64,000 bases of DNA, from NCBI RefSeq assembly GCF_902769175.1, contig NZ_CACXNW010000024.1, positions 1 to 64,000 on the forward strand, given 5' to 3'. Each line of letters starts with the position of its first letter. Within the stretch, counting starts at the first letter, position 1. Below the pieces are notes generated by a model. The model did not search any database, was not told where the DNA came from, and saw nothing but the letters and a program-made list of their open reading frames with translations. Shown in pieces: positions 1 through 64,000 of the stretch. The stretch is from an uncultured Methanobrevibacter sp. (GTDB lineage Archaea > Methanobacteriota > Methanobacteria > Methanobacteriales > Methanobacteriaceae). The position numbers were made by a program, and so were the translations under genes.

Positions 1-881
1 TCGTGTAATTTCATGATGTAAGCACCTAACTTACCGTCGAAGTTACCTGCACTAATTTCAAGTACACCATCAACAGTACAAGCTGCCATAATACCAGCTT
101 TCATAGCTGCTTTTACAGATTCTTCATCTACACCGTCAATAACGATTTCAAATACACCATCTGCATCTGGTCTGATGTCAGAGTCTACTTGGTCTTTTAA
201 GGTTACACACATTTTTTCGTTAGTGGATGCGTTTAAGAATTTGGAGTATTTGTTGGATCCTACTTTGGAACCGGAAGCAACCATACCACCAGGGAATGGA
301 GTAATAGTACCAGGTACGTGGGAAATTGCTTTTACAGCTAATTGAGCTGCTTTTACTCCAGCCATTACATCTTTAGCTAAAATGAAGAAGTTTCCTCCAG
401 CTACACCATCTTTGAAACCAAATTCGGATTCTACTAAGAAGTCACCAGACATGATTGGGATTGAGTGTACTTTTCTTCCGTCAATGCAGCATTCTTTTTC
501 GAAACCGTCACCGAAGAATTTGAGTTTGTTACCTGTTTTTAAGGTTTCTTCAGATTCGAGTAAGTTGAATGCAGCTGCAGTAGGAGCGGTTAAAACACAC
601 ATACCGATTCTTTCCATTAATTCATGGTCGAGTGCTTTTTTACCACCTTGACAGATCATGATTGCGTAACCATGTCTGCCATCAGGAGTACATTCAGCTG
701 GTACAAAACAGTCAATACCTGCTTCAGCAGGACATCCAATTACAGAAGTTCCGTAACCAGTTGCTTCAGTTGCTGCAATTTTTGCGAGTCTTGGGGTTGC
801 TGCAGTTACTAAAATTCTAGTTACTTTAATTCCGAAACCTTCTGCGTAAGTATCTTTAATTTCTACACCGTTAATTTCCAT
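1..881 (-). CDS. ftr: Formylmethanofuran--tetrahydromethanopterin N-formyltransferase (3' end beyond window)
   Basis: Cytoplasmic enzyme of hydrogenotrophic methanogenesis that moves the formyl group from formylmethanofuran to tetrahydromethanopterin. About 293 residues are visible; the family is close to 297 long, so only the last few residues lie beyond base 1. The translation opens MEINGVEI and carries the family blocks [50 protein letters not shown] and [12 protein letters not shown]. The ATG ending at 881 follows a GGTG ribosome site at 887-890. The gene reads toward the window edge and diverges from the small protein at 1209. No frameshift is seen. Identification is secure from sequence alone. 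Confidence 0.97.
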
Positions 882-1208
882 TTTTTCACCATTTAAATAT
901 TGAAATTAGAATAAATTAAAAATTTAAATTTTTATAATTATAAAAATTATCCAATTTTTGATAAATATCTAATTTATACTAATAATTAATTATATATTTA
1001 TTCATTAAAATAAAGTTTCCTATTTAATCGTAAAAATTATTATTAAAATGATAATGATTAATCCAATAAAAATAAATAAAGATTAGTAAAACTATTATAA
1101 AATAATTAAAAAGTTAAATTTATTAAAATAGCATTATAAAATATTATTAAAGTTTTATTAAAGTAATTATTAAAGTTTTATAAAACTATTTATTATTAAG
1201 GTGTTTAA
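882..1208. promoter_or_regulatory. Divergent promoter region of ftr and the 1209 gene
   Basis: A 327-base spacer of almost pure A/T between two divergent genes. On the minus strand the stretch around 931-950 reads as a TATA-like TTTATAATTATAAAA about 25 bases before a plausible ftr start. On the plus strand several TATA-like stretches lie between 1120 and 1195 ahead of the GGTG site of the 1209 gene. No hairpin or repeat stands out. The exact boxes are inferred. Confidence 0.4.
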
Positions 1209-1598
1209 ATGGAAAGAGAAAGCTATTATTTTTTACTTCTGCTAATTGGTCTTGCAGTTTGCATAGGAGTATTCTGGTTCCAATTCAACAATGATGTTAC
1301 TACATTTATGATAGTTAATGCTACTGAAGTTGAAGGGGGAGGATCATTTAAAGGGCAATTGCTGGATGCTTATGGCCAAGGAGTTGCAAACAAGACAATC
1401 ACATATCATAAGCCAGGATATCAAATGGGAACAATAGTGGATACCCAGACGGATGAAAACGGTGAATTCTTCATTGAAGATGCACAATATCTGCCAAATG
1501 CTGGCAAAGACAACTATTATGGTAATATTACTTATGCAGGTGATGGCAAATATAAAGGCTGTGTATATGAAGGAAACATTACTGTAGTGGCAAAATAA
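1209..1598 (+). CDS. Small membrane-anchored Ig-like domain protein
   Basis: A 129-residue protein of unknown role. Residues 6-24 form one hydrophobic segment (uncleaved signal anchor), and the rest would lie outside the cell. From about residue 45 the sequence shows the pattern of one Ig-like or carboxypeptidase-regulatory beta-sandwich repeat (GQLLDAYGQGVANKTITY, then TDENGEFFI, then ITYAGDGKYKG), the same module that ends the large adhesin-like proteins later in this window. The start ATG follows GGTG by six bases. It stands alone between ftr and the flippase gene. It could be a minimal surface protein or a fragment of a larger adhesin; no broken frame is seen, so a small intact protein is favoured. 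Confidence 0.75.
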   Translation: MERESYYFLLLLIGLAVCIGVFWFQFNNDVTTFMIVNATEVEGGGSFKGQLLDAYGQGVANKTITYHKPGYQMGTIVDTQTDENGEFFIEDAQYLPNAGKDNYYGNITYAGDGKYKGCVYEGNITVVAK

Positions 1599-1759
1599 AA
1601 AAAATGATTAAATCATCAAAATAGTTTATTAAAAATCTAAGCATTCAAAAATGGAATACTAAATAGATTTAAAAAATAGATTATTTAATAGATTTAAAAA
1701 AAATGATTATTAAAATAAATTTATTAAAATTGATATAAAAAATAGACAAAATATAATTA

Positions 1760-1797
1760 TAAGAGCCTATAAATTTAGCTCTTAAACACTTTTTTTA
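1760..1797. terminator. Hairpin with T tract between convergent genes
   Basis: TAAGAGC (1760-1766) pairs with GCTCTTA (1778-1784) across an 11-base loop and is followed on the plus strand by a T-rich run. It lies between the convergent 1209 gene and the flippase gene, so it could end either transcript. The rest of 1599-1811 is plain A/T sequence. Confidence 0.45.
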
Positions 1798-1811
1798 AAA
1801 CTTAATTATTC

Positions 1812-1939
1812 TTAATTCTTAATCTCTTCGGTTAAGACTTCTTTTTCTTCTTAATCCAAGACTTCAACAACCAAGTCTTCAGAATCTTTGACAGCATCAT
1901 CATTTTCAGGAATATCTTTAGCTAATTCCTCTTCTTTTT
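1812..1939 (-). other. Decayed or frameshifted C-terminal tail of the flippase gene
   Basis: Just past the stop of the flippase gene, another frame reads an acidic tail beginning EQIEKEEELAKDIPEND and running to a TAA at 1851-1853. After that TAA the same frame continues for a dozen acidic codons to a second TAA at 1812-1814. Adding one A to the A4 run at 1957-1960 would join the flippase frame to this tail. The tail therefore looks like former coding sequence cut off by one deletion. Confidence 0.5.
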
Positions 1940-3016
1940 CTATTTGCTCCAAAGCCTTTTACCCTCATCGGAAAGCTCATTATCCTTATCCGACTCCGAT
2001 TTAGCCATAGAAAATGACTTGTCCAATATAGAAGTTCCGTAAAAGGAAAGGCAAATCAAACCAATGAATGTTGTCATCCAAAATGAGATCAATCTTTCAA
2101 CAACTGTTGCAGCTGCACTTATGGATGAGGTAATTCCTGCCCGTGAATAGAACAATATCATCATACCATCGATAGCTCCAAGACCTCCAGGAAGCAGTGG
2201 AACCATACCAACAAGTGATGCTAAAATAAACACTTCACCAATTAGTATTGGAGAGACTCTAGCTCCAAATGCTAAAAATACCACATATACCCTTAAAATT
2301 TCAATTACCCAAATTATAAATGATAAAGGCAATGCATAATAAAGAATGGTCTTATCTCTAAGCAATGAATTCATTCGGGATTGGAAAGTAATAACCGCAT
2401 CAACAATCCTCTCATCTGTATTTTCATTGTAACCCTTATAGAATCTGCGAGCTAGCTTAATGATCCATGAAGATAATCTAACACCAAAAGATTCATTAAT
2501 GCATAGATAAATCAATAGGCAAACCAAAGCACAGATTCCAACAACACAAATAATCAAGAAAGCTAACAAACCAGGGTTTAATGAAAAACTGAAGATTATT
2601 GCAATGATTGTCAAAATAGCAAGTATAATAAATGGGAATGTATCTAGAGCCCTATCTGCAATAACAGTAGCAAAAGTATCTTCAAATTTGAAATTACCTT
2701 CTTTTGCTAAAATATAAGCCCTTACAGGCTCTCCACCACCACGACCACTTGGAGTGATATTGTTTACAGCTAAACTTACCAATACCATTGGAAGGGATTT
2801 TCTTATCCCCATATCCAAGTTAGCGGTTTTGTTGATGATGTTCCATCTCCATGTGTATAAAATATAAGTAAAGGTTTGCATGACAATAGCTAATAAAACA
2901 TACCATAAGTTAGATACTTTAAGGGCATCAATGACTTCATCTATACCAATGTAATATAGCATTACACCCATTATTGCCAAACCAACTATCAAAAAGAAAG
3001 CAACTTTTTTATCCAT
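1940..3016 (-). CDS. Flippase-like integral membrane protein (UPF0104 / lysylphosphatidylglycerol synthase TM family)
   Basis: A 358-residue polytopic membrane protein with about eight hydrophobic segments. Family marks are NNITPSGRGGGEPVRAYIL near residue 90 and LLPGGLGAIDGMMILFY near residue 275, both typical of the UPF0104 family that includes AglD and the MprF flippase domain. In archaea such proteins are linked to lipid or glycolipid flipping; the substrate cannot be told here. The gene starts at an ATG ending at 3016 and runs alone, divergent from trkH. The last residues are probably wrong: a one-base change in the A run at 1957-1960 would replace the final few residues with an acidic tail of about 32. 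Confidence 0.85.
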   Translation of the reverse strand: MDKKVAFFLIVGLAIMGVMLYYIGIDEVIDALKVSNLWYVLLAIVMQTFTYILYTWRWNIINKTANLDMGIRKSLPMVLVSLAVNNITPSGRGGGEPVRAYILAKEGNFKFEDTFATVIADRALDTFPFIILAILTIIAIIFSFSLNPGLLAFLIICVVGICALVCLLIYLCINESFGVRLSSWIIKLARRFYKGYNENTDERIVDAVITFQSRMNSLLRDKTILYYALPLSFIIWVIEILRVYVVFLAFGARVSPILIGEVFILASLVGMVPLLPGGLGAIDGMMILFYSRAGITSSISAAATVVERLISFWMTTFIGLICLSFYGTSILDKSFSMAKSESDKDNELSDEGKRLWSK

Positions 3017-3129
3017 TTTATCAACTATTCCCTTATATATAATTTTAAAAAATGAAAAAATAATCTATGAAAATTTCCACTATTAAATATTTAATGAACC
3101 TTTTATATAAAAGTATATATTTTAGTAAT

Positions 3130-3222
3130 AAGTTCGTATTACCACAAATAAAAATAAAAAAAATCATAAAAGCACATATTTCACCTAATCAGTTCGCAAC
3201 ACCACAAATAAAAATAAAAAAA
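3130..3222. repeat. Direct repeat, 60-base period, upstream of trkH
   Basis: A 32-base A-rich block beginning AGTTCG and containing ACCACAAATAAAAATAAAA occurs at 3131 and again at 3191 with few changes. It lies between the divergent flippase and trkH genes. It looks like a local tandem duplication rather than a gene. Confidence 0.6.
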
Positions 3223-3306
3223 TTAATCATCCATGTGGTAAGTTTGTAAAACTAAAAACAAAACCATAATAAATTTTAAATATATAAAAAATCAATGGAT
3301 ATTTAT

Positions 3307-4776
3307 ATGAAAAGGAAATATATCACTAAAGCAGATTTGTTCGTAGTACTCCATTATATAGGATATATAATGCAAGGATTAGGAGTTGTTTTATTGGCAC
3401 CTATCTTAATTGCATTAATCTATGGAGAGTACATCAACATTAGCGCTTTTTTAATTCCTTGTTTTACATCATTTGTTTTAGGAACCATATTCAGTAAAAA
3501 ATTTAGCAAATATGACAAGCTTAGATTAAAGCATGGAATGCTGATATCATCCTTTGCATGGCTATGGGCTTCATTGATGGGAGCTGCAATCATGGCCATA
3601 TCCTTAGATATCCACTTTATCGATGCACTTTTTGAAAATATGTCTGCATGGACGGGAAGTGGAATGACTTTTTTTGTAAATGTTGAAATCTTACCTAAAT
3701 CCATCTTATTCCTTAGAAGCTTAGAGCAGTGGATAGGAGGATTAGGAATTGTAATCATATTTATTGGAATTTTAATTAGATCAGGTACCGCTGCCTCCAG
3801 ATTATATAAGTCAGAAGCAAGGGAAGAAAAAATCAAGCCAAACATTGCAAATACCTTAAGAAAGGCTTTGGAAATTTATCTGATTTATACTGCAATTGGA
3901 GTGGCTCTTTTTATTCTTGTAGGACTGCCTATCTTTGATTCAGTGAACCTTACATTCACAAGCATTTCCACTGGAGGAATGTCCATTAAGAATGCAAATA
4001 TAGGTTTCTATCAAAATAGCTTAGTCTATATAATTAGCATGTTCTTAATGATTGTAGGTGCAACAAGCTTCACTATTCATTATAGAATTGTCAAGACAAA
4101 AGGAAAATCCGTTTTGAAGGATGTCCAATTCCAATTCATGATAATCTTAATTTTAATAGCTAGCGCAATAATATTCATTACAAATACTGGAGTGCCTATA
4201 GAAGAGCTATACACCATCATTTCTGCAGTTACAACTACTGGTGCAAATGTAATTCCTCCTCAAGAGCTTGCAACATGGAAAGGATCATCATTAATCATTA
4301 TAATGGTCTTGATGTTGATTGGAGGTTCATCAGGATCAACTGTAGGTGGTTTAAAGCTCATTAGGGTCATTACAGTTTTAAAAGGAATGAATTTAACTGT
4401 TACCAACTTGGTTTCACCTGAAGGAAGAGTGTTGAATACAAGAATTGGCGGTAAAAAAATCAATGAAAGAGAAATAAAAGAAGCATCAGCATATATAGTA
4501 TTATTCATTTTGTTCCTGATTTTTGGCTGGATAGTAATGACATTATATGGATATGACCCATTTACTGCATTATTCGATGTTATTTCCTTACAAAGCAATA
4601 ATGGATTAAGTACAGGAATCGTATGGGGAGGATTGCCAATACCTGCAAAACTTACATTGATTTTCTTAATGTGGATTGGAAGATTAGAGATTATTCCTAT
4701 TCTAGTGGTATTCAGAACATTTGGTGCATTCGCTAATCCAAAAAGAATATACAAAAAAGGAAAAGCACCCATGTAA
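3307..4776 (+). CDS. trkH: TrkH/KtrB-family potassium transporter, membrane subunit
   Basis: Pore-forming subunit of a Trk/Ktr potassium uptake system, about 489 residues. The four pore-loop repeats can be followed: AWTGSGMTFF (about residue 115), FTSISTGGMSI (about 220), VTTTGANVIPP (about 310) and SLQSNNGLSTG (about 435), each with the glycine that lines the K+ filter. The downstream gene at 5109 supplies the NAD-binding regulator. Two starts are possible, 3295 and 3307. A TATATAAAA box at 3281-3289 would place transcription start near 3307 and there is no ribosome site, so a leaderless message from 3307 is favoured. Confidence 0.93.
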   Translation: MKRKYITKADLFVVLHYIGYIMQGLGVVLLAPILIALIYGEYINISAFLIPCFTSFVLGTIFSKKFSKYDKLRLKHGMLISSFAWLWASLMGAAIMAISLDIHFIDALFENMSAWTGSGMTFFVNVEILPKSILFLRSLEQWIGGLGIVIIFIGILIRSGTAASRLYKSEAREEKIKPNIANTLRKALEIYLIYTAIGVALFILVGLPIFDSVNLTFTSISTGGMSIKNANIGFYQNSLVYIISMFLMIVGATSFTIHYRIVKTKGKSVLKDVQFQFMIILILIASAIIFITNTGVPIEELYTIISAVTTTGANVIPPQELATWKGSSLIIIMVLMLIGGSSGSTVGGLKLIRVITVLKGMNLTVTNLVSPEGRVLNTRIGGKKINEREIKEASAYIVLFILFLIFGWIVMTLYGYDPFTALFDVISLQSNNGLSTGIVWGGLPIPAKLTLIFLMWIGRLEIIPILVVFRTFGAFANPKRIYKKGKAPM

Positions 4777-5108
4777 ATGAATAAAAAAAGAGACTGAACA
4801 TACCTACAAAAATAAGCAATATAAGTAAATCCTGAACAAAACTAGAAAAACAAACTCAAATATCAATAAATATTAAATAATGCACATTCCAAATCAGCAA
4901 AAAATTATTTTTTCTTATTGTTTTAATAAATAAAAACTAACTTTACGAAAGATTTATAAGTGTAAATTTAAATAATAAAACAATATAATAATTTTATATG
5001 GGATTTGACAAATTTCAAACTTAAAATTCAATAAGTTTTTAAGGAATGAAATGACTTTACTATACTTATAATTATATTTTATTTTAAAAGAATTATTAGG
5101 TGTTTGTT
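4777..5108 (+). promoter_or_regulatory. trkH-trkA spacer with probable trkA promoter
   Basis: A 332-base A/T-rich spacer. The stretch around 5058-5075 (ATACTTATAATTATATTTT) is a fair TATA element for trkA, with GGTG at 5099-5102 as ribosome site. trkA is therefore likely to have its own promoter rather than depend on trkH read-through. No hairpin or repeat stands out. Confidence 0.4.
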
Positions 5109-5783
5109 ATGTATATTGTGATTATGGGAGGAGGTCGTGTAGGTCTTTCACTTGCAGACCGTTTAATTATTCATGGTTATGATGTAACAATTATTGAAAA
5201 TGAGGAGGGATTATGCGATCATGCGACTGAAGAATTAGATGCGATGATTATTTGTGGAAGTGGAACTGATACAAAAACTTTAGAGGAAGCGAATATTGAA
5301 GAGGCAGATGTTTTTGTAGCAACCACTGGAAACGATGAATCCAACTTATTGTCCTGCATTTTAGTTAAGGAATATACTGATGGAAAGATTATTGCAAGAG
5401 TAAGTAATCCAGACCACGAAGAAGCCTTTAAAAAGGTTGGAATCGATAAGGTAATCAGCCCTGAAAGAACAGCTGCAGGATTCCTTGAAAAAGTCATTAC
5501 AAGACCAAATGTAGCAGACTTAATGGCATTTGGTGCAGGAAACGCAGAAATTTTAGATATGACAATTAAAAACCCAAAGATATTTGGCAAAAAAGTATCT
5601 GAATTCTCACCAACAAAAGATTATATCATTATTTCTAAAAATAATGACAATCACGAATTGGAAATTCCTCAACCTGATGATATCTTAAGCAATGGCGATA
5701 AGATTTCAATCCTTGTAAAAAGGAATGCATTTGAAAAAGCTGAAAAGAAATTTATGGGTGCTGGAGGATTATTCGGATTTTAA
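5109..5783 (+). CDS. trkA: TrkA/KtrA-family potassium uptake regulator (RCK_N + RCK_C)
   Basis: Cytoplasmic gating subunit for the preceding TrkH. Residues 1-140 are a Rossmann NAD-binding domain ([19 protein letters not shown] at the start, then the acidic strand end TIIENE and [14 protein letters not shown]). The C-terminal 80 residues match the small TrkA_C ligand-binding domain ([19 protein letters not shown], then [10 protein letters not shown]). A single-RCK protein of about 224 residues is the usual KtrA-type length. The ATG at 5109 is chosen over the in-frame GTG at 5100 because GGTG at 5099-5102 is then at ribosome-site distance. Confidence 0.93.
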
Positions 5784-6139
5784 ATCCTTACATCCCAATT
5801 TTTAATTTTTTAATGCTTGAAAAAACTATTTTTAAGATAAATACCCTTATAATCTAACTTACTTTTTTTATAAATTAATTATTTTTTAACTTATTAAAAT
5901 GCTATTTTAATATACGATTGAAAAAACTTTTTTTAAAATAAATATTAATAAAATTAAATTAAAAAAATCTATTTTTAAAAATATAAAAAATAATAATAAA
6001 ATAATAAAATAAAAAAAATGAAAAAAATAATAATAAAATAATAATAAAAATATAATAAAATAATAATAAAATAATTTAATAATTATAAACTATTTTTAAA
6101 AAAAAAAAAAAATAAAAAAAGAAGGAATATTAAAAAAAT
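5784..6139. other. Low-complexity A/T spacer
   Basis: A 356-base gap between convergent genes made almost only of A and T, with runs of AATAATAAAAT from about 5985 to 6075 and an A12 tract near 6105. I see no gene, RNA or clear hairpin in it. Confidence 0.6.
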
Positions 6140-6787
6140 TTATCTTATTCCCATCATCATACAAGACATTTTAATATGTTCATTTCCATTTTTTACCCAT
6201 GGCCCATGTCCAGGAAGCAAATATTCAACATCCAAATCCTTTAAACGCATTAAGGATGCTTTCATGTCATTAGGGTCTCCACCTATATCCATACGACCTA
6301 CACCGCCATTTGCAAAAATGGTATCTCCGCAGATAAGAACTTCACCATCATATAAGCAAATTCCACCATGTGTATGGCCAGGAGTGTTCAATACTTTTAA
6401 TCCAGCAATTTCATCTCCTTCTTCAAGTTCAATATCTACATCACATCTTCTAATCTTAGAATCAAACAATGCAGAAACATTATATGCACTATCAGGATCC
6501 ATCAATGATTTTGCATCATCCTTATGAACAGCTACCTTTGCATTAGGGAAAAAGTCATTTCCGCCAACATGGTCATAATGGCAATGGGTATTCACTACCA
6601 AATCTATATCATCTTTCTTGATTCCGATTTCTTCCAATTGGGCATACAAATATCCTTTTGATTCACCAGTTCCAGTATCCACTAAAATATAATTATATTC
6701 AGAATCAGAATCTGTGTTATCAATTAAATAAGAATTAGAGTCAGCCATAAGCCCTTCAATACAGTAAATATTCTTAATTTGTTCCAT
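6140..6787 (-). CDS. Metallo-beta-lactamase-fold hydrolase (glyoxalase II-like)
   Basis: A 215-residue cytoplasmic metal hydrolase of the MBL superfamily. The di-metal site is complete: THCHYDHVGG gives the HxHxDH motif near residue 87, PGHTHGG supplies the third histidine near residue 139, CGDTIF the bridging aspartate near 155, and LLPGHG the last histidine near 192. The compact length with no extra C-terminal domain fits the glyoxalase II-like group, but the substrate (a thioester, a lactone or other) cannot be read from the sequence. It stands alone, upstream of the tRNA-Trp/Cys pair on the same strand. Confidence 0.88.
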   Translation of the reverse strand: MEQIKNIYCIEGLMADSNSYLIDNTDSDSEYNYILVDTGTGESKGYLYAQLEEIGIKKDDIDLVVNTHCHYDHVGGNDFFPNAKVAVHKDDAKSLMDPDSAYNVSALFDSKIRRCDVDIELEEGDEIAGLKVLNTPGHTHGGICLYDGEVLICGDTIFANGGVGRMDIGGDPNDMKASLMRLKDLDVEYLLPGHGPWVKNGNEHIKMSCMMMGIR

Positions 6788-6859
6788 AATATCACTTGAA
6801 TTTTATATATTAATAATATTCTTTAAAAAATAGTAAATAAATCTACCTAAAATATGCCA

Positions 6860-7040
6860 ATTAAATAAATTAACGAACAAGTGAAATTGAAAAAATCAAA
6901 ATAAAAGAAGATCAAACATAGTTAAAATAGGCTAATAAAATAAATTTACTAACAAGTGAAATTGAAAAAGTCAATAAAAATAGCAATAAACATACCTAAA
7001 ATAGACTATAAACGAATGAAATTGATAAAAACATGATAAA
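6860..7040. repeat. Degenerate direct repeats, about 73-base period
   Basis: The block AACAAGTGAAATTGAAAAA with neighbouring bases occurs near 6879 and again near 6952, and a shorter version (CGAATGAAATTGATAAAAA) follows near 7014. The spacer lies between the MBL gene and tRNA-Trp. It looks like an old tandem duplication; no coding potential is seen. Confidence 0.5.
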
Positions 7041-7058
7041 AATAGTAAGTATAAAAAA

Positions 7059-7214
7059 TGGGGTCACAGGGATTTGAACCCCGATCCTGGGATTTCTCTT
7101 GCCTCAGTACTCCAATTGGTCATCACATAACCAATTTATACTGATCATCAGACTACGCGTTTTTCTTCAAAGACAACTGGAGTCCCAGATGATGCCAGGT
7201 TACACCATAACCCC
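7059..7214 (-). tRNA. tRNA-Trp(CCA) with intron carrying a box C/D guide
   Basis: The acceptor arms GGGGTTA and TGACCCC pair, the discriminator is A, and the anticodon arm TGGGA-CTCCAG is interrupted after position 37 by an intron of about 82 bases. The other half of the anticodon stem (TCCCA) follows the intron. The intron contains two TGATGA boxes and a terminal CTGA box. The bases before that CTGA (TTGGAGT) pair with ACTCCA of the anticodon loop so that the fifth base before box D faces C34. This matches the known euryarchaeal pre-tRNA-Trp intron that guides C34 2'-O-methylation. Confidence 0.95.
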
Positions 7215-7228
7215 ATACTTATTAAAGA

Positions 7229-7249
7229 TTAACATATGCAATATGTTAA
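7229..7249. other. Perfect inverted repeat between tRNA-Cys and tRNA-Trp
   Basis: TTAACATAT and ATATGTTAA flank GCA, a perfect 9-base hairpin in the 40-base gap between the two tRNA genes. It may help tRNA processing or end the tRNA-Cys transcript, and TTAACATA is also part of the promoter sequence seen near other tRNA genes here. Confidence 0.5.
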
Positions 7250-7254
7250 CCTAA

Positions 7255-7326
7255 AGCCAAGAGAGAGATTTGAACTCCCGTGTAATTGGTCTGCAGCCAA
7301 CCGCTTCGCCTCTAAGCTATCTTGGC
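7255..7326 (-). tRNA. tRNA-Cys(GCA)
   Basis: GCCAAGA pairs with TCTTGGC, the anticodon stem GTTGG/CCAAT encloses CTGCAGA with anticodon GCA, and the discriminator is U as expected for tRNA-Cys. No intron; CCA is not encoded. It lies 40 bases upstream of tRNA-Trp on the same strand and may be co-transcribed with it. Confidence 0.96.
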
Positions 7327-7359
7327 ATATAATAATAATACAGTACTATAAAATATGTT

Positions 7360-7378
7360 TTAATAATATATAAATCTA
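7360..7378 (-). promoter_or_regulatory. Probable tRNA-Cys promoter (TATA box)
   Basis: Read on the minus strand this is GATTTATATATTATT, about 40 bases before tRNA-Cys. Nearly the same sequence (ATTTATATA-TATGTTAA) stands before the tRNA cluster at 8710 and the initiator tRNA at 56874, which supports it as the tRNA promoter of this genome. Confidence 0.6.
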
Positions 7379-7505
7379 TTGTTTAGAATAAGAAAATAAA
7401 TTTGTATAGAAAATAGTTATTTTTAGTTATTTTAAGAATATGAAGATTAAAAAGAATTAATAAATAAAAATAATAAAAATTTAAAGGCAAAATAGATAAT
7501 AAATA

Positions 7506-7913
7506 TTAAAATTTGACTTGTTTATCAAAACCACAGATTTCATCAATTTCATATGCTTTTTCTAAACAGTAATCTTTTTCAACCTTATAATTCCCATTCC
7601 TTGTTTTTTCTATTAAATCTGGAGATAAGAAAAACCATTTAGTGTATTTGAATTTAACACCAAGATATGGATTTGCACCAAATGTGTCTGAGAACTCAAC
7701 TAAATCATCAATTTGAGGATGATCAATATATATCTTATCTTTAGTAGTAGTCTTTACTTCAATAGCCAAGTAAATTTTGCCGTTTCCTGCGATAACATCA
7801 GGTAATGGTTTTTTAGTAGCCCCTCCAGACGCTGGAGATCTCATGGCAGCAAAATTCCTATCCCATAATTTATGAACTAAATCTCTTTCTTCCGCTGAAC
7901 CTTTTTTAGCCAT
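7506..7913 (-). CDS. hjc: Holliday junction resolvase Hjc
   Basis: Archaeal structure-specific endonuclease of about 135 residues that cuts four-way DNA junctions during recombination. It has the PD-(D/E)XK nuclease pattern of Hjc: KKGSAEERDLVHKLW at the N-terminus with the conserved glutamate, ASGGATKKPLPDVIAGN with the catalytic aspartate, then EVKTTTKDKIYI with the E-x-K. The in-frame GTG at 7925 overlaps the ribosome site GTGGG, so the ATG ending at 7913 is the better start. It stands alone between two tRNA groups. Confidence 0.95.
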   Translation of the reverse strand: MAKKGSAEERDLVHKLWDRNFAAMRSPASGGATKKPLPDVIAGNGKIYLAIEVKTTTKDKIYIDHPQIDDLVEFSDTFGANPYLGVKFKYTKWFFLSPDLIEKTRNGNYKVEKDYCLEKAYEIDEICGFDKQVKF

Positions 7914-7998
7914 ATTAAAACCCACTTAAATGTAACCTTAATACTTTTATTTTATTTTTTTATATATAAATAAAAGTAGTTAGAGCATTTGAAAAGTA

Positions 7999-8211
7999 AT
8001 ATCTAAAAGAAAATTGAAAAAATTGCACCAAAAATTCATTAAAAATCAATATCTAAAAAAATATTTGAAAAATAGGCACCGAAAATAATGCATAAAAAAA
8101 CAATATCTAAAAAAATATTTGAAAAGAAATGCACCAAAAAATAAATGCATAAAAAAGCAATACCTAAAAAAATATTTGAAAAAAGCATGCATCACAAATA
8201 AATGCATAAAA
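7999..8211. repeat. Four imperfect tandem repeats, about 50-57 bases each
   Basis: Four units each begin ATATCTAAAA or ATACCTAAAA, continue with AATATTTGAAAA, then a GCACC or GCATC core and ATAAATGCATAAAA. Starts are near 7999, 8049, 8103 and 8160. The array lies between hjc and tRNA-His. There is no unique spacer between units, so this is not a CRISPR array. Confidence 0.7.
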
Positions 8212-8293
8212 CCTAATGTTTGAAAGAAAACTCAAAAATCAACGATAAAATAGCCATTAATAAATGTTGAAATAATAAAAAAAAGTTTAAAAA

Positions 8294-8369
8294 TGGGGCC
8301 GGGGCCGAGATTTGAACCCGAGTCACAGGATCCACAGTCCCGTAGGATGACCGCCTACCCTACCCCGGC
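8294..8369 (-). tRNA. tRNA-His(GTG), CCA encoded
   Basis: GCCGGGG pairs with CCCCGGC, the anticodon stem CGGGA/TCCTG encloses CTGTGGA with anticodon GTG, and position 73 is C as in tRNA-His. The gene continues CCA, so the 3' end is encoded here, unlike its neighbours. The base before G1 is T, so G-1 would have to be added after transcription. Last gene of the four-tRNA cluster. Confidence 0.95.
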
Positions 8370-8413
8370 AGTAAAATACCTTTAAAAGGATAAAAAACAA
8401 AAATAAAAGATTA

Positions 8414-8496
8414 TGCGGGAGCAGGGATTCGAACCCTGGTAGACCTGCGTCAACAGGTCCTAAGCCTGTCTCCTTTGGCCGCTCGGACACCCCCGC
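8414..8496 (-). tRNA. tRNA-Leu(TAG)
   Basis: GCGGGGG pairs with CTCCCGC, the anticodon stem ACAGG/CCTGT encloses CTTAGGA with anticodon TAG, and there is the long variable arm of class II tRNA (TGACGCAGGTC region). Discriminator A. Third gene of the cluster. Confidence 0.95.
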
Positions 8497-8544
8497 TACT
8501 AGAGAGGAAAGGAGATTCCCAAAAAATCTTTCAAATATAAAAAA

Positions 8545-8622
<78 letters not shown>

Positions 8623-8637
8623 AAATGGGCCCAAAAG

Positions 8638-8710
<73 letters not shown>

Positions 8711-9131
8711 ATAACAACCCATGCTTGCAAATCAAGTTTTATAAAAAAAATTTTGCTGTAATTAATACAGTAATAATAGGTTGATTAACATAGTATATAA
8801 ATGTTTCTATTATATCAGTATTTTTTAAGAATTTTTGGATTTTCCTAATCCAATATTAATTATGTCATACATCATTTATAAATCCTACTGAAAAATTTTC
8901 TTATGAAAAAAAACCAACCAACACTTCATATTGTTATAAATCATATTACAAATTCATAGTGCATATAGATTTATTACCTCTTCATAAATATTAGATTTAT
9001 TTTTAGAAAAATAAAGGACCTAAGCAAAAAGATTGCAGAACATTTATTCATGGCCATTATCCCATATTTAAAAAATTTAATATATAAGAATATGATATAC
9101 AATAATAAAGAAAAAGGAAAAAGGCAAAACC
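8711..9131. promoter_or_regulatory. Divergent promoter region: tRNA cluster (minus) and radical SAM gene (plus)
   Basis: For the tRNA cluster, the minus strand around 8783-8803 reads ATTTATATACTATGTTAA, matching the sequences before the other tRNA genes, and a second TATAAAA lies at 8737-8743 just 27 bases before tRNA-Asn. For the plus-strand gene, AATATATAAG near 9077 and the ribosome site AAGGAAAAAGG near 9111-9121 precede the ATG at 9132. The middle of the gap shows no gene. Confidence 0.55.
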
Positions 9132-10127
9132 ATGAACAATATAGACAGTATAGAAACACTTGAATTAATTGCAAAAGCCAACAGCCTTAGTTTAAAAAAG
9201 GGATACAATGAAATAAGCTTAGAAAGAGCTGTTTTTTTATCATGGTGGTGCGATAAGGGAGACTGCAAGTTCTGCTATATGAGCACTCAGAAAAACAAAA
9301 TCAAAGATCCAACCAAAGCAAAACGTAGAGTAAACAATATATTGGCAGAAGCTGAGATGTGCAGCAGACTTGGATGGAATATAGAATTCCTCTCTGGAGG
9401 ATACAAGTCATTCACAACACAGGAAATAAAGTCAATAGCTGAAAACATACACTCAATCACTGGAGATGGAGTTTGGCTAAATACAGGAATCACATCAGAA
9501 CTTGAGGAATACGGCTCTGAAATAAAAGGAATTACAGGTGCTGTTGAAGCAGCTAATCCCGAGTTTCAAAAGATTGTCTGCCCATCAAAGCCATTGGACC
9601 AGATAAGTGATATGCTTGATACAGCTGGAGAATTAGGATTCAAAAAGGCTATCACAATAATCTTAGGCCTTGGAGAAAGCTTTGAAGATGTGGAATACTT
9701 AAAAGATTACATTAGAGATCATAAGATTGACAGAGTCATTTTCTATTCAGTGAATCCCCATCCAGAAACAGAATATGTAAACAGTTCCCAACCTGCTTCA
9801 TTATATTATGCCAAAGTGGTTTCCACAATAAGATTGGAGTTTCCTGATTTGGAGATTATCTGTGGAACATGGACTGACAACTTAGCAAATATAGGAATAC
9901 TTATTTTAAGCGGAGCCAATGGAATCACAAAATTTCCACTCTTTAAAATGTTTGGTACCAAATATGGTAAAAGAGTTGAAGAGGAAGTTAAATGGACTGG
10001 AAGAACTCTTAAAGGAACATTTACAGATAAAAGCAAATTAGGAGCGGAAAAAAGTGAAGTCAGTCCTGAATTAGACCAATACATCAAAAGATACATCAAA
10101 GACTCCTTGAAAAACAAATACAAATAA
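9132..10127 (+). CDS. Radical SAM protein with CX4CX2C cluster motif
   Basis: A 331-residue soluble radical SAM enzyme of unknown substrate. The 4Fe-4S ligands lie at about residues 40-48 (WWCDKGDCKFCYMST), spaced CX4CX2C instead of the usual CX3CX2C. LSGGYKSFTTQEI near residue 95 resembles the GGE-type SAM contact, and ITIILGLGESFEDVEYLKDYI near residue 175 is a typical later strand. The overall build resembles biotin synthase, HydE, PylB and HmdB (HcgA), and HmdB also has a widened motif, so a cofactor-building role is possible. It stands alone between the tRNA cluster and gatB. Membership of the superfamily is sure; the function is not. Confidence 0.85.
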   Translation: MNNIDSIETLELIAKANSLSLKKGYNEISLERAVFLSWWCDKGDCKFCYMSTQKNKIKDPTKAKRRVNNILAEAEMCSRLGWNIEFLSGGYKSFTTQEIKSIAENIHSITGDGVWLNTGITSELEEYGSEIKGITGAVEAANPEFQKIVCPSKPLDQISDMLDTAGELGFKKAITIILGLGESFEDVEYLKDYIRDHKIDRVIFYSVNPHPETEYVNSSQPASLYYAKVVSTIRLEFPDLEIICGTWTDNLANIGILILSGANGITKFPLFKMFGTKYGKRVEEEVKWTGRTLKGTFTDKSKLGAEKSEVSPELDQYIKRYIKDSLKNKYK

Positions 10128-10486
10128 TTATTTCAAAAAATCCATTCACCAAACATCACTATAAAAAAAATCCTATTAAAGATAATCTTTATAAATATAA
10201 TAGTACATAAATTAACATAATATGAATTTATAGTTAATTACATTATCTATTATTTATAATGATTTCATTAATAATCCACATAATATTGAATTACATTGGA
10301 TTATATATGAATGAATTATATATGATTGAATTGTATATGATTTATACCTCATAAAATTCTGAATTATAATAGCATTATAATAAAGAAGAATAAACAATAT
10401 TTTTAAATTAACTACCTATTCTTATTTAATCTAAATAAATAAAAAATGATTTAAAATTCCTTGGAGGGATTAACATAGACGTAAAT
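10128..10486. other. Spacer upstream of gatB with 15-base triplet repeat
   Basis: A 359-base A/T-rich gap. At 10300-10344 a 15-base unit, ATTATATATGAATGA, occurs three times with small changes; the units themselves contain TATA-like sequence. The ribosome site GGAGGG of gatB is at 10463-10468. No other gene or hairpin is seen. Confidence 0.5.
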
Positions 10487-11842
10487 ATGATGTGTGGACT
10501 TGAAATTCACGTACAACTTGAAACTGATTCAAAATTATTTTGTAACTGTCCTACAAACTATCAAGAAGCACCAGCAAACACAAATGTATGTCCAGTTTGC
10601 TTAAACCAACCAGGTGCTAAACCATTTCCTACAAATGAAAAGGCAATTGAAAACGCTTTAATGATTTCATTAATGCTTAACTGTAAAATCGATAAAAACT
10701 TTACTTATTTCATGAGAAAACACTATGATTATCCAGATTTACCTTGCGGATATCAGAAAACCTCTGTGCCAATAGGTTATGAAGGAGAATTGAATGGTGT
10801 AAGAATCAGAGAAATTCACATGGAAGAGGACCCTGGACAATACAAACCGGACAGAGGTATTGTAGACTTTAACCGTTCTGGAATCCCACTTATTGAGATT
10901 GTTACTGAACCTGATATGCACTCACCTGAAGAAGCACGTAACTTCTTGAAAGAACTTATCAGAGTATTGGAATACAGTGGAGGAGCTCGTGGAGAAGGTA
11001 CCATGAGAGCAGATGTAAACGTTTCCATCAATGGTGGAAACAGAGTGGAAATGAAAAACATCAACTCCATCAAAGGTGCATACAAAGCATTGAACTTTGA
11101 AGTAATCAGACAAAAAAATCTCTTGAAAAGAGGACATGAAGTCAAACAAGAAACCAGAGCTTACTTAGAATCACAAATGATCACCGTTTCAATGAGGGAT
11201 AAGGAAAATGCAGATGACTACAGATTCATCCCAGATCCTGACTTGCCTCCAATGAAAATCAGCGATGACCAAATCAATAATGTTCTTGAAGTTATGCCTG
11301 AAGCGCCACACAACAAGGTTAAAAGATTTGTTGATGACTATGGCATAGATGAGGAATCTGCAAAAGTCCTCACCTCTGAACTTGACTTAGCTCAATGCTA
11401 TGAAGAAGTTGCTAAAGAAGTAGACCCTAAATTTGCAGCAAAATGGATGAGAGATGAACTTAAAAGGGTATTGACCTACAATAAGCTTGACTTTGCAGAC
11501 AGTGGAATTGTAGCAGAAGACTTGATTGAACTCTTCACTATGCTTGAAAATAAGGAAATCACCACTAAAGCAGGTCAAAGAATCATTGAACAAATGCCAA
11601 ACAACAAGCAAACTCCAAAGCAAATTGCTGAAGAGCTTGGCTTAATTGGTGTTGTTAAAGATGATGAAGTTAAAGCTGCAGCAAAACAAGCAGTTGAAGA
11701 AAACCCTAAAGCTGTAGAAGATTATCACAATGGTGAAAAGGCTTCATTAAACTTCTTAATGGGTCAAGTAATGAGATTGACTAAAGAAAAAGCTGATCCA
11801 AGAGAAACTGTAAAAATATTAAAAGAATTGCTTGAAGAATAA
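10487..11842 (+). CDS. gatB: Asp-tRNA(Asn)/Glu-tRNA(Gln) amidotransferase subunit B
   Basis: GatB subunit of the tRNA-dependent amidotransferase that turns mischarged Asp-tRNA(Asn) into Asn-tRNA(Asn). At 451 residues it has normal length. It opens CGLEIHVQLETDSKLFC, with the zinc-binding cysteines (CNCPTNYQ, NVCPVCLNQPG), then GSG-type blocks EDPGQYKPD and FNRSGIPLIEIVTEPD, and the C-terminal YqeY-like helical domain ending PRETVKILKELL. Neither gatA nor gatC is adjacent. The start is uncertain: GGAGGG at 10463 is 20 bases before the ATG, while an in-frame ATA at 10475 sits at perfect ribosome-site distance. Confidence 0.95.
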   Translation: MMCGLEIHVQLETDSKLFCNCPTNYQEAPANTNVCPVCLNQPGAKPFPTNEKAIENALMISLMLNCKIDKNFTYFMRKHYDYPDLPCGYQKTSVPIGYEGELNGVRIREIHMEEDPGQYKPDRGIVDFNRSGIPLIEIVTEPDMHSPEEARNFLKELIRVLEYSGGARGEGTMRADVNVSINGGNRVEMKNINSIKGAYKALNFEVIRQKNLLKRGHEVKQETRAYLESQMITVSMRDKENADDYRFIPDPDLPPMKISDDQINNVLEVMPEAPHNKVKRFVDDYGIDEESAKVLTSELDLAQCYEEVAKEVDPKFAAKWMRDELKRVLTYNKLDFADSGIVAEDLIELFTMLENKEITTKAGQRIIEQMPNNKQTPKQIAEELGLIGVVKDDEVKAAAKQAVEENPKAVEDYHNGEKASLNFLMGQVMRLTKEKADPRETVKILKELLEE

Positions 11843-11962
11843 TCAATTCATCTTCAAAAGCAAAAAGATTAGAAAACTTAAGAATAATTGAATATTAAAT
11901 ATTCGATTATTCAAATTACTTTTAAACTTATTATTTTAAAATCATTGTATGGGAGGAATAAT

Positions 11963-12772
11963 ATGGAAGAGGCAAAAGCAACTGTAAGAGATTACATGAC
12001 TAAAAATGTATTCACTGTACAGTATTATACTCTCAACAAAGATGTTATCGCTTTAATGAAAAAAACAAAGCACGACGGTTATCCTGTAGTAGATGAAGAA
12101 GGAAAAATTGTTGGGATTGTTACTGCTTACGACTTATTGCTAAAGGAATGGGAAACTGAAATTGTAAGCGGAATAATGTCAAAAGATGTAATCGTTGCAA
12201 GAGAAGACATGCACATTAGCGATGCTGCAAGAGTAATGTTTAGACATGGAATTTCAAGACTTCCAGTTGTAAATAAGGAAAAGCATGTAAAAGGAATTAT
12301 GACCAATACTGATATTGTTCGTTCACACATAGAAAGGTCAACCCCAACTAAAGTCAATGCATTTAAGGAAACTATGGAAAAACTCTATGACGTTAAAACC
12401 ACTTTAACAAGGGAAGAAGTTCCTGTAGAAAAAATCAGACCTACACAAGACAGAGTTTATGCTGATGAATTGCAAGGAAGAACTTACGAACTTGAAAAAG
12501 GATTGGCAGAACCTACCATCGTTGTTAAAACTGGAGAAAGATATATTTTAGTAGATGGACATCATAGAGCAGTCGCTTCTGTAAAATTAGGATTGGAAAA
12601 AATTGATTCCTATGTTGTCGACTTCAATAAGGACATTAAATTAGGTATGGAAAAAACCGCTGAAAGACAAGGATTAAAATCATTTAATGACATTACCATT
12701 ATTGATGATGATCAACATCCTTTAATCGCCATCACTGAAACCATTAAAAATGCACAGCGAAACAATCATTAA
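11963..12772 (+). CDS. CBS-pair protein fused to a ParB/Srx-like domain
   Basis: A 269-residue protein. Residues about 9-125 hold two CBS motifs (VRDYMTKNVFTV ... GYPVVDEEGKIVGIVTAYDLL and VSGIMSKDVIVA ... ISRLPVVNKEKHVKGIMTNTDI), a pair that usually binds adenosyl nucleotides. Residues about 150-235 resemble the ParB/sulfiredoxin fold, with ERYILVDGHHRAVASVKLG as the nucleotide-binding signature. CBS-ParB fusions are widespread in Methanobacteriales, but I know of no settled function; an energy-sensing switch is inference. The ATG at 11963 follows GGGAGGA and is preferred over an upstream in-frame start. It precedes hisE by 59 bases. Confidence 0.85.
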   Translation: MEEAKATVRDYMTKNVFTVQYYTLNKDVIALMKKTKHDGYPVVDEEGKIVGIVTAYDLLLKEWETEIVSGIMSKDVIVAREDMHISDAARVMFRHGISRLPVVNKEKHVKGIMTNTDIVRSHIERSTPTKVNAFKETMEKLYDVKTTLTREEVPVEKIRPTQDRVYADELQGRTYELEKGLAEPTIVVKTGERYILVDGHHRAVASVKLGLEKIDSYVVDFNKDIKLGMEKTAERQGLKSFNDITIIDDDQHPLIAITETIKNAQRNNH

Positions 12773-12831
12773 ATCCAATTATCCTAATTGAATGAAAGAA
12801 ATATTTAAGCAAAACTGATGGAAGTGAACTA

Positions 12832-13122
12832 ATGGCAAATGATAATATTATAAGAGAGGTTTATGAAGTATTAGAAAGCCGTAGAGACTCACCAATAGAC
12901 TCATACACTTCTAAAATCATGCAAGACAGCGATAAAAAAGCAGAGGATAAAATCCTTGAAAAAATAGCTGAAGAATGTGGAGAAACCCTTATCGCTTCTA
13001 AGAATGATGAAAACTTAGTATATGAATCTGTTGATTTAATATTTCATACATTGCTCCTTTTAGTATATAAAGGAGTTGAATTCGATGAAATCCTCGAAGA
13101 ATTTGAAAGAAGAAGAAAATAG
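12832..13122 (+). CDS. hisE: Phosphoribosyl-ATP pyrophosphatase HisE
   Basis: Cytoplasmic enzyme of 96 residues for the second step of histidine synthesis, splitting phosphoribosyl-ATP to phosphoribosyl-AMP and pyrophosphate. The alpha-helical MazG-like fold is marked by [18 protein letters not shown] with the metal-binding ExxE and by [19 protein letters not shown] with the ExxD. No other his gene is adjacent. The stop codon lies inside the loop of the terminator hairpin that follows directly. Confidence 0.94.
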
Positions 13123-13137
13123 CTTCTTCTTTTTTTT
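13109..13137 (+). terminator. Terminator of hisE
   Basis: GAAGAAG (13109-13115) pairs with CTTCTTC (13123-13129) around a 7-base loop, followed by a run of eight T. The arm overlaps the last hisE codons and the loop contains the TAG stop. Confidence 0.75.
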
Positions 13138-13254
13138 ATTGAATGAATAATTAGTTTTATTAGTTACGAATAAAATTTTAAAATGAAATCCATGAATAAG
13201 AAATGAAAAAATAAGAAAAGATATAGGAATAAAAATTTAAAAAATAATAAAAAA

Positions 13255-13400
13255 TAATTAAAATAAATAATCTAATTAAAATAATTAATATTTATAAAAA
13301 TAATTAAAATAAATAATCTAATTAAAATAATTAATATTTATAAAAATAATTAAAATTTATAAAAATAATTAAAATTTATTAAAATAATTAAAATAATAAA
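13255..13400. repeat. Tandem repeat, 46-base period
   Basis: A 46-base A/T unit starting TAATTAAAATAAATAATC occurs exactly at 13255-13300 and 13301-13346, followed by shorter derivatives to about 13400. It fills the gap between the convergent hisE and acetyltransferase genes, which otherwise holds only A/T sequence. Confidence 0.75.
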
Positions 13401-13432
13401 AAAATAGAAATTAAAAAATTAAAAGAATACTA

Positions 13433-14065
13433 CTATTTTAACAGCAATTCCATATTGCGCATTCCTCTTTTCTTACCTGGAAGACCAAAGGCCTTTTTAT
13501 TAAAGACTTTAAATCCTTTAGAACTGTACAACCTATATGCACCATCATTTCTAAAGTCAGCATCCAAAACCACTCTTTTACAATCCAACTCCCTTGCTAA
13601 TTGAATTAATTGATCTAAAGCCTCATTTCCATACCCTTTTCCTCTTTGATTAGAGTAAATAGCCAGTTCAGCGATGTAAAAATCATCCTCTTGAACATCC
13701 ACCAATACAAAATTATCCATAAAGGAAACTTTTGAAAGCCCTAAGGCATCAGAGAACTTGAGATTTCTAAACTGTTTTTTAATATCTTCAAAATTGGAAT
13801 GGCGCACTCCTTTCCCACCATTGAACATTCCAATTATTTCTTTTTCATCTTTATCTTCATCATCAAAGAAAACATAGAACAATTCATTTTCATGCACTTC
13901 ATTATCCTCATCGAAGTCAATTAAGACTAATCTATTTTTAATAGCTTCAACACCCTCTTTCTTTGATTTAAAAACATGCTTAAATGTCCTAAAATCAACA
14001 TCATAAATCAGTTCAGCTACCTTATAGACATCATGAATTTCCGGATTGAAATCTCTAAAAATCAA
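13433..14065 (-). CDS. GNAT-family N-acetyltransferase
   Basis: A 210-residue protein whose C-terminal half is a GNAT domain: FYIAELAIYSNQRGKGYG near residues 140-157 is the strand plus the acetyl-CoA pyrophosphate loop (Q/RxxGxG), and VVLDADFRNDGAYRLYSSKGF is the later substrate/CoA region. The N-terminal half is acidic and unassigned. The acceptor substrate is unknown. GGTG at 14072-14075 lies six bases before a TTG at 14065, so this TTG is preferred over an in-frame ATG 30 bases further upstream. It follows larB by 42 bases and is probably co-transcribed. Confidence 0.85.
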   Translation of the reverse strand: MIFRDFNPEIHDVYKVAELIYDVDFRTFKHVFKSKKEGVEAIKNRLVLIDFDEDNEVHENELFYVFFDDEDKDEKEIIGMFNGGKGVRHSNFEDIKKQFRNLKFSDALGLSKVSFMDNFVLVDVQEDDFYIAELAIYSNQRGKGYGNEALDQLIQLARELDCKRVVLDADFRNDGAYRLYSSKGFKVFNKKAFGLPGKKRGMRNMELLLK

Positions 14066-14107
14066 TATAAACACCAAAATATAACTAAAAATCAATTAAA
14101 AAAAAAG

Positions 14108-14935
14108 TTATTCCTTAGAAAGTCTTACTCTCTTTGCAATGTTTTTAGCAATGGTTAAGGCATAGACACCTGCACCAAATCCATTATCAATATTGACTAC
14201 AGACAATCCAGGAGCACAAGACTGTAACATTGAATACAATGCTACCTTGCCATCTGCACCAACGCCATAACCTACAGATGTTGGAACCGCAATCACAGGA
14301 ACATCCACCAAACCTGCTACAACAGAAGGCAATGCCCCTTCCATTCCTGCACATACAATAAATGCACAAACATCCTCTTCAACCATATATGCAATTTGTG
14401 GGAATAATCTATGAATTCCAGCAACGCCGATATCATAGGAAGTGATGGCTTCACAACCTCCCTGTTCAACAATGATTTTTGCCTCTTCAGCAATTGCAAT
14501 ATCTGAAGTGCCTGCAGTTAAAATCCCCACTTTAGCATATTCCTGATTATAATCAACTAAAGAATCCTTATAGATTATTAAGATCTTAGCCCTTTTATTG
14601 TAATCAAATTTAATTCCATCATCCTTTAAATAAGCCAAATCTTTTTCTAATAATTCATGCCTTTCTTTAGACAGCCTTGTAATTATAATATTGTTTTTCA
14701 ATTCAATAGAACCATTAGATTCTGCCTTTTCAAAAAATCTTTTTAAAATTGTCAATAAATCATCATAGTCCTTGCTGTCTGCCAAAATAGCTTCTGGAAA
14801 TCCAGTCCTATCCTTTCGAGAAGTGTCAATTTGAGCCACATCATCTAACTTGCGAATATTTTCAGCTTTTAAAAGAGTTTCACATTCATCAATTGAAATT
14901 TTGCCTTCAGCAAGACATTTAAGAATTTCCTTCAT
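14108..14935 (-). CDS. larB: Nickel-pincer cofactor biosynthesis protein LarB
   Basis: About 275 residues. LarB carboxylates and hydrolyses nicotinic acid adenine dinucleotide, the first step toward the nickel-pincer nucleotide cofactor of lactate racemase and relatives. The C-terminal two thirds show the AIR-carboxylase-like fold: GILTAGTSDIAIAEEA, YDIGVAGIHRLF, CAGMEGALPSVVAGL, PTSVGYG and VNIDNGFGAG are hallmark blocks. The N-terminal 90 residues match the usual leader domain. The ATG at 14935 is preferred to the upstream in-frame ATG because family members start near MKEILKCLAEGKIS. larC and larE are not in the window. Confidence 0.93.
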   Translation of the reverse strand: MKEILKCLAEGKISIDECETLLKAENIRKLDDVAQIDTSRKDRTGFPEAILADSKDYDDLLTILKRFFEKAESNGSIELKNNIIITRLSKERHELLEKDLAYLKDDGIKFDYNKRAKILIIYKDSLVDYNQEYAKVGILTAGTSDIAIAEEAKIIVEQGGCEAITSYDIGVAGIHRLFPQIAYMVEEDVCAFIVCAGMEGALPSVVAGLVDVPVIAVPTSVGYGVGADGKVALYSMLQSCAPGLSVVNIDNGFGAGVYALTIAKNIAKRVRLSKE

Positions 14936-15115
14936 TTTATCACAAACATTATAAAATTTAATTGGAATCCAATAATAATTTTTTATCACATAAAACAAAA
15001 CATTATATTATAAAAGATTTATATTTACTATAATATATAATTATTATATTGATTATGAAATATTAATTATTGCTTATTTAAAAGAGATATCAACAAATAA
15101 AAGCAATGATATAAA

Positions 15116-15211
15116 AGAGCATAACAAATTACAATCAATGATTAAATAAGAGCATAATAAATTATAAGCAATGATTAAATAAGCATAACAAATTACAATC
15201 AATGATTAAAT
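15116..15211. repeat. Tandem repeat, 33-base unit, three copies, upstream of hypF
   Basis: Units AGAGCATAACAAATTACAAT..., AGAGCATAATAAATTATAAG... and AAGCATAACAAATTACAATC... start at 15116, 15149 and 15181 and each ends CAATGATTAAATA. The array fills much of the 309-base gap between the divergent larB and hypF genes and may overlap the hypF promoter. Confidence 0.75.
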
Positions 15212-15244
15212 AAAAAAATATTATTTATTTTAGATGGTGGCACT

Positions 15245-17641
15245 GTGGAAACAAAAAAAGTATTGGTAGAAGGGATTGTACAAGGAGTAGGATTCAGACC
15301 CTTCGTGTATAGAATAGCTACTGAATTGGAATTGGTAGGTTATGTCAGAAACTTGGGAAATGTAGTTGAAATTATAATCCAAGGTTCATCTGACCAGATA
15401 AGCAATTTCATAAATAAACTCCAAAATGAGCTTCCCCCAATAGCTAAAATAAACAATTTGGAAACTGAAGAACTTGAAGATGAAGAAAAATATGTTGATT
15501 TTACAATTAAGGAAAGTTCAGACAGCTTCTCTGGAACTTCAGTAATTCCACCAGACCTTGCCATCTGTGATAAGTGCTTGGAAGAGATAAACGATCCAAA
15601 CAATAGAAGATACAACTATCCATTCAATGCATGTACAGATTGTGGACCACGTTTTACAGTTATTGAAAATGTTCCATATGACAGAGACAAAACCACTATG
15701 GATGACTTTCCATTATGCCCAGAATGTGAAATAGAATATAAAAATCCATTGGATAGACGTTATCATGCAGAAGCAAGCTGTTGTGAAGTCTGCGGACCAT
15801 CCTTGGAATTATATAGAAATGACAATAAAACTCCTGTGAAAATAGACTCTGAAGACCCATTGGCAGATACTGCAAAGCTTATTGATGAAGGAAAGATATT
15901 TGCAATAAAGGGAATCGGAGGAACACACCTTGTTGCCAATGTTATGCTTGAAGATAGTGTAAATCTCCTAAGAGAACGTTTAGGTAGAAAAAATCAGGCA
16001 TTTGCTGTAATGAGCCCAGACATTGAAACAGTGAAGGAATATGCAATGGTTTCAGAAATGGAGGAGAAAACACTATTATCAAAAGAAAGACCTATTGTCA
16101 TCTTAAAAAAGAGTGAAAGCTATGATTTTGCAAAATCAGTTTCACCAGGACTTCATAATATTGGAGTGATGTTGCCATATGCTCCATTGCATCATCTATT
16201 ATTCAATCATACAGAGACTCCTGCCTACATCATGACTTCTGCTAACGTTCCAGGAGAGCCTATGATGATTACAAATGAGGAAATACTCAAGAACCTCGAT
16301 ACAATAGCTGACTATTACCTTATCCACAACAGAAGAATATTGAACAGGTGTGATGATTCTGTAGCAAGATTCAGAAACAACGAACTTGCATTCATAAGAA
16401 GGTCAAGAGGATACACTCCAGAGCCTTATGACTTGAAAGGAAAATATACCCACCTAAATCCTGAATTTGACAATCTCAATATTCTTGCACTTGGACCTGA
16501 ACTTGATGTTACATTTACAATCCTAAAGAACTCTAAGGCATATGTATCACAGCATATTGGAAATACAAACAAGTATAGAACATATGAATTCCTGCAGGAA
16601 GCAATCGAGCTTATGATGAGGATTACAAAAACAGAGGATTTCGATGCAATTGCATGCGATTTGCACCCACAGTTCTTTACTACAAAGCTTGCAAAGGAAT
16701 ATGCTGAAAAATATGACTGTCCACTAATTCCAGTTCAACATCATCATGCCCATGGAATTTCCCTTTTGAATGACCATATTGAAAATAATGAAAACAATGA
16801 AATGATCATTATAGCAACTGATGGAGTTGGATACGGCGGTGACGGCAACTCTTGGGGCGGAGAAATATTATTCACAGACATTAAGGATTATGAAAGAATA
16901 GCCTCATTAATGCCTCAAAAAATGCCTGGAGGAGACTTATGCACAAAATTCCCCGTTAGAATGATGGCATCCATACTTGCTAATCCAAACAGCGAATATG
17001 AACAAGAAAAATACAGCGAAGACTACATAAAGGAACTGCTTAATAATGGTTACATCGATTCATTCCAACATGTTGAAATTGAAATAAGAAGCCTATTTAA
17101 GCAAATGGAAACCAATCTCAATGTTGGCATAAACACCAGTACTGGAAGAGTTCTTGATTCTGTTTCAACAGCTTTGCACATCTGTGATAAAAGGACTTAT
17201 GAAGGAGAAGCATCCATGAAATTGGAATCCTATGCCTTTGATTATAAGGGAGATGACAGCTTAGATGATTTCCCAATAATCATTAAGGAATATGAAGACG
17301 AAAAGGGAATAAGGAAGGTCCTTGATACAACAGCAATACTAAGATACATCGTTGATAAGATTCAAGAGGGAGAAGACCTTCATAAGATTGCAGTTGCAGG
17401 GCAAAAGGCAGTTAGCATTGGACTTGCAAAGCTTGCAGTGGAATCTGCAAAGGAAAAGGGAATCAAAACCATTGGTGCAACTGGCGGAGTGTTCTATAAC
17501 GAAGCAATAACATCACATATTAAAGAATATGTGGAAAAAGAAGGATTTGAATTTGTACAACATATCAACTCATGTCCAGGAGATGGATCAGTATCCTTAG
17601 GACAGGCTATTGTTGCTGGAATCAATTTAAAAAATTTATAA
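15245..17641 (+). CDS. hypF: Carbamoyltransferase HypF (hydrogenase maturation)
   Basis: Cytoplasmic enzyme of 798 residues that turns carbamoyl phosphate into the carbamoyl-adenylate used to make the CN ligands of [NiFe]-hydrogenases. Domains in order: acylphosphatase (residues 1-90, VEGIVQGVGFRPFVYRIA), two zinc fingers (CDKCLEEI...CTDCGPRF and CPECEIEY...CCEVCGPS, about 107-185), a YrdC-like domain (about 200-390, GIGGTHLVANV, RERPIVIL) and a Kae1-like domain (about 400-798, VQHHHAHGISLLNDH, TDGVGYGGDGNSWGGE, ATGGVFYN). Length and domains are complete. The GTG at 15245 follows GGTGG by four bases. It fits the hydrogenotrophic life of the host. Confidence 0.97.
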   Translation: METKKVLVEGIVQGVGFRPFVYRIATELELVGYVRNLGNVVEIIIQGSSDQISNFINKLQNELPPIAKINNLETEELEDEEKYVDFTIKESSDSFSGTSVIPPDLAICDKCLEEINDPNNRRYNYPFNACTDCGPRFTVIENVPYDRDKTTMDDFPLCPECEIEYKNPLDRRYHAEASCCEVCGPSLELYRNDNKTPVKIDSEDPLADTAKLIDEGKIFAIKGIGGTHLVANVMLEDSVNLLRERLGRKNQAFAVMSPDIETVKEYAMVSEMEEKTLLSKERPIVILKKSESYDFAKSVSPGLHNIGVMLPYAPLHHLLFNHTETPAYIMTSANVPGEPMMITNEEILKNLDTIADYYLIHNRRILNRCDDSVARFRNNELAFIRRSRGYTPEPYDLKGKYTHLNPEFDNLNILALGPELDVTFTILKNSKAYVSQHIGNTNKYRTYEFLQEAIELMMRITKTEDFDAIACDLHPQFFTTKLAKEYAEKYDCPLIPVQHHHAHGISLLNDHIENNENNEMIIIATDGVGYGGDGNSWGGEILFTDIKDYERIASLMPQKMPGGDLCTKFPVRMMASILANPNSEYEQEKYSEDYIKELLNNGYIDSFQHVEIEIRSLFKQMETNLNVGINTSTGRVLDSVSTALHICDKRTYEGEASMKLESYAFDYKGDDSLDDFPIIIKEYEDEKGIRKVLDTTAILRYIVDKIQEGEDLHKIAVAGQKAVSIGLAKLAVESAKEKGIKTIGATGGVFYNEAITSHIKEYVEKEGFEFVQHINSCPGDGSVSLGQAIVAGINLKNL

Positions 17642-17680
17642 AATCCTCCTATAATATTAAATAAAACTTCTAATATTGGT

Positions 17681-17760
17681 AAAAAACAAAGAACAAAAAC
17701 AATTTCTAAAAAGAAAAAAAAACAAAGAACAAAAACAAATCCTAAAAAAGATAAAAAATA
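17681..17760. repeat. Short A-rich direct repeat
   Basis: ACAAAGAACAAAAACAA occurs near 17686 and again near 17722 (period 36) in the A-rich gap between hypF and the nitroreductase remnant. Confidence 0.45.
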
Positions 17761-17855
17761 AGAATACAAACACTAAAAAAAAGAAAAAAGTCAAAAAGGA
17801 AAGAACAAAAAAATTTCAAAAAAAGAAAAAATTATAGAAAAATTAAAAATTATTT

Positions 17856-18367
17856 TTAAAGCTCTTTAACAAAATGTTCAATAGGATATTTCCTTGAATG
17901 AAGAGGGGCAGGCCTTGCTTTTTCTGAAAGGTATCCTATAGGAAGAAGAGCTACTGATTCTAAATTGGAAGGCAAATCAAATACCTCATCTAATACTCTT
18001 TTATCATAGCCCCTTACCCATACAGAGCCAATACCTAATCCCATGCTTCAAGCATCATTTGAGTTGTAGCTATGCTTGCATCAACTATACCAGAATCATG
18101 TCCGTCAACTGCTTTCCATGAAACATCCTTATCATAGCAAATAAGTAAAACTACAGGTGCATTGAAGCAATATGGAGTGACTGATTTAGCTTTTTCCAAT
18201 ACTTCATCACTTTTCAAGACAAAAATCCTTTGAGGTTGGAAATTAGCAGCAGTTGGTGCAATTTGAGCAGCTCTCAATATCTTATCTAGTTTTTCACTTT
18301 CAATTTCCTTTGAAGAGAAATGTCTGACTGAATATCTCTCTTCTGCCAATTGTAAAAAATCTTCCAT
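17856..18367 (-). pseudogene. Nitroreductase-family protein, frame broken once
   Basis: Two overlapping frames together make one nitroreductase of about 170 residues. The first (start ATG ending at 18367) has RYSVRHFSSKEIESEKLDKI and AAQIAPTAANFQPQRIFVL, the usual FMN-binding N-terminus; it ends ...MMLEAWD-stop. The second frame continues LGIGSVWVRGY and the C-terminus PIGYLSEKARP. One extra T at 18037-18039 would give EAWDLGIGSVW and a whole protein. The family reduces nitro compounds or flavins with NAD(P)H. Whether the gene is dead or the base was lost in sequencing cannot be told here. Confidence 0.85.
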
Positions 18368-18577
18368 AATTACCTACTCCGAAAAAATATATAAAAAAAT
18401 AATTGCTTTTAAAAAATGATAAGTAAAAATTAAAAAAAATAATAAAAAAAGAAAAGAGAACATAATAAAAAATATTTAATATATTATATAATATATACTA
18501 ATAATTTTATCTAAGAATTTTATCTAAGAATTAATAGATATAAATTAATTAAATTAATTCATAGAAATATTAAATGT

Positions 18578-19087
18578 TTAATATTTATTATAAGTTCTTT
18601 CCAAAATATATTCTGCTCTTTCCTTTAAGTTGTCATATAAACGTATTTGAGCCTTTAATTCTTCAATAGCTTCTGTATGTCCTTGATCTATTCTCTTTTC
18701 AATAACCAATAACTTAGACCATTCATCACCAGAAGGCAATTGCAAAATATCATTTTGCGGATTTAGCATATCTTTAGAAATAGCCACATTAAATGATTGT
18801 TTGGTAATTGTAATATGCACATTCACATCATTAGGCATATCATAATACTTACGTGGACGGCCTCTAACCACTTTTTTTGTTGAAGATTTTAAAATTCCTA
18901 CATCTTCCATAGCTCTTAAATGTTCAATGATAGCTTTTTGGCCGATTTGGAGCTCTTGAGATATTTCACTGACAAACCTTGGCTCTTCTCTTAAAAGATC
19001 CATGATGTCACGTCTTGTCTTGCATCCCATCACATCAAGGATTGCTTCCATATCAACACCATCATGCTGATTTTGGTTTTGTTCCAT
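18578..19087 (-). CDS. ArsR-like winged-helix transcriptional regulator
   Basis: About 169 residues. Residues 15-95 form a winged HTH: DVMGCKTRRDIMDLLREEP, FVSEISQELQIGQKAIIEHL (recognition region) and GILKSSTKKVVRGRPRKYY (wing). The C-terminal half has a mixed region and then a helical stretch (EAIEELKAQIRLYDNLKERA) likely to form a dimer coiled coil. A GGAGGT site lies before the ATG ending at 19087, so this start is preferred over the ATG 15 bases upstream. It diverges from grpE-dnaK-dnaJ, and the shared spacer carries four TTTTGTTACT sites that are candidate operators. Heat-shock control is inference; archaeal Phr is a comparable HTH heat-shock repressor. Confidence 0.88.
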   Translation of the reverse strand: MEQNQNQHDGVDMEAILDVMGCKTRRDIMDLLREEPRFVSEISQELQIGQKAIIEHLRAMEDVGILKSSTKKVVRGRPRKYYDMPNDVNVHITITKQSFNVAISKDMLNPQNDILQLPSGDEWSKLLVIEKRIDQGHTEAIEELKAQIRLYDNLKERAEYILERTYNKY

Positions 19088-19166
19088 ATTTTTGACCTCC
19101 ATAATTTTTGTAAATAGAATATAATTATAATAATATAAATGTTTATTATTATTGTTTTTATTATTA

Positions 19167-19350
19167 TTTTGTTACTAATTCAGTATTTTATTGCAATTTT
19201 TCATCATGAAAATGAAAAATTTCATAAAATTCTCTACAATAGAATATAAGTCATAAGTATTATATTAACTTTTTGTTACTAAAAACCGAAATCTTTATAT
19301 AACATTTTGTTACTATAATAATTATAGAGAAAGATAACATTTTGTTACTT
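19167..19350. promoter_or_regulatory. Four TTTTGTTACT direct repeats around a TATA box
   Basis: TTTTGTTACT(A/T) occurs at 19167-19177, 19271-19281, 19305-19315 and 19340-19350, all on the plus strand. The last three are 34 and 35 bases apart and flank a TATA-like CTTTATATAA at 19292-19301. The set lies between the HTH regulator and grpE. The same-strand repetition at fixed spacing suggests a regulator binding site. Confidence 0.6.
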
Positions 19351-19735
19351 TAATAAAATTGACAAAATAAAATCTCAATCCCAAGGTTATTTATTTAAAA
19401 AAGACTTGAAACAAATCAAAAAATCAAATCAATCTTAATAAATGACCTAAATCAAAAAGTTATTGATGGAAACCTATAAAATTCTAAAACAATAACTAAT
19501 TGGATAAACACAATCAAAGAAATTCAAATCCTCTTTAAAAATCACACTATAAACAAAATTTTTAGATTTAATAATGCCCTAATCTAAAAAAACATAAAAC
19601 ACTGTTTTCTATTAACCCATATAATAGAATTCCTAAAATCTAAACTTCTTTGATTAAAGTCAATACATTAAAGAGCTTATCGCTCTCTTTCTCTTTCATT
19701 ATAATACTTTATGATAATTCATAAAAGGTGAATAG
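19351..19735 (+). other. Long leader or unassigned spacer before grpE
   Basis: If transcription starts near the TATA box at 19292 the grpE message has a leader of about 400 bases. Near its end, AGAGC-TTATC-GCTCT (19672-19686) is a small hairpin followed by a pyrimidine-rich run. A second TATA-like TTATAATAC at 19699-19707 lies just ahead of the GGTGA ribosome site of grpE. No ORF is convincing in this stretch. Confidence 0.4.
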
Positions 19736-20341
19736 ATGGCTAAGAAAGATAAAAAAGAAAAAGGAGAAGACTTGGATATCAAAGAAGAAGATCAATCCAA
19801 AGTCGAAGAAAATGAAAATCCTTCTGAATCTGAAGAAGAGACTTCACAGGAAGAAGAATCTGAAGATGATGAATTAGCTAAATTAAACAAAGACCTTGAG
19901 AGGAAAGATGAAGAAATCATAGAGCTTAAATCACATATCCAAAGACTTCAAGCAGACTTTGATAATTTCAGAAAACAAAACGACAAGCAAAAGCAAGACT
20001 TGATAAAATTTGCAAATGAAGGTCTTATCGTTAAATTCTTAGATGTTTACGAGGATATGGAAAGGGCTCTTGAAAACTCTACCAATGAAGAAGAACTTAG
20101 AGAAGGTTTAGAACTAATTTATCAAAAGATGAAAAACACTTTAGAAAAAGAAGGTGTGGAAGAAATTCCTGCAGTTGGGGAAAAGTTCGACCCATTCAAG
20201 CATGAAGCTTTGCTTACTGTAGACAGTCCGGATCATGAAAACAACGAAATCGTTGATGAACTCATGAAAGGATACACATTAAAGGATAAAGTTATCAAAT
20301 ACTCTAAAGTTAGAGTTTGCAAAAAAGCTAAAAAAGAATAA
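19736..20341 (+). CDS. grpE: Nucleotide exchange factor GrpE
   Basis: Co-chaperone of 201 residues that releases ADP from DnaK. The first 60 residues are a highly acidic, disordered leader; then a long coiled coil ([20 protein letters not shown]) and the C-terminal beta domain with [20 protein letters not shown] and [18 protein letters not shown], the DnaK contact region. Start ATG after GGTGA. It heads a grpE-dnaK-dnaJ set, the bacterial-type Hsp70 machine found in mesophilic methanogens. Confidence 0.96.
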
Positions 20342-20495
20342 ATCATATTCATAAAATTATTAAAATTAAATTATTGAATAAAATAATTTTTTAAAATATC
20401 TTTTCAAATATTTAAAAAAAAAAACAAATGTTTGAAAATAATAAAAAAATCAAAATAAATTTTATAAATAAAAAAAACTTGTAAAGGTGAAAATT

Positions 20496-22394
20496 ATGTC
20501 TGATACTAAAAAAGAAAAAATTATTGGAATTGACTTAGGTACTAGTAACTCTGCAGCATCTGTACTTGTCGGTGGTAAACCTACCGTAATCCCTAGTGCA
20601 GAAGGTGCAAGCCAATATGGTAAAGCATTTCCAAGTTATGTAGCATTTACTGAAGATGGTCAACAATTAGTCGGTGAACCAGCAAGAAGACAAGCTGTAA
20701 CAAACCCTGAAAACACCATTAGTGCAATCAAAAGAAAAATGGGTACTGATTACAAAGTAACTATCCAAGGAAAACAATACACTCCACAAGAGATCTCTGC
20801 AAAAATCTTGCAAAAAATTAAAAAAGATGCAGAATCATTTTTAGGAGAACCTATTGAAAAAGCAGTTATTACTGTACCTGCTTACTTTGACGACAACCAA
20901 AGAACTGCAACCAAAGATGCAGGAACCATTGCTGGTCTTGATGTAGTAAGACTTGTAAACGAACCTACTGCAGCAAGTTTAGCTTACGGTATCGACAAAC
21001 AAGATGACGAAGATGACGTAAACATTTTAGTATTCGATTTAGGTGGAGGTACATTAGACGTAACCATTATGGAATTTGGTGGAGGAGTATTTGAAGTACA
21101 ATCCACCAGCGGTGACACCCAACTTGGTGGTACCGACATGGACAATGCAATCATGAATTACTTAGCATCTGAATTCAAAGCTGAAACCGGCATTGACTTA
21201 ATGAATGATGACCAAGCAGTTCAAAGATTAAGAGAAGCTGCTGAAAAGGCAAAAATCGAATTATCCACCACCTTAACAAGTGAAGTAAACTTACCATTCA
21301 TTTGCATGGGTTCAGATGGCAAACCTCACAACCTCATTAACAACTTAACCAGAGCAAAATTAGAGGAATTAGTAGATCCTATCGTAAACAAATGTGGTCA
21401 ACCTATTAAACAAGCATTAGACGATGCAAAAATGACCAAAAATGACATTAACAAAATCATCCTTGTTGGTGGACCTACCAGAATGCCAATCGTACAAAAA
21501 TTCGTAGAAAACTTCATTGGAAAACCTGTAGAAAGAGGAATTGACCCAATGGAATGTGTAGCAATGGGTGCAGCTATCCAAGGAGGAGTACTCGCTGGAG
21601 AAATCAAAGACTTAGTTCTCTTAGACGTTACCCCATTATCCTTAGGTATTGAAACATTAGGTGGAGTATCCACTACCCTTATTGAAAGAAACACTACAAT
21701 TCCAGCTAAAAAATCTCAAATCTTCTCAACTGCAGCTGACAACCAACCTTCCGTAGACATTCACGTAGTTCAAGGTGAAAGAAAAATGGCAGCAGACAAC
21801 ACCACTCTTGGAAGATTCCAATTAGTGGGAATACCTCCTGCACCAAGAGGAATGCCTCAAATTGAAGTAACCTTCGATATTGACGCAAATGGTATTATCA
21901 ACGTAACTGCACAAGACAAAGGAACCGGCAAAGAACAATCAATCACTATCACTTCTTCAACCAAATTAACTGATGAAGAAATTGAAAAAGCTGTTAAGGA
22001 AGCAGAAATGAATGCTGAAGCAGACAAGAAGAAACAAGAAGAGATTGAAGTAAGAAACAATGCAGATTCCATGATCTACACTGCAGAAAAAACCATCAAT
22101 GAAGATGAAATCAAAGACAAAGTCTCTGATGACGAAAGAGCTAACATTGAAAAATTAGTGGCTGAACTCCGTGAATTAATCAGCGGTGAAGACATTCCAG
22201 CAATCAAGGAAAAGACCGATGAACTTACTAAAGTGGTTCAAGACATCGGTGCTAGAATCTACCAAGAAGCTGCAGCAGCTCAACAAGCAGCACAAGGTGC
22301 AGCTGGAGGAGCAGGTGCTGACCCTAATGCTGGAGCAGGCCAACAAGATGACGATGACGGCACCATTGATGCTGAATTCGAAGAGAAAAAATAA
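20496..22394 (+). CDS. dnaK: Molecular chaperone DnaK (Hsp70)
   Basis: ATP-driven chaperone of 632 residues. The actin-like ATPase domain runs from residue 5 to about 375 with phosphate loops [14 protein letters not shown] and [13 protein letters not shown] and the adenosine loop [13 protein letters not shown]. The linker and substrate-binding beta domain follow ([14 protein letters not shown], then [17 protein letters not shown]), then the helical lid and a Gly/Ala-rich tail with a final acidic [13 protein letters not shown]. The ATG at 20496 follows GGTGA at ribosome-site distance and is preferred to the GTG at 20487. It is 154 bases after grpE and probably has the same control. Confidence 0.98.
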
Positions 22395-22497
22395 ATTTAG
22401 ATTAAAAATAGATTAATTATTTTAATCTATTTTATACTTTTATTATTTTCTATCGAATATAATAAAAATTATAAAAAACAAATAAAATTCAAATCAC

Positions 22498-22551
22498 GGT
22501 TATTTAGAAGATATAAATAATCAAAATCTTGATTATATTTATTTGATAACC
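22498..22551. other. Long imperfect hairpin downstream of dnaK
   Basis: GGTTAT (22498-22503) pairs with ATAACC (22546-22551), and inside it AATCAA pairs with TTGATT around a 4-base loop, with a mostly paired middle. It may end the dnaK transcript or stabilise its 3' end. Confidence 0.5.
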
Positions 22552-22557
22552 TCTCAA

Positions 22558-22651
22558 AAATAATAAATTGAATTCTTTTAGACATTCCTCCTTAAATATT
22601 CTTAGCCACTTAAAACCATTTCAATGTCTAAAGGATTCAGTTTATTATATA
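22558..22651. other. 28-base inverted repeat in the dnaK-dnaJ spacer
   Basis: The arm at 22558-22586 (ending TTTTAGACATT) is nearly the exact reverse complement of 22623-22651 (starting AATGTCTAAA), with a loop of about 36 bases. The pairing is far longer than a plain terminator. The spacer is 668 bases and contains no convincing ORF, so the element may be a structured RNA or a remnant of a small mobile element. Confidence 0.55.
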
Positions 22652-22720
22652 AAATTTAATAAAAATAAAAATAAAGATTCAGTTTATTATATAAAATTTA
22701 ATAAAAATAAAAATAAAAAT
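22634..22720. repeat. Tandem duplication, 42-base unit
   Basis: A 42-base block starting GATTCAGTTTATTATATAAA occurs at about 22634 and again at about 22676. The first copy overlaps the right arm of the inverted repeat at 22558-22651, so the duplication copied part of that arm. Confidence 0.7.
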
Positions 22721-23062
22721 AAAAATTAAAAATTGAAATTAATAGCAATAAATAAATTAACTATAAATACTAATAAAAACTAATAATAAGTTTAGTAACA
22801 ACTAATTTATTTAATGATTATTGGCTAAAATTTAATTAAATTATTTTTTATCAAGAAAATTTGGATAATTTGATTAAATTTTAATTAATAGTTAAAAAAA
22901 CTATTTTTAAAATTTAATATTTAAATTAAATATGTAATTCATTTAAAAATTCCAAAAAATATTTGAAAAAAAAACTGGAATTATTTAAAAAATCAATTTA
23001 AAGAAAATCATACTAAATAATATTAAATAATCAATTATCAATTAATTTTTATAGGTGACAAA

Positions 23063-24223
23063 ATGGCAGAGAAGCGTGACTATTATGAAGTTCTCGGAGT
23101 GGACAAAACCGCTGATGAGAAAGAAATCAAAAAGGCTTATCGTAAATTAGCTAGAAAATACCATCCTGACGTAGTGGAAGAGGATAAAAAGGAAGAAGCT
23201 ACTGAAAAATTCAAGGAAATCAGTGAAGCTTATGCTGTTTTATCTGATGAAGAGAAAAGGCAAAGATATGATCAATTTGGTCATGCAGGTATGGAAGGCT
23301 TCTCTAACGAAGACATCTTTAGAAATGTAAACTTTGAAGACATCTTCCAAGGATTCGGCGGAGGCGGAATAGAAGACATCTTCGACTTGTTTGGATTTGG
23401 AAGCGGAAGAACCAGATCCAGAGGAGGTCCAAGAAGAGGCAGCGACATTTACACCGAAGTTCAAATCACTTTAGAGGAAGCTGCAAATGGTGCTGACAAG
23501 GAAATTACAATTAGACACGATGTATTCTGCCCAGTCTGTAACGGTTCTAAAGCAGAACCTGGAAGTGATGTGGAAACCTGTCCAGTTTGTGGCGGTACCG
23601 GTCAAAGAAAGCAAATCAGACAAAGCCTATTTGGACAAGTCATGAATGTTGTCCAATGTGGAGAATGTAATGGTACCGGTAAAATCATCAAAGAGTCATG
23701 TCACAACTGTAGAGGCAGAGGAACAGTTAAGGAAAGCAAAACCCTTAACATTAAAATCCCCGCAGGTGTTGAAAGCGGAAACCGTTTAAGAGTATCTGGC
23801 GAAGGAAACGTTGGAGATGTTGGCGGAGGAACTGGAGACATCTATGTAGAAGTCCACATCAAAAGACACGATTACTTTGAAAGAGATGGGGCTAACCTCT
23901 ACTACGAAAAGCAAATAAGCTTTGTCCAAGCAAGTTTAGGAGATACTGTAGACATTCCAACCATCAATGGAGAAGTTGAACTTAAAATCCCTGCAGGAAC
24001 TCAAAGCGGAACCACATTCAGATTAAGAGACCAAGGTATGCCATATATGAGACGTGCAGGAAAAGGAAACCTTTATGTAAACGTTACAGTTGTTGTTCCA
24101 CAAAAACTCTCTAAAGAACAGAAAAAACTCTTGATCCAATTTGGAGAAATAAGTGGAGACGAAATAAAAGTCTACAAAAAGGGAATATTTGACAAGGTAA
24201 AAGATGCTATAAACAATCCTTAG
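23063..24223 (+). CDS. dnaJ: Molecular chaperone DnaJ (Hsp40)
   Basis: Type I Hsp40 of 386 residues that feeds substrate to DnaK and stimulates its ATPase. The J domain covers residues 4-70 with the HPD loop ([10 protein letters not shown]); a Gly/Phe-rich region follows ([17 protein letters not shown]); four CXXCXGXG-type zinc repeats run from about 155 to 225 ([36 protein letters not shown]); then the two C-terminal substrate domains. Start ATG after GGTGAC. A 668-base structured gap separates it from dnaK, so it may have its own promoter. A good terminator follows. Confidence 0.98.
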
Positions 24224-24249
24224 TCAATAATATTTAACTATACATTTTA

Positions 24250-24290
24250 GATGTTTATTGCTTAAACATCTTATTCTATTTTTTTACTTT
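24250..24290 (+). terminator. Terminator of dnaJ
   Basis: GATGTTTA (24250-24257) pairs perfectly with TAAACATC (24263-24270) around a 5-base loop and is followed by a T-rich run ending in T7. Confidence 0.75.
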
Positions 24291-24420
24291 TTAATTCAAT
24301 TTTATTTATTCCAATTTCTTAATTAAAATTTCTTAATTCATCTTATCCTATTTTTTTAATTTTTAATTCAATTTTATATTTTCCAATTTATTTAATAAAA
24401 ATTTCTTAATTCAATTTTTT
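24268..24420. repeat. Tandem duplication, about 72-base period
   Basis: A T-rich block starting CTTATTCTATTTTTTTA (near 24270) recurs as CTTATCCTATTTTTTTA (near 24342), each followed by TTTTTAATTCAATTTTAT and later AATTTCTTAATTCA. Confidence 0.6.
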
Positions 24421-24652
24421 CAAATTTTTAAACTTTTAAATGAAAAACTATTTTTATAAAATTTCACTAAAATTATAAATTTATATCTTCCTATGTAGAT
24501 ACTGTTGGTTTAAAAGACATAAGTTAAAAATTAATTCTATTTAATAATAGTTATATATAATTAAAATATAGTTTACTAAGGAAAACATCATTTTAAATAT
24601 ATCTTAAATCAATTAAGTTAAACGAAAATTTTTAGTGAAAAATCATCTTGAC

Positions 24653-24761
24653 AAAATTGAAAATTTCCATGTCAGATTTCAATAATTATAAAATTGAAAA
24701 TTCCCGAAAAATACCAATAATTATCAAATTGAAATTTCCATGTCAAATATTAATAATTATA
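24653..24761. repeat. Three direct repeats of about 36 bases upstream of bioW
   Basis: Copies start near 24653, 24690 and 24725. Each begins AAATTGAAA, contains TTTCCATGTCA or a variant, and ends AATAATTAT(A/C). The last copy ends about 45 bases before bioW, so the array may include its promoter region. The units abut without unique spacers, so it is not a CRISPR. Confidence 0.65.
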
Positions 24762-24804
24762 AAAAACAAATAAAGTATAGTAAAAATTAAATAGGCAAGA
24801 TTAT

Positions 24805-25566
24805 ATGATGTACAGTATAAAAATGCGATGTTCAAAAGGAGGACCTCATGAAGAAGGAGGAAAACATATCTCAGGAGCAGAACGTATTTTAAGGGAAGAT
24901 GAAATTGAAGAGGAATTGATAAATGTCTATAGAAGGGCAATCACTCATGAGCGAGGAAAGCCAGACTTTCTAAACTTTAAGATAGAGAAAATAGATGAAG
25001 ATGACATCATCTACAGAAAAAGATTAAACATAAAACAGCATCAAGTCAATTCAAAAGAGGAAGGATTAGATCTTGCCAAAAAAATATTAGAGGAAAACTC
25101 AGTCAGTGAAAAATCTGCCAATAAGGCCATTCAAACCCTATTGGACCTTGATGACAGCATACATGGAGCAATGCTTTTTGACAAGGACAATGGAGAAAGA
25201 ATCGACAAGAGAGGAATTAGAGGAGTCAGAGTCACTGGAATAGCTAGTGCAGACATTGCAAAATATAAGGAATCATTGAAAAAGGATGGAAGGGAAGGAC
25301 TGCATCTTGAAGAGGCTTTGATTCTTGCATCAAAAATAGCCAGCTGCAAGGGAATTGTAGCAGAACTATGCTGGTCAGATGATCCCAGTTATGTCATTGG
25401 ATATGTAGGAACAAAAGATAATTATGAACGTATTCCAATCCTAAAGGATAAGGGAAATCCTATAGGAGGGAGAGTTTTCTTCGTTGACAGAAACCAATTG
25501 AATGATGATTACACATTAAATGATTTGATAGATTATTTAGAAAAGCAAATTGTGCTAATCGAATAG
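24805..25566 (+). CDS. bioW: 6-carboxyhexanoate--CoA ligase (pimeloyl-CoA synthetase) BioW
   Basis: Cytoplasmic enzyme of 253 residues that activates pimelate to pimeloyl-CoA for biotin synthesis. Family marks: YSIKMRCSKGG and HISGAERI at the N-terminus, QTLLDLDDSIHGAMLFD in the middle, and RGIRGVRVTGI plus ELCWSDDPSYVIGYV later. Start ATG at 24805 (a second ATG follows directly); no strong ribosome site is visible. bioF follows 104 bases later on the same strand and uses its product, which supports the call. bioA, bioD and bioB are not in the window. Confidence 0.95.
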   Translation: MMYSIKMRCSKGGPHEEGGKHISGAERILREDEIEEELINVYRRAITHERGKPDFLNFKIEKIDEDDIIYRKRLNIKQHQVNSKEEGLDLAKKILEENSVSEKSANKAIQTLLDLDDSIHGAMLFDKDNGERIDKRGIRGVRVTGIASADIAKYKESLKKDGREGLHLEEALILASKIASCKGIVAELCWSDDPSYVIGYVGTKDNYERIPILKDKGNPIGGRVFFVDRNQLNDDYTLNDLIDYLEKQIVLIE

Positions 25567-25670
25567 GGCAATAGAAACTAAAATCATAAAATAACAGAAA
25601 AGAAGAAATAAAAAAATAAGAAAATAAGAAACTAATAAAGTAAAAAAAGTTAATATCAAAGAGAGATAAA

Positions 25671-26882
25671 ATGAACCTAAATCTTGAAAATAAGTTAAAA
25701 GAGGAACTAGAGGAACTTAAAAATAATAATCTAAACAGAACAATAGATGATTTAAGATTCATTAGCTCCACTAAAGCCATAGATAAGAATGGCAAAGAGT
25801 TTCTTGTTTTTGGAACCAATAACTATTTAGGACTTACTCACCACCCAGAGGTTATAAAAGCATCTAAAGAGGCTAATGATTTCGGAACAAGTTCAACAGG
25901 TTCAAGACTGACTACAGGTGCTTCTTTTGAAGCAAGAGAACTTGAAAATAATCTCTCTGAGTTTAAAAACACAGAATCAACACTTATTTTTAATACTGGA
26001 TATATGGCTAACTTAGGAGTCATTTATGCTATTACAAAAGAAAATGATGTAATATTCTCAGACCAATTAAATCATGCAAGCATAATCGATGGAACTAAAA
26101 TATCAAAAGCAAGTGTTAGAATCTATAAGCATAAAGACACTTCTGATTTAGAGAATCTTATAAAAAAAGAGCTTAAAGCAAATCCAGAATCCAATTTCTT
26201 CATAGTTACAGATGGAGTCTTCAGCATGGATGGGGATATTGCTCCACTTCCAGAACTTGTAGAAATAGCCAATAAATACAACTGTTGCCTCATAATTGAT
26301 GATGCACATGCAACTGGAGTCATTGGAAAAACTGGAAAGGGAACAGTGGAATACTTTAAGGATAAAACCGGAAAAGACTTAAGTGAATTCGTAGATCTGC
26401 AAATAGGCACACTAAGCAAAGCACTTGCATCTGAAGGCGGTTTTGTATGTGGAAAGAAAGTCTATATAGATTACCTTATAAACAAATCCCGACCATTTAT
26501 TTTCTCTACAGCACTTTCTCCAGCTACCATAGCTAGTGCAAATAAGGCTTTAATCCTATTAAAAGACAACAACGAAGAATATCTTAACAATTTAAATGAG
26601 AATACAAAACTTATGAGAAAGCTTCTTAGCAATGCAGGATTAAATATTGTGGAAGGGGAAACACCAATTATCCCTATAATCATAGGTTCAGCAGATTTAG
26701 CTAACAGATTTTCTAAGGAATTGGAAAAAGAAGGAATTTTAGTTTCAGCTATAAGACCACCATCAGTTCCAAAAGGCCAAAGCAGATTAAGACTAACAAT
26801 AATGGCCACCCATACAAAAGAAGAAATAGAATACACTGCAGATAAGATAATTAACATTTGGAACAATTTGAATACTGAATAG
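25671..26882 (+). CDS. bioF: 8-amino-7-oxononanoate synthase BioF (alpha-oxoamine synthase family)
   Basis: A 403-residue PLP enzyme that joins pimeloyl-CoA with alanine. Fold-type I marks: FGTNNYLGLTHHPEV, GTSSTGSRLTTGA, IIDDAHATGVIGKTGKG with the PLP-contacting DxxH, and TLSKALASEGGFVCGKK with the PLP lysine. The C-terminal small domain ends RPPSVPKGQSRLRLTIMATH. The family also contains glycine C-acetyltransferase, but the position directly after bioW favours BioF. Start ATG after a GAGAG stretch. Confidence 0.93.
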   Translation: MNLNLENKLKEELEELKNNNLNRTIDDLRFISSTKAIDKNGKEFLVFGTNNYLGLTHHPEVIKASKEANDFGTSSTGSRLTTGASFEARELENNLSEFKNTESTLIFNTGYMANLGVIYAITKENDVIFSDQLNHASIIDGTKISKASVRIYKHKDTSDLENLIKKELKANPESNFFIVTDGVFSMDGDIAPLPELVEIANKYNCCLIIDDAHATGVIGKTGKGTVEYFKDKTGKDLSEFVDLQIGTLSKALASEGGFVCGKKVYIDYLINKSRPFIFSTALSPATIASANKALILLKDNNEEYLNNLNENTKLMRKLLSNAGLNIVEGETPIIPIIIGSADLANRFSKELEKEGILVSAIRPPSVPKGQSRLRLTIMATHTKEEIEYTADKIINIWNNLNTE

Positions 26883-26898
26883 ACTTATCACACATGTC

Positions 26899-27054
26899 AA
26901 AAATTAGGCAAATGAGTATAATAAATAAAAAAATGAAAAAATAGCTCTAACAAAATTAGGTAAATGAGTATAATAAATAAAAAAATGAAAAAATAGCTCT
27001 AACAAAATTAGGTAAATGAGTATAATAAATAAAAAAATGAAAAAATAGCTCTAA
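26899..27054. repeat. Near-perfect tandem repeat, 52-base unit, three copies
   Basis: The unit begins CAAAATTAGG(T/C)AAATGAG and ends AAAAAATAGCTCTAA. Copies start near 26899, 26951 and 27003 and differ by about one base. It lies between convergent bioF and the adhesin at 27171. The identity implies a recent duplication or an active copy-number locus. Confidence 0.85.
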
Positions 27055-27170
27055 CTATTTAAAAAAAAAAATAATAAAAAAGGAGATAATTTAAAATAGT
27101 TTTTAAACCATTTTAAATTATAAATAGCTAAAGAGACCTTTAAAATCCCCATTAGCAAAATCTTTATTCT

Positions 27171-29288
27171 CTAATGTCGAACAAAAAGAACACAGCCATT
27201 TTGGACATGAATTGATTCAGAGGTATAGGAATTATTGAATTTAGAACTGTCAACAGTTAAATTTCCCCTAGTGTAAACTGAATCCCCTACTTCATTAGCG
27301 ACATTTCCTAAAAAGTCAGTGCCATTAATTATTCTTAATATATTAAAGTATTTATTTCCATTGAAGTAAATACCTCGACCATATGCTGTAGCAGTATTAT
27401 TATAAATATGGCTATTTTTGACCTTAGAAGTACCATTTAAATATAATGCTCCACCTACTACAGCATGATTATTTTCAAATGTACACTCATCGATTAAAGC
27501 ATCATTAGCGGAATATACTGCTCCACCAGCATAACCGGAAATACAATCATCAAAGGTACAACCGCTAATCATTGCATTTTTAGCATTTATAGCTCCACCA
27601 TCATCATTTGAAGTGGAATTTGAAAAATGACTACCGCTCACTATTGCAGTATCCATTACTCTTAATGAACCTCCAAACATTGCAGCCAAGTTATTTTCAC
27701 AAATTATGTGATTTAATGTTGCATTATATTGAACATAAATTGCTCCACCAGAATTCACTGCCCTATTGTTGAGCAAAACACAAGAATCTATATCAGCATA
27801 ATCTGAATCTATTGCACCGCCAAAAAATGCTTCATTATTAACTAACTGTGAATCAGACATTATTAAATCTTTAGCATAAACAGCGCCACCATGTTGAGAA
27901 GCATAGGAATTTTCAAAATGACAACCCCTAATAGTAGCGGTTTTGTTGATGGAAACTGATCCTCCCCAAGCTGTAGCGTTATTATCTGTGAAGTTACAGT
28001 TTTTGATTAAAGCATTTTGAGCAAAAACCGCTCCACCAAGTGCTCCAGTGTTATTCATAAATGTGCAATTTTCTAATATAATTTCTTTAGCTAAAATAGC
28101 TCCACCATTTGAAGTTGAAAATCCATTTTTAAAGACTATATTTTTTAAAATAGGTGTTTTTCCTTTAATATTAAATAATCTTGCTAAATTACATCCATCA
28201 ATGGAATGACCAGCACCATCAATTACAAAAAAATCCTTAACAATTGGAACACCAGTTATATATATGAAATCAGAACTTGGACGGAACACATAATCCTTAT
28301 CTAAAACTATAGGATTTTCATTGCATTCATTAATCAATTTATTTAAAGCAGCAAAATCATTTGGATTGTCGTAAAACGGAGTTTGAATAATAGTTAAAGT
28401 ATCATTAGGATTTACCATAAAAATATCTGAATTATTGCACTCAAAATCACGAATAATATTGTTTTCGAAATGAGTATCTTCAACATATAAGTCTGAATGA
28501 CTTAAAATAGTTCCCCCTAACATTGCATCGTTATTTTTAAATGTTGAACTATTAACAATTCCTCCTTTCTTAAATTCCAATATTCCCCTATAACATCCGA
28601 AAATACGGTTAAAAATACAAGCATCAACAATTCCAAATCCTTCAAAACATACTACAAGTCCACAATGATCAGCATTATTTGTGAAGTTACAGCTTTGCAA
28701 TACACAACCAGAACCATTGAAATTTACTGTGCCGTTTTTTATTTTACCCGGACCATCAAGTGAAAGTCCATTAATGAAATTAATGTTTTTTAAGGTTACA
28801 TTATCACCATTAATTTTGAAGAATGCTGAAAGACTAATCCCATTTAAAGTATGGCCTTGACCATCAATCAAAAAATTTGATTTATTGACTATAATCTCAT
28901 CATTAAGTTCCCTATCATCATAGCCATAATCTCTTGTTAATTTAAACTCATTTTTTTTACAATCACTGATTTCCTTTTCTAAAGTAGAAAAGTTTCCAGG
29001 TCTAGAATCATCGACTTGAACAATATCATCAGTAGAAGATCTTAAATTATTCTTTGAAATGGAATCAGCTTTTACTGCTTGAGAATCAACATCGGAAATA
29101 GAATCAATTTTTTCAAGATCATTATCCAATGACATTGCATCTGTTTCTAAGTTACTACTACATAACACATCATCCATTTGATTATCTGCAGCATTTACAG
29201 TTGAAATGCTAAATAACAATAAAAGGATTAATGTGGACAAAAATAAGTTTTTAATAAATGAATCATTAGTAATTAAAGTTTTTCTCAT
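27171..29288 (-). CDS. Secreted adhesin-like protein, polymorphic beta-helix repeats
   Basis: A 705-residue surface protein. A signal peptide covers about residues 1-33 (LFLSTLILLLLFSISTVNAA). A Ser/Asp-rich linker follows, then two right-handed beta-helix blocks, each introduced by a segment like LTRDYGYDDRELNDEIIV...IDGQGHTLNG. The second block has many GGAI/GGAVY repeats with N-x-C-x-F-x-N-N turns, like chlamydial polymorphic membrane proteins. There is no C-terminal membrane anchor or Ig-like tail, unusual next to the other adhesins here. After the stop, another frame stays open to about 27110, so the C-terminus could be shifted. GAGGT precedes the start. Binding partner unknown. Confidence 0.88.
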   Translation of the reverse strand: MRKTLITNDSFIKNLFLSTLILLLLFSISTVNAADNQMDDVLCSSNLETDAMSLDNDLEKIDSISDVDSQAVKADSISKNNLRSSTDDIVQVDDSRPGNFSTLEKEISDCKKNEFKLTRDYGYDDRELNDEIIVNKSNFLIDGQGHTLNGISLSAFFKINGDNVTLKNINFINGLSLDGPGKIKNGTVNFNGSGCVLQSCNFTNNADHCGLVVCFEGFGIVDACIFNRIFGCYRGILEFKKGGIVNSSTFKNNDAMLGGTILSHSDLYVEDTHFENNIIRDFECNNSDIFMVNPNDTLTIIQTPFYDNPNDFAALNKLINECNENPIVLDKDYVFRPSSDFIYITGVPIVKDFFVIDGAGHSIDGCNLARLFNIKGKTPILKNIVFKNGFSTSNGGAILAKEIILENCTFMNNTGALGGAVFAQNALIKNCNFTDNNATAWGGSVSINKTATIRGCHFENSYASQHGGAVYAKDLIMSDSQLVNNEAFFGGAIDSDYADIDSCVLLNNRAVNSGGAIYVQYNATLNHIICENNLAAMFGGSLRVMDTAIVSGSHFSNSTSNDDGGAINAKNAMISGCTFDDCISGYAGGAVYSANDALIDECTFENNHAVVGGALYLNGTSKVKNSHIYNNTATAYGRGIYFNGNKYFNILRIINGTDFLGNVANEVGDSVYTRGNLTVDSSKFNNSYTSESIHVQNGCVLFVRH

Positions 29289-29344
29289 TTTCTACCTCAC
29301 AGGTAAATTATATTTTATCATCAGATTATTAATTTATTAAGGAG

Positions 29345-29383
29345 AACATATATAGATTTTCGCATGTAAGTGCTCACTTGCAT
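29345..29383 (-). promoter_or_regulatory. Adhesin promoter with 20-bp palindrome
   Basis: On the minus strand a TATA-like CTATATATG lies at about 29347-29355. Directly upstream of it (29364-29383) is ATGTAAGTGCTCACTTGCAT, two 9-base arms with one mismatch. A palindrome at the BRE/TATA edge is a likely binding site for a dimeric regulator. Confidence 0.55.
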
Positions 29384-29571
29384 CTTAAAATAAGAAAATG
29401 AGAAATATTCGAGAGTTTTTATAAAAAATAAACAAAATTAGCCCAATATATTAAATAAGCATTTTTTTTTAAGAGGATGAAATTATAAAAATTTATACTA
29501 AAATAGGATAATTTTTTAAAGAACATTTTAATTCGTAATAAATATATATAAAAAAAATATTAATAATATGT

Positions 29572-30186
29572 ATGAGTGAAGAAAAAACAGACCAATACAT
29601 GAAACCACATGGCGTGGAAGGAATTCAGGTTATTGAAAGCATGAATGAAGAACATCAAGAAATCTCTGAATTTGCATTTGAATGTGTTGATTTTAATGAA
29701 AATGCAAACATATTAGATATTGGCTGCGGCGGTGGCGTAAATATTGAGAAATTCTTGAAAGCAACTAAAGGAAATGTAGATGGGCTTGACTATTCTGATG
29801 TTTCCGTTAGAGAATCAATTAAAAGAAATCAAGATTCAGTTGATAGTGGAAGATGCAATGTCATTCAAGCAAATGTTGCCAATATGCCTATTGAAGATGA
29901 ATCCTATGATTTGGCCACAGCATTTTCAACCATCTTTTTCTGGCCAGACTTAGGTGAAAGTTTCAAGGAAGTATTTAGAATCCTCAAACCAAATGGACAG
30001 TTCATGATGGCTAATGGGATAGATGGAACCAATCCTGCTGATGAAGAATTGGCAGATAATATTGAAGGAATAAATCTCCACACTCCTGATGAATTGGAAG
30101 AGTATTTGCTTGAAGCAGGTTTTAAAAGTGTTGAAATGTTTAAAAAGGACAATACTTTTATTTCAGTTATCATAGCTAAAAAATAA
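29572..30186 (+). CDS. Class I SAM-dependent methyltransferase
   Basis: A 204-residue soluble methyltransferase. Motif I is NILDIGCGGGVNIEKFL near residue 45, the acidic strand end VDGLDYS follows, and motif IV-like DLATAFSTIFFWPDLGESF and RILKPNGQFMMANG mark the UbiE/COQ5-like (Methyltransf_11) type. The substrate is unknown. A TATA-like AATATATATAAAA near 29540 precedes the ATG. It diverges from the adhesin gene across 283 bases of A/T-rich sequence. Confidence 0.88.
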   Translation: MSEEKTDQYMKPHGVEGIQVIESMNEEHQEISEFAFECVDFNENANILDIGCGGGVNIEKFLKATKGNVDGLDYSDVSVRESIKRNQDSVDSGRCNVIQANVANMPIEDESYDLATAFSTIFFWPDLGESFKEVFRILKPNGQFMMANGIDGTNPADEELADNIEGINLHTPDELEEYLLEAGFKSVEMFKKDNTFISVIIAKK

Positions 30187-30384
30187 TCTTCTTATTTTAT
30201 TTAAATCTTATCTGACTCTAAAATGTCAAAAAAATGAGACTGAAAAATTTTATAGGCTTATTTTATTTTATTAGATTTTTTTATAAGTAAAAATTAATAT
30301 TATGATTTTAAGCCTAATCTTTTTTTACAAAATCAAAAAAATAAGTATATTAAGGTCTTAATTTTAGGTTAACCCATAGTAATT

Positions 30385-30673
30385 GTAATGGTATGCCGAG
30401 AGTAACCCACATTCTGTTTTATACAGCATTCATCTTAGCGAACTACTCTGCTTCCCTTAGCGGTCATCAGCATATTTGTTCTTGCATCCTGTAGATTGGC
30501 CGTTTCACCGATTCCTTTAATGTCCATCAGTCAAGCATCATTGTCATCCATCAAAGGCCGTCTGCTCCAGAGTCATACTTCTCAGCATAAGTCTTTCAAC
30601 TTTACAGTTCTATAATGATGTGCGGAGTTTCCCTAGTTATAAAACCAGCAGCTGTCTTCGGCTTACCATTACC
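30385..30673 (-). ncRNA. rnpB: RNase P RNA
   Basis: Catalytic RNA that trims tRNA 5' ends. Read on the minus strand, the ends form the P1 helix: GTAATGGTAAGCCGA at the 5' end pairs with TCGGCATACCATTAC at the 3' end. Conserved core elements follow: AGGGAAACTCCGCAC near the 5' end, GAAACGGCCAATCTACAGG in the middle, and ACAGAATGTGGGTTACTC near the 3' end. The length of about 289 bases fits the archaeal type A form. Confidence 0.93.
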
Positions 30674-30687
30674 AATAATTTATATTT

Positions 30688-30702
30688 TCTAATATAAATA
30701 AT
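30688..30702 (-). promoter_or_regulatory. Probable rnpB promoter (TATA box)
   Basis: On the minus strand ATTATTTATATTAG lies about 20-25 bases before the 5' end of RNase P RNA. Confidence 0.5.
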
Positions 30703-30813
30703 TAAAATTTAAAAGCTGTAAAAAATAAGAATCTGAAAATAAAATAATCATAAAAAGATAAAAAGATAAAAAAATAATAAAAAAGATTGTGATAATGAAA
30801 GGAAATTAAAGAA

Positions 30814-31161
30814 TCAATCCTCTACCATTATCAGCTTACCTGTCGAGGAATCTCTATAAACCTTTCCCATCTCAGTATATCCTTTACCAGAACTATTGCT
30901 TACATCGGGAGTTTCATTCAATTCCTGACCTTGATCCAATTCAGTGACCTGTTGCATATCCTGCATCATTTGCTGCCTTTGCTCTTGAGTTAAATCATCA
31001 TTAAAAACAATGCTTTGCATATTCCAAGAGATTACTAAGAATACAAGGAGCCCTACCGCAATGACCAACATTGCATCGACAAGATTTGCTGCACCTGCCA
31101 TCGGATCTTCTTCTTCTCCTTTATCCAAACGTTTGCCAGACTTATGTCGTGCCAAATTCAT
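30814..31161 (-). CDS. DUF2149 protein (HmuV-like, ExbD-like single-span)
   Basis: A 115-residue membrane protein with one hydrophobic segment preceded by basic and acidic residues: DPMAGAANLVDAMLVIAVGL then LLVFLVISWNMQ. The aspartate inside the segment resembles the proton-path aspartate of ExbD/MotB-type partners of TolQ channels. The C-terminus has the conserved GYTEMGKVYRDSSTGKLIMV. The ATG ending at 31161 lies 18 bases after the TolQ-like gene, so the two are surely one operon. The family is known beside TolQ-like and CobN-like genes in anaerobes, including hmuV of the haem-uptake operon of Bacteroidota. A close paralogue is at 43246. Confidence 0.88.
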   Translation of the reverse strand: MNLARHKSGKRLDKGEEEDPMAGAANLVDAMLVIAVGLLVFLVISWNMQSIVFNDDLTQEQRQQMMQDMQQVTELDQGQELNETPDVSNSSGKGYTEMGKVYRDSSTGKLIMVED

Positions 31162-31179
31162 CAACCCTTTATAAAAAAT

Positions 31180-31824
31180 TTACTCATTTAACCTATCCAA
31201 TACAGCTTTAGATAAAGCATCTAAATCAGATAGATACTGTTCATACCAACGTCTCCTAATTTTAGAAACAACATAAGCAACTGCTCCAGCACCGATACCA
31301 ACAACTGTAGTATCAAAAGCTACAATAATCGCATTGGATAAGGTTGTAACATCCCCACTGCCTAATGCAGCAAGCCCTGGACCCATAGGAATCAAGGTAC
31401 CCATTAAACCTAAAGTAGGTCCAATTTTTGTAACGATATCAGTTGTTTGAAGTTTTTTCTCAATTATATCCTCTTCATTTTCAATTAACTTTTCTGCCAA
31501 AGCCTCTCTTGAATCTTTTTTCAATTCACTGGACCTTGCAATATTCACTAAAACTCTCTTTTGGTTTTTAGGAATTTGGGCATTTTTAATTATGCCTTCA
31601 ATTTCACTAATCTCCTTAGTGCGAGAAATTGAAAATATCAAATCCTTAATCAATCTGACAGACACTTTCTTACGAGAACTATACTCTGATATAAGGCCTC
31701 CGACAGTAATTACAGCATACAATGCAAATAATAATAAGAATACTATTACTGGTATCTGTAAACTTTGAGAAACAACATTCAATGCTGAAGTTAATAAATC
31801 ACTACCTGGAATCACTGTTACCAT
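31180..31824 (-). CDS. MotA/TolQ/ExbB proton channel family protein (HmuU-like)
   Basis: A 214-residue membrane protein with three spans: one near residues 18-40 and two in the C-terminal half, where VTKIGPTLGLMGTLIPMGPG and AIIVAFDTTVVGIGAGAVAYV carry the TolQ/ExbB signature. Such channels turn the ion gradient into mechanical work through an ExbD-like partner, here the DUF2149 protein just downstream. GGTGA precedes the ATG ending at 31824. Archaea have no outer membrane or TonB, so the driven partner is probably the surface chelatase upstream. A paralogue is at 43813. Confidence 0.92.
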   Translation of the reverse strand: MVTVIPGSDLLTSALNVVSQSLQIPVIVFLLLFALYAVITVGGLISEYSSRKKVSVRLIKDLIFSISRTKEISEIEGIIKNAQIPKNQKRVLVNIARSSELKKDSREALAEKLIENEEDIIEKKLQTTDIVTKIGPTLGLMGTLIPMGPGLAALGSGDVTTLSNAIIVAFDTTVVGIGAGAVAYVVSKIRRRWYEQYLSDLDALSKAVLDRLNE

Positions 31825-31902
31825 CTACAATCACCAAACAAATTAAAAATAAAATGAATCATATAAAACTTTAAATTAAGATAACTATCAATAAATAAAA
31901 GA

Positions 31903-32610
31903 TTAACTTAAAATATTCCTCTTTCTTGAAAAGACTATACCAATAGCAATTAAAATAATCAATGCTATTATGGAACCCATTAGACTATCCATTGAAACTA
32001 TGCTTATTGAGCCCATTGACTTGTTCATTATTGCAGCAATGTTCGGAATGACCAATGCAGACAATAGGAAATATATTCCTAGGAAAAACATGAAGTTTCC
32101 TAAAACAATCGGATAAGGCTTATCCACATATCTTACAAATACATTGGAAGCAAAGTAAGTAACTACAATTGTCAAGACCAATGCCAATGCAACATATTTG
32201 CTTAAGTCCACGGCCCCTAAACCTACAGTTGGAGCAACCAATAATATACTTACAACAATTGATCCAAAACAGCAAGGGCAAGGAGCAATAACCGCTGCAC
32301 AGGTAGCGGCTGTGGTATTCTTTTCAAAGACTTTCCATTCCCTTATGGTAAAGATACCTGCTAAAATCATTATTACCGCCATAATAATAAAGAAAAGGGA
32401 ATTATAAGTGTAAATCAAATCAGTAATCTCATTTGCATAGTGGGATGAAATTTCAGCAAGTATCAATACTCCCGCACCATATCCTACACAAACGGTAGCC
32501 AAATACTTTTTTGACAGATTAGCCAAGCCAACAGCAAGCCCTAGCTTTATGCCAAAAACAAGCACTGCAGCTAAAATTCCAAATTGCCACAACATACTAA
32601 TTGTATCCAT
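31903..32610 (-). CDS. DUF2162 integral membrane protein (HmuT-like permease)
   Basis: A 235-residue protein with about six or seven membrane spans. The motif AAVIAPCPCCFGSIVVSILL near residue 110 places three cysteines in or by a span, as in cytochrome-c-biogenesis and NicO-like metal transporters. DUF2162 proteins occur beside CobN-like, TolQ-like and DUF2149 genes in anaerobes. The ATG ending at 32610 follows GGTGAG and is preferred over the in-frame GTG. It is 78 bases ahead of the TolQ-like gene. The promoter region carries three perfect palindromes (32678-32728), so the DUF2162-TolQ-DUF2149 unit can be controlled apart from the chelatase. Transport of a metal or tetrapyrrole is inference. 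Confidence 0.82.
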   Translation of the reverse strand: MDTISMLWQFGILAAVLVFGIKLGLAVGLANLSKKYLATVCVGYGAGVLILAEISSHYANEITDLIYTYNSLFFIIMAVIMILAGIFTIREWKVFEKNTTAATCAAVIAPCPCCFGSIVVSILLVAPTVGLGAVDLSKYVALALVLTIVVTYFASNVFVRYVDKPYPIVLGNFMFFLGIYFLLSALVIPNIAAIMNKSMGSISIVSMDSLMGSIIALIILIAIGIVFSRKRNILS

Positions 32611-32677
32611 AAATCTCACCACAAAACCATATAATTATCAAATTTTCATTCTTTTTAATCAATTTTTTTTTAAATAT

Positions 32678-32728
32678 AAATAATCATTATTTGACTTATG
32701 CTTATTATAAGCAAAATAATCATTATTT
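32678..32728 (-). promoter_or_regulatory. Three perfect 15-bp palindromes at the DUF2162 promoter
   Basis: AAATAATCATTATTT occurs at 32678-32692 and 32714-32728, with TGCTTATTATAAGCA at 32699-32713 between them. All three are perfect with a single central base. The first overlaps the minus-strand TATA-like TTTATATTTAAA at about 32668-32680. The AATAATCATTATT core looks like Fur-type iron boxes, but the regulator is unknown. Confidence 0.7.
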
Positions 32729-32833
32729 AAGCATTTATAGAAACTAAAAATAAAATAAAAAAATAAAAATAAAAAAATTTTATTTTTAAGGGATAATTAA
32801 GACTACGAATCGATATTGGGAGATGATTGAAGA

Positions 32834-33844
32834 TTATTTGTATTCGAAATCATCATCCATATCATCATAATAGTCATCATCATCTTTGTTTCTGAAATAA
32901 CCAAATCCTATTAATATCACCAAGCATATTACACAAGCAATAATTGCTATAGGCATGCTGACATCTTTTGGTGCTACAGGAGTGCTTGAATGTTGAGTAA
33001 CTTCCATAGCTTTGCCTTCACCATTAGCGTCGGGAGTTCCTGCATTTGAATCACTGCTTGAATCTGCTTGCCCTTCATAATCCATACCAACACTAGCTCC
33101 GGAACTGGAACCCAGAACATTTGTGTTTCCTCTAGCACTTTGAGCTTCAGCATTGGAACTGCTGTTTGTCTGAATGGTTTCAGTGCTGTTAGACTTAGTG
33201 CTATTGCTAGTTTGACTATCAATATTTGAGGAATTTGAAGGCAAGTCTGTTGCATTCATCAAAAATTTAGGATTTAATGTTGCATTGTATAATGTAGGCA
33301 ATAATTTGGCAAGTAAATCTGCATTAACATACTTAATTGCCCATTCCATCATAGCTACATTACCGCAGCTACAATCACAACATGCCACTCCATTTGCAAC
33401 AGTTGCTTGAGCCCAAGTATTTGCTATATCCCTAATGGTTGCATCATCTGCATCCCAATATCCTTCATAAGCAGAGTTCAACATTGTTCCACTCATGGAT
33501 ATCAAGGAATAAGCATTATTTCCAGATTTTAACCATTCCTTAACACCTAAACCATATTTATCCTGATAATAGGTTTTATAGACATCATCCCAAACAGTCT
33601 GAGAAACTGAAGAAGGTCTTGTCACTTGCCATCCCCATAAATTAGAAATAAATTTATTGGACATGTATCTTGAACCGCTGTAGCCCTCTTTCATCATTCC
33701 TTCAATCCACTTAGGGTTTAAGTATCTGGCATTAAGCTCATTATAGAAAACCTGTTCAAAGGAAGCAACATATGCGCTCTCCTTGTTTGCATACATCAAT
33801 AAATTCATTGTAGGTGTTTTGTTGGATAAGTATTCTACAGTCAT
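32834..33844 (-). CDS. C-terminal part of CobN/HmuS-like chelatase with membrane anchor (split by frameshift)
   Basis: A 336-residue frame that continues the CobN-like protein upstream. Its first 190 residues match the C-terminal region of CobN (NARYLNPKWIEGMMKEGYSG, then a helical stretch ending in the cysteine-rich CCDCSCGN). A Ser/Asn-rich linker and one membrane span (IAIIACVICLVILIGFGYF) with an acidic tail end the protein, anchoring it at the cell surface. It overlaps the upstream frame by ATGA. Adding one G in the GGG at 33855-33857 would read DYWGGLSMTVEYL and join the two, so this is not a separate gene. It is followed after 223 bases by DUF2162. Confidence 0.85.
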   Translation of the reverse strand: MTVEYLSNKTPTMNLLMYANKESAYVASFEQVFYNELNARYLNPKWIEGMMKEGYSGSRYMSNKFISNLWGWQVTRPSSVSQTVWDDVYKTYYQDKYGLGVKEWLKSGNNAYSLISMSGTMLNSAYEGYWDADDATIRDIANTWAQATVANGVACCDCSCGNVAMMEWAIKYVNADLLAKLLPTLYNATLNPKFLMNATDLPSNSSNIDSQTSNSTKSNSTETIQTNSSSNAEAQSARGNTNVLGSSSGASVGMDYEGQADSSSDSNAGTPDANGEGKAMEVTQHSSTPVAPKDVSMPIAIIACVICLVILIGFGYFRNKDDDDYYDDMDDDFEYK

Positions 33845-36800
33845 AGAGAGACCTCCCAGTAATCGAAGAAGTCATCATTGTCTAAAACACCATACTGGTT
33901 GGTATTACGACTAACGATAATGTGATCTGTATCAGATAATGCTCTCATAAATACTACTGGGTTTGTATCTCCCCAATAATATTTGGAATACATATTACCC
34001 ATCCTACCGATATAAAACTCGGATAACTCATCAGTATCATTCCAAGTCCAGGACATAGAGACCAATTTAGATATTCCTGCACCATAATCCCCATTTGGAG
34101 GTGCAAAAATACGAGTAATTGCATATTCCCCAGCAGTTGTGGAATTATAGCCTAAGCTCAAGTAATATATGCAATCTTCAAGCCAATGCTTAGCAACATA
34201 ATTATCATCTAATGACTCATTGGAAAGGCCTTTGAAACTGATGCTTCTCATTATTGATCTAATGGATTCATTTATTTGAGAACCATATGGGCCATTCATA
34301 AGGGTTTGATTTTTTACAATGGTATTATATGAACGAGCTAAAGTCAATCTAAATGCATTATCGATTAGGCGAGCTTGAGAACTGTATAAGTCTCTAAATA
34401 AACCGCTTGTAATAACGGTTACATCTATTCTTTTTTTAGCCCAACCTTCAGGACGGGTTAAATCCTCCAACGCAATGACATTTGGAATATCCTCAACTTT
34501 CTTACCGGTTGGAATTCCTTCCTCATCATATCCTGCACTGGAAGAGTCATGCCAAACCGGTTTCATGCCTAATAAATAAAGAACTGTAGAAACCAAAGCA
34601 CCATCATCCCTTGCAGTTTCAACACACCAAATACCAATGATTATCTTTTCGGTTGTATCATTTAAATCCGCTAAAGTCAATAAGGTAAGTGTTTTAGCAT
34701 AATTCCAAGCATCTTGAGTTGGAAGTTCAGATGATTGGTCCTGGAACATATTGGAACCAGTAGGAAGAACTTGAGGTACAGTTACACTTTCACCACCAAT
34801 ATTAACATGAATATACCTTCCATTCAATGCAGAAATCATGGAATCCAATTCATCATCCACACATACATTATACAAATCAATGTAATTCTTTGAAATGGTC
34901 AATGACGCTAAAAACTCAGGACTATCAATGCCTAATGTGGCAGAAACAGTCTCAACATCCCAATAAATCAAGGCTTTGCAGATATCTGCAGATTTATTCA
35001 AAATAAACTCCCTTTTTAAAGGGGATATGTTGGAATAATTATAACCATAATAATATTGAGACAATTGGTTTAGAAGATTGGTCTTTTCTCCATTGAATTC
35101 AAAATCATGTGAAGAAATAATTGAAACAGTGTTTGCCAAATCATCATCTGTCCATTTTTGACCGATTGCATGAAGTCCTAATGGATATAATGTATTTTGT
35201 GTATCCTTTAAGAATGCTGTTAATTTAGGACTTAAAACACTCATATCTGAATCGTTTATTTCCTTTTCGCTCATGCATAGAGTGAGATGATAATTATTGT
35301 CAATGATTAATTTTTTAATCTCCTTAGATAAGTTTGAATCTAAATTAGCATCAAAATTATCACTATTCCTGTTATTATCATATCTCTCCAATAAGTTAGC
35401 CAACTCAGTTAAGTTTCCATATAAATGGGTGAAGGATTTTGGAGAATCAAGATGTGAAATCAATACTGCAAATCCTCTCCTTTTAGCTTGGATAGCTTCA
35501 CCTAAACCATCAGTAATATAGAAATACACTTGAGGAACCTTTCCTACAACAATAGATCCATAATCATTATAGGATAAAAGAACCTCTTTTCCAGGCAGCC
35601 ACTCATGAGTTGCATGTCTTCCAACAAAAACCATAGCATTGGAATGTCTTGTTTGCATATAATAATATGCCGCCAGATATTGGTGTGTTGGAGCAACAGC
35701 AGTACAGTGATAAAGGTTTTCAATATCTGCTTCCCAACCACGTTGAGGTTCAGGACCAATGAACACATTTCCAAAGGTCAACCCAGGTATTACAAAGTAA
35801 TCGACACCATCACGATTGACAAGCATTATATTTCCCGGCGCTTCTCCCCAACCATTTAATCCTGAAACATTTAAGCTTTTAAATTCTGCGTAATAAGCTA
35901 AAAATTCATCATAATAACTGGATGAAGAGGTGTTTCCATACATTTTTAAGGCATTTACAATTTTATCAAGGACTTGAGTTGCAGCATAGGATTGGTTTTC
36001 CGGAAGCAATGCCTTAATCTCACTATACCATTGACTTAACATGGAATCCACTTCAAGGGTAAAGTTAATCAAAACTGCTTTCTTAACCATTTCCCCAATG
36101 TAAGCAACAGGCCCTTCAGAAACCTGCAATTTAACTATATCATCTAAAGAATTAAACCAAACCATATATTCATCTACTGGAAGAAGAGCGACACCTGAAT
36201 GGTTTGCCAATTTTTCTACCTCACCGGGAGCCCAATTAGCAACATTTATACCGCAAGTGATCATCATATCTTCAAGTTCAGAAACATTGTTTGGCAAATC
36301 GGTTAGATTATAACCCTCTTCCTTCAATGTTAAAAGCATATTGTAAACACTGGTTATGGCATCCAAATAACTTGCACCGATATTCTGTTTTCCAGGAGGG
36401 TAATTGTAATACACTATGGAAATCATCTTATCGATATTTGGAGTGTACTGTAAATCCACCCATGCATCCACTCTATCAACAAGCAAATTAATATTTTCAA
36501 TTTGTGGAACGAAAGTGTTTATATTGGCACCAGTTTTATTGGAAATGTAAGAATCGGCCCCTCCAATGAATGTAGCATCAAAAATACCCTGAGACTCGGC
36601 TATTGTTACATGCCACCATTTATCGCTTTTGGTAGTGCTTAATCCAATAGGGCTAAGTTCCCACTGTGAATTGGTAATGTATTCAGAGTGAACCGCTCTG
36701 AAAACAGGAACATCCGCATCTTCGAAGAAGTGAGTGGCATTGGTAAAGTTCTCTCCACCTACTCCATAAGCAACCATTGAAATGATTGCATCCACATTAA

Positions 36801-38130
36801 TGTCGAATTTTTCCGGATTGTCCAAAAAGCCGGTTATGTTAGAGCCTGCACTGGTCCAATATCTTATCATGATATTCAATTGTTCCGCATTACCTGCAGG
36901 ACAATAGATAGGAATTACATTGTACCCCTTTGCTTCTAAGGAATCAGTGATCTTATTCACCAAATCCAATTGCTGTGATTGAATATACATATTACTTTCC
37001 AAAATACCAATAGTTCGGTTATTGGATTGGTTGAAGAAAGTTTCAATATATTCATCTAATGAATACCACCTATCCCTAAAGATACCTGATGCCTGCACTC
37101 CAGTGAAATTAGGCTCCTCATATTGACAATCATGCCCTAAAAAGTTAAGAATATATAAAAGCTCATTTTTTAGATTGCCTTTGTCATTAATATCCTTATA
37201 CAACACTAAATTATTAAAGACATCTCCAAAAGAACTGCCATGATTTTCGATATAATCAAAAACCTCTTCAAAATTAGTTCCTCTTTTTGTGTTTTGATAA
37301 TAGTCCACTAAAACATCATTAGAGAAACTTGAAAATATCTTTTCATAATTAATTGTACAATTCCTAATTAGATTTAATGAGCTGGAACCAGAGTTAATGT
37401 TTCCAGTAGGAGATTCCAGCAAGAGGAATAGTTTTTTATCTGATAATGTAGGATATTTTCCAATTATGCTTGTTAATACAGCATCAACATTGGAACTAAC
37501 CCATTGCCCGATAAATGCATCACAAGATGCTAAAAGATCATAAATTTCCTCTTCAGACATGGCATTTATCTGATTTCCACTTCTAATGCTTATCTTAACA
37601 TTAGAAAAACTGGAATTATCCAATATTTCACATGAAACAGCATCAAAAAGGTTGTTACCAGTATTATCGCTTATTATAAAAATATTGAAAGTGTTTTCGT
37701 CCTTTAGAACATTTGAAGACTCAATGAGATTCAAATCAGCATTGACCACAGTATCATCGATAGATCCCAAATCAATAGAATTCAAAACACTATCACTGCC
37801 AGACCCTCTCTCTATTGAGTTTAAACCATCATTACTTAATTCATCATTAGATAATCGATTATCTATATTTTCAGAAACTAAATATGGATTGTTTTCAGAA
37901 ATATCCTCATTATTTCTATCTGAACCTATATCTTCCACAAAATAATTAGAATCACTGATATGATCATCAATAGAAAAGTCTATAGAATTATATATAGAAC
38001 CATCTGAAGAACCATCACTAATGGACCTAACAGTATCCTGATGATAACTACCAATAGTCAAATCATTACCGTCATCCAACATAGCATCACTGCTAGCTGA
38101 GACACCTTGAGGAACAATTAGAATCAGCAA
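33841..38130 (-). CDS. CobN/HmuS-like magnesium-chelatase-family large subunit, secreted (N-terminal part of split gene)
   Basis: A 1,429-residue CobN-family protein. VGRHATHEWLPGKE (about residue 843) and GLGEAIQAKRRGFAVLI (about 875) are the family hallmarks. The first 150 residues are a Ser/Asp/Asn-rich linker. The true start is probably the ATG ending at 38165: one extra A in the T6 run (plus strand) at 38147-38152 gives MKFNKKIFLVFLLLILIVPQ, a full signal peptide. With the 33844 frame the whole protein would be about 1,777 residues, secreted and anchored. Family members insert cobalt into corrins or, as HmuS, remove iron from haem. The neighbours DUF2162-TolQ-DUF2149 point to the HmuS type. 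Confidence 0.88.
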   Translation of the reverse strand: MLILIVPQGVSASSDAMLDDGNDLTIGSYHQDTVRSISDGSSDGSIYNSIDFSIDDHISDSNYFVEDIGSDRNNEDISENNPYLVSENIDNRLSNDELSNDGLNSIERGSGSDSVLNSIDLGSIDDTVVNADLNLIESSNVLKDENTFNIFIISDNTGNNLFDAVSCEILDNSSFSNVKISIRSGNQINAMSEEEIYDLLASCDAFIGQWVSSNVDAVLTSIIGKYPTLSDKKLFLLLESPTGNINSGSSSLNLIRNCTINYEKIFSSFSNDVLVDYYQNTKRGTNFEEVFDYIENHGSSFGDVFNNLVLYKDINDKGNLKNELLYILNFLGHDCQYEEPNFTGVQASGIFRDRWYSLDEYIETFFNQSNNRTIGILESNMYIQSQQLDLVNKITDSLEAKGYNVIPIYCPAGNAEQLNIMIRYWTSAGSNITGFLDNPEKFDINVDAIISMVAYGVGGENFTNATHFFEDADVPVFRAVHSEYITNSQWELSPIGLSTTKSDKWWHVTIAESQGIFDATFIGGADSYISNKTGANINTFVPQIENINLLVDRVDAWVDLQYTPNIDKMISIVYYNYPPGKQNIGASYLDAITSVYNMLLTLKEEGYNLTDLPNNVSELEDMMITCGINVANWAPGEVEKLANHSGVALLPVDEYMVWFNSLDDIVKLQVSEGPVAYIGEMVKKAVLINFTLEVDSMLSQWYSEIKALLPENQSYAATQVLDKIVNALKMYGNTSSSSYYDEFLAYYAEFKSLNVSGLNGWGEAPGNIMLVNRDGVDYFVIPGLTFGNVFIGPEPQRGWEADIENLYHCTAVAPTHQYLAAYYYMQTRHSNAMVFVGRHATHEWLPGKEVLLSYNDYGSIVVGKVPQVYFYITDGLGEAIQAKRRGFAVLISHLDSPKSFTHLYGNLTELANLLERYDNNRNSDNFDANLDSNLSKEIKKLIIDNNYHLTLCMSEKEINDSDMSVLSPKLTAFLKDTQNTLYPLGLHAIGQKWTDDDLANTVSIISSHDFEFNGEKTNLLNQLSQYYYGYNYSNISPLKREFILNKSADICKALIYWDVETVSATLGIDSPEFLASLTISKNYIDLYNVCVDDELDSMISALNGRYIHVNIGGESVTVPQVLPTGSNMFQDQSSELPTQDAWNYAKTLTLLTLADLNDTTEKIIIGIWCVETARDDGALVSTVLYLLGMKPVWHDSSSAGYDEEGIPTGKKVEDIPNVIALEDLTRPEGWAKKRIDVTVITSGLFRDLYSSQARLIDNAFRLTLARSYNTIVKNQTLMNGPYGSQINESIRSIMRSISFKGLSNESLDDNYVAKHWLEDCIYYLSLGYNSTTAGEYAITRIFAPPNGDYGAGISKLVSMSWTWNDTDELSEFYIGRMGNMYSKYYWGDTNPVVFMRALSDTDHIIVSRNTNQYGVLDNDDFFDYWEVSL

Positions 38131-38165
38131 TAGAAATACTAAAAATATTTTTTATTAAATTTCAT

Positions 38166-38535
38166 ATAAAGTCTCCAAACATGAATAAGAAAAATTATTT
38201 AAAACTAGTATTTAACTAAATATTATACTAATTTCAATAATTACTTAGACATTATTTTAATATGTAAAATATAAGTAATATATATTTGCATTAAGTATTA
38301 CTTTTTTTAGTAAAACTCGTTAAAAAGTAATAACTTTTAAAAAAAATTAGTTATATTGCATGATTAGAAGAAAAAAGATAGCAAATATGAACAAGTAGAT
38401 ACTGGACTAAAAATTAAAATTAATAAAAAAAGAACAAATCACACCATAAAAACGATGAACTTAAAAAAAAAAAATAAAAAATAAAGAATAGGTTAAATGG
38501 ATTTGAACCCACTTAACTATCCTTGTCTAAAATTT
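38166..38535. promoter_or_regulatory. Upstream region of the chelatase with inverted AAGTAATA motif
   Basis: AAGTATTACTTTTT (38293-38306) faces AAAAAGTAATAACTT (38322-38336), an inverted pair with one extra base. A TATA-like AATATATATT lies near 38275-38285 for the minus-strand chelatase gene. The same AAAAAGTAATAA core recurs before the adhesin at 42819. Beyond 38345 lies A-rich sequence and the hairpin that ends the adhesin transcript. Confidence 0.5.
38484..38523 (-). terminator. Terminator hairpin of the DUF3344 adhesin
   Basis: On the minus strand AGGATAGTTAAGTGG pairs with CCATTTAACCTATTCT around a loop of about eight bases and is followed by a long U-rich run (38461-38484). The loop GTTCAAAT looks like a tRNA T-loop but no tRNA can be folded. 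Confidence 0.6.
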
Positions 38536-41520
38536 CTATTTAATTACAACTTTTCCTTTTTTAGTGATCTTATTAAAGGTGCTGTCTCCTGCGAATTTTA
38601 CGGTAACTTTGTAAGTTTTCTTTTTAGATAACTTAACTTTTACTTTTGCAATTCCTTTTGCATTGGTTTTTGCAGTGTATTTTTTACCGTTTACAGTAAA
38701 GACTAACTTTTTACCTTTAATCGCTTTCTTGTTTGTTGCCTTAAGTGTAGCATACAAGTATTTGGTTTTTTTGCTTGCCTTATATGTTTTCTTGGTTACA
38801 GTCAATTTGACTTTTTGTGGATTGACTTTAACTTTTGTTACTACAAAGCTTCCGTTGTATTTATCATCACCGAGGAATGAAATCACAACAGGGTAAGTTC
38901 CTTTTTTGCTGAATGCAATTTTTACGGTTGCGACACCGTTAGCATTGGTTGTGCGTTTATATATATTGCCGTTTAAGGAAATCATCCCTTGTTTATTTGC
39001 TAAAACATTACCCTTACTGTCTTTTAAAGTAATGGAGAAGTTTTTACCTGCATTCTTACCATTGATTTTAGTGTTGACAGTTGTGGTTGTCATAGCTTTA
39101 GCTACAATATTTGTTGCTACTTTAACGACAGAAGAGCTTCCATTGGTATTAATGGATCCTCCTTGTGGAATGTTTATTCCAGAACCATCATTCAATCCTG
39201 CAATTTCAAAGTCAAATGTTTTTGCACCGTCCACTACATTATTGTCATTGATGTCAATTGGGTTGGAAGGAGCAAGAACTCCTCTTTCTGATTCAAGCTC
39301 GAATAATGTAATGGAACTAGCGACTACATTGTCATTTGCTTTAGCAACAGTGTTGTTTGCAATTTCAATAGCAGGGTTAACGATGGAGAGATCATCAGTG
39401 CCATTGGTTGCAATTGCCTTAATGAGCACATCACCATTGTTTGCTACAAAGTTAATTCCGCTGATACTTACATTATTTACACCAGCAGCAATGCTGAATA
39501 CAGGGTTTCCATCACCAGCAGTGAAAATGAATGCATTATCACCTACAATGCTAATGTCTTTGTTGATATTTATACCTGAAACATTCGCATATACACTATT
39601 TAAGTTTAATACTCCACCAATAGGAGTTTCATCTATAAGTTTTTGAAGATCACTTGCTTTTGGAATTGGAGCTTCAACTACAATGAATTGTTGTAATGCT
39701 AAAATAGTGGAACCGGTTGCAACAAATGAAACAGCGTTAGAACCTTTAAGTGAATCTTTCAAATCAATCACATAATCGCTTACTGAATTAGATGATCCGG
39801 ACCATACATTTTCATAAATCTTATCGTTTACAATAAGGTTACCTTCACCAGCTTGAGCACTAGCAGCAAATACATGCAAATCAGCACCAAGAATATCCTC
39901 AACCAAAACAGCACCAAGAACATTATTGCTTGCAACAATTCTTCCTAAGAAATTATTAGCATTAGACAACAAGTCAGCACCATTATACATATAAACGGTT
40001 TTAATTGTGTCTGATTCAGGCACATTGTAAAGTGTAACTAAAGTACTTGGATAAACAGCAGTCTTGTTAATCTCTTTTACCAATACGAAAGTGTTTTCAC
40101 CTTTTTGCAATAAGCTGGAAACATCATAGACTACAAGACCATAACCATACTTACCATAAGTACCCATATTAGACTGATCCCTATAGGAAGCAACAGGACT
40201 AATCTCTACACCATTAAAGGTAGTTGTCCAAACAGGAATGGTGCCATTTGTCTTGTCCCAATTATAAGCAACATAAACAAAACCATTTACGAAGCTAGCA
40301 TCACCCGGAACATCAAGAGTCCAAACATCAGTACGGCCACTGGAACCGGCAGCACAATATGTGGAATCATCCTTAGTATCAATTATCACATCCCCATTAA
40401 CAGTGATATTATCAAATGAAACAATAGACTCAGCAGGATAAGCCAAATCCTTACCCAAATTACCATTATACCACAAAGTAGGAGTGAGGGTAGATTCAGA
40501 AATGACCTTTCCATTACCATCAGAAATGACAATGGTGTAATTGACTTTAGTAGTGCTTATGCCATTGACAGTGTCAGCAGTGACAGGCCTAATGGTCTCA
40601 TCACGTAAATAGAAAGTGCCACTTGCACCAACATCAAGCTCAATTTCAGTGCTATTCACTTTAACGCCATCAGCATACAAGTCAATGACATAAGTGGATC
40701 TAATTACACCATCATTGGTAACATTAACTTGAATAACATTGTCAGTACCAGCAAATACCGCACCATTATATTCGGAACCGATTTTAGCACTTGCAGAAGG
40801 AACATTATACTCAACTACAATGAATTGCTCTAACGCTAAAATAGTGGAACCGGTTGCAACAAATGAAACTGGAATAGTAGTTTCAGGACCTAAGCCAAAG
40901 CCAACCTTGTTAACACTATTAGAACTGCCAGACCATACATTCTCATAACTGCCTCCCTTTACAATAACATTACCTTCACCAGCTTGAGCACTAGCAGCAA
41001 AGACATACAAGGTAGCATCAATAACATTCTCAAATGAATCAATAGTTAAAACATTGTTGCTCGCAACAACTCTACCAAGGAAATTGTTAGCATTAGACAA
41101 CAAGTCAGCGCCATTGTACATGTAAATTGTCTTTTCAGTAGAGAATTTGCTTACATTGTAAAACGCTACAAGAGTGCTTGGATAAACAGCAGTCTTGTTA
41201 AACTCTTTTTCCAATACAAAAGTGTTTTCACCTTTTTTCAATAAGCCGGAAACATCATAAAGGATAAGTCCATATCCATACTTACCGTAAGTACCCATAT
41301 TGGATTGATCCCTATAGGTAGCTACAGGAGTAACCGCAACACCATTAAAGGTAGAGGTGAAAGGAGGGACAGTCTGACCAGTCTTATCCCAATTGTAACA
41401 TACGTAAATAAATCCGTTAACAAACTGAGCATCATCAGGGACATCAAGAGTCCAAACATCAGTACGATTAGTAGCAGTAGCACCCATATAAGTAGAATCA
41501 CCCTGAGTATCAATTATCAC
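38536..41520 (-). CDS. Adhesin-like protein, DUF3344 and Ig-like domains (C-terminal part, cut off by a stop codon)
   Basis: A 994-residue open frame continuing the 42819 gene in the same frame after a TAA at 41569-41571. Two DUF3344 beta domains (each with RTDVWTLDVP, FVNGF and a YRDQSNMGTYGKYGYGL block) repeat with a period of about 377 codons and are almost identical at DNA level. A beta-helix segment (about residues 625-790) and two Ig-like domains rich in Lys (VNGKKYTAKTNAKGIAKVKV) follow. No membrane anchor. The nominal start at 41520 has no ribosome site, so the piece is unlikely to be translated alone. Role: cell-surface adhesion, by family. Confidence 0.82.
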   Translation of the reverse strand: MIIDTQGDSTYMGATATNRTDVWTLDVPDDAQFVNGFIYVCYNWDKTGQTVPPFTSTFNGVAVTPVATYRDQSNMGTYGKYGYGLILYDVSGLLKKGENTFVLEKEFNKTAVYPSTLVAFYNVSKFSTEKTIYMYNGADLLSNANNFLGRVVASNNVLTIDSFENVIDATLYVFAASAQAGEGNVIVKGGSYENVWSGSSNSVNKVGFGLGPETTIPVSFVATGSTILALEQFIVVEYNVPSASAKIGSEYNGAVFAGTDNVIQVNVTNDGVIRSTYVIDLYADGVKVNSTEIELDVGASGTFYLRDETIRPVTADTVNGISTTKVNYTIVISDGNGKVISESTLTPTLWYNGNLGKDLAYPAESIVSFDNITVNGDVIIDTKDDSTYCAAGSSGRTDVWTLDVPGDASFVNGFVYVAYNWDKTNGTIPVWTTTFNGVEISPVASYRDQSNMGTYGKYGYGLVVYDVSSLLQKGENTFVLVKEINKTAVYPSTLVTLYNVPESDTIKTVYMYNGADLLSNANNFLGRIVASNNVLGAVLVEDILGADLHVFAASAQAGEGNLIVNDKIYENVWSGSSNSVSDYVIDLKDSLKGSNAVSFVATGSTILALQQFIVVEAPIPKASDLQKLIDETPIGGVLNLNSVYANVSGININKDISIVGDNAFIFTAGDGNPVFSIAAGVNNVSISGINFVANNGDVLIKAIATNGTDDLSIVNPAIEIANNTVAKANDNVVASSITLFELESERGVLAPSNPIDINDNNVVDGAKTFDFEIAGLNDGSGINIPQGGSINTNGSSSVVKVATNIVAKAMTTTTVNTKINGKNAGKNFSITLKDSKGNVLANKQGMISLNGNIYKRTTNANGVATVKIAFSKKGTYPVVISFLGDDKYNGSFVVTKVKVNPQKVKLTVTKKTYKASKKTKYLYATLKATNKKAIKGKKLVFTVNGKKYTAKTNAKGIAKVKVKLSKKKTYKVTVKFAGDSTFNKITKKGKVVIK

Positions 41521-41568
41521 ATCACCATTAACAGTGATATTATCAAATGAAACAATAGACTCAGCAGG

Positions 41569-42819
41569 TTAAGCCAAATCCTTACCCAAATTACCATTAT
41601 ACCACAAAGTAGGAGTGATAGTGGATTGATTTAAAATTTCTCCAGTATCCTTATCTGATACAATTACAGTATAATTTACTTTAGTAGTGCTTACGCCATT
41701 TACAGTGTCAGCAGTGACAGGTCTAATGAGATCATCAATTAAATAAGTGCTGGAACTTAAACCTTCATCCAATTGAATTTCAGTGCTATCCACTTTAACG
41801 CCGTCAACATAGAAATCTACTATATAGACTGTATCAGATTCTCCCTTATTGGTTAAATTAAGCTGTAAAACATTATTGGTACCAGCAAATACAGCACCAT
41901 CATATTCAGAACCTAATTTAACGCTTACTGCAGGGGTATGTTTAGTAACGGTCAATACTGATAATGTGTTTCTAAATGAAAATGCCCCTTCACCTGGAGC
42001 ATACACCAAAGTATTGGTAGCATTGGTGAATTTATCTAAAACATCCCATTGATGATATTTGAAGTAATAGACTCCTTCATCATAAGCAGTAGATTCCTCT
42101 AATTCCTTACCATTAAAAGAATAAAGACCATCAATGCTTGAAAGTGCGAAATTATCCAATGTAGCTTTAGAAATTTCACAGCTTATTGTTCCGACATCAA
42201 AAGTAGCCTTGGATGTGTCTGTAGAATCACCTTTAATCCAAGATGAGCCAGAGTTAACCCAATAGCAAATCTTATCACTATCACCATCATTATATGCAAA
42301 TACCAAACCAATCAATTTGATTTTGTTGTAGTATTCATTTCCTTCAAGAGCTCCAGTGTTAACATTGAATGTAACTTTGCCGCTAACACCTTGAAACTTT
42401 TCAGTAAGATTATAAGTCATATAATAATCAGCATAACATTTAGTGGTATGGTTGTTGATAGTGTATACAGTACCATCTTGGCTGCCTTGAGTGGAAACAA
42501 GCATTTCATTTGCAATTTGTTCTGTCTCTCCATTGGAGGTCACACTAACGTTGGCTTCAGATCCATATACTGTATTTGAAGACCCCGCAGTATAGCAATC
42601 GACAAACAGCCCTGCATACTGCACATTTTGGACATCCTCTGGAATATCATAACTTAATTCTCCATTTTCAGCTCCTGGATTAGAGTAGGCTACATCCACT
42701 CCTCCTGAAACTTCACCTTCTTGAACTGTATCTAAATCATCTGCAGAAGCAGCCCCCATAGACACTACAAGACACAGAAGAATTAAACTCGCAAATATAA
42801 ATTTATATTCACTTCTCAT
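41569..42819 (-). CDS. Adhesin-like protein, signal peptide and first DUF3344 domain (N-terminal part)
   Basis: A 416-residue frame starting MRSEYKFIFASLILLCLVVS, a signal peptide cut near residue 26, after GGAAGG. A DUF3344-type domain and a CARDB-like region (VKLGSEYDGAVFAGTNNVLQ) follow. It ends TPTLWYNGNLGKDLA-stop. The internal repeat 1,131 bases downstream has TAT (Tyr) where this copy has TAA, so one base change in a codon has cut a protein of about 1,426 residues. If translated, the short form would be a secreted, unanchored fragment. Confidence 0.85.
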   Translation of the reverse strand: MRSEYKFIFASLILLCLVVSMGAASADDLDTVQEGEVSGGVDVAYSNPGAENGELSYDIPEDVQNVQYAGLFVDCYTAGSSNTVYGSEANVSVTSNGETEQIANEMLVSTQGSQDGTVYTINNHTTKCYADYYMTYNLTEKFQGVSGKVTFNVNTGALEGNEYYNKIKLIGLVFAYNDGDSDKICYWVNSGSSWIKGDSTDTSKATFDVGTISCEISKATLDNFALSSIDGLYSFNGKELEESTAYDEGVYYFKYHQWDVLDKFTNATNTLVYAPGEGAFSFRNTLSVLTVTKHTPAVSVKLGSEYDGAVFAGTNNVLQLNLTNKGESDTVYIVDFYVDGVKVDSTEIQLDEGLSSSTYLIDDLIRPVTADTVNGVSTTKVNYTVIVSDKDTGEILNQSTITPTLWYNGNLGKDLA

Positions 42820-43245
42820 AATTCAACCTTCCTTTTTCTAAAAATAATTTTAATAATCTAAAAAATAGACCGAATTAAATGGAATAAACAAAATTCAAAA
42901 TAATGAATAAATCATAAATCATTTACTAAAAAAATCATTGATTTTTAGAGCAATGATAAATAATTTACAAAAAAGATTTAAATCAGCCTATTATCAATTA
43001 TCATATATAATATAGTAGTAATACTTATTTAAAGATTATTTTATTACTAAAATTGAAAAATAAAGCCAAAAAGTAATAATTTTTTAAAAAAATAATACTA
43101 TTTTACTTATTTTTGGAAAAAAGTAATAAAAATAGCTTAAAAAGTTTTAAAAAATTGTAAAAAAGTATTATTAATTACAAAATGTAATAATAATTAATAA
43201 AAGTAATTTTAAAATTTTATAAAAAAAATAAAAAAAGAAGAAAGA
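42820..43245. promoter_or_regulatory. Spacer upstream of the DUF3344 adhesin with repeated AAAAAGTAATAA
   Basis: A 426-base A/T-rich gap. AAAAAGTAATAA occurs at 43068-43079 and 43118-43129, with relatives GTAGTAATACTTA near 43014 and AAAAGTATTATTAATTAC near 43162. A TATA-like ATATATAATATA near 43003-43014 could serve the adhesin gene, giving a leader of about 160 bases. No ORF is seen. Confidence 0.5.
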
Positions 43246-43596
43246 TTAATTAGTCTTATTCTGAACCATAATCAGCTTACCCGTAGATGGATCCTTATAG
43301 ACCTTTCCCATCTCGGTATAGCCTTGACCGGTTTGATTACTTGTATCAGGAGTTTCATTTAATATTTGTCCTTCCTGAACTTCAGTCACTTCCTGATTCA
43401 TAGCATCCATAACCTGTTCCTTCTGTTCAGGAGTTAAGTTTTCATTAAATAAAACGCTTTGCATATTCCAAGCAAGCACTAGAAATACAAGCAAACCTAC
43501 AGCTATAACCAACATTGCATCTACAAGGTTGGTAGTTCCTGCCATAGGGTCTTCTTCCTCGCTTTCAAAACGTTTATTGCATCTGCGACGAGCCAT
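43246..43596 (-). CDS. DUF2149 protein, second copy
   Basis: A 116-residue paralogue of the protein at 30814, sharing EEDPMAGTTNLVDAMLVIAV, LLVFLVLAWNMQSVLF and the C-terminal GQGYTEMGKVYKDPSTGKLI. One membrane span with the same buried aspartate. It follows the second TolQ-like gene by 216 bases, a wider gap than in the first operon, with its own palindrome in between. There is no CobN or DUF2162 gene beside this pair; its neighbours are adhesins. Which surface protein it energises is unknown. Confidence 0.86.
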   Translation of the reverse strand: MARRRCNKRFESEEEDPMAGTTNLVDAMLVIAVGLLVFLVLAWNMQSVLFNENLTPEQKEQVMDAMNQEVTEVQEGQILNETPDTSNQTGQGYTEMGKVYKDPSTGKLIMVQNKTN

Positions 43597-43669
43597 AAAT
43601 AATCACCAAAATGAATAGTTACATTAACTTTTTAACCATATGAATTCTAATCTATTGTAAATTTTTTCA

Positions 43670-43684
43670 TGTATACAGTATACA
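43670..43684. promoter_or_regulatory. Perfect 15-bp palindrome between the second TolQ and DUF2149 genes
   Basis: TGTATACAGTATACA is a perfect palindrome around one base. The half-site TTGTATAC recurs at 43784-43791, just downstream of the TolQ-like gene. A dimeric regulator site is likely; the regulator is unknown. Confidence 0.55.
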
Positions 43685-43812
43685 ATGAAAAATCTAATTT
43701 TTCAAATATGCCCAATTAAATAAGCATTTTGAAAATTTCCAATATAATTTTTTTAAGAAATTTTTTATGAAAATTTAAATTTATTGTATACTTTTTCCAT
43801 CACCTTAAGTGA

Positions 43813-44544
43813 CTATTTCAATCTTTGATCTCTTCTGTCAATATTGTCTAAAATTGCATCCATCAATGCATCAAGGTTTGCTAAATATTCACCAAACCAT
43901 CTACGTCTCAACTTGGAGGCAACATAGGTTGCTGCACCAGATCCAATACCTAAAATGGTAGTGTTGAACGCAACGGTAATCGCACTTGCAAGAGCGGTGA
44001 CATCACCGGTACCTAATGCTGCAAGACCAGGACCCATAGGAATCAATGTACCCATAAGCCCAAGGGTAGGACCAATTTTAGTAACAATGTCTGTCTTTTG
44101 AAGTTTTTGAGTTACCTTATCCTCTTCATTATCAATCAATCTACGTGCCAAGGTTTCTCTAGATTTTTTGCTTAGATGTTCAGAGTCAGCAAGCTCTAAC
44201 AAAACACTCTTTTGAGATGTTTGAATATCTGCATTATTGACAATATTTTTAATATCGTCAGAAGACTCTGCATCATAAATGTCGTAAATCATTTCCTTGA
44301 TTAATTTAACTGGTACTTTCTTACGAGAGAAGTATTCTGATAATAGCTTCCCTAAAGTAAATACAGCGTACACTAAAATTACCAATAAAATAATGATTAC
44401 AGGTATCTGTAAACCTTGAGTAATGGCAGACATTGAAGTATCCAGAAATTGGCTAGTCCAATTCATACCTGAAGATACTGACAATCCTCCACCAGATTGA
44501 TACATAGCTTCATTAGCAAAAATTATAATAGTATTTATAGCCAT
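43813..44544 (-). CDS. MotA/TolQ/ExbB proton channel family protein, second copy
   Basis: A 243-residue paralogue of the protein at 31180. The C-terminal half is almost the same (VTKIGPTLGLMGTLIPMGPG, then AFNTTILGIGSGAATYVASK), while the N-terminus has about 25 extra residues, part of them outside the membrane. Three spans. GGTGAT precedes the ATG ending at 44544. It lies downstream of the CxDG adhesin, 376 bases away across A/T-rich sequence, so it probably has its own promoter. Confidence 0.9.
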   Translation of the reverse strand: MAINTIIIFANEAMYQSGGGLSVSSGMNWTSQFLDTSMSAITQGLQIPVIIILLVILVYAVFTLGKLLSEYFSRKKVPVKLIKEMIYDIYDAESSDDIKNIVNNADIQTSQKSVLLELADSEHLSKKSRETLARRLIDNEEDKVTQKLQKTDIVTKIGPTLGLMGTLIPMGPGLAALGTGDVTALASAITVAFNTTILGIGSGAATYVASKLRRRWFGEYLANLDALMDAILDNIDRRDQRLK

Positions 44545-44559
44545 TAAATCACCGAATAA

Positions 44560-44831
44560 AATAAAATGATTAAATAATAATTTAAAAATCTAATAAGAAT
44601 CTAATAAAGATCCAATAAAGATTTAATAAATATTTAATAAAAATTTAAAAAAATTTATTTGAAATTTACTAAAAATTTACTAAAACTTTATTTAAAATAC
44701 AACAAATCTATTAAATCAAATAAATTCAATAAATCTATTAAATACAATGAATACAATAAATCTATTAAATCCAAATTCAATAAATTCAATAAATCTAAAA
44801 AGATTTATAATGTAATAAAAATTTTGAATAT
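44560..44831. other. Low-complexity spacer with AAATCTATTAAAT repeats
   Basis: Short A/T words such as AAATCTATTAAAT and AATAAATTCAATAAATC are repeated many times between 44680 and 44810. An apparent ORF on the plus strand here is only Asn/Lys/Ile low complexity. I see no gene. Confidence 0.6.
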
Positions 44832-44873
44832 AAATAAAAAATAATTAATCAATTGAAAAGATCAATTGATTAA
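44832..44873 (-). terminator. Terminator of the CxDG adhesin
   Basis: TTAATCAATTGA (44845-44856) and TCAATTGATTAA (44862-44873) form a perfect 12-base stem with a 5-base loop. On the minus strand it starts 47 bases after the adhesin stop and is followed by a U-rich run. Confidence 0.75.
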
Positions 44874-44920
44874 ATCTAATTAAACAAACTATTTTTTCCA
44901 AATGTAGATATCAAACAAAC

Positions 44921-47900
44921 CTATTTGATTCTAACCTTACCAACTCTGGAGACTGCAAGATATTTGGAATCTCCTGCAAATCTTACTGTGTATTTGTAAA
45001 GTTTTTTCTTGGATAATTTGACTTTTACAGTTGCTACACCTTTGCTGTTGGTTTTTGCAACATATTTTTTACCATTTACAGTAAATACAATCTTTTTGGA
45101 CTTGACAACTTTTCCAGCAGAATCCTTTAAGGTTGCAGTTAACTTTTTGACTTTAACTGCTCTCTTATAGGTTCTGTTAGGTACAGCCAATTTGGTTTTG
45201 GTCTTGATGACCTTAACTGTAATGGTTCTGGAGCTAGCAGCATAAGTTGCATCTCCTGCAAACTTGAGACTTACCTTAAATGTTTTAACTGCATTTAATG
45301 TCAACTTGATTTTAGCTTGACCTTTTGCATTGGTATTGGCACTGAAGGTTTTGCCGTTTACAGTTGCAGTAATCTTTTTGCTTGCAAGCAATTTTTTAGC
45401 TCCGTCCCTAATAGTTACATAAATGTATTTTGCAGTGTTTGTAACTGTGAAAGACTTGTTTGGAGAAGTCAAGCTTGTAGACTGCTTGGTTAAAGTAAGC
45501 TTGCCTGTGCCTGCTTTTGCTTGATATTCCTTATCTCCAGCAAAGCTTGCTGAAATGGTGTAAGAACCACCAGATGTCAAAGCAATTTTAACGCTTGCCA
45601 CTCCATTGGCATTGGTTAGAGCAGTGTAAGTTTTGCCATTTACAGTGAAAGTAATGGTTTTATTGCTTAATGCTACGCCATTTTCATCCTTAAGAGTTGC
45701 AGTTAAGGTTTTTGTTGCATCAGTTGTCTTATATGAAACATTGCTTACAGTCACTACTGTGCCTATCTTGCGGACAGTTACAGTTCCAGTAGCTGAAGAA
45801 GGAATGTATTTGTCATCTCCAGCAAATTTCATTTGGATATCATAGGTTCCAGCTTCCTTAATGTTAAGCTCTAAGATAGCTGAACCATCACCATCTGTAG
45901 TCAAGTTATATTCTGTATTGTTGAAGATTAGACAGATAGGTTTCTCTGCTAATGTTTTTCCTTCTTTGTCCTTTAAGACTACTTTAAAGAATATTGCGTT
46001 TTCATAAGCTTCGAAAATTGTGACTTCAACATTTTCAAATGAGAACTCGGTTTTCAAGTTCTTGTTAAATACATTATTTTCAATTGTATTATCTGCACTT
46101 GCATTGTAATTGACAACATCAGGGATTTCCTTACCTGATACGATTGTGAAATTATTGTATTCAATATCAGAGCCAAATACCTTGTTTCCAAGTAAAATGC
46201 ATGCAGTAAGGTAAGATCCGTTAACAGTTACATTATTATAAGTGAATGTGTTGTTTGCAGATCCAATAGCTGTACTGTTTAAAGGTGCTCCAATAATACC
46301 AATTCCATAAACAACCGGGTCATTGGAAGAGACAATAATGGAATTGTTTGAAATGACATTATCAAATCCGCCATAGTGGATGAACACACCAGCGATTGTA
46401 TTGAATGATTCATTTAAGTCATAATCGCCAAGATTGGAGCTGACATTAACAGTGTTGTGTGTGAAAGTAATGTTAGATGAATGAACCATTAGGAAACCAT
46501 AAGTTCTGTAAAGGCCTGATACCATGTGGGAACCAGGAACAACACCATCTAAAATAGTGCTTGAGCCAGAGCCGTCAGCACAGATAGTAGTTCCATCAGC
46601 ACAAATGATGGTACCGTCAGCGCAAATGGTGGTTCCATCTGGACAGACGATGTCTCCATTTTCATTTGTTGTATATTCTCCAGGAGCATAAACGCTTCCA
46701 TCTGGACAGACAACAGAGCCATCAGGGCAAACCACAGTTCCATCTGCACAAATCACATTTCCATCAGGACAGATAGTAGTTCCATCTGCACAAATGATGT
46801 TTCCGTCAGCACAAATGGTAGATCCATCTGTACAGATTACATTTCCATCAGGGCATAAGGTAGTTCCGTCAGCACAGATAATGGATCCATCTGGACAGAC
46901 TTCACAATTTTCAGAGCTGATGGTTGAACCGTCAGGACAGACAACAGAGCCATCAGGGCAGAGGACATATCCTCCTGCATATATTTTGTCTCCATTAGGC
47001 ATGAGTATTGTACCATCAAGACAATAGGTAATTCCATCTACACATAAAGAGCCATCAGGACAAATGTTAGAATCATCATATGAACTAGTGGAACCGTCTG
47101 GGAAGATAATGCGTCCATCAAGACATACAATGATGCCACCAGCACATAATCTGTAATCTTCTGAACTGATAGTTGTAACTCCATCAGGACAAAGCAAAGA
47201 TCCGTCAGGACAGATTGTGTAACCGTCTGGACATACGAATGCACCATCTACACAAGTGTTGGCATAAACATTAAGGTATCCGTCTAAACAGCTTTTATTG
47301 TTTACAAGATAAGTTTCACCGGTTCCAATTGTCTTAAGGCTGTTTCCATCAAGGAAAACATTATGGGAATTAAAGGAAAGCACTGCTACTGTGAAGTAGT
47401 TTCCTCTTGCCTCTAATGAGTTGTTTAATATTGTACAATTGGAAGCATCTAAAATATAAATTGCAAATGCAGAGTAGGAATCATAAATGGAAATATCACA
47501 GTTTTGGACTGTTACATTGTTTACGCCATTTATTTGAATACCCCACATGCGGTCCATATTGTTTAGGTTTGGATTGCTGATTGTGATGTTTTCAAAAAGA
47601 ACATCATTTTCATTTATAAGGAATGTAGTATCGTTAAACACTGCATTTTGACCAGTGATGGTGACCTTGTTGTTGATGTTTAACTTTCCTTTGCTGGAGA
47701 ATGAACCTACAACTATTAAAGTGTCATTTTCCTTAATCAAATTAGTGAAAGCTCCAGTAAGGTCAAAGTATTTGTTGAAATTAGCTTCATTGATATAATG
47801 GGTTGTGTTCTCATCTTCTGGACTTGGACCTTCTCCACCACCGATAACTATATTGTTGATTTCGGTGATATTGACACATTCTGCATCCAATTCTATTGCT

Positions 47901-49375
47901 TGGCTTGCATTTGTATAGAATATGTTGTTTTGAATGAGAATGTCATGAGGAGCCTTGGTTCTTGATTGGTTTTGCAATCTCACTGCAGCAACATCACTTG
48001 AATTTATGACATTTGAGTCAATAACAATATTGGAGTAATCACCTTGGGTGTATATACCGTATTGGGTAACATCCAAAATGTTATTGATTACTGTAACATT
48101 ATTTGCATTGATTTCCATACCTTTACCATCATTTTGAATGGTGTTATCGGTTACTACAGAATTTTTAGCAGCATAGATACTTGCATTAACATGGGAATTG
48201 GAAATTGAATTGCCTTGCACCAAGGAATTTGTGGTTACATATATTGCATAATCTCCACCTTCGTCATTGGTGTTTCCGCTGTACCAGGTTCCATGAATAT
48301 TGCTGATGTTATTTCCTATAACCTTATTTCCAGATTGGGTTGCACCAATACCTCTGTATACATTGTAGACAGTATTGTTGATTATTTCATTGTTTGCACC
48401 CATGACTTGAATACCATAACAGAATGATGAAGGCAATGGAACTTTACCATTTTCGTCAAGAGCCCATTCAATACCCCTTAAACTGTGAACAGTATTGTTG
48501 AAAATGTAATTGTTACCATTAACACCACCAGATTGACCCATATCTCCTCCATTCAAATAGCCTGTTAAGTAGATAGCATTTGAGTCATTTACAGTTACAT
48601 TGTTGTTTGAAATGTTGTTGTAAAATGATCCGCTTAAGACAATACCTGAAGGATGGCCCCATCCCACTACATAACATGTGGTCTTGATTGTATTGTTGAT
48701 AATGTTTGAGTTATTCACTGTGTTGAATAAAATCGGATATGATTTACTTGCATTAGCGAATAGATTACAGTTTTCCACTGTAATTTTACTTACATTGAAA
48801 ACATCAATGATAGGAGTTTCCAATTTATCCATAGTCATGTTCAAATTGGAAATTTTGGTTCCTTGAGCTCCTTGAATGATTTTTAAATTACAATTGATGA
48901 ATTTAGCAGTTCCATCGGTGGATTTGAAAGTCAATGGAATGTTAATTACAAAGCTTAATCCACTGAATGTTCCAGAACAATCCAAAATATCTCCAGATGC
49001 TAATTTGCCAGATTTTATATTACCATTTGAATCAAAATAAGTGCTGTAGTCACTATTTTTGAACTTATATGTAGATGCAAGGTTTGATGTCTTTAATGTA
49101 TTTTTCACACCTACAGATTTTTCTTCAACTTCATCGCTAACAGCATCATCTATGTTTGAAATAGCATCTTCATCAGAAGCCTGAAGACTGTTAGGATTCA
49201 CATCATTAACCATATTAGAATCATCGATTGCATTAACAGATTGCCCCTCATCTGTTAAGTCAATATTGGCTAAGGCATCATCCAAATCATCAGCATCAGC
49301 TGCACTGATGGATCCAATAGCCAATATCAATAAAAGCAATAATCCCAATAATGGCAAAATCTTATTAGAATTCAT
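44921..49375 (-). CDS. Adhesin-like protein: beta-helix with inserted CxDG heptad domain and Ig-like tail
   Basis: A 1,484-residue secreted protein. A signal peptide covers residues 1-25 (ILPLLGLLLLLILAIGSISA). An acidic linker leads to a right-handed beta-helix of NosD type (about 100-690). Residues about 695-937 are a cysteine-rich tandem domain of heptads such as ICADGTT and VCPDGSV. The helix resumes (about 940-1090), and four Ig-like repeats with Lys-rich strands (FTVNGKTYTALTNANGVASV) end the protein. No membrane anchor. GAGGTG precedes the ATG ending at 49375. It is followed by a terminator and the second TolQ/DUF2149 pair. Adhesion is the family role; the job of the CxDG part is unknown. 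Confidence 0.9.
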   Translation of the reverse strand: MNSNKILPLLGLLLLLILAIGSISAADADDLDDALANIDLTDEGQSVNAIDDSNMVNDVNPNSLQASDEDAISNIDDAVSDEVEEKSVGVKNTLKTSNLASTYKFKNSDYSTYFDSNGNIKSGKLASGDILDCSGTFSGLSFVINIPLTFKSTDGTAKFINCNLKIIQGAQGTKISNLNMTMDKLETPIIDVFNVSKITVENCNLFANASKSYPILFNTVNNSNIINNTIKTTCYVVGWGHPSGIVLSGSFYNNISNNNVTVNDSNAIYLTGYLNGGDMGQSGGVNGNNYIFNNTVHSLRGIEWALDENGKVPLPSSFCYGIQVMGANNEIINNTVYNVYRGIGATQSGNKVIGNNISNIHGTWYSGNTNDEGGDYAIYVTTNSLVQGNSISNSHVNASIYAAKNSVVTDNTIQNDGKGMEINANNVTVINNILDVTQYGIYTQGDYSNIVIDSNVINSSDVAAVRLQNQSRTKAPHDILIQNNIFYTNASQAIELDAECVNITEINNIVIGGGEGPSPEDENTTHYINEANFNKYFDLTGAFTNLIKENDTLIVVGSFSSKGKLNINNKVTITGQNAVFNDTTFLINENDVLFENITISNPNLNNMDRMWGIQINGVNNVTVQNCDISIYDSYSAFAIYILDASNCTILNNSLEARGNYFTVAVLSFNSHNVFLDGNSLKTIGTGETYLVNNKSCLDGYLNVYANTCVDGAFVCPDGYTICPDGSLLCPDGVTTISSEDYRLCAGGIIVCLDGRIIFPDGSTSSYDDSNICPDGSLCVDGITYCLDGTILMPNGDKIYAGGYVLCPDGSVVCPDGSTISSENCEVCPDGSIICADGTTLCPDGNVICTDGSTICADGNIICADGTTICPDGNVICADGTVVCPDGSVVCPDGSVYAPGEYTTNENGDIVCPDGTTICADGTIICADGTTICADGSGSSTILDGVVPGSHMVSGLYRTYGFLMVHSSNITFTHNTVNVSSNLGDYDLNESFNTIAGVFIHYGGFDNVISNNSIIVSSNDPVVYGIGIIGAPLNSTAIGSANNTFTYNNVTVNGSYLTACILLGNKVFGSDIEYNNFTIVSGKEIPDVVNYNASADNTIENNVFNKNLKTEFSFENVEVTIFEAYENAIFFKVVLKDKEGKTLAEKPICLIFNNTEYNLTTDGDGSAILELNIKEAGTYDIQMKFAGDDKYIPSSATGTVTVRKIGTVVTVSNVSYKTTDATKTLTATLKDENGVALSNKTITFTVNGKTYTALTNANGVASVKIALTSGGSYTISASFAGDKEYQAKAGTGKLTLTKQSTSLTSPNKSFTVTNTAKYIYVTIRDGAKKLLASKKITATVNGKTFSANTNAKGQAKIKLTLNAVKTFKVSLKFAGDATYAASSRTITVKVIKTKTKLAVPNRTYKRAVKVKKLTATLKDSAGKVVKSKKIVFTVNGKKYVAKTNSKGVATVKVKLSKKKLYKYTVRFAGDSKYLAVSRVGKVRIK
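46565..47291 (-). repeat. Coding tandem array of CxDG heptapeptides (21-base unit)
   Basis: By hand count about 25 CxDG tetrads and 27 cysteines fall in some 243 residues, most at a strict seven-residue spacing (pattern [IV]-C-[PA]-D-G-[ST]-x). A few units are decayed (IFPDGS, LMPNGD, IYAGG, VYAPGE). The array interrupts a beta-helix at a point where the related adhesin at 50072 has a single ICIDG. Confidence 0.9.
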
Positions 49376-49708
49376 ATGTTCACCTCATAAATCCTTTCAT
49401 TAGTACTAGATTAAAAGATTAATTTAAATTTTTCAAGTTCATATATTCTTTATAATTTAGATATTTACTAAAATAGAATTTATAAAAAATTCCATTATAC
49501 TTTATAAATTATAAAGTAATATTAATACATTTATATTTTTAGTTTTATAATAATATAAATTTAACTAATATATAAATAGAGTTTATAAAAATTGTAAAAT
49601 TTTTATTGAAATTAACAAAAAAATCAAGAAAAATTTTATAAAAAAATAAGGAAATAATCATAGAAAAGAAGGAGAAAAAAGGTAAAAATCTAAGAAAAAC
49701 AAGAAAAA

Positions 49709-49810
49709 ACCAAATAAGACCAAACAAAAATAACTAAAAAACTAAGAAAAAAACCAAATAAGACCCAAAAAAAATAACTAAAAAACTAAGAAAAAAACCA
49801 ATTAATACCA
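49709..49810. repeat. A-rich direct repeat, 44-base period, about three copies
   Basis: ACCAAATAAGACC plus AAAAATAACTAAAAAACTAAG recurs at 49709, 49753 and (in shorter form) 49797. It lies in the 696-base gap between two adhesin genes. Neighbouring 49640-49860 is A-rich with the same words. Confidence 0.6.
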
Positions 49811-49894
49811 AACTAAAAATTCTAAGAAAAACAAGAAAAAAAACTAAGAAAAATAGCATGAAAAAAAAACTTTAAAAATAGAATATGAGGGGAT

Positions 49895-49961
49895 AAAAAA
49901 AGTTGATCAAAGCTTTCTAAAGCTATAGAAAAATTTGATCAAACTTTTTTTAAAAAGTTTG
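49895..49961 (-). terminator. Two overlapping hairpins downstream of the 50072 adhesin
   Basis: AAAAAAAGTTGATCAAA (49895-49911) pairs with TTTGATCAAACTTTTTTT (49934-49951), with GCTTTCTAAAGC as an inner stem. The right arm also pairs with 49952-49961 (CAAACTTTTT/AAAAAGTTTG). On the minus strand either form ends in a U run. They lie about 110 bases after the adhesin stop. Confidence 0.6.
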
Positions 49962-50071
49962 TTGACTGGTATTTTCTAAAAAAATTAAAAATGAAAATAA
50001 AGAATGAATGAAAAATGAATAAATCATTTTTTCTCCTTTATCATCATCTTTATAATATAAAATATTCGAAT

Positions 50072-53000
50072 TTATTCTACTTTATCATCATCGTCTCTTG
50101 AGTTTAAGAAACTGAAACAGAAAATCAATATAAGCACTAATGCTGCTACAGGAACATAAGCACTGTTTGAAATTGATTTAGAAGCAACTTCCTCCAATTC
50201 ACTAGCAACAAGGTCTTCACCTATGCCACCAGATCCAGCATCTCCGGCACCATCATTTGCAGCAGACAAAGCATTTGCAAGCAAATTAGATACCATGTTA
50301 CCAAAGGAACTTGCTCCACTTGATGCATCATTACCTGAACGAGCAGAACTACCTTTATTAGGGTTGTCTCCGCCTTTGACATTTCCTCCGGAATTTTCAT
50401 TTGAATTTTCATTTGAATTTTCAAATGGGCCCTTGAATTTGGAACCAGTGTTTCCAAAGATATTATTTCTTCCAGTATTGTCATCCACTGCAGCGTTTCC
50501 ACCACCGTTTTTAGAATACAGTTTATTATGGGAAACGGTATTTCCATAAGAGTTTCTTATGGTAATAGCTGCATTACCATTGGTACGGATTCTGTTGTTG
50601 GAAATAATGTTTCCATTGGAACCTTTTTCAAGCAATATTCCTGTTGGAATCAATGAAACGGAATCCGGATGCTCAGGTCCTATGAAAGGATCATATTTCT
50701 GGCTGCTTAAAATGTAAATGTCATTGTCAGAAATATTGTTTCCAGAAGATGCATAAAGACCTATTTCACTGAAACTGCCGTTTACAAAATACTTGTTCTT
50801 ACTGATTTTGTTATTCCAAGTGGAATAACCTTCAGTAGCATAAATACCTGCTCTACCAGTAAGGTTAAAGGTATTCTCTTCAATGTCAGCTCCACCGGAA
50901 ATCTCTAAAGTCAAACCATAGGTATAGTTTAGAGAATTAAGGTCTAAAGTGTTGTTTCTAATCTTTGTATTCATAGAGTTATGTCTTAAGATAATACCTG
51001 TAGCAAAATAATCTGCCGTTACATTGATGTAATTGTTTTTGATAGTATTGTTCCATGCTTGGGTTACAGATTTACTTGTGTCATCCCCTGAAATACCCAT
51101 TCCATAAAGGAAAGGATCATGTCCTTTTACATAGATCTTATTGCCATCAATTAGGTTTCTATTAGATTCATAATAGATATAGAGACCTATAAGGATGTTT
51201 ACAGAAGGATTATAAGCCTTTTGATAAGTCTTGATATTAGAGGTAACATTTATAGTATTCTTAAGGAACTTATTGTCAGATGAGAAATCAAAGATTACAC
51301 CATAAGTCTTTGTAAGCTCCCCAATACTGCGTTGTCCATCTATACAGATGCTGTCAAAGTATTGGTATATTTCATCAGTACCTACAACATTGATTGTATT
51401 GTTCCTAAAGGTTGATTTATAGACTTCGTAGTTAAGCAATCCGAATACTAAGTTCTTACCTTCACAAGTTATCTTATTATTTGTTACAGTATCATTAAAT
51501 GAATCGCATAAGTAAATACCGTAAGAGGCATTCTTATCCCAAATCTTGATGTTATTTCCAGTTATGATTGCATTATCTGCTTCAAATACATAAATACCCC
51601 AAAGGTTGCAATTGTCATCACTTCTGCCGTTATTGTCAATTGTGAAATTTTCCACTTTACAGTTAGGAGCATTGATAACTACAGTTGTATTGTATAATAT
51701 TGCCTTATCAGCAATAATGCTTACTGTTTTGTCTAATACCAATTTTCCTTTAGGAGTGAAGTTTCCTGTGAAAATCAATACATCTCCATCATGTACAATG
51801 TCTTTTAATCCATTTGAATCGAAATAGGTATCATAATTGCTTTCAGTGACTTCATAAATGTTTCCATCACCATAGGAAGGGTCATAAGATGAAGACATTG
51901 GGAATATAATACTTTTTCCAAAGATTTCATTGTTTTCACATAAATAAAGCACAGGAGACAATTGTGCAATGTTTATTGCATAATTGTTTGAAGTGTAAAT
52001 AGTGTTGCCGTATATGGAAAAATTATATGGCCTTTTAGATCTTGATTGATAAACAGAATAAATACCTAAACCTAATCCAGTACCTTGGGAGGCACCAATA
52101 TTGGTTAGGGAATTGATTATGTTCTCATAAATCTCAACATCTACAGGGTCACCATATATGGAGATTCCAGCACCCTCAAGATAATCTATTGTATTGTTAT
52201 GGACTTTAGAACTGTTTCCCTTTTCAGGATTTCCAATCCTAATTCCATCACCGGATGCATTGATTTGTATATAATTGCCATATACGTCACAATTTGAAGC
52301 TACAAGTATACCTGCTTGATTAATATCTGCATTGTAAATAGAGTTATTGGCTATTAAACAACCTTCTGAACTTTTAATAGCAAAATCTCCACCATAACCT
52401 AAACTTTCATCATAACCAGTAATGTTATAGATTTCATTTCCAACGATAATGTTGTTTCCACGTCCTCCAGCATCTATACCTCTATAAAGCCCTATGATAG
52501 TGTTATCAAGAACCTTATTTCCAGAACCTGTCAAATATACACCTCCAGCCCAGAAGGAAGGAAGTTCAGAGGTTGCTCGAATAGTATTGTTTGCTAAAGT
52601 GTTGTTGTCAGAGACACCATCTCCATAACAAAGGTAGATTCCGTAGGAATTTTCAACTGTAATGTCATTATTGACAATTGAATTCCTATGTGCATCCCTT
52701 AAGCTAATACCGGAATGTTGCCAACTGTTATTATCTGTGGAATTCTCATCAGAAACATTATTGTTTTGGCTAATTGATGATGGATCAATTGGAATAACGG
52801 TTTTAATCCTATTATTGTTGACAATTGAATCTGTCGTAAATTGGTCTAATGAGATTGGATAGCCATTGTGTCCAGTGGTAAAAATATCGTTGTTCAATAT
52901 TTTCACATGGTCTGAGCCGATAATCCATACAGCAGAAATATCTACAAGGTTTGATTCAATATTCAAGTTTGAAATAACTGCATCATATTTGAAGTCCTTG

Positions 53001-53485
53001 TTTGAAACATTCACAAAGTAGATAGGTGAATTTTTCAAAAATGCCTCATTTTCTGTACTTGTAATTGTAATCGGAATATTAATTATAAAATTATTTCTAG
53101 AAAAATTACCAGACAAATTAAGGGTATCATTAGCCTTTACTAATGATTTATTTAAATTTCCTTTTGAATCAAAATATTTAGAATAATTCTCAGGAGTTAC
53201 AGTGTGAACTTTATTGTTCCCGGAATCGGATTTAGGTTCTTCTACAATATCTGTCTCTTCAATGACGTCATCTTCTGAAATCTCTGCAGATTGAGCTTCA
53301 GGACTTGCATCCTCAGAAGAGATAACTTCAGTTACACTTTCTTGAGAATTGGAAACAGTTGGTTCATAACTATCTGTTAAGTTAGATAAGGAATTATCAT
53401 CTGCTGCAGAAACTGCATTTAATCCAACTAAAAGAAAGATCAAGACAAATAAAATGCCAAATCCTTTTATTCTTTTATTTATCAT
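50072..53485 (-). CDS. Membrane-anchored adhesin-like protein with NosD-type beta-helix
   Basis: A surface protein of about 1,137 residues. The N-terminal signal peptide (FGILFVLIFLLVGLNAVSAA) is followed by an acidic linker and then two long right-handed beta-helix blocks rich in N-N-x-I turns and in IYLCYG/GIYVF strands. The C-terminus has a Ser/Asn/Gly linker and one membrane span (VPVAALVLILIFCFSFL) with the tail NSRDDDDKVE, so this protein stays in the membrane, unlike the other adhesins here. The ATG ending at 53485 follows GGAGGTGG and is preferred over an in-frame TTG. It is related along its length to the adhesin at 44921 but has one ICIDG where that one has the heptad array. Confidence 0.9.
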   Translation of the reverse strand: MINKRIKGFGILFVLIFLLVGLNAVSAADDNSLSNLTDSYEPTVSNSQESVTEVISSEDASPEAQSAEISEDDVIEETDIVEEPKSDSGNNKVHTVTPENYSKYFDSKGNLNKSLVKANDTLNLSGNFSRNNFIINIPITITSTENEAFLKNSPIYFVNVSNKDFKYDAVISNLNIESNLVDISAVWIIGSDHVKILNNDIFTTGHNGYPISLDQFTTDSIVNNNRIKTVIPIDPSSISQNNNVSDENSTDNNSWQHSGISLRDAHRNSIVNNDITVENSYGIYLCYGDGVSDNNTLANNTIRATSELPSFWAGGVYLTGSGNKVLDNTIIGLYRGIDAGGRGNNIIVGNEIYNITGYDESLGYGGDFAIKSSEGCLIANNSIYNADINQAGILVASNCDVYGNYIQINASGDGIRIGNPEKGNSSKVHNNTIDYLEGAGISIYGDPVDVEIYENIINSLTNIGASQGTGLGLGIYSVYQSRSKRPYNFSIYGNTIYTSNNYAINIAQLSPVLYLCENNEIFGKSIIFPMSSSYDPSYGDGNIYEVTESNYDTYFDSNGLKDIVHDGDVLIFTGNFTPKGKLVLDKTVSIIADKAILYNTTVVINAPNCKVENFTIDNNGRSDDNCNLWGIYVFEADNAIITGNNIKIWDKNASYGIYLCDSFNDTVTNNKITCEGKNLVFGLLNYEVYKSTFRNNTINVVGTDEIYQYFDSICIDGQRSIGELTKTYGVIFDFSSDNKFLKNTINVTSNIKTYQKAYNPSVNILIGLYIYYESNRNLIDGNKIYVKGHDPFLYGMGISGDDTSKSVTQAWNNTIKNNYINVTADYFATGIILRHNSMNTKIRNNTLDLNSLNYTYGLTLEISGGADIEENTFNLTGRAGIYATEGYSTWNNKISKNKYFVNGSFSEIGLYASSGNNISDNDIYILSSQKYDPFIGPEHPDSVSLIPTGILLEKGSNGNIISNNRIRTNGNAAITIRNSYGNTVSHNKLYSKNGGGNAAVDDNTGRNNIFGNTGSKFKGPFENSNENSNENSGGNVKGGDNPNKGSSARSGNDASSGASSFGNMVSNLLANALSAANDGAGDAGSGGIGEDLVASELEEVASKSISNSAYVPVAALVLILIFCFSFLNSRDDDDKVE

Positions 53486-53599
53486 CACCACCTCCAGCAA
53501 TTTTTTTATTTCAACATTGCCTCACATAAGATAATTAAACTTTTTCAAATTTAATTAAATGTAAGTCAAAATTATTTTATTTCTTAAAGTATCTTTAAT

Positions 53600-53665
53600 A
53601 AAAATAAAATAAAATTGATACATTATTAATATATAATTCTTTATATTAATAAAGGTTGGTATTAC
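53600..53665 (-). promoter_or_regulatory. Probable promoter of the 50072 adhesin
   Basis: TATA-like stretches (TTAATATATAATTC near 53625, CTTTATATTAATAAAG near 53640) and a GGTATTACTTATAAATATG block near 53656 precede the gene by about 130-160 bases. The TATTACTT word is the reverse of the AAGTAATA motif seen before the other surface genes. Confidence 0.4.
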
Positions 53666-53769
53666 TTATAAATATGTAAGTAAAAATTAGTCAAAAATGA
53701 TGATTTTTTTATAAGATTTAAAATATCAAAATGTCAAATCTGTTGAAGTATATTAAAATAAGATGAGAA

Positions 53770-54030
53770 AATCTAAAAAAAAACTATAAAAAAAATATGA
53801 AAAAAAATCTTTAATAGCTAAAAAATAACTAAAAAAAACTATAAGAAAAAATATAAAAAAATCTTAAATAACTAAAAAAATACTAAAAAAAAACTATAAG
53901 AAAAAATATGAAAAAATTCTTAAATAGCTAAAAAATAACTAAAAAAAAACTATAAGAAAAAATATAAAAAAATCTTAAATAACTAAAAAAATACTAAAAA
54001 AAACTATAAGAAAAAATATGAAAAAATATC
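53770..54030. repeat. Tandem repeat, about 55-base unit, five copies
   Basis: CTATAAGAAAAAATAT (or a variant) starts near 53784, 53839, 53894, 53950 and 54004. Units alternate between two forms (AATATG...TAGCTAAAAAATAAC and AATATA...TAACTAAAAAAATAC), so a 110-base dimer was itself duplicated. It fills most of the gap between an adhesin and the 54116 gene. Confidence 0.8.
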
Positions 54031-54115
54031 ATTAAAATCTATAAAAAAAACAATATATAAAACTAGTAAAATTATAAAAATAAAAAAAAAGATAAAAGAA
54101 TAAAAGAATAAGAAA

Positions 54116-54646
54116 TTATTCTTTTGCTTCCTCTGCAACTTCAGTTTCTTCTATAACTTCTGCTTCCTCTAACTCTTTTTCTGCTTCTTCAAGAGCCTTA
54201 AGACGTTTATCAAGATCTTCGATTTTAGCATCAGTTGTGTTTGTGTACTCACTGAATCTTTTCTCTAAAGAGTCAATGCTGTCAGCTGCAGCAGTGTATC
54301 TTTCTTCTAAACTGGATAAATCATCAGTAGTGACTAATGACCAGCTTTCAATCAATTCCTCACTTCTTTCATCTAAAAAGGCATCTAATCTTCTTGAGAA
54401 TGCATCAGTAGTGTTTGCATAAGATTTGTCTATGTCCTTAAAGGTATACTTGATCTTATCACCCATAGATTTCTTTTCTTGAATTTCATCATCTACAAGA
54501 GAACTTGCATTATTCTCCTTAGGTGAAAACTTAAGAACCTCTTTAACGTTTATGTTGCCATCATTAGCTGTTTGTATGTAATAATAAATTAAGAATACTA
54601 TTGCAGCAATTAAGATAATGATAGCTATCAATTCAATATAATCCAT
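54116..54646 (-). CDS. Single-span membrane protein with coiled coil
   Basis: A 176-residue protein I do not recognise. Residues 4-26 form one membrane span (IELIAIIILIAAIVFLIYYY). The rest is soluble, with a helical region (SYANTTDAFSRRLDAFLDERS) and a clear coiled coil from about residue 110 to 165 (SLEKRFSEYTNTTDAKIEDL, then LDKRLKALEEAEKELEEAEV), ending in an acidic tail. The second half resembles tethered scaffold proteins. It lies 145 bases after a similar small membrane/coiled-coil gene on the same strand, and the two may work together. No catalytic motif is seen. Confidence 0.75.
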   Translation of the reverse strand: MDYIELIAIIILIAAIVFLIYYYIQTANDGNINVKEVLKFSPKENNASSLVDDEIQEKKSMGDKIKYTFKDIDKSYANTTDAFSRRLDAFLDERSEELIESWSLVTTDDLSSLEERYTAAADSIDSLEKRFSEYTNTTDAKIEDLDKRLKALEEAEKELEEAEVIEETEVAEEAKE

Positions 54647-54791
54647 AATAAAACCTCTGTTTATAAATAAATAATCTGATTATATCTGTAAAAATAAAAT
54701 AATCTACAATATCAAATAAGCGATTAACAGTAAAAGTTTAAGTAATCTAAATCAATTCGATTAATTAAAACTTAAAAATTGAAAAAATCAT

Positions 54792-55196
54792 CTATTTTTT
54801 GCTATTAAGCTTTTTCTCTTTAGCCTCAATTTCCTTAAGCATTTTTTCTAATTTTTTAAGTTCAGTTTGGGCTTCAAGACGAGCTAAACGTTCATTAATT
54901 TCACTGTGTAAATATCCTACATTGCCCATAACTTCAGCAGTAGAATCTCTGATTTGAGTAAGTTGCTCTTGCTGTTCCTTAGGCAATTGAATTGGATTTT
55001 CCATTAAGCGCTTATTTTCCAAATCCTTTTCGACCATGGATATTTTCTTAAGCTCAATTTCTTTTTCCATTAATTTTAAAGTGTTGTTAGATTGACTAAC
55101 CTTTTTCCATTGGCTTGCAATAATTATTACGACAATAGCCAAAATAACCACTAAAATAAGGATAAAAATTTGAGATGGAATAACTTCACTAGCCAT
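54792..55196 (-). CDS. Small single-span membrane protein with coiled coil
   Basis: A 134-residue protein of unknown role. Residues 9-29 are a membrane span (IFILILVVILAIVVIIIASQ) and the remaining 100 residues are charged helix, with heptad patterns at about 40-65 (LKLMEKEIELKKISMVEKDL) and 95-130 (NERLARLEAQTELKKLEKML). Build and size match the next gene at 54646, pointing to a hetero-pair anchored in the membrane. The gene diverges from map. The start ATG ends at 55196, with GGAGG within a few bases upstream. Confidence 0.75.
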   Translation of the reverse strand: MASEVIPSQIFILILVVILAIVVIIIASQWKKVSQSNNTLKLMEKEIELKKISMVEKDLENKRLMENPIQLPKEQQEQLTQIRDSTAEVMGNVGYLHSEINERLARLEAQTELKKLEKMLKEIEAKEKKLNSKK

Positions 55197-55476
55197 AATT
55201 AACCTCCATGAAAATCATGAATTAAAATTTTATATAGAATCCTATAATTCAATGAATATTAAACTTTATTCAAATATACATTAAAGATATTTAAATAAGA
55301 ATAAGTATATTATATAATTAAGAGTATATAAAAATTTTTATAAAAATTCTTGAAAATTCTTAAAGATTAATGAAGATTATAGAAGATTCTTGAAAATTCA
55401 AAATATACTATAAATAAAAAAATAATATTTTTAATGCATTTAAAATTTGAAATATTAATTTAACCCAAGTGATAAT

Positions 55477-56406
55477 ATGGTTGATGAAATTAAATCTTAT
55501 GAAGAAGCAGGAAAAATCGTTTCCAAAGTCAGATCAGATGCTTCAAAAATGATTCAAAACGGTCTTCCAATTCTTGACCTTGTTGAATTTGTAGAAAGTG
55601 AAATACTAAAGACAGGTGCAGGGATTGCATTTCCATGCAATGTTTCAATAAATGAAATCACCGCTCACTACACCTCTCCTGCAGGAGACACCAACAAAAT
55701 GGTTACAGGAGATTTGGTAAAGCTTGACCTTGGAGCGGAAGTCAATGGATACATTGCAGATTCTGCTGTTACAATCATGGTTCCAGGAGACAATCTTGAA
55801 GAAGTCTTTGATGAAGATACCCTTGAACTCAATCAAAGAATAATCGATGCTTCAGCAGCAGGACTTGAAGCTGCAATAAGCACTGTAAGGGCAGGAGTCA
55901 AAGTATGTGAAGTTGGAAGAGCAGTTGAAGAGGCAATAGCTGAATACAATCTAAACCCAGTAAGAAACCTTACAGGACATAGCCTCGAACATTGGAATTT
56001 GCATGCAGGTATTTCAGTCCCTAACTATGACAATAATGATCCAACAATTCTTGAAGAGGGACAAGCTGTAGCAATCGAACCTTTTGCAACAAATGGCGAA
56101 GGTATTGTAAATGACTGTCCATATGCATATATCTTTTCATTTTTACAATCAAAACTATTCCGTATGAAAAATACTCAAAGGATGCTATCATATATTGAAA
56201 AGAATTATCGTTACTTGCCATTTAGTGGACGCTGGCTTACAGAAAACTTCAACGAACATAGAGTGAATTCAGGCCTTAAACAATTGGGGGACGCTATGGC
56301 AATATATACATATGCTGCACTTAAGGAAAGAACAGGTGCATGGGTATCACAAAAGGAACATACCTTGATTGTTGAAAGTGATGGATGTCATATTACAACA
56401 CTCTGA
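55477..56406 (+). CDS. map: Methionine aminopeptidase, type II
   Basis: Cytoplasmic enzyme of 309 residues that removes the first methionine from new proteins. All metal ligands of the pita-bread fold are present: the two aspartates in LDLGAEVNGYIADSAV (about residues 85-97), the histidine in LTGHSLEHWNLHAG (about 170), and the glutamates in AIEPFATNG (about 205) and VSQKEHTLIVE (about 295). The region between the last two is the insert typical of the archaeal/eukaryotic type II form. Start ATG after CAAGTGAT. It stands alone; a tandem hairpin repeat follows the stop. Confidence 0.96.
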   Translation: MVDEIKSYEEAGKIVSKVRSDASKMIQNGLPILDLVEFVESEILKTGAGIAFPCNVSINEITAHYTSPAGDTNKMVTGDLVKLDLGAEVNGYIADSAVTIMVPGDNLEEVFDEDTLELNQRIIDASAAGLEAAISTVRAGVKVCEVGRAVEEAIAEYNLNPVRNLTGHSLEHWNLHAGISVPNYDNNDPTILEEGQAVAIEPFATNGEGIVNDCPYAYIFSFLQSKLFRMKNTQRMLSYIEKNYRYLPFSGRWLTENFNEHRVNSGLKQLGDAMAIYTYAALKERTGAWVSQKEHTLIVESDGCHITTL

Positions 56407-56422
56407 ACCCAAGTTTTCAACC

Positions 56423-56578
56423 CAATCTTTCGACCCAAGCTTTTTGAGCCTACGGCTCAAAAACCTTGACCAAAAACAATTTTCATTGCTTGTATAAAAA
56501 CAATCTTTCCACCCAAGCTTTTTGAGCCTACGGCTCAAAAACCTTGACCAAAAACAATTTTCATTGCTTGTATAAACA
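56423..56578. repeat. Tandem 78-base repeat, each unit with a perfect 10-bp hairpin
   Basis: Units at 56423-56500 and 56501-56578 are almost identical. Each contains TTTTTGAGCC-TAC-GGCTCAAAAA (56441-56463 and 56519-56541), a strong palindromic hairpin with A and T tracts on both sides, working as a terminator in either direction. The higher GC content than the surroundings suggests a REP-like interspersed element. 56579-56799 is A-rich with nothing else visible. Confidence 0.8.
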
Positions 56579-56799
56579 CAAGTTTCCACTTTTACTTTTT
56601 TTAATGAAAACAATAATTTCTAGCTGAACTACTTTTTAAGAATTAAACAAAACAAGAAATATAAAAATAAAAACAAATAATATCAACTGAACTACTTTTT
56701 TTAAAAATTTATCAAAACAAGAAAAATGAAAATGAAATAACTGAAAAAAAAAAAATAAAAATAGAATATAACAGTGTTATATTGATGTTGTATAAAAAA

Positions 56800-56874
<75 letters not shown>

Positions 56875-57184
56875 AAACGAATGAAAAGGTAGAAACACCT
56901 TCAACATTATAATATAGGTTAACATAATATATAAATCTTTGTATAAAAATAGCTATTTTTAAAAAATATTTTGTAGAAGTTGATTTTCAATGAAAACGGA
57001 AAATATTCAAAAACAAACCCAATCAAAAGAATAAAAAAACAACTAAAAATAAAAAAAAATATTCAAAAATAGAATAATACACAAAAAATAGATAAAAATC
57101 AAAAATAGCTAAAATCTAAGATTTAAAAAAAATAAAAAGGTAAAAGAATAGTTAAAACTATTCTTTTTAACTAAACTAATTTTT
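56875..57184 (-). promoter_or_regulatory. Promoter of initiator tRNA and A-rich spacer
   Basis: On the minus strand GATTTATATATTATGTTAACC lies at about 56917-56937, some 45 bases before the tRNA and nearly the same as the promoters of tRNA-Cys and the tRNA-Asn cluster. The rest up to 57184 is A-rich with short repeats of AAAAATAG and shows no gene. Confidence 0.55.
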
Positions 57185-60100
57185 CTATTTTATAGTTAAC
57201 TTTGCGGTTTTGTTAATTGCAGTGTAGGTACTGTCTCCAGCAAACTTAGCAACAAAGTTGTAAGTTCCTTTTTTGTTTAAGCTTACGTTAACACTTGCAA
57301 CACCCTTAGCATTGGTTTTTGCCTTGTAGGTTTTACCATTAACTGTGAAAGTTACCCATTTATCTGCAATTGGGTTTCCTTTTGCAGACTTGAAGGTTGC
57401 AGTTAAGGTTTTTGTTTTTGCAGTTGCTGCGTAAGATTTGTTAGGAACGGTTAAAGTACCTTTTTGTGTGTCCACGGTAATCTTAGCTACAACGAATGAA
57501 GCGTTGTATTGATCGTTTCCGAGGAAACAGATAGCAAAGGTGTATACACCTTTATAACCTAAGTTGATTTGCAATTTAGCATAACCGTCGTCATCAGTAA
57601 TGATTCCGTCTTTTTCGTAAGTGTAGACAACACCGTTGAAACCGATTTCCATAGGAGTGTTTGCTAATGGTTTGCCGTCAGCGTCAGTTAATCTCCATAC
57701 GAAGTATTCACCGGTTTTTCCTCCATCAGCTGGGGAAACAGCAGTAGTGTTCATGTTTTCAAATACGATTACAGTAGCTTTTCTATCAGCAGTAATGTTT
57801 TGAGGAACAATGATTGTGTCTCCACCGGAATTGATTGAAGTTACTTTAAAGTCAAATGGATCTACACCTGCAGCAATGGTATTTCCGCTAATGGAAATGT
57901 TATTAGTAGGTGATAAGACAGGTCTTTCACTGTCAAGCTCTAAGAGAGTGACAGATTCAGTTACAACATCATCATTAGCAGCTTCAATAGTGTTGTCCTT
58001 AATGTTGATAGCAGGAACTTCAATTGAAGTGCCGTCAGTTGCATTTTCACCAGTGACTTTTACAACAGTGTTTGCATTGTTTACTACAAAGTCAACGCCA
58101 GTAATGTTTACTTCATTAGGACCGTTTTCTGATTTAGGAGCAATCTCGAAGATAGGCTTACCTTCAGCACCAATGATCTTACCGCCAGTGATTGCAACAT
58201 CCTTGTCGATAGTTACAGTACCGACATTGTTGAAGTATTGGCCGGTTAAGTCAACAGTAGCGCCAGGTTCAGCTGCATCAAGAATGTTTTGAAGGTCTTT
58301 AGTACCATTACCAGTCATTACACGGTCAGTAGCCTTACCGTTTTCAGTTAAGGTGTTTTCTCCAACATTTACATTGGTGTTGGTTCCATCCTTATCTAAA
58401 ATAGCTGCATTAGCAGTTCCAACGCTATCCCAAGTTGAAACAGTGGTAAAGTCTCCACCAACAATAGCAATTTCGTTGTTGTCCACTTTAACATCAGAAT
58501 CTCCAGCAAGACCTAAACCAACAGCACCAGTACCTTCAGCACTGATGTTATTGTTTTCAAAGCTTACATTATTGCTGTAAGTGCTGCTGATGCCATAAGT
58601 CATCTTAGTTCCGTTAGCGTTTATGTTGTTGTCTGCAAATACTGCATCATTTGTAGATGAAGCACCAATGCCGTATGCATCAGCACCTGCTCCTCCTTTA
58701 GAGCTTAAGGTGTTGTTTGCAACGAGAAGACCATTGATCTTATTGAGATATAAAGGTTCTGCCATGCTGGTTGCACCTTCAATGTTAACTACATTGTCAG
58801 TAATGACAAAGTTAGTGTTTTGAGCATTAGGAGCATAGTAATCAGTGAATACGTCAATACCATACATTCCAGAAGTGTTTCCTTTGAAGTCAAATGTGTT
58901 TCCAGAGATTGTTACATTGTCACAACCGTCTACAAGACCTTCAACTTCAATAGCCATAGCATATCCATAGCCTGTGGAATCAGGAATATCAATAGTGTTG
59001 TTTGCAATTACAATGTCGCTTACTTCAAATGCGGAAATAACAGCAAAGCTTCCACTGTCTTCGTCACCGGTGAATTCCATATTCAAGTCTTTGATAGTGG
59101 AACCATCAGCACCAGCAATAAGGGAAACAGCAGTGTTCACTTGTTTTTTGCCTTCAATACCTTTAATGTCTACAGGAATGTCAATGATCAAGTCATTATT
59201 GGTTAAATCACCAATTAAGAGAGTGTCACCGATTGCAATAGTGCAGTCTTCTCTTAATTTACCGGTTTCATCGAAGAATTGGCTGTAAGTAGTGTCATCT
59301 ATGAGTTTAGGACCAATTTCATTAATGGTGTTTTCACCAATGCTTACATCAGTGATTCCATCTTTGTTTAATATAGCTGCATTAGCTTGACCTAATCTGT
59401 TAGTGGTTGCTGCTTTAGTGAAGTCATCACCATATGTTGTAATGGCGTTTCCAGCAATAGCAACATCACTATCTTTTCTGAAACCAATACATACAGCACC
59501 TTGACCTTCAGCAATGATGACATTATCTTTAATGGATACATCATTATCAAATGCGCTGGTTAAAGCATAAGCCATACTGCCAGAAGTTGCATTAGCCTCC
59601 ATAGTGTTATTGTAGATTTCAACACCGATAGAGTTATCTGTAGCGATTGCATAAGCAATAGCAGGGCTAGTGGTTTCAATTTCGTTATTTTCGATTAAAA
59701 CATCTTTTGCACCACTTACATAAATAGCTTCAGCCATTTTAGCTCCGCCATTTATAGTGATTTCATTATCGCTGACATTTAGGTTGTTGAAGTAGAATCC
59801 ATCCCAGTATGATGCAAATGCATCAATACCATAAATATAGTTAGAAGTGCCTGTAACATCAATAGTGTTAGATATGATTTCAATATCTGAACATTCTTTT
59901 GCACTAGCACTTACTTCAATAGGCATCATAGTGGAAGTGCAGTCAGTTACAGTAATCTCATTATTGGAAATGGTAATATCGCTGACATCAACAGCATAAA
60001 TAATTCCATTTGCACTGTTTCCTTCAAATTCAATGGTTAGACCATCTACAGTAGTGCCATCTGCACCTTCTACAAGAGTAATGGTAGAGTTGACTAATTT

Positions 60101-63100
60101 AGCACCTTCAGCACCGGTGATGTTTAAAGGAATATCGAAAACCATGTTTTTGCCGGTTAAGTCACCAAGCACAACATTTGCTCCTTCAGGAATTGCATCT
60201 TCAATGAGGTTTCCTTCTTCATCGAAGTATTGGTCGTAATTGGATTCATCAATTAAAACTTTTGGAATTTCAGGGAAGTTTTCAGTAATGTCATTGTCGC
60301 CGATGATTACGTCAGTACTGCTGTCGTCTTTGTTTAAGATAGCTGCATTTGCTTTTCCTAAACTGTCACGGGTTTCAGCTTCTTCAAAGTTTCCACCGGT
60401 TACATTGATTGTGTTGCCATCAATCATTACCCCATCATCCTCATTAAGACCAATACCAATTACACCTTTACCCTCAGCTGTGATGTTGTTGTTGAGGATT
60501 TCAATCTCTTCGCTGTTGGTGCTGGTTATAGCGTAAGCCATTCCATTAGGGAAAGAGATTACATCAAGGGTGTTTTCGCTTATTTCTGCATTTTTCAAAT
60601 TGTCAGTACCGATACCATAAGCACAACCTACAGAGTAGGAAGTTAAGTTATTTCCACTAATCTCTACTTCTTCAGAACCACTTACATAAATAGGCTCAGC
60701 CATTCTAAGTGCGCCATAAATAGAGACATTATTGTCAGCAATGGTAATATCATAGTTTACAGCTTCAGATCCCCAAGTTTGGAATACATCAATACCATAA
60801 AGGTAATTAGTATCTCCCGCAACACTAATAATGTTATCATTTATTACAATGCCACTGCATCCTTCACTTCCACTTTCAATTTCAATAGCCATCATCATAA
60901 CATGACAATCTGTAGCGGTAATGTTGTTTCCAGTGATTAGTACATTTTCCACATTAGCCACATAAATAATGTCAGTTGAAACATTATTGTTATCAAATTC
61001 AAATGTTACTCCTTCAATGCTAGACCCGTCTGCGCCATCAATAAGAGATATGGTAGTGTTGACCAATTTAGTGTCTTCCACTGCTTTGATGGTTAAATAT
61101 GTATCAATGATTAACTTTTTATTGCTTAAGTTTCCTAACAATACTTCATGTTCATCATATAAAGGACTGTCTTCCAATAAGGTTCCGTCTTCATTGAAGA
61201 AGAAATCGTAGGTATCATCATTAATGACATATTTTCCATCAACCAATGGAATAACCTTATTGTTTTCGAAAGTTACATTATCTTTGTAAGCCTCAGAGCT
61301 TAAGTATTCTGGAGTGACATCAGTAATGATTGTGTTGTCTTTAACTACTACTTGGTAAACATCTTCAGCATTAGCACCATTGTAAACCACTCCAATAGCA
61401 TAGATCCCTACACCAATATCATCAGCAGAAACTACATCTTCAGCAGAAGTACCTGTAGCAGTTACTACATTGTTGATTACAGTCATGTTATAGACTTTGC
61501 CTGCAATGCCGATTACACCTTTGTTAGATTCAGCTTCTACGATGTTATCGGAAATGGTAATGTTCAAATCAAATGCACAAAGTTCCATATCTCCTTCATC
61601 ATCCAATTCAATTCCAGAGCTAAGTACAGTGATACCATAAATCATGTATTCACTGTCTGCTTTTACCTTATTGCCTTTAATTTCAATGTTGTATGGGGAG
61701 GTTTGGGAACCTTCATAGCCATAAGCGATTTCAGAATACAAGGAATCAGCTACTTGAATGCCATAAGCAAATACATTACCAATAGTGTCTACACTTACTT
61801 CATTATCCTCAATAAGTACAGTGACTGGAGTGTCTAAGTAAATGCCTTCAGCCATACCGGATTCAGCTAAACTATCAATGGTTATATGATTGCCGGATAT
61901 GATAATGTCTTCAGGGTTTGATTCAGCATTCCAAGCGCTGGAACCGATACCATATAAATAGCTTAAATCTGCAGCAACTGTTATGTTATTGTCTGAAATA
62001 ACTATAGCGCTTTGGTATCCGTTCAATTTAATAGCTTCAAGAGAGAAAGGAGCTCCTTCTTTTGAAGCGTCTCCATAAATTTGAATATCATTGCCAGTTA
62101 TGGTAATGTCATTTTCATAATCCAATAAGTCAATAGCTTTCTTATTGATGTTAACGAAATGTATGCCAGAAATAACTATTGATCCAGCACTGCCATAATT
62201 ATCACCAATGGTAATGGTACCATCTTGGATGGTTCCAGATCCTTTTACTCCAGTAATGTTAATGTTGCTTCCAGATTCAATCTTTATGTCTTTTCCAGTT
62301 AGTTCTTCAATGAGCAATACATAATCACCCATCGCAGGTAAAGTGTCCTTAGCAGTTCCATCTTCATTGAAGTAGTCTTCATATGTTGCGTCATTGATTA
62401 GGAATACAGTAGAAGCAGTATTGTTTTCAAATGTAACATATGGCCTGTATTTTTCAGAGTTCAAGAACTCAGCAGTTACATTGGTTACAACTTTGTTGTC
62501 TTTAACAACGACATAGAATTCGCCATTTGGATTATTGTATTGAACTCCAAGAGCATAACTGCCATTTTTTAATGCATCAGCACTGCTAATGCCTTCAGCT
62601 GAACCTCCAATAACAGTTAAGTCATTGTTGATTACAGTCATGTTGTAAAGTTGACCAGCAATACCCATTACTCCTCTTTCAGATTTTGCAATGACTGTAT
62701 TTTCAGAGATAGTGATATTTAATGGGAAAGCAAAATGTTCCATATCCCCATCTTCATCAAGTTCAACACCTTGAGAGAGAGCAGTGATACCATAAATCAT
62801 ATATTGGCTATCTAATTTTACGGTATTTCCTTTAATGAGCACATCATGTGGTGAAGTCAATTCGCCATCATAGCTGTCATCCCAATATATGGTATCAAAT
62901 GCAGAATCTGAAATTTGGATACCGTAAGCGAAATTATTTCCTTCTACAATTACTTCAATATCATTGTTTTCCACAATAGCATTTACTACATTGTCTAATA
63001 CAATAGCTTCTCCTAAGCCATCTGCTTCAATATAAATTTCATTATCTGAAATAACGATATCCTTAGGGCTTGATTCAACACCCCAGGAACCTAATTGAAT

Positions 63101-64000
63101 ACCATAGTTGTAAGGAGCATTACCAAATACAGTGATATCATTGCCTATGATGTTCAATCCTTCAATCCAACCGTTAGCATTTACACCATAGATACTGAAG
63201 TAAGGATTTTCTTCACTAGCTTCACTCCAAAGATCAATATCACAGTTTTTAATTGTAATGTCTTTAGACAAGTCTAAAATCTCGATAGCATTTGCATTGG
63301 AATTGTCAAAGTCTAAGCCATCGATGATGATGCCTTCAACATCTCCTTCTTCACTTCCAATGATAATGCTGAAATTAACAAGGTCAGATTCATATACAGT
63401 TTCATCAGCATCTTCATCATAATTTGGAATGCCTGTGATTGTAATGTTTTTACCAGAAGCAATTCTGATTACTCTAGTATCTAAATAGCCTAAGCGTAAA
63501 GCATAATTACCTTCTGCAGGAAGAATTCCTTTAGAAGTTCCGTTTTCATAGAAGAAAATGGAATAGGTACTTTCATCAATTATAAACTCATTAGGAAGAG
63601 TGTTGTTTTCAAAGATAACAAGGTCTGAAAACTGTTCTTTGTCAAGGTATTCTGCAGTTACATTGGTAATGACTGAATTGTCTCTTACAGTAACTTTGTA
63701 GTCACAGTCCAAATCAATACAATAATATTCTACACAGAGAGCATAAGTACCATTGCCTAAAGCGTCAGAGGTTTCGATTCCTTCTGCAGATCCACCAACA
63801 ACAGTTACATTATTGTTGTTAACAGTCATATTGTAAGTTTGACCTGTAATTCCCATTACACCTCTTGTAGATTCTGCAGTGACAGTATTGTCAACAATGC
63901 TAATGCCTGTATCAAATGCATTGAAAGTAGGGAAAGATATATCGTCTTCTGCATAATCAGGGTCATATCCATCTATTCCATAAGATAAAACGGAAATGGC
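57185..64000 (-). CDS. Giant adhesin-like protein, beta-helix repeats and Ig-like tail (5' end beyond window)
   Basis: The frame is open from the window edge to the stop at 57185, over 2,270 residues, with the N-terminus missing. Most of it is a right-handed beta-helix made of long repeats of about 290-330 residues. Each has an anchor such as DATYEDYFNEDGTAKDTLP, a helix with ITISGN/IVISDN turns, and in the first three repeats a GIAGxxYNMTVINN block. The last 400 residues hold a short beta-helix and two or three Ig-like domains ending VSLNKKGTYNFVAKFAG, with no membrane anchor. A methanogen cell-surface adhesin by family. It is the largest gene here; the repeats are diverged, so it is old. 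Confidence 0.92.
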   Translation of the reverse strand, partial: AISVLSYGIDGYDPDYAEDDISFPTFNAFDTGISIVDNTVTAESTRGVMGITGQTYNMTVNNNNVTVVGGSAEGIETSDALGNGTYALCVEYYCIDLDCDYKVTVRDNSVITNVTAEYLDKEQFSDLVIFENNTLPNEFIIDESTYSIFFYENGTSKGILPAEGNYALRLGYLDTRVIRIASGKNITITGIPNYDEDADETVYESDLVNFSIIIGSEEGDVEGIIIDGLDFDNSNANAIEILDLSKDITIKNCDIDLWSEASEENPYFSIYGVNANGWIEGLNIIGNDITVFGNAPYNYGIQLGSWGVESSPKDIVISDNEIYIEADGLGEAIVLDNVVNAIVENNDIEVIVEGNNFAYGIQISDSAFDTIYWDDSYDGELTSPHDVLIKGNTVKLDSQYMIYGITALSQGVELDEDGDMEHFAFPLNITISENTVIAKSERGVMGIAGQLYNMTVINNDLTVIGGSAEGISSADALKNGSYALGVQYNNPNGEFYVVVKDNKVVTNVTAEFLNSEKYRPYVTFENNTASTVFLINDATYEDYFNEDGTAKDTLPAMGDYVLLIEELTGKDIKIESGSNINITGVKGSGTIQDGTITIGDNYGSAGSIVISGIHFVNINKKAIDLLDYENDITITGNDIQIYGDASKEGAPFSLEAIKLNGYQSAIVISDNNITVAADLSYLYGIGSSAWNAESNPEDIIISGNHITIDSLAESGMAEGIYLDTPVTVLIEDNEVSVDTIGNVFAYGIQVADSLYSEIAYGYEGSQTSPYNIEIKGNKVKADSEYMIYGITVLSSGIELDDEGDMELCAFDLNITISDNIVEAESNKGVIGIAGKVYNMTVINNVVTATGTSAEDVVSADDIGVGIYAIGVVYNGANAEDVYQVVVKDNTIITDVTPEYLSSEAYKDNVTFENNKVIPLVDGKYVINDDTYDFFFNEDGTLLEDSPLYDEHEVLLGNLSNKKLIIDTYLTIKAVEDTKLVNTTISLIDGADGSSIEGVTFEFDNNNVSTDIIYVANVENVLITGNNITATDCHVMMMAIEIESGSEGCSGIVINDNIISVAGDTNYLYGIDVFQTWGSEAVNYDITIADNNVSIYGALRMAEPIYVSGSEEVEISGNNLTSYSVGCAYGIGTDNLKNAEISENTLDVISFPNGMAYAITSTNSEEIEILNNNITAEGKGVIGIGLNEDDGVMIDGNTINVTGGNFEEAETRDSLGKANAAILNKDDSSTDVIIGDNDITENFPEIPKVLIDESNYDQYFDEEGNLIEDAIPEGANVVLGDLTGKNMVFDIPLNITGAEGAKLVNSTITLVEGADGTTVDGLTIEFEGNSANGIIYAVDVSDITISNNEITVTDCTSTMMPIEVSASAKECSDIEIISNTIDVTGTSNYIYGIDAFASYWDGFYFNNLNVSDNEITINGGAKMAEAIYVSGAKDVLIENNEIETTSPAIAYAIATDNSIGVEIYNNTMEANATSGSMAYALTSAFDNDVSIKDNVIIAEGQGAVCIGFRKDSDVAIAGNAITTYGDDFTKAATTNRLGQANAAILNKDGITDVSIGENTINEIGPKLIDDTTYSQFFDETGKLREDCTIAIGDTLLIGDLTNNDLIIDIPVDIKGIEGKKQVNTAVSLIAGADGSTIKDLNMEFTGDEDSGSFAVISAFEVSDIVIANNTIDIPDSTGYGYAMAIEVEGLVDGCDNVTISGNTFDFKGNTSGMYGIDVFTDYYAPNAQNTNFVITDNVVNIEGATSMAEPLYLNKINGLLVANNTLSSKGGAGADAYGIGASSTNDAVFADNNINANGTKMTYGISSTYSNNVSFENNNISAEGTGAVGLGLAGDSDVKVDNNEIAIVGGDFTTVSTWDSVGTANAAILDKDGTNTNVNVGENTLTENGKATDRVMTGNGTKDLQNILDAAEPGATVDLTGQYFNNVGTVTIDKDVAITGGKIIGAEGKPIFEIAPKSENGPNEVNITGVDFVVNNANTVVKVTGENATDGTSIEVPAINIKDNTIEAANDDVVTESVTLLELDSERPVLSPTNNISISGNTIAAGVDPFDFKVTSINSGGDTIIVPQNITADRKATVIVFENMNTTAVSPADGGKTGEYFVWRLTDADGKPLANTPMEIGFNGVVYTYEKDGIITDDDGYAKLQINLGYKGVYTFAICFLGNDQYNASFVVAKITVDTQKGTLTVPNKSYAATAKTKTLTATFKSAKGNPIADKWVTFTVNGKTYKAKTNAKGVASVNVSLNKKGTYNFVAKFAGDSTYTAINKTAKLTIK

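Follow-up and report, generated by a model that had tools for sequence, protein, structure and literature searches.

The locus described here raises two questions: how a dense run of cysteines came to stand in the middle of a beta-helix surface protein of a methanogen, and what it could do there. The protein (1484 residues, positions 44921–49375, minus strand) is encoded in a 64,000-nucleotide stretch of a contig from an uncultured Methanobrevibacter sp., the whole of which is referred to below as the window. It has a signal-like N-terminus, judged by eye, a Pfam Beta_helix match (1e-12) and C-terminal Ig-like domains (Big_3_5/Big_1; 9.5e-25 for Big_3_5). A beta-helix, Ig-like repeats and secretion, here suggested by the N-terminus, are traits of the adhesin-like beta-helix class.

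The CxDG Loop in the Window

The beta-helix is interrupted by an expanded loop, residues 687–947 (46535–47317, minus strand), which flank HMMs delimit between a conserved left flank (IGTG) and a conserved right flank (GSHMVSGLYRTYG), and which contains 27 cysteines and 26 CxxG cores. The right flank (45980–46534, minus strand), also of the beta-helix, forms the first row of the family profile A1. The array proper, counted from the first to the last array cysteine codon, extends from C696 to C932 (46580–47290, minus strand) and holds 25 CxDG tetrads and 27 of the 37 cysteines of the entire protein; no more than four CxDG appeared in any of 5,000 shuffles of the whole protein or 5,000 shuffles of the array alone. 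Among the 25 successive CxxG spacings of the loop, 18 are exactly seven residues, the others being 21 (three times) and 6, 12, 14 and 15 (once each). The earlier note's count of about 25 tetrads with 27 cysteines, mostly at seven-residue spacing, is thus confirmed, and the core of the extent it proposed (46565–47291) stands, the inserted loop being slightly wider as bounded by the flank HMMs. Its statement that the array is inserted in a beta-helix also holds, since an AlphaFold model of the loop with its flanks (33 rows; mean pLDDT 70.9, pTM 0.57) shows the flanks as beta-helix rungs with block pLDDT mostly above 80.

The units of the array are diverged, imperfect copies, as judged from the 64–77% match of the Tandem Repeats Finder rows, which have periods of 21, 42 and 63. 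In the ten arrays inspected the Cys, Asp and Gly codons have diversified at their wobble positions (the units were picked by motif, which makes this codon count illustrative rather than a formal selection test), so that the units appear to be more than fresh copies; together with the match of the repeat rows, this points to an array that has aged enough for synonymous drift while the motif was retained.

A paralog (50072–53485, minus strand), with a C-terminal membrane-helix-like stretch recognised by eye, aligns on both flanks and has, as had been claimed, one ICIDG at the same site: its loop, EIYQYFDSICID, comprises 12 residues (51338–51373), as against 261 in the array protein.

Relatives and Loop Diversity

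Genomes were compared at one per species. The array used as a query gave matches in 43 of 199 related genomes, some of them only to unrelated DG-heptad membrane proteins; the same-strand array matches listed contain no internal stop codon. Profile A1, built from 31 rows of the right-hand beta-helix flank, finds the family, with the array present or absent, in 95 of the 138 genomes of the window's family (E ≤ 1e-15), with one to three matches per positive genome, and the named A1 scan comprises 65 loci, mostly from Methanobrevibacter and Methanosphaera. The family set of 95 sequences (93 distinct relatives and two from the window) was reduced to 87 measured loops by dropping eight without a left anchor (three truncated ORFs and five of Methanosphaera type), and then to 86 tree rows by dropping L082, which is short of 150 right-flank residues. 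With both-flank HMMs the 87 loops fall into three classes: 55 with at least two CxxG, 15 with one and 17 with none. At one extreme are loops of 12 residues with one C[IL]DG, that of the window paralog included, and at the other a loop of 357 residues with 35 CxxG. As arrays occupy the same site in many Methanobrevibacter-type relatives, and recur across many independent assemblies, an assembly chimera or collapse was rejected as their origin.

Several members of this set deserve separate mention. The longest array, that of L029, contains two similar long blocks, so duplications above one unit seem to occur too. One array gene with CobN upstream (L085) lies on a contig from a rumen MAG labelled Acholeplasmatales, most likely a mis-binned Methanobrevibacter. 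The ORFs L058–L062 (375–655 residues; from the window's genome and its relatives) carry DG heptads (LADGSVQ) without CxDG; these proteins, which we take to be of the YhgE membrane-protein type, were rejected as array relatives in spite of their weak matches, and their heptads are convergent and unrelated to the array. A tblastn search of phage and plasmid records returned one phage and ten plasmid matches at 25–45% identity, the best of them a Borrelia hypothetical protein (E 6e-14).

Repeated Expansion at One Site

A maximum-likelihood tree was built from the flank only, with the array excluded (86 rows), and each loop was labelled as none, single, CIGQ-type or by its commonest period (4, 5, 6, 7, 12 or 14), labels such as p6 and p12 being derived, for some rows, from just two or three units. 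At least 18 changes of label are needed on this tree, compared with a mean of 53 for shuffled labels; the loop type is therefore heritable yet often changing. Period 4 occurs on two separate branches, with the period-4 member L128 placed on a long branch, and period 5 needs at least three changes. Throughout the 55 array members the core remains CxDG in 492 of 539 CxxG, at spacings of which 7 (223) and 14 (164) are the commonest and 4 (16), 5 (22), 6 (22) and 12 (7) recur less often. Cysteine makes up 9.0% of the residues in their loops (564/6,271) and 0.78% elsewhere (560/71,985).

The length of the loop changes among close relatives. When flank identity is at least 80% (15 pairs), six pairs have loops of equal length, five differ by 28 or 42 residues, and the other four by 27, 55, 97 and 177; when it is 65% or more (158 pairs), the length is the same in 13, is offset by a multiple of seven in 46 and by some other amount in 99. 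Whole-unit changes are thus common, and larger or irregular ones also happen. The proposal that the array grew from a single CxDG loop by unit copying is supported by these pairs and by the single-copy and arrayed relatives sharing one site. In the array a single conserved CxDG turn between beta-helix flanks has been amplified in a way that varies by lineage, and the site offers a clear example of one short turn amplified repeatedly, with differing periods, at one homologous site. Since CxDG is kept while the period varies, the conserved trait is the turn and its multiplicity, with no fixed repeat geometry; a strict solenoid, one of the folds suggested earlier, is spoken against as the conserved trait by siblings with periods 4, 5 and 6.

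Other states of the same site are also found. In the Methanosphaera clade Met-Phe replaces the Cys-Ile of CIDG in 11 of 12 loops inspected by eye, of which L100 and L133 are near copies, the exception (L113) having Gln; methionine in place of this cysteine is another candidate sulfur ligand. In a third paralog, the nine rows without the cysteine lack methionine at the loop site as well. In a supported clade of six (L077, L091, L093, L102, L105 and L108), cysteine motifs such as CIGQ or CLGD precede the lone CLDG, which is a distinct arrangement of this same loop.

Named Domains and Predicted Fold

The earlier note recognised no named domain in the heptads. Strictly, the window array passes the cut-off (26.8 bits) of DUF6799 (PF20606), with 57.0 bits for the whole protein and 77.7 for the array alone; that name, however, carries little meaning here. 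The best stretch corresponds to profile positions 24–49, i.e., 26 of 63, and the match neither covers most of the domain nor is shared across the arrays of the homologous site. Of eight sibling arrays scanned, L063, L076 and L071 exceed the DUF6799 cut-off, L078 matches PF21300 in its place, and L119, L128, L141 and L090 have no Pfam match over cut-off. The unrelated DG-heptad membrane protein L060, taken as a control, reaches 19.6 bits to DUF6799, and a search for the DUF6799 family in the window's own genome gave no match, but neither did its 14 control genomes. As loops of the same site fall into different Pfam entries according to their local spacing, the DUF6799 match is weak evidence of common descent, and DUF6799 was rejected as an explanation because sibling arrays match another family or nothing.

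PF21300 is the antifreeze beta-roll of grasses, in which seven-residue strands pair into coils of about 14 residues. L078, the sole period-14 array scanned, matches it with 89.8 bits (cut-off 30), L071 remains under the cut-off with 21.7 bits, and the window array has no match at E ≤ 1. A profile headed by period-14 rows gives 1.4e-4 against PDB entry 3ult, of the same fold; it also matches the repeat region of an unrelated toxin fusion entry at 1.7e-5, which indicates that repeat matches of this kind are unspecific. The L078 and 3ult matches suggest that two seven-residue strands can close one coil, and the long arrays may reasonably be guessed to form a narrow beta-roll. In the AlphaFold model the window array has low confidence (block pLDDT 24–71), with short strands at seven-residue steps in most heptads, best in the strict seven-residue stretch. 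Foldseek matches to Rhs/teneurin shells were rejected (TM-score ≤ 0.12, rmsd about 15–19 Å, in the low-confidence array), and so were PDB sequence matches of the array to lactonases and reductases (best E 0.011).

Gene Neighbourhood

All partner genes considered here are on the minus strand of the window, like the array gene. Directly downstream of the latter lies the gene of a MotA/TolQ/ExbB-family channel protein (43813–44544; PF01618, 6.9e-11), followed by that of a DUF2149 protein of the HmuV family (43246–43596; PF09919, 5.1e-23). Two surface proteins identified with Pfam come next, one with DUF3344 (41569–42819), between the two modules, and one with DUF3344 and Ig-like domains (38536–41520). 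The second module, 30814–38130, is a CobN–DUF2162–ExbB–DUF2149 cluster in which CobN is split into two overlapping ORFs: a CobN/Mg-chelatase family protein (33841–38130; PF02514, 2.7e-179) and a separate C-terminal part (32834–33844), with a four-base overlap and a membrane-helix-like tail seen by eye. A predicted DUF2162 transporter (31903–32622; PF09930, 1.1e-70), a second MotA/TolQ/ExbB-family protein (31180–31824; PF01618, 4.1e-12) and a second DUF2149 protein (30814–31164; PF09919, 4.9e-24) complete it. Against the PDB, the 33841–38130 protein matches ChlH (1.7e-65), HmuS (9d26, 3.4e-62) and CobN (1.6e-54), a set that does not tell which activity this putative chelatase would have. Neither HmuY nor the TonB-dependent receptor HmuR was found among the 15 window proteins scanned with Pfam. 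It is also worth mentioning that about 1.5 kb from the second DUF2149 gene a 705-residue protein is encoded (27171–29288, minus strand) with 20 cysteines (2.84%); it matches Chlam_PMP weakly and may also be a Cys-rich surface protein.

In relatives, partner genes were searched by tblastn with the window proteins within 9 kb of 54 array loci, the window itself not being counted; in the window, the only array locus with all the partners on one contig, CobN is about 10 kb from the loop. CobN is present at 40 of the 54 loci and ExbB with DUF2149 at eight others, and the partner genes are on the same strand in every case, with no opposite-strand instance among the 54 loci. CobN and ExbB/DUF2149 never occur together within 9 kb of an array locus (0/54), nor does DUF2162 occur there (0/54). 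Six loci have neither partner, and five of these have less than 6 kb of upstream sequence; at one of the latter, L131, a CobN match lies about 4 kb before the open frame. When the 35 loci with at least 7.5 kb upstream are considered, 30 have CobN upstream on the same strand, four have ExbB and DUF2149, and only L068, with 10 kb of upstream sequence, has no partner gene. Matches to PF02514, fragments included, number one to six per positive genome (104 of 138 genomes), and a rough binomial estimate of chance is below 1e-39, to be read with the loci being related and the counts not independent. At L078 the CobN ORF stops some 176 bases short of the array gene and, judged by eye, has a tail resembling a membrane anchor. 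No CobN match was obtained in five same-genus genomes with an array protein, namely G003 and G015, which are incomplete (68% and 86%), and G008, G013 and G016; in these, the partner could be ExbB/DUF2149.

Cysteines are not required for the partnership. Among 14 single-CxxG members six have CobN and six ExbB with DUF2149, and of the 17 members whose loop has no Cys motif 10 have partners nearby. At three Cys-less loci, Methanosphaera loci among them, CobN, DUF2162, ExbB and DUF2149 all lie within 9 kb, one of the three having CobN on the other strand. The third paralog without a Cys motif (L103, L104, L106, L110 and L111) follows DUF2149 and ExbB genes, which suggests that the pairing of beta-helix and ExbB is independent of the cysteine loop. 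With partners both in the presence and in the absence of cysteines, the beta-helix family itself is the regular partner: the genes of this secreted-looking family regularly stand next to a CobN-type chelatase gene or else to an ExbB-like and DUF2149 pair. Of the name "beta-helix adhesin" given to the protein by the earlier note, the first half is upheld by the predicted flanks, while the second becomes doubtful because the gene accompanies CobN or ExbB–DUF2149 genes; an accessory role in uptake or chelation would be likelier than adhesion.

Possible Functions of the Array

The preferred reading, to which we give somewhat less than even credence, is that the array acts as a thiol/carboxylate antenna, by which a surface chelatase or an ExbB-type system would be supplied with captured metal ions or metallo-tetrapyrroles. 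The protein would be the outward-facing substrate-capture part of such a system, presumably in physical contact with CobN or ExbB. A single thiol turn would have been the ancestral ligand site, and its amplification would have given an antenna of reduced thiols and carboxylates that holds metallo-tetrapyrroles or soft ions of Fe, Ni, Co and Zn, with a capacity set by array length, which strand slippage would allow to change; for the long arrays of period 7 and 14 the fold may be a narrow beta-roll in which the cysteines stack. In favour of capture count the retention of CxDG through separate expansions and in diverged codons, the enrichment of cysteine in the loops, the CobN or ExbB–DUF2149 neighbours of most array loci and the methionine of the Methanosphaera clade. 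Against it weigh the partners of Cys-less members, the third paralog with neither residue at the site, the separation of CobN from ExbB/DUF2149 at array loci, the same-genus genomes with no CobN match, the partnerless L068 and the low model confidence in the array, and DG-rich heptads of many other proteins are not known to have a role with metals. A heme-regulatory Cys-Pro motif was rejected as not general, proline following the cysteine in only 80 of 539 cores.

Free thiols are favoured by the lack of any VKOR match in the 41 genomes searched and of any DsbA-like Thioredoxin_4 match over cut-off in all 19 (the window's genome and 18 genus-mates; a single weak match below cut-off in G006), the positive controls giving matches in three and nine of 14 genomes, respectively. 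The disulfide ladder considered earlier is disfavoured on these grounds, and reduced thiols that bind metal are plausible for the array. The same negative results weigh on the idea that the thiols are linked to each other, to the cell wall or, as thiol-mediated adhesion, to host or partner surfaces, as do the reducing habitat and the chelatase or ExbB genes as neighbours. A surface location is likely from the signal-like N-terminus and Ig-like domains, the local thiols are dense, and adhesin-like proteins, a class that may include this family, are enriched on vesicles of gut archaea according to one report (PMC12134236); still, cross-linking appears improbable, the least favoured of the explanations considered.

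The main rival to the antenna is a structural spacer, in which a stiff narrow beta-roll or turn-rich stalk pushes the beta-helix part outward or mediates self-association, cysteine being a core or turn residue tolerated under anoxia. The match of the period-14 array L078 to PF21300, that of the period-14-led profile to 3ult and the short strand in most heptads of the window-loop model all speak for a spacer, whereas the beta-roll geometry is impossible for periods 4, 5 and 6, whose arrays keep CxDG nonetheless; moreover, the constant residue is cysteine and not a hydrophobic one, and some loops have a single CxDG. We regard a spacer as rather unlikely. A lower probability still, in the range of the distinctly unlikely, is given to a neutral or antigenically useful hypervariable repeat, in which slippage would enlarge whatever short coding unit a surface loop contains, the array varying under host or phage pressure with no fixed function. 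Such variation is real, flanks about 80% identical being found with loops of 357 vs 180 or 148 vs 245 residues and equal loops being so few in the wider set of pairs. However, CxDG survives separate expansions and diverged codons, the listed same-strand matches are without an internal stop, and cysteine is otherwise rare in these proteins.

A wider form of the antenna reading is that single-membrane methanogens own an hmu-like surface machine, consisting of an external CobN chelatase, an ExbB/DUF2149 motor and perhaps a DUF2162 transporter, with a beta-helix thiol-antenna receptor, and that species tune the capture of metals or metallo-tetrapyrroles by copying CxDG with any slippage period. 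This we hold to be unlikely, and it is made less probable by CobN and ExbB/DUF2149 never both being within 9 kb at array loci. 

Methane formation needs nickel, iron and cobalt, and a surface capture device, if the antenna reading is true, would therefore be central to the physiology of methanogens in the rumen and gut. At least one group of gut-methanogen "adhesin-like" proteins would then leave the adhesin category.

Comparison with Known Systems

CobN, ExbB and DUF2149 are the families of HmuS, HmuU and HmuV of the iron-regulated hmu operon, as described in two papers (PMC10434189, PMC10100974). HmuS takes iron out of heme, and archaea are described as lacking complete hmu operons, with their CobN homologs unassigned, in the 2025 HmuS paper (PMC12583661); the antenna, if true, would provide a testable role for these archaeal CobN/HmuS homologs, for which that paper sees no possible assignment. 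According to the same papers (PMC12583661, PMC10434189, PMC10100974), the heme-iron system hmuYRSTUV of Bacteroidota shares with the window a CobN-family chelatase, a MotA/TolQ/ExbB protein and DUF2149. The window has the counterparts all on one contig and strand and adds a beta-helix protein with a CxDG loop as a partner, whereas in relatives the array gene stands by CobN or by ExbB–DUF2149, not by both within 9 kb. Any equivalence of the DUF2162 protein to HmuT is putative. In a single-membrane archaeon the role of the array protein would roughly parallel that of HmuY/HmuR for the Hmu proteins of Bacteroidota.

Two further likenesses concern the repeat itself. DG-containing heptads are common to the Pfam family DUF6799 and the arrays of the window, L063, L076 and L071. 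Compared with the grass ice-binding beta-roll (PF21300, PDB 3ult), the array is cysteine-rich, and the likeness gives no ground for assuming that it binds ice or descends from a common ancestor. The array proteins are likely to be annotated as adhesin-like proteins (ALPs) of Methanobrevibacter, with which they share a secreted appearance, the beta-helix and Ig-like domains; they differ from ALPs in general as a subfamily defined by the flank profile and often encoded beside CobN or ExbB–DUF2149 genes. No published description of the array or its gene partnership was found in the open-licence literature. The system is one of known kinds of parts, a beta-helix surface protein, CobN and ExbB/DUF2149, combined with an unusual, repeatedly evolved array of cysteine turns.
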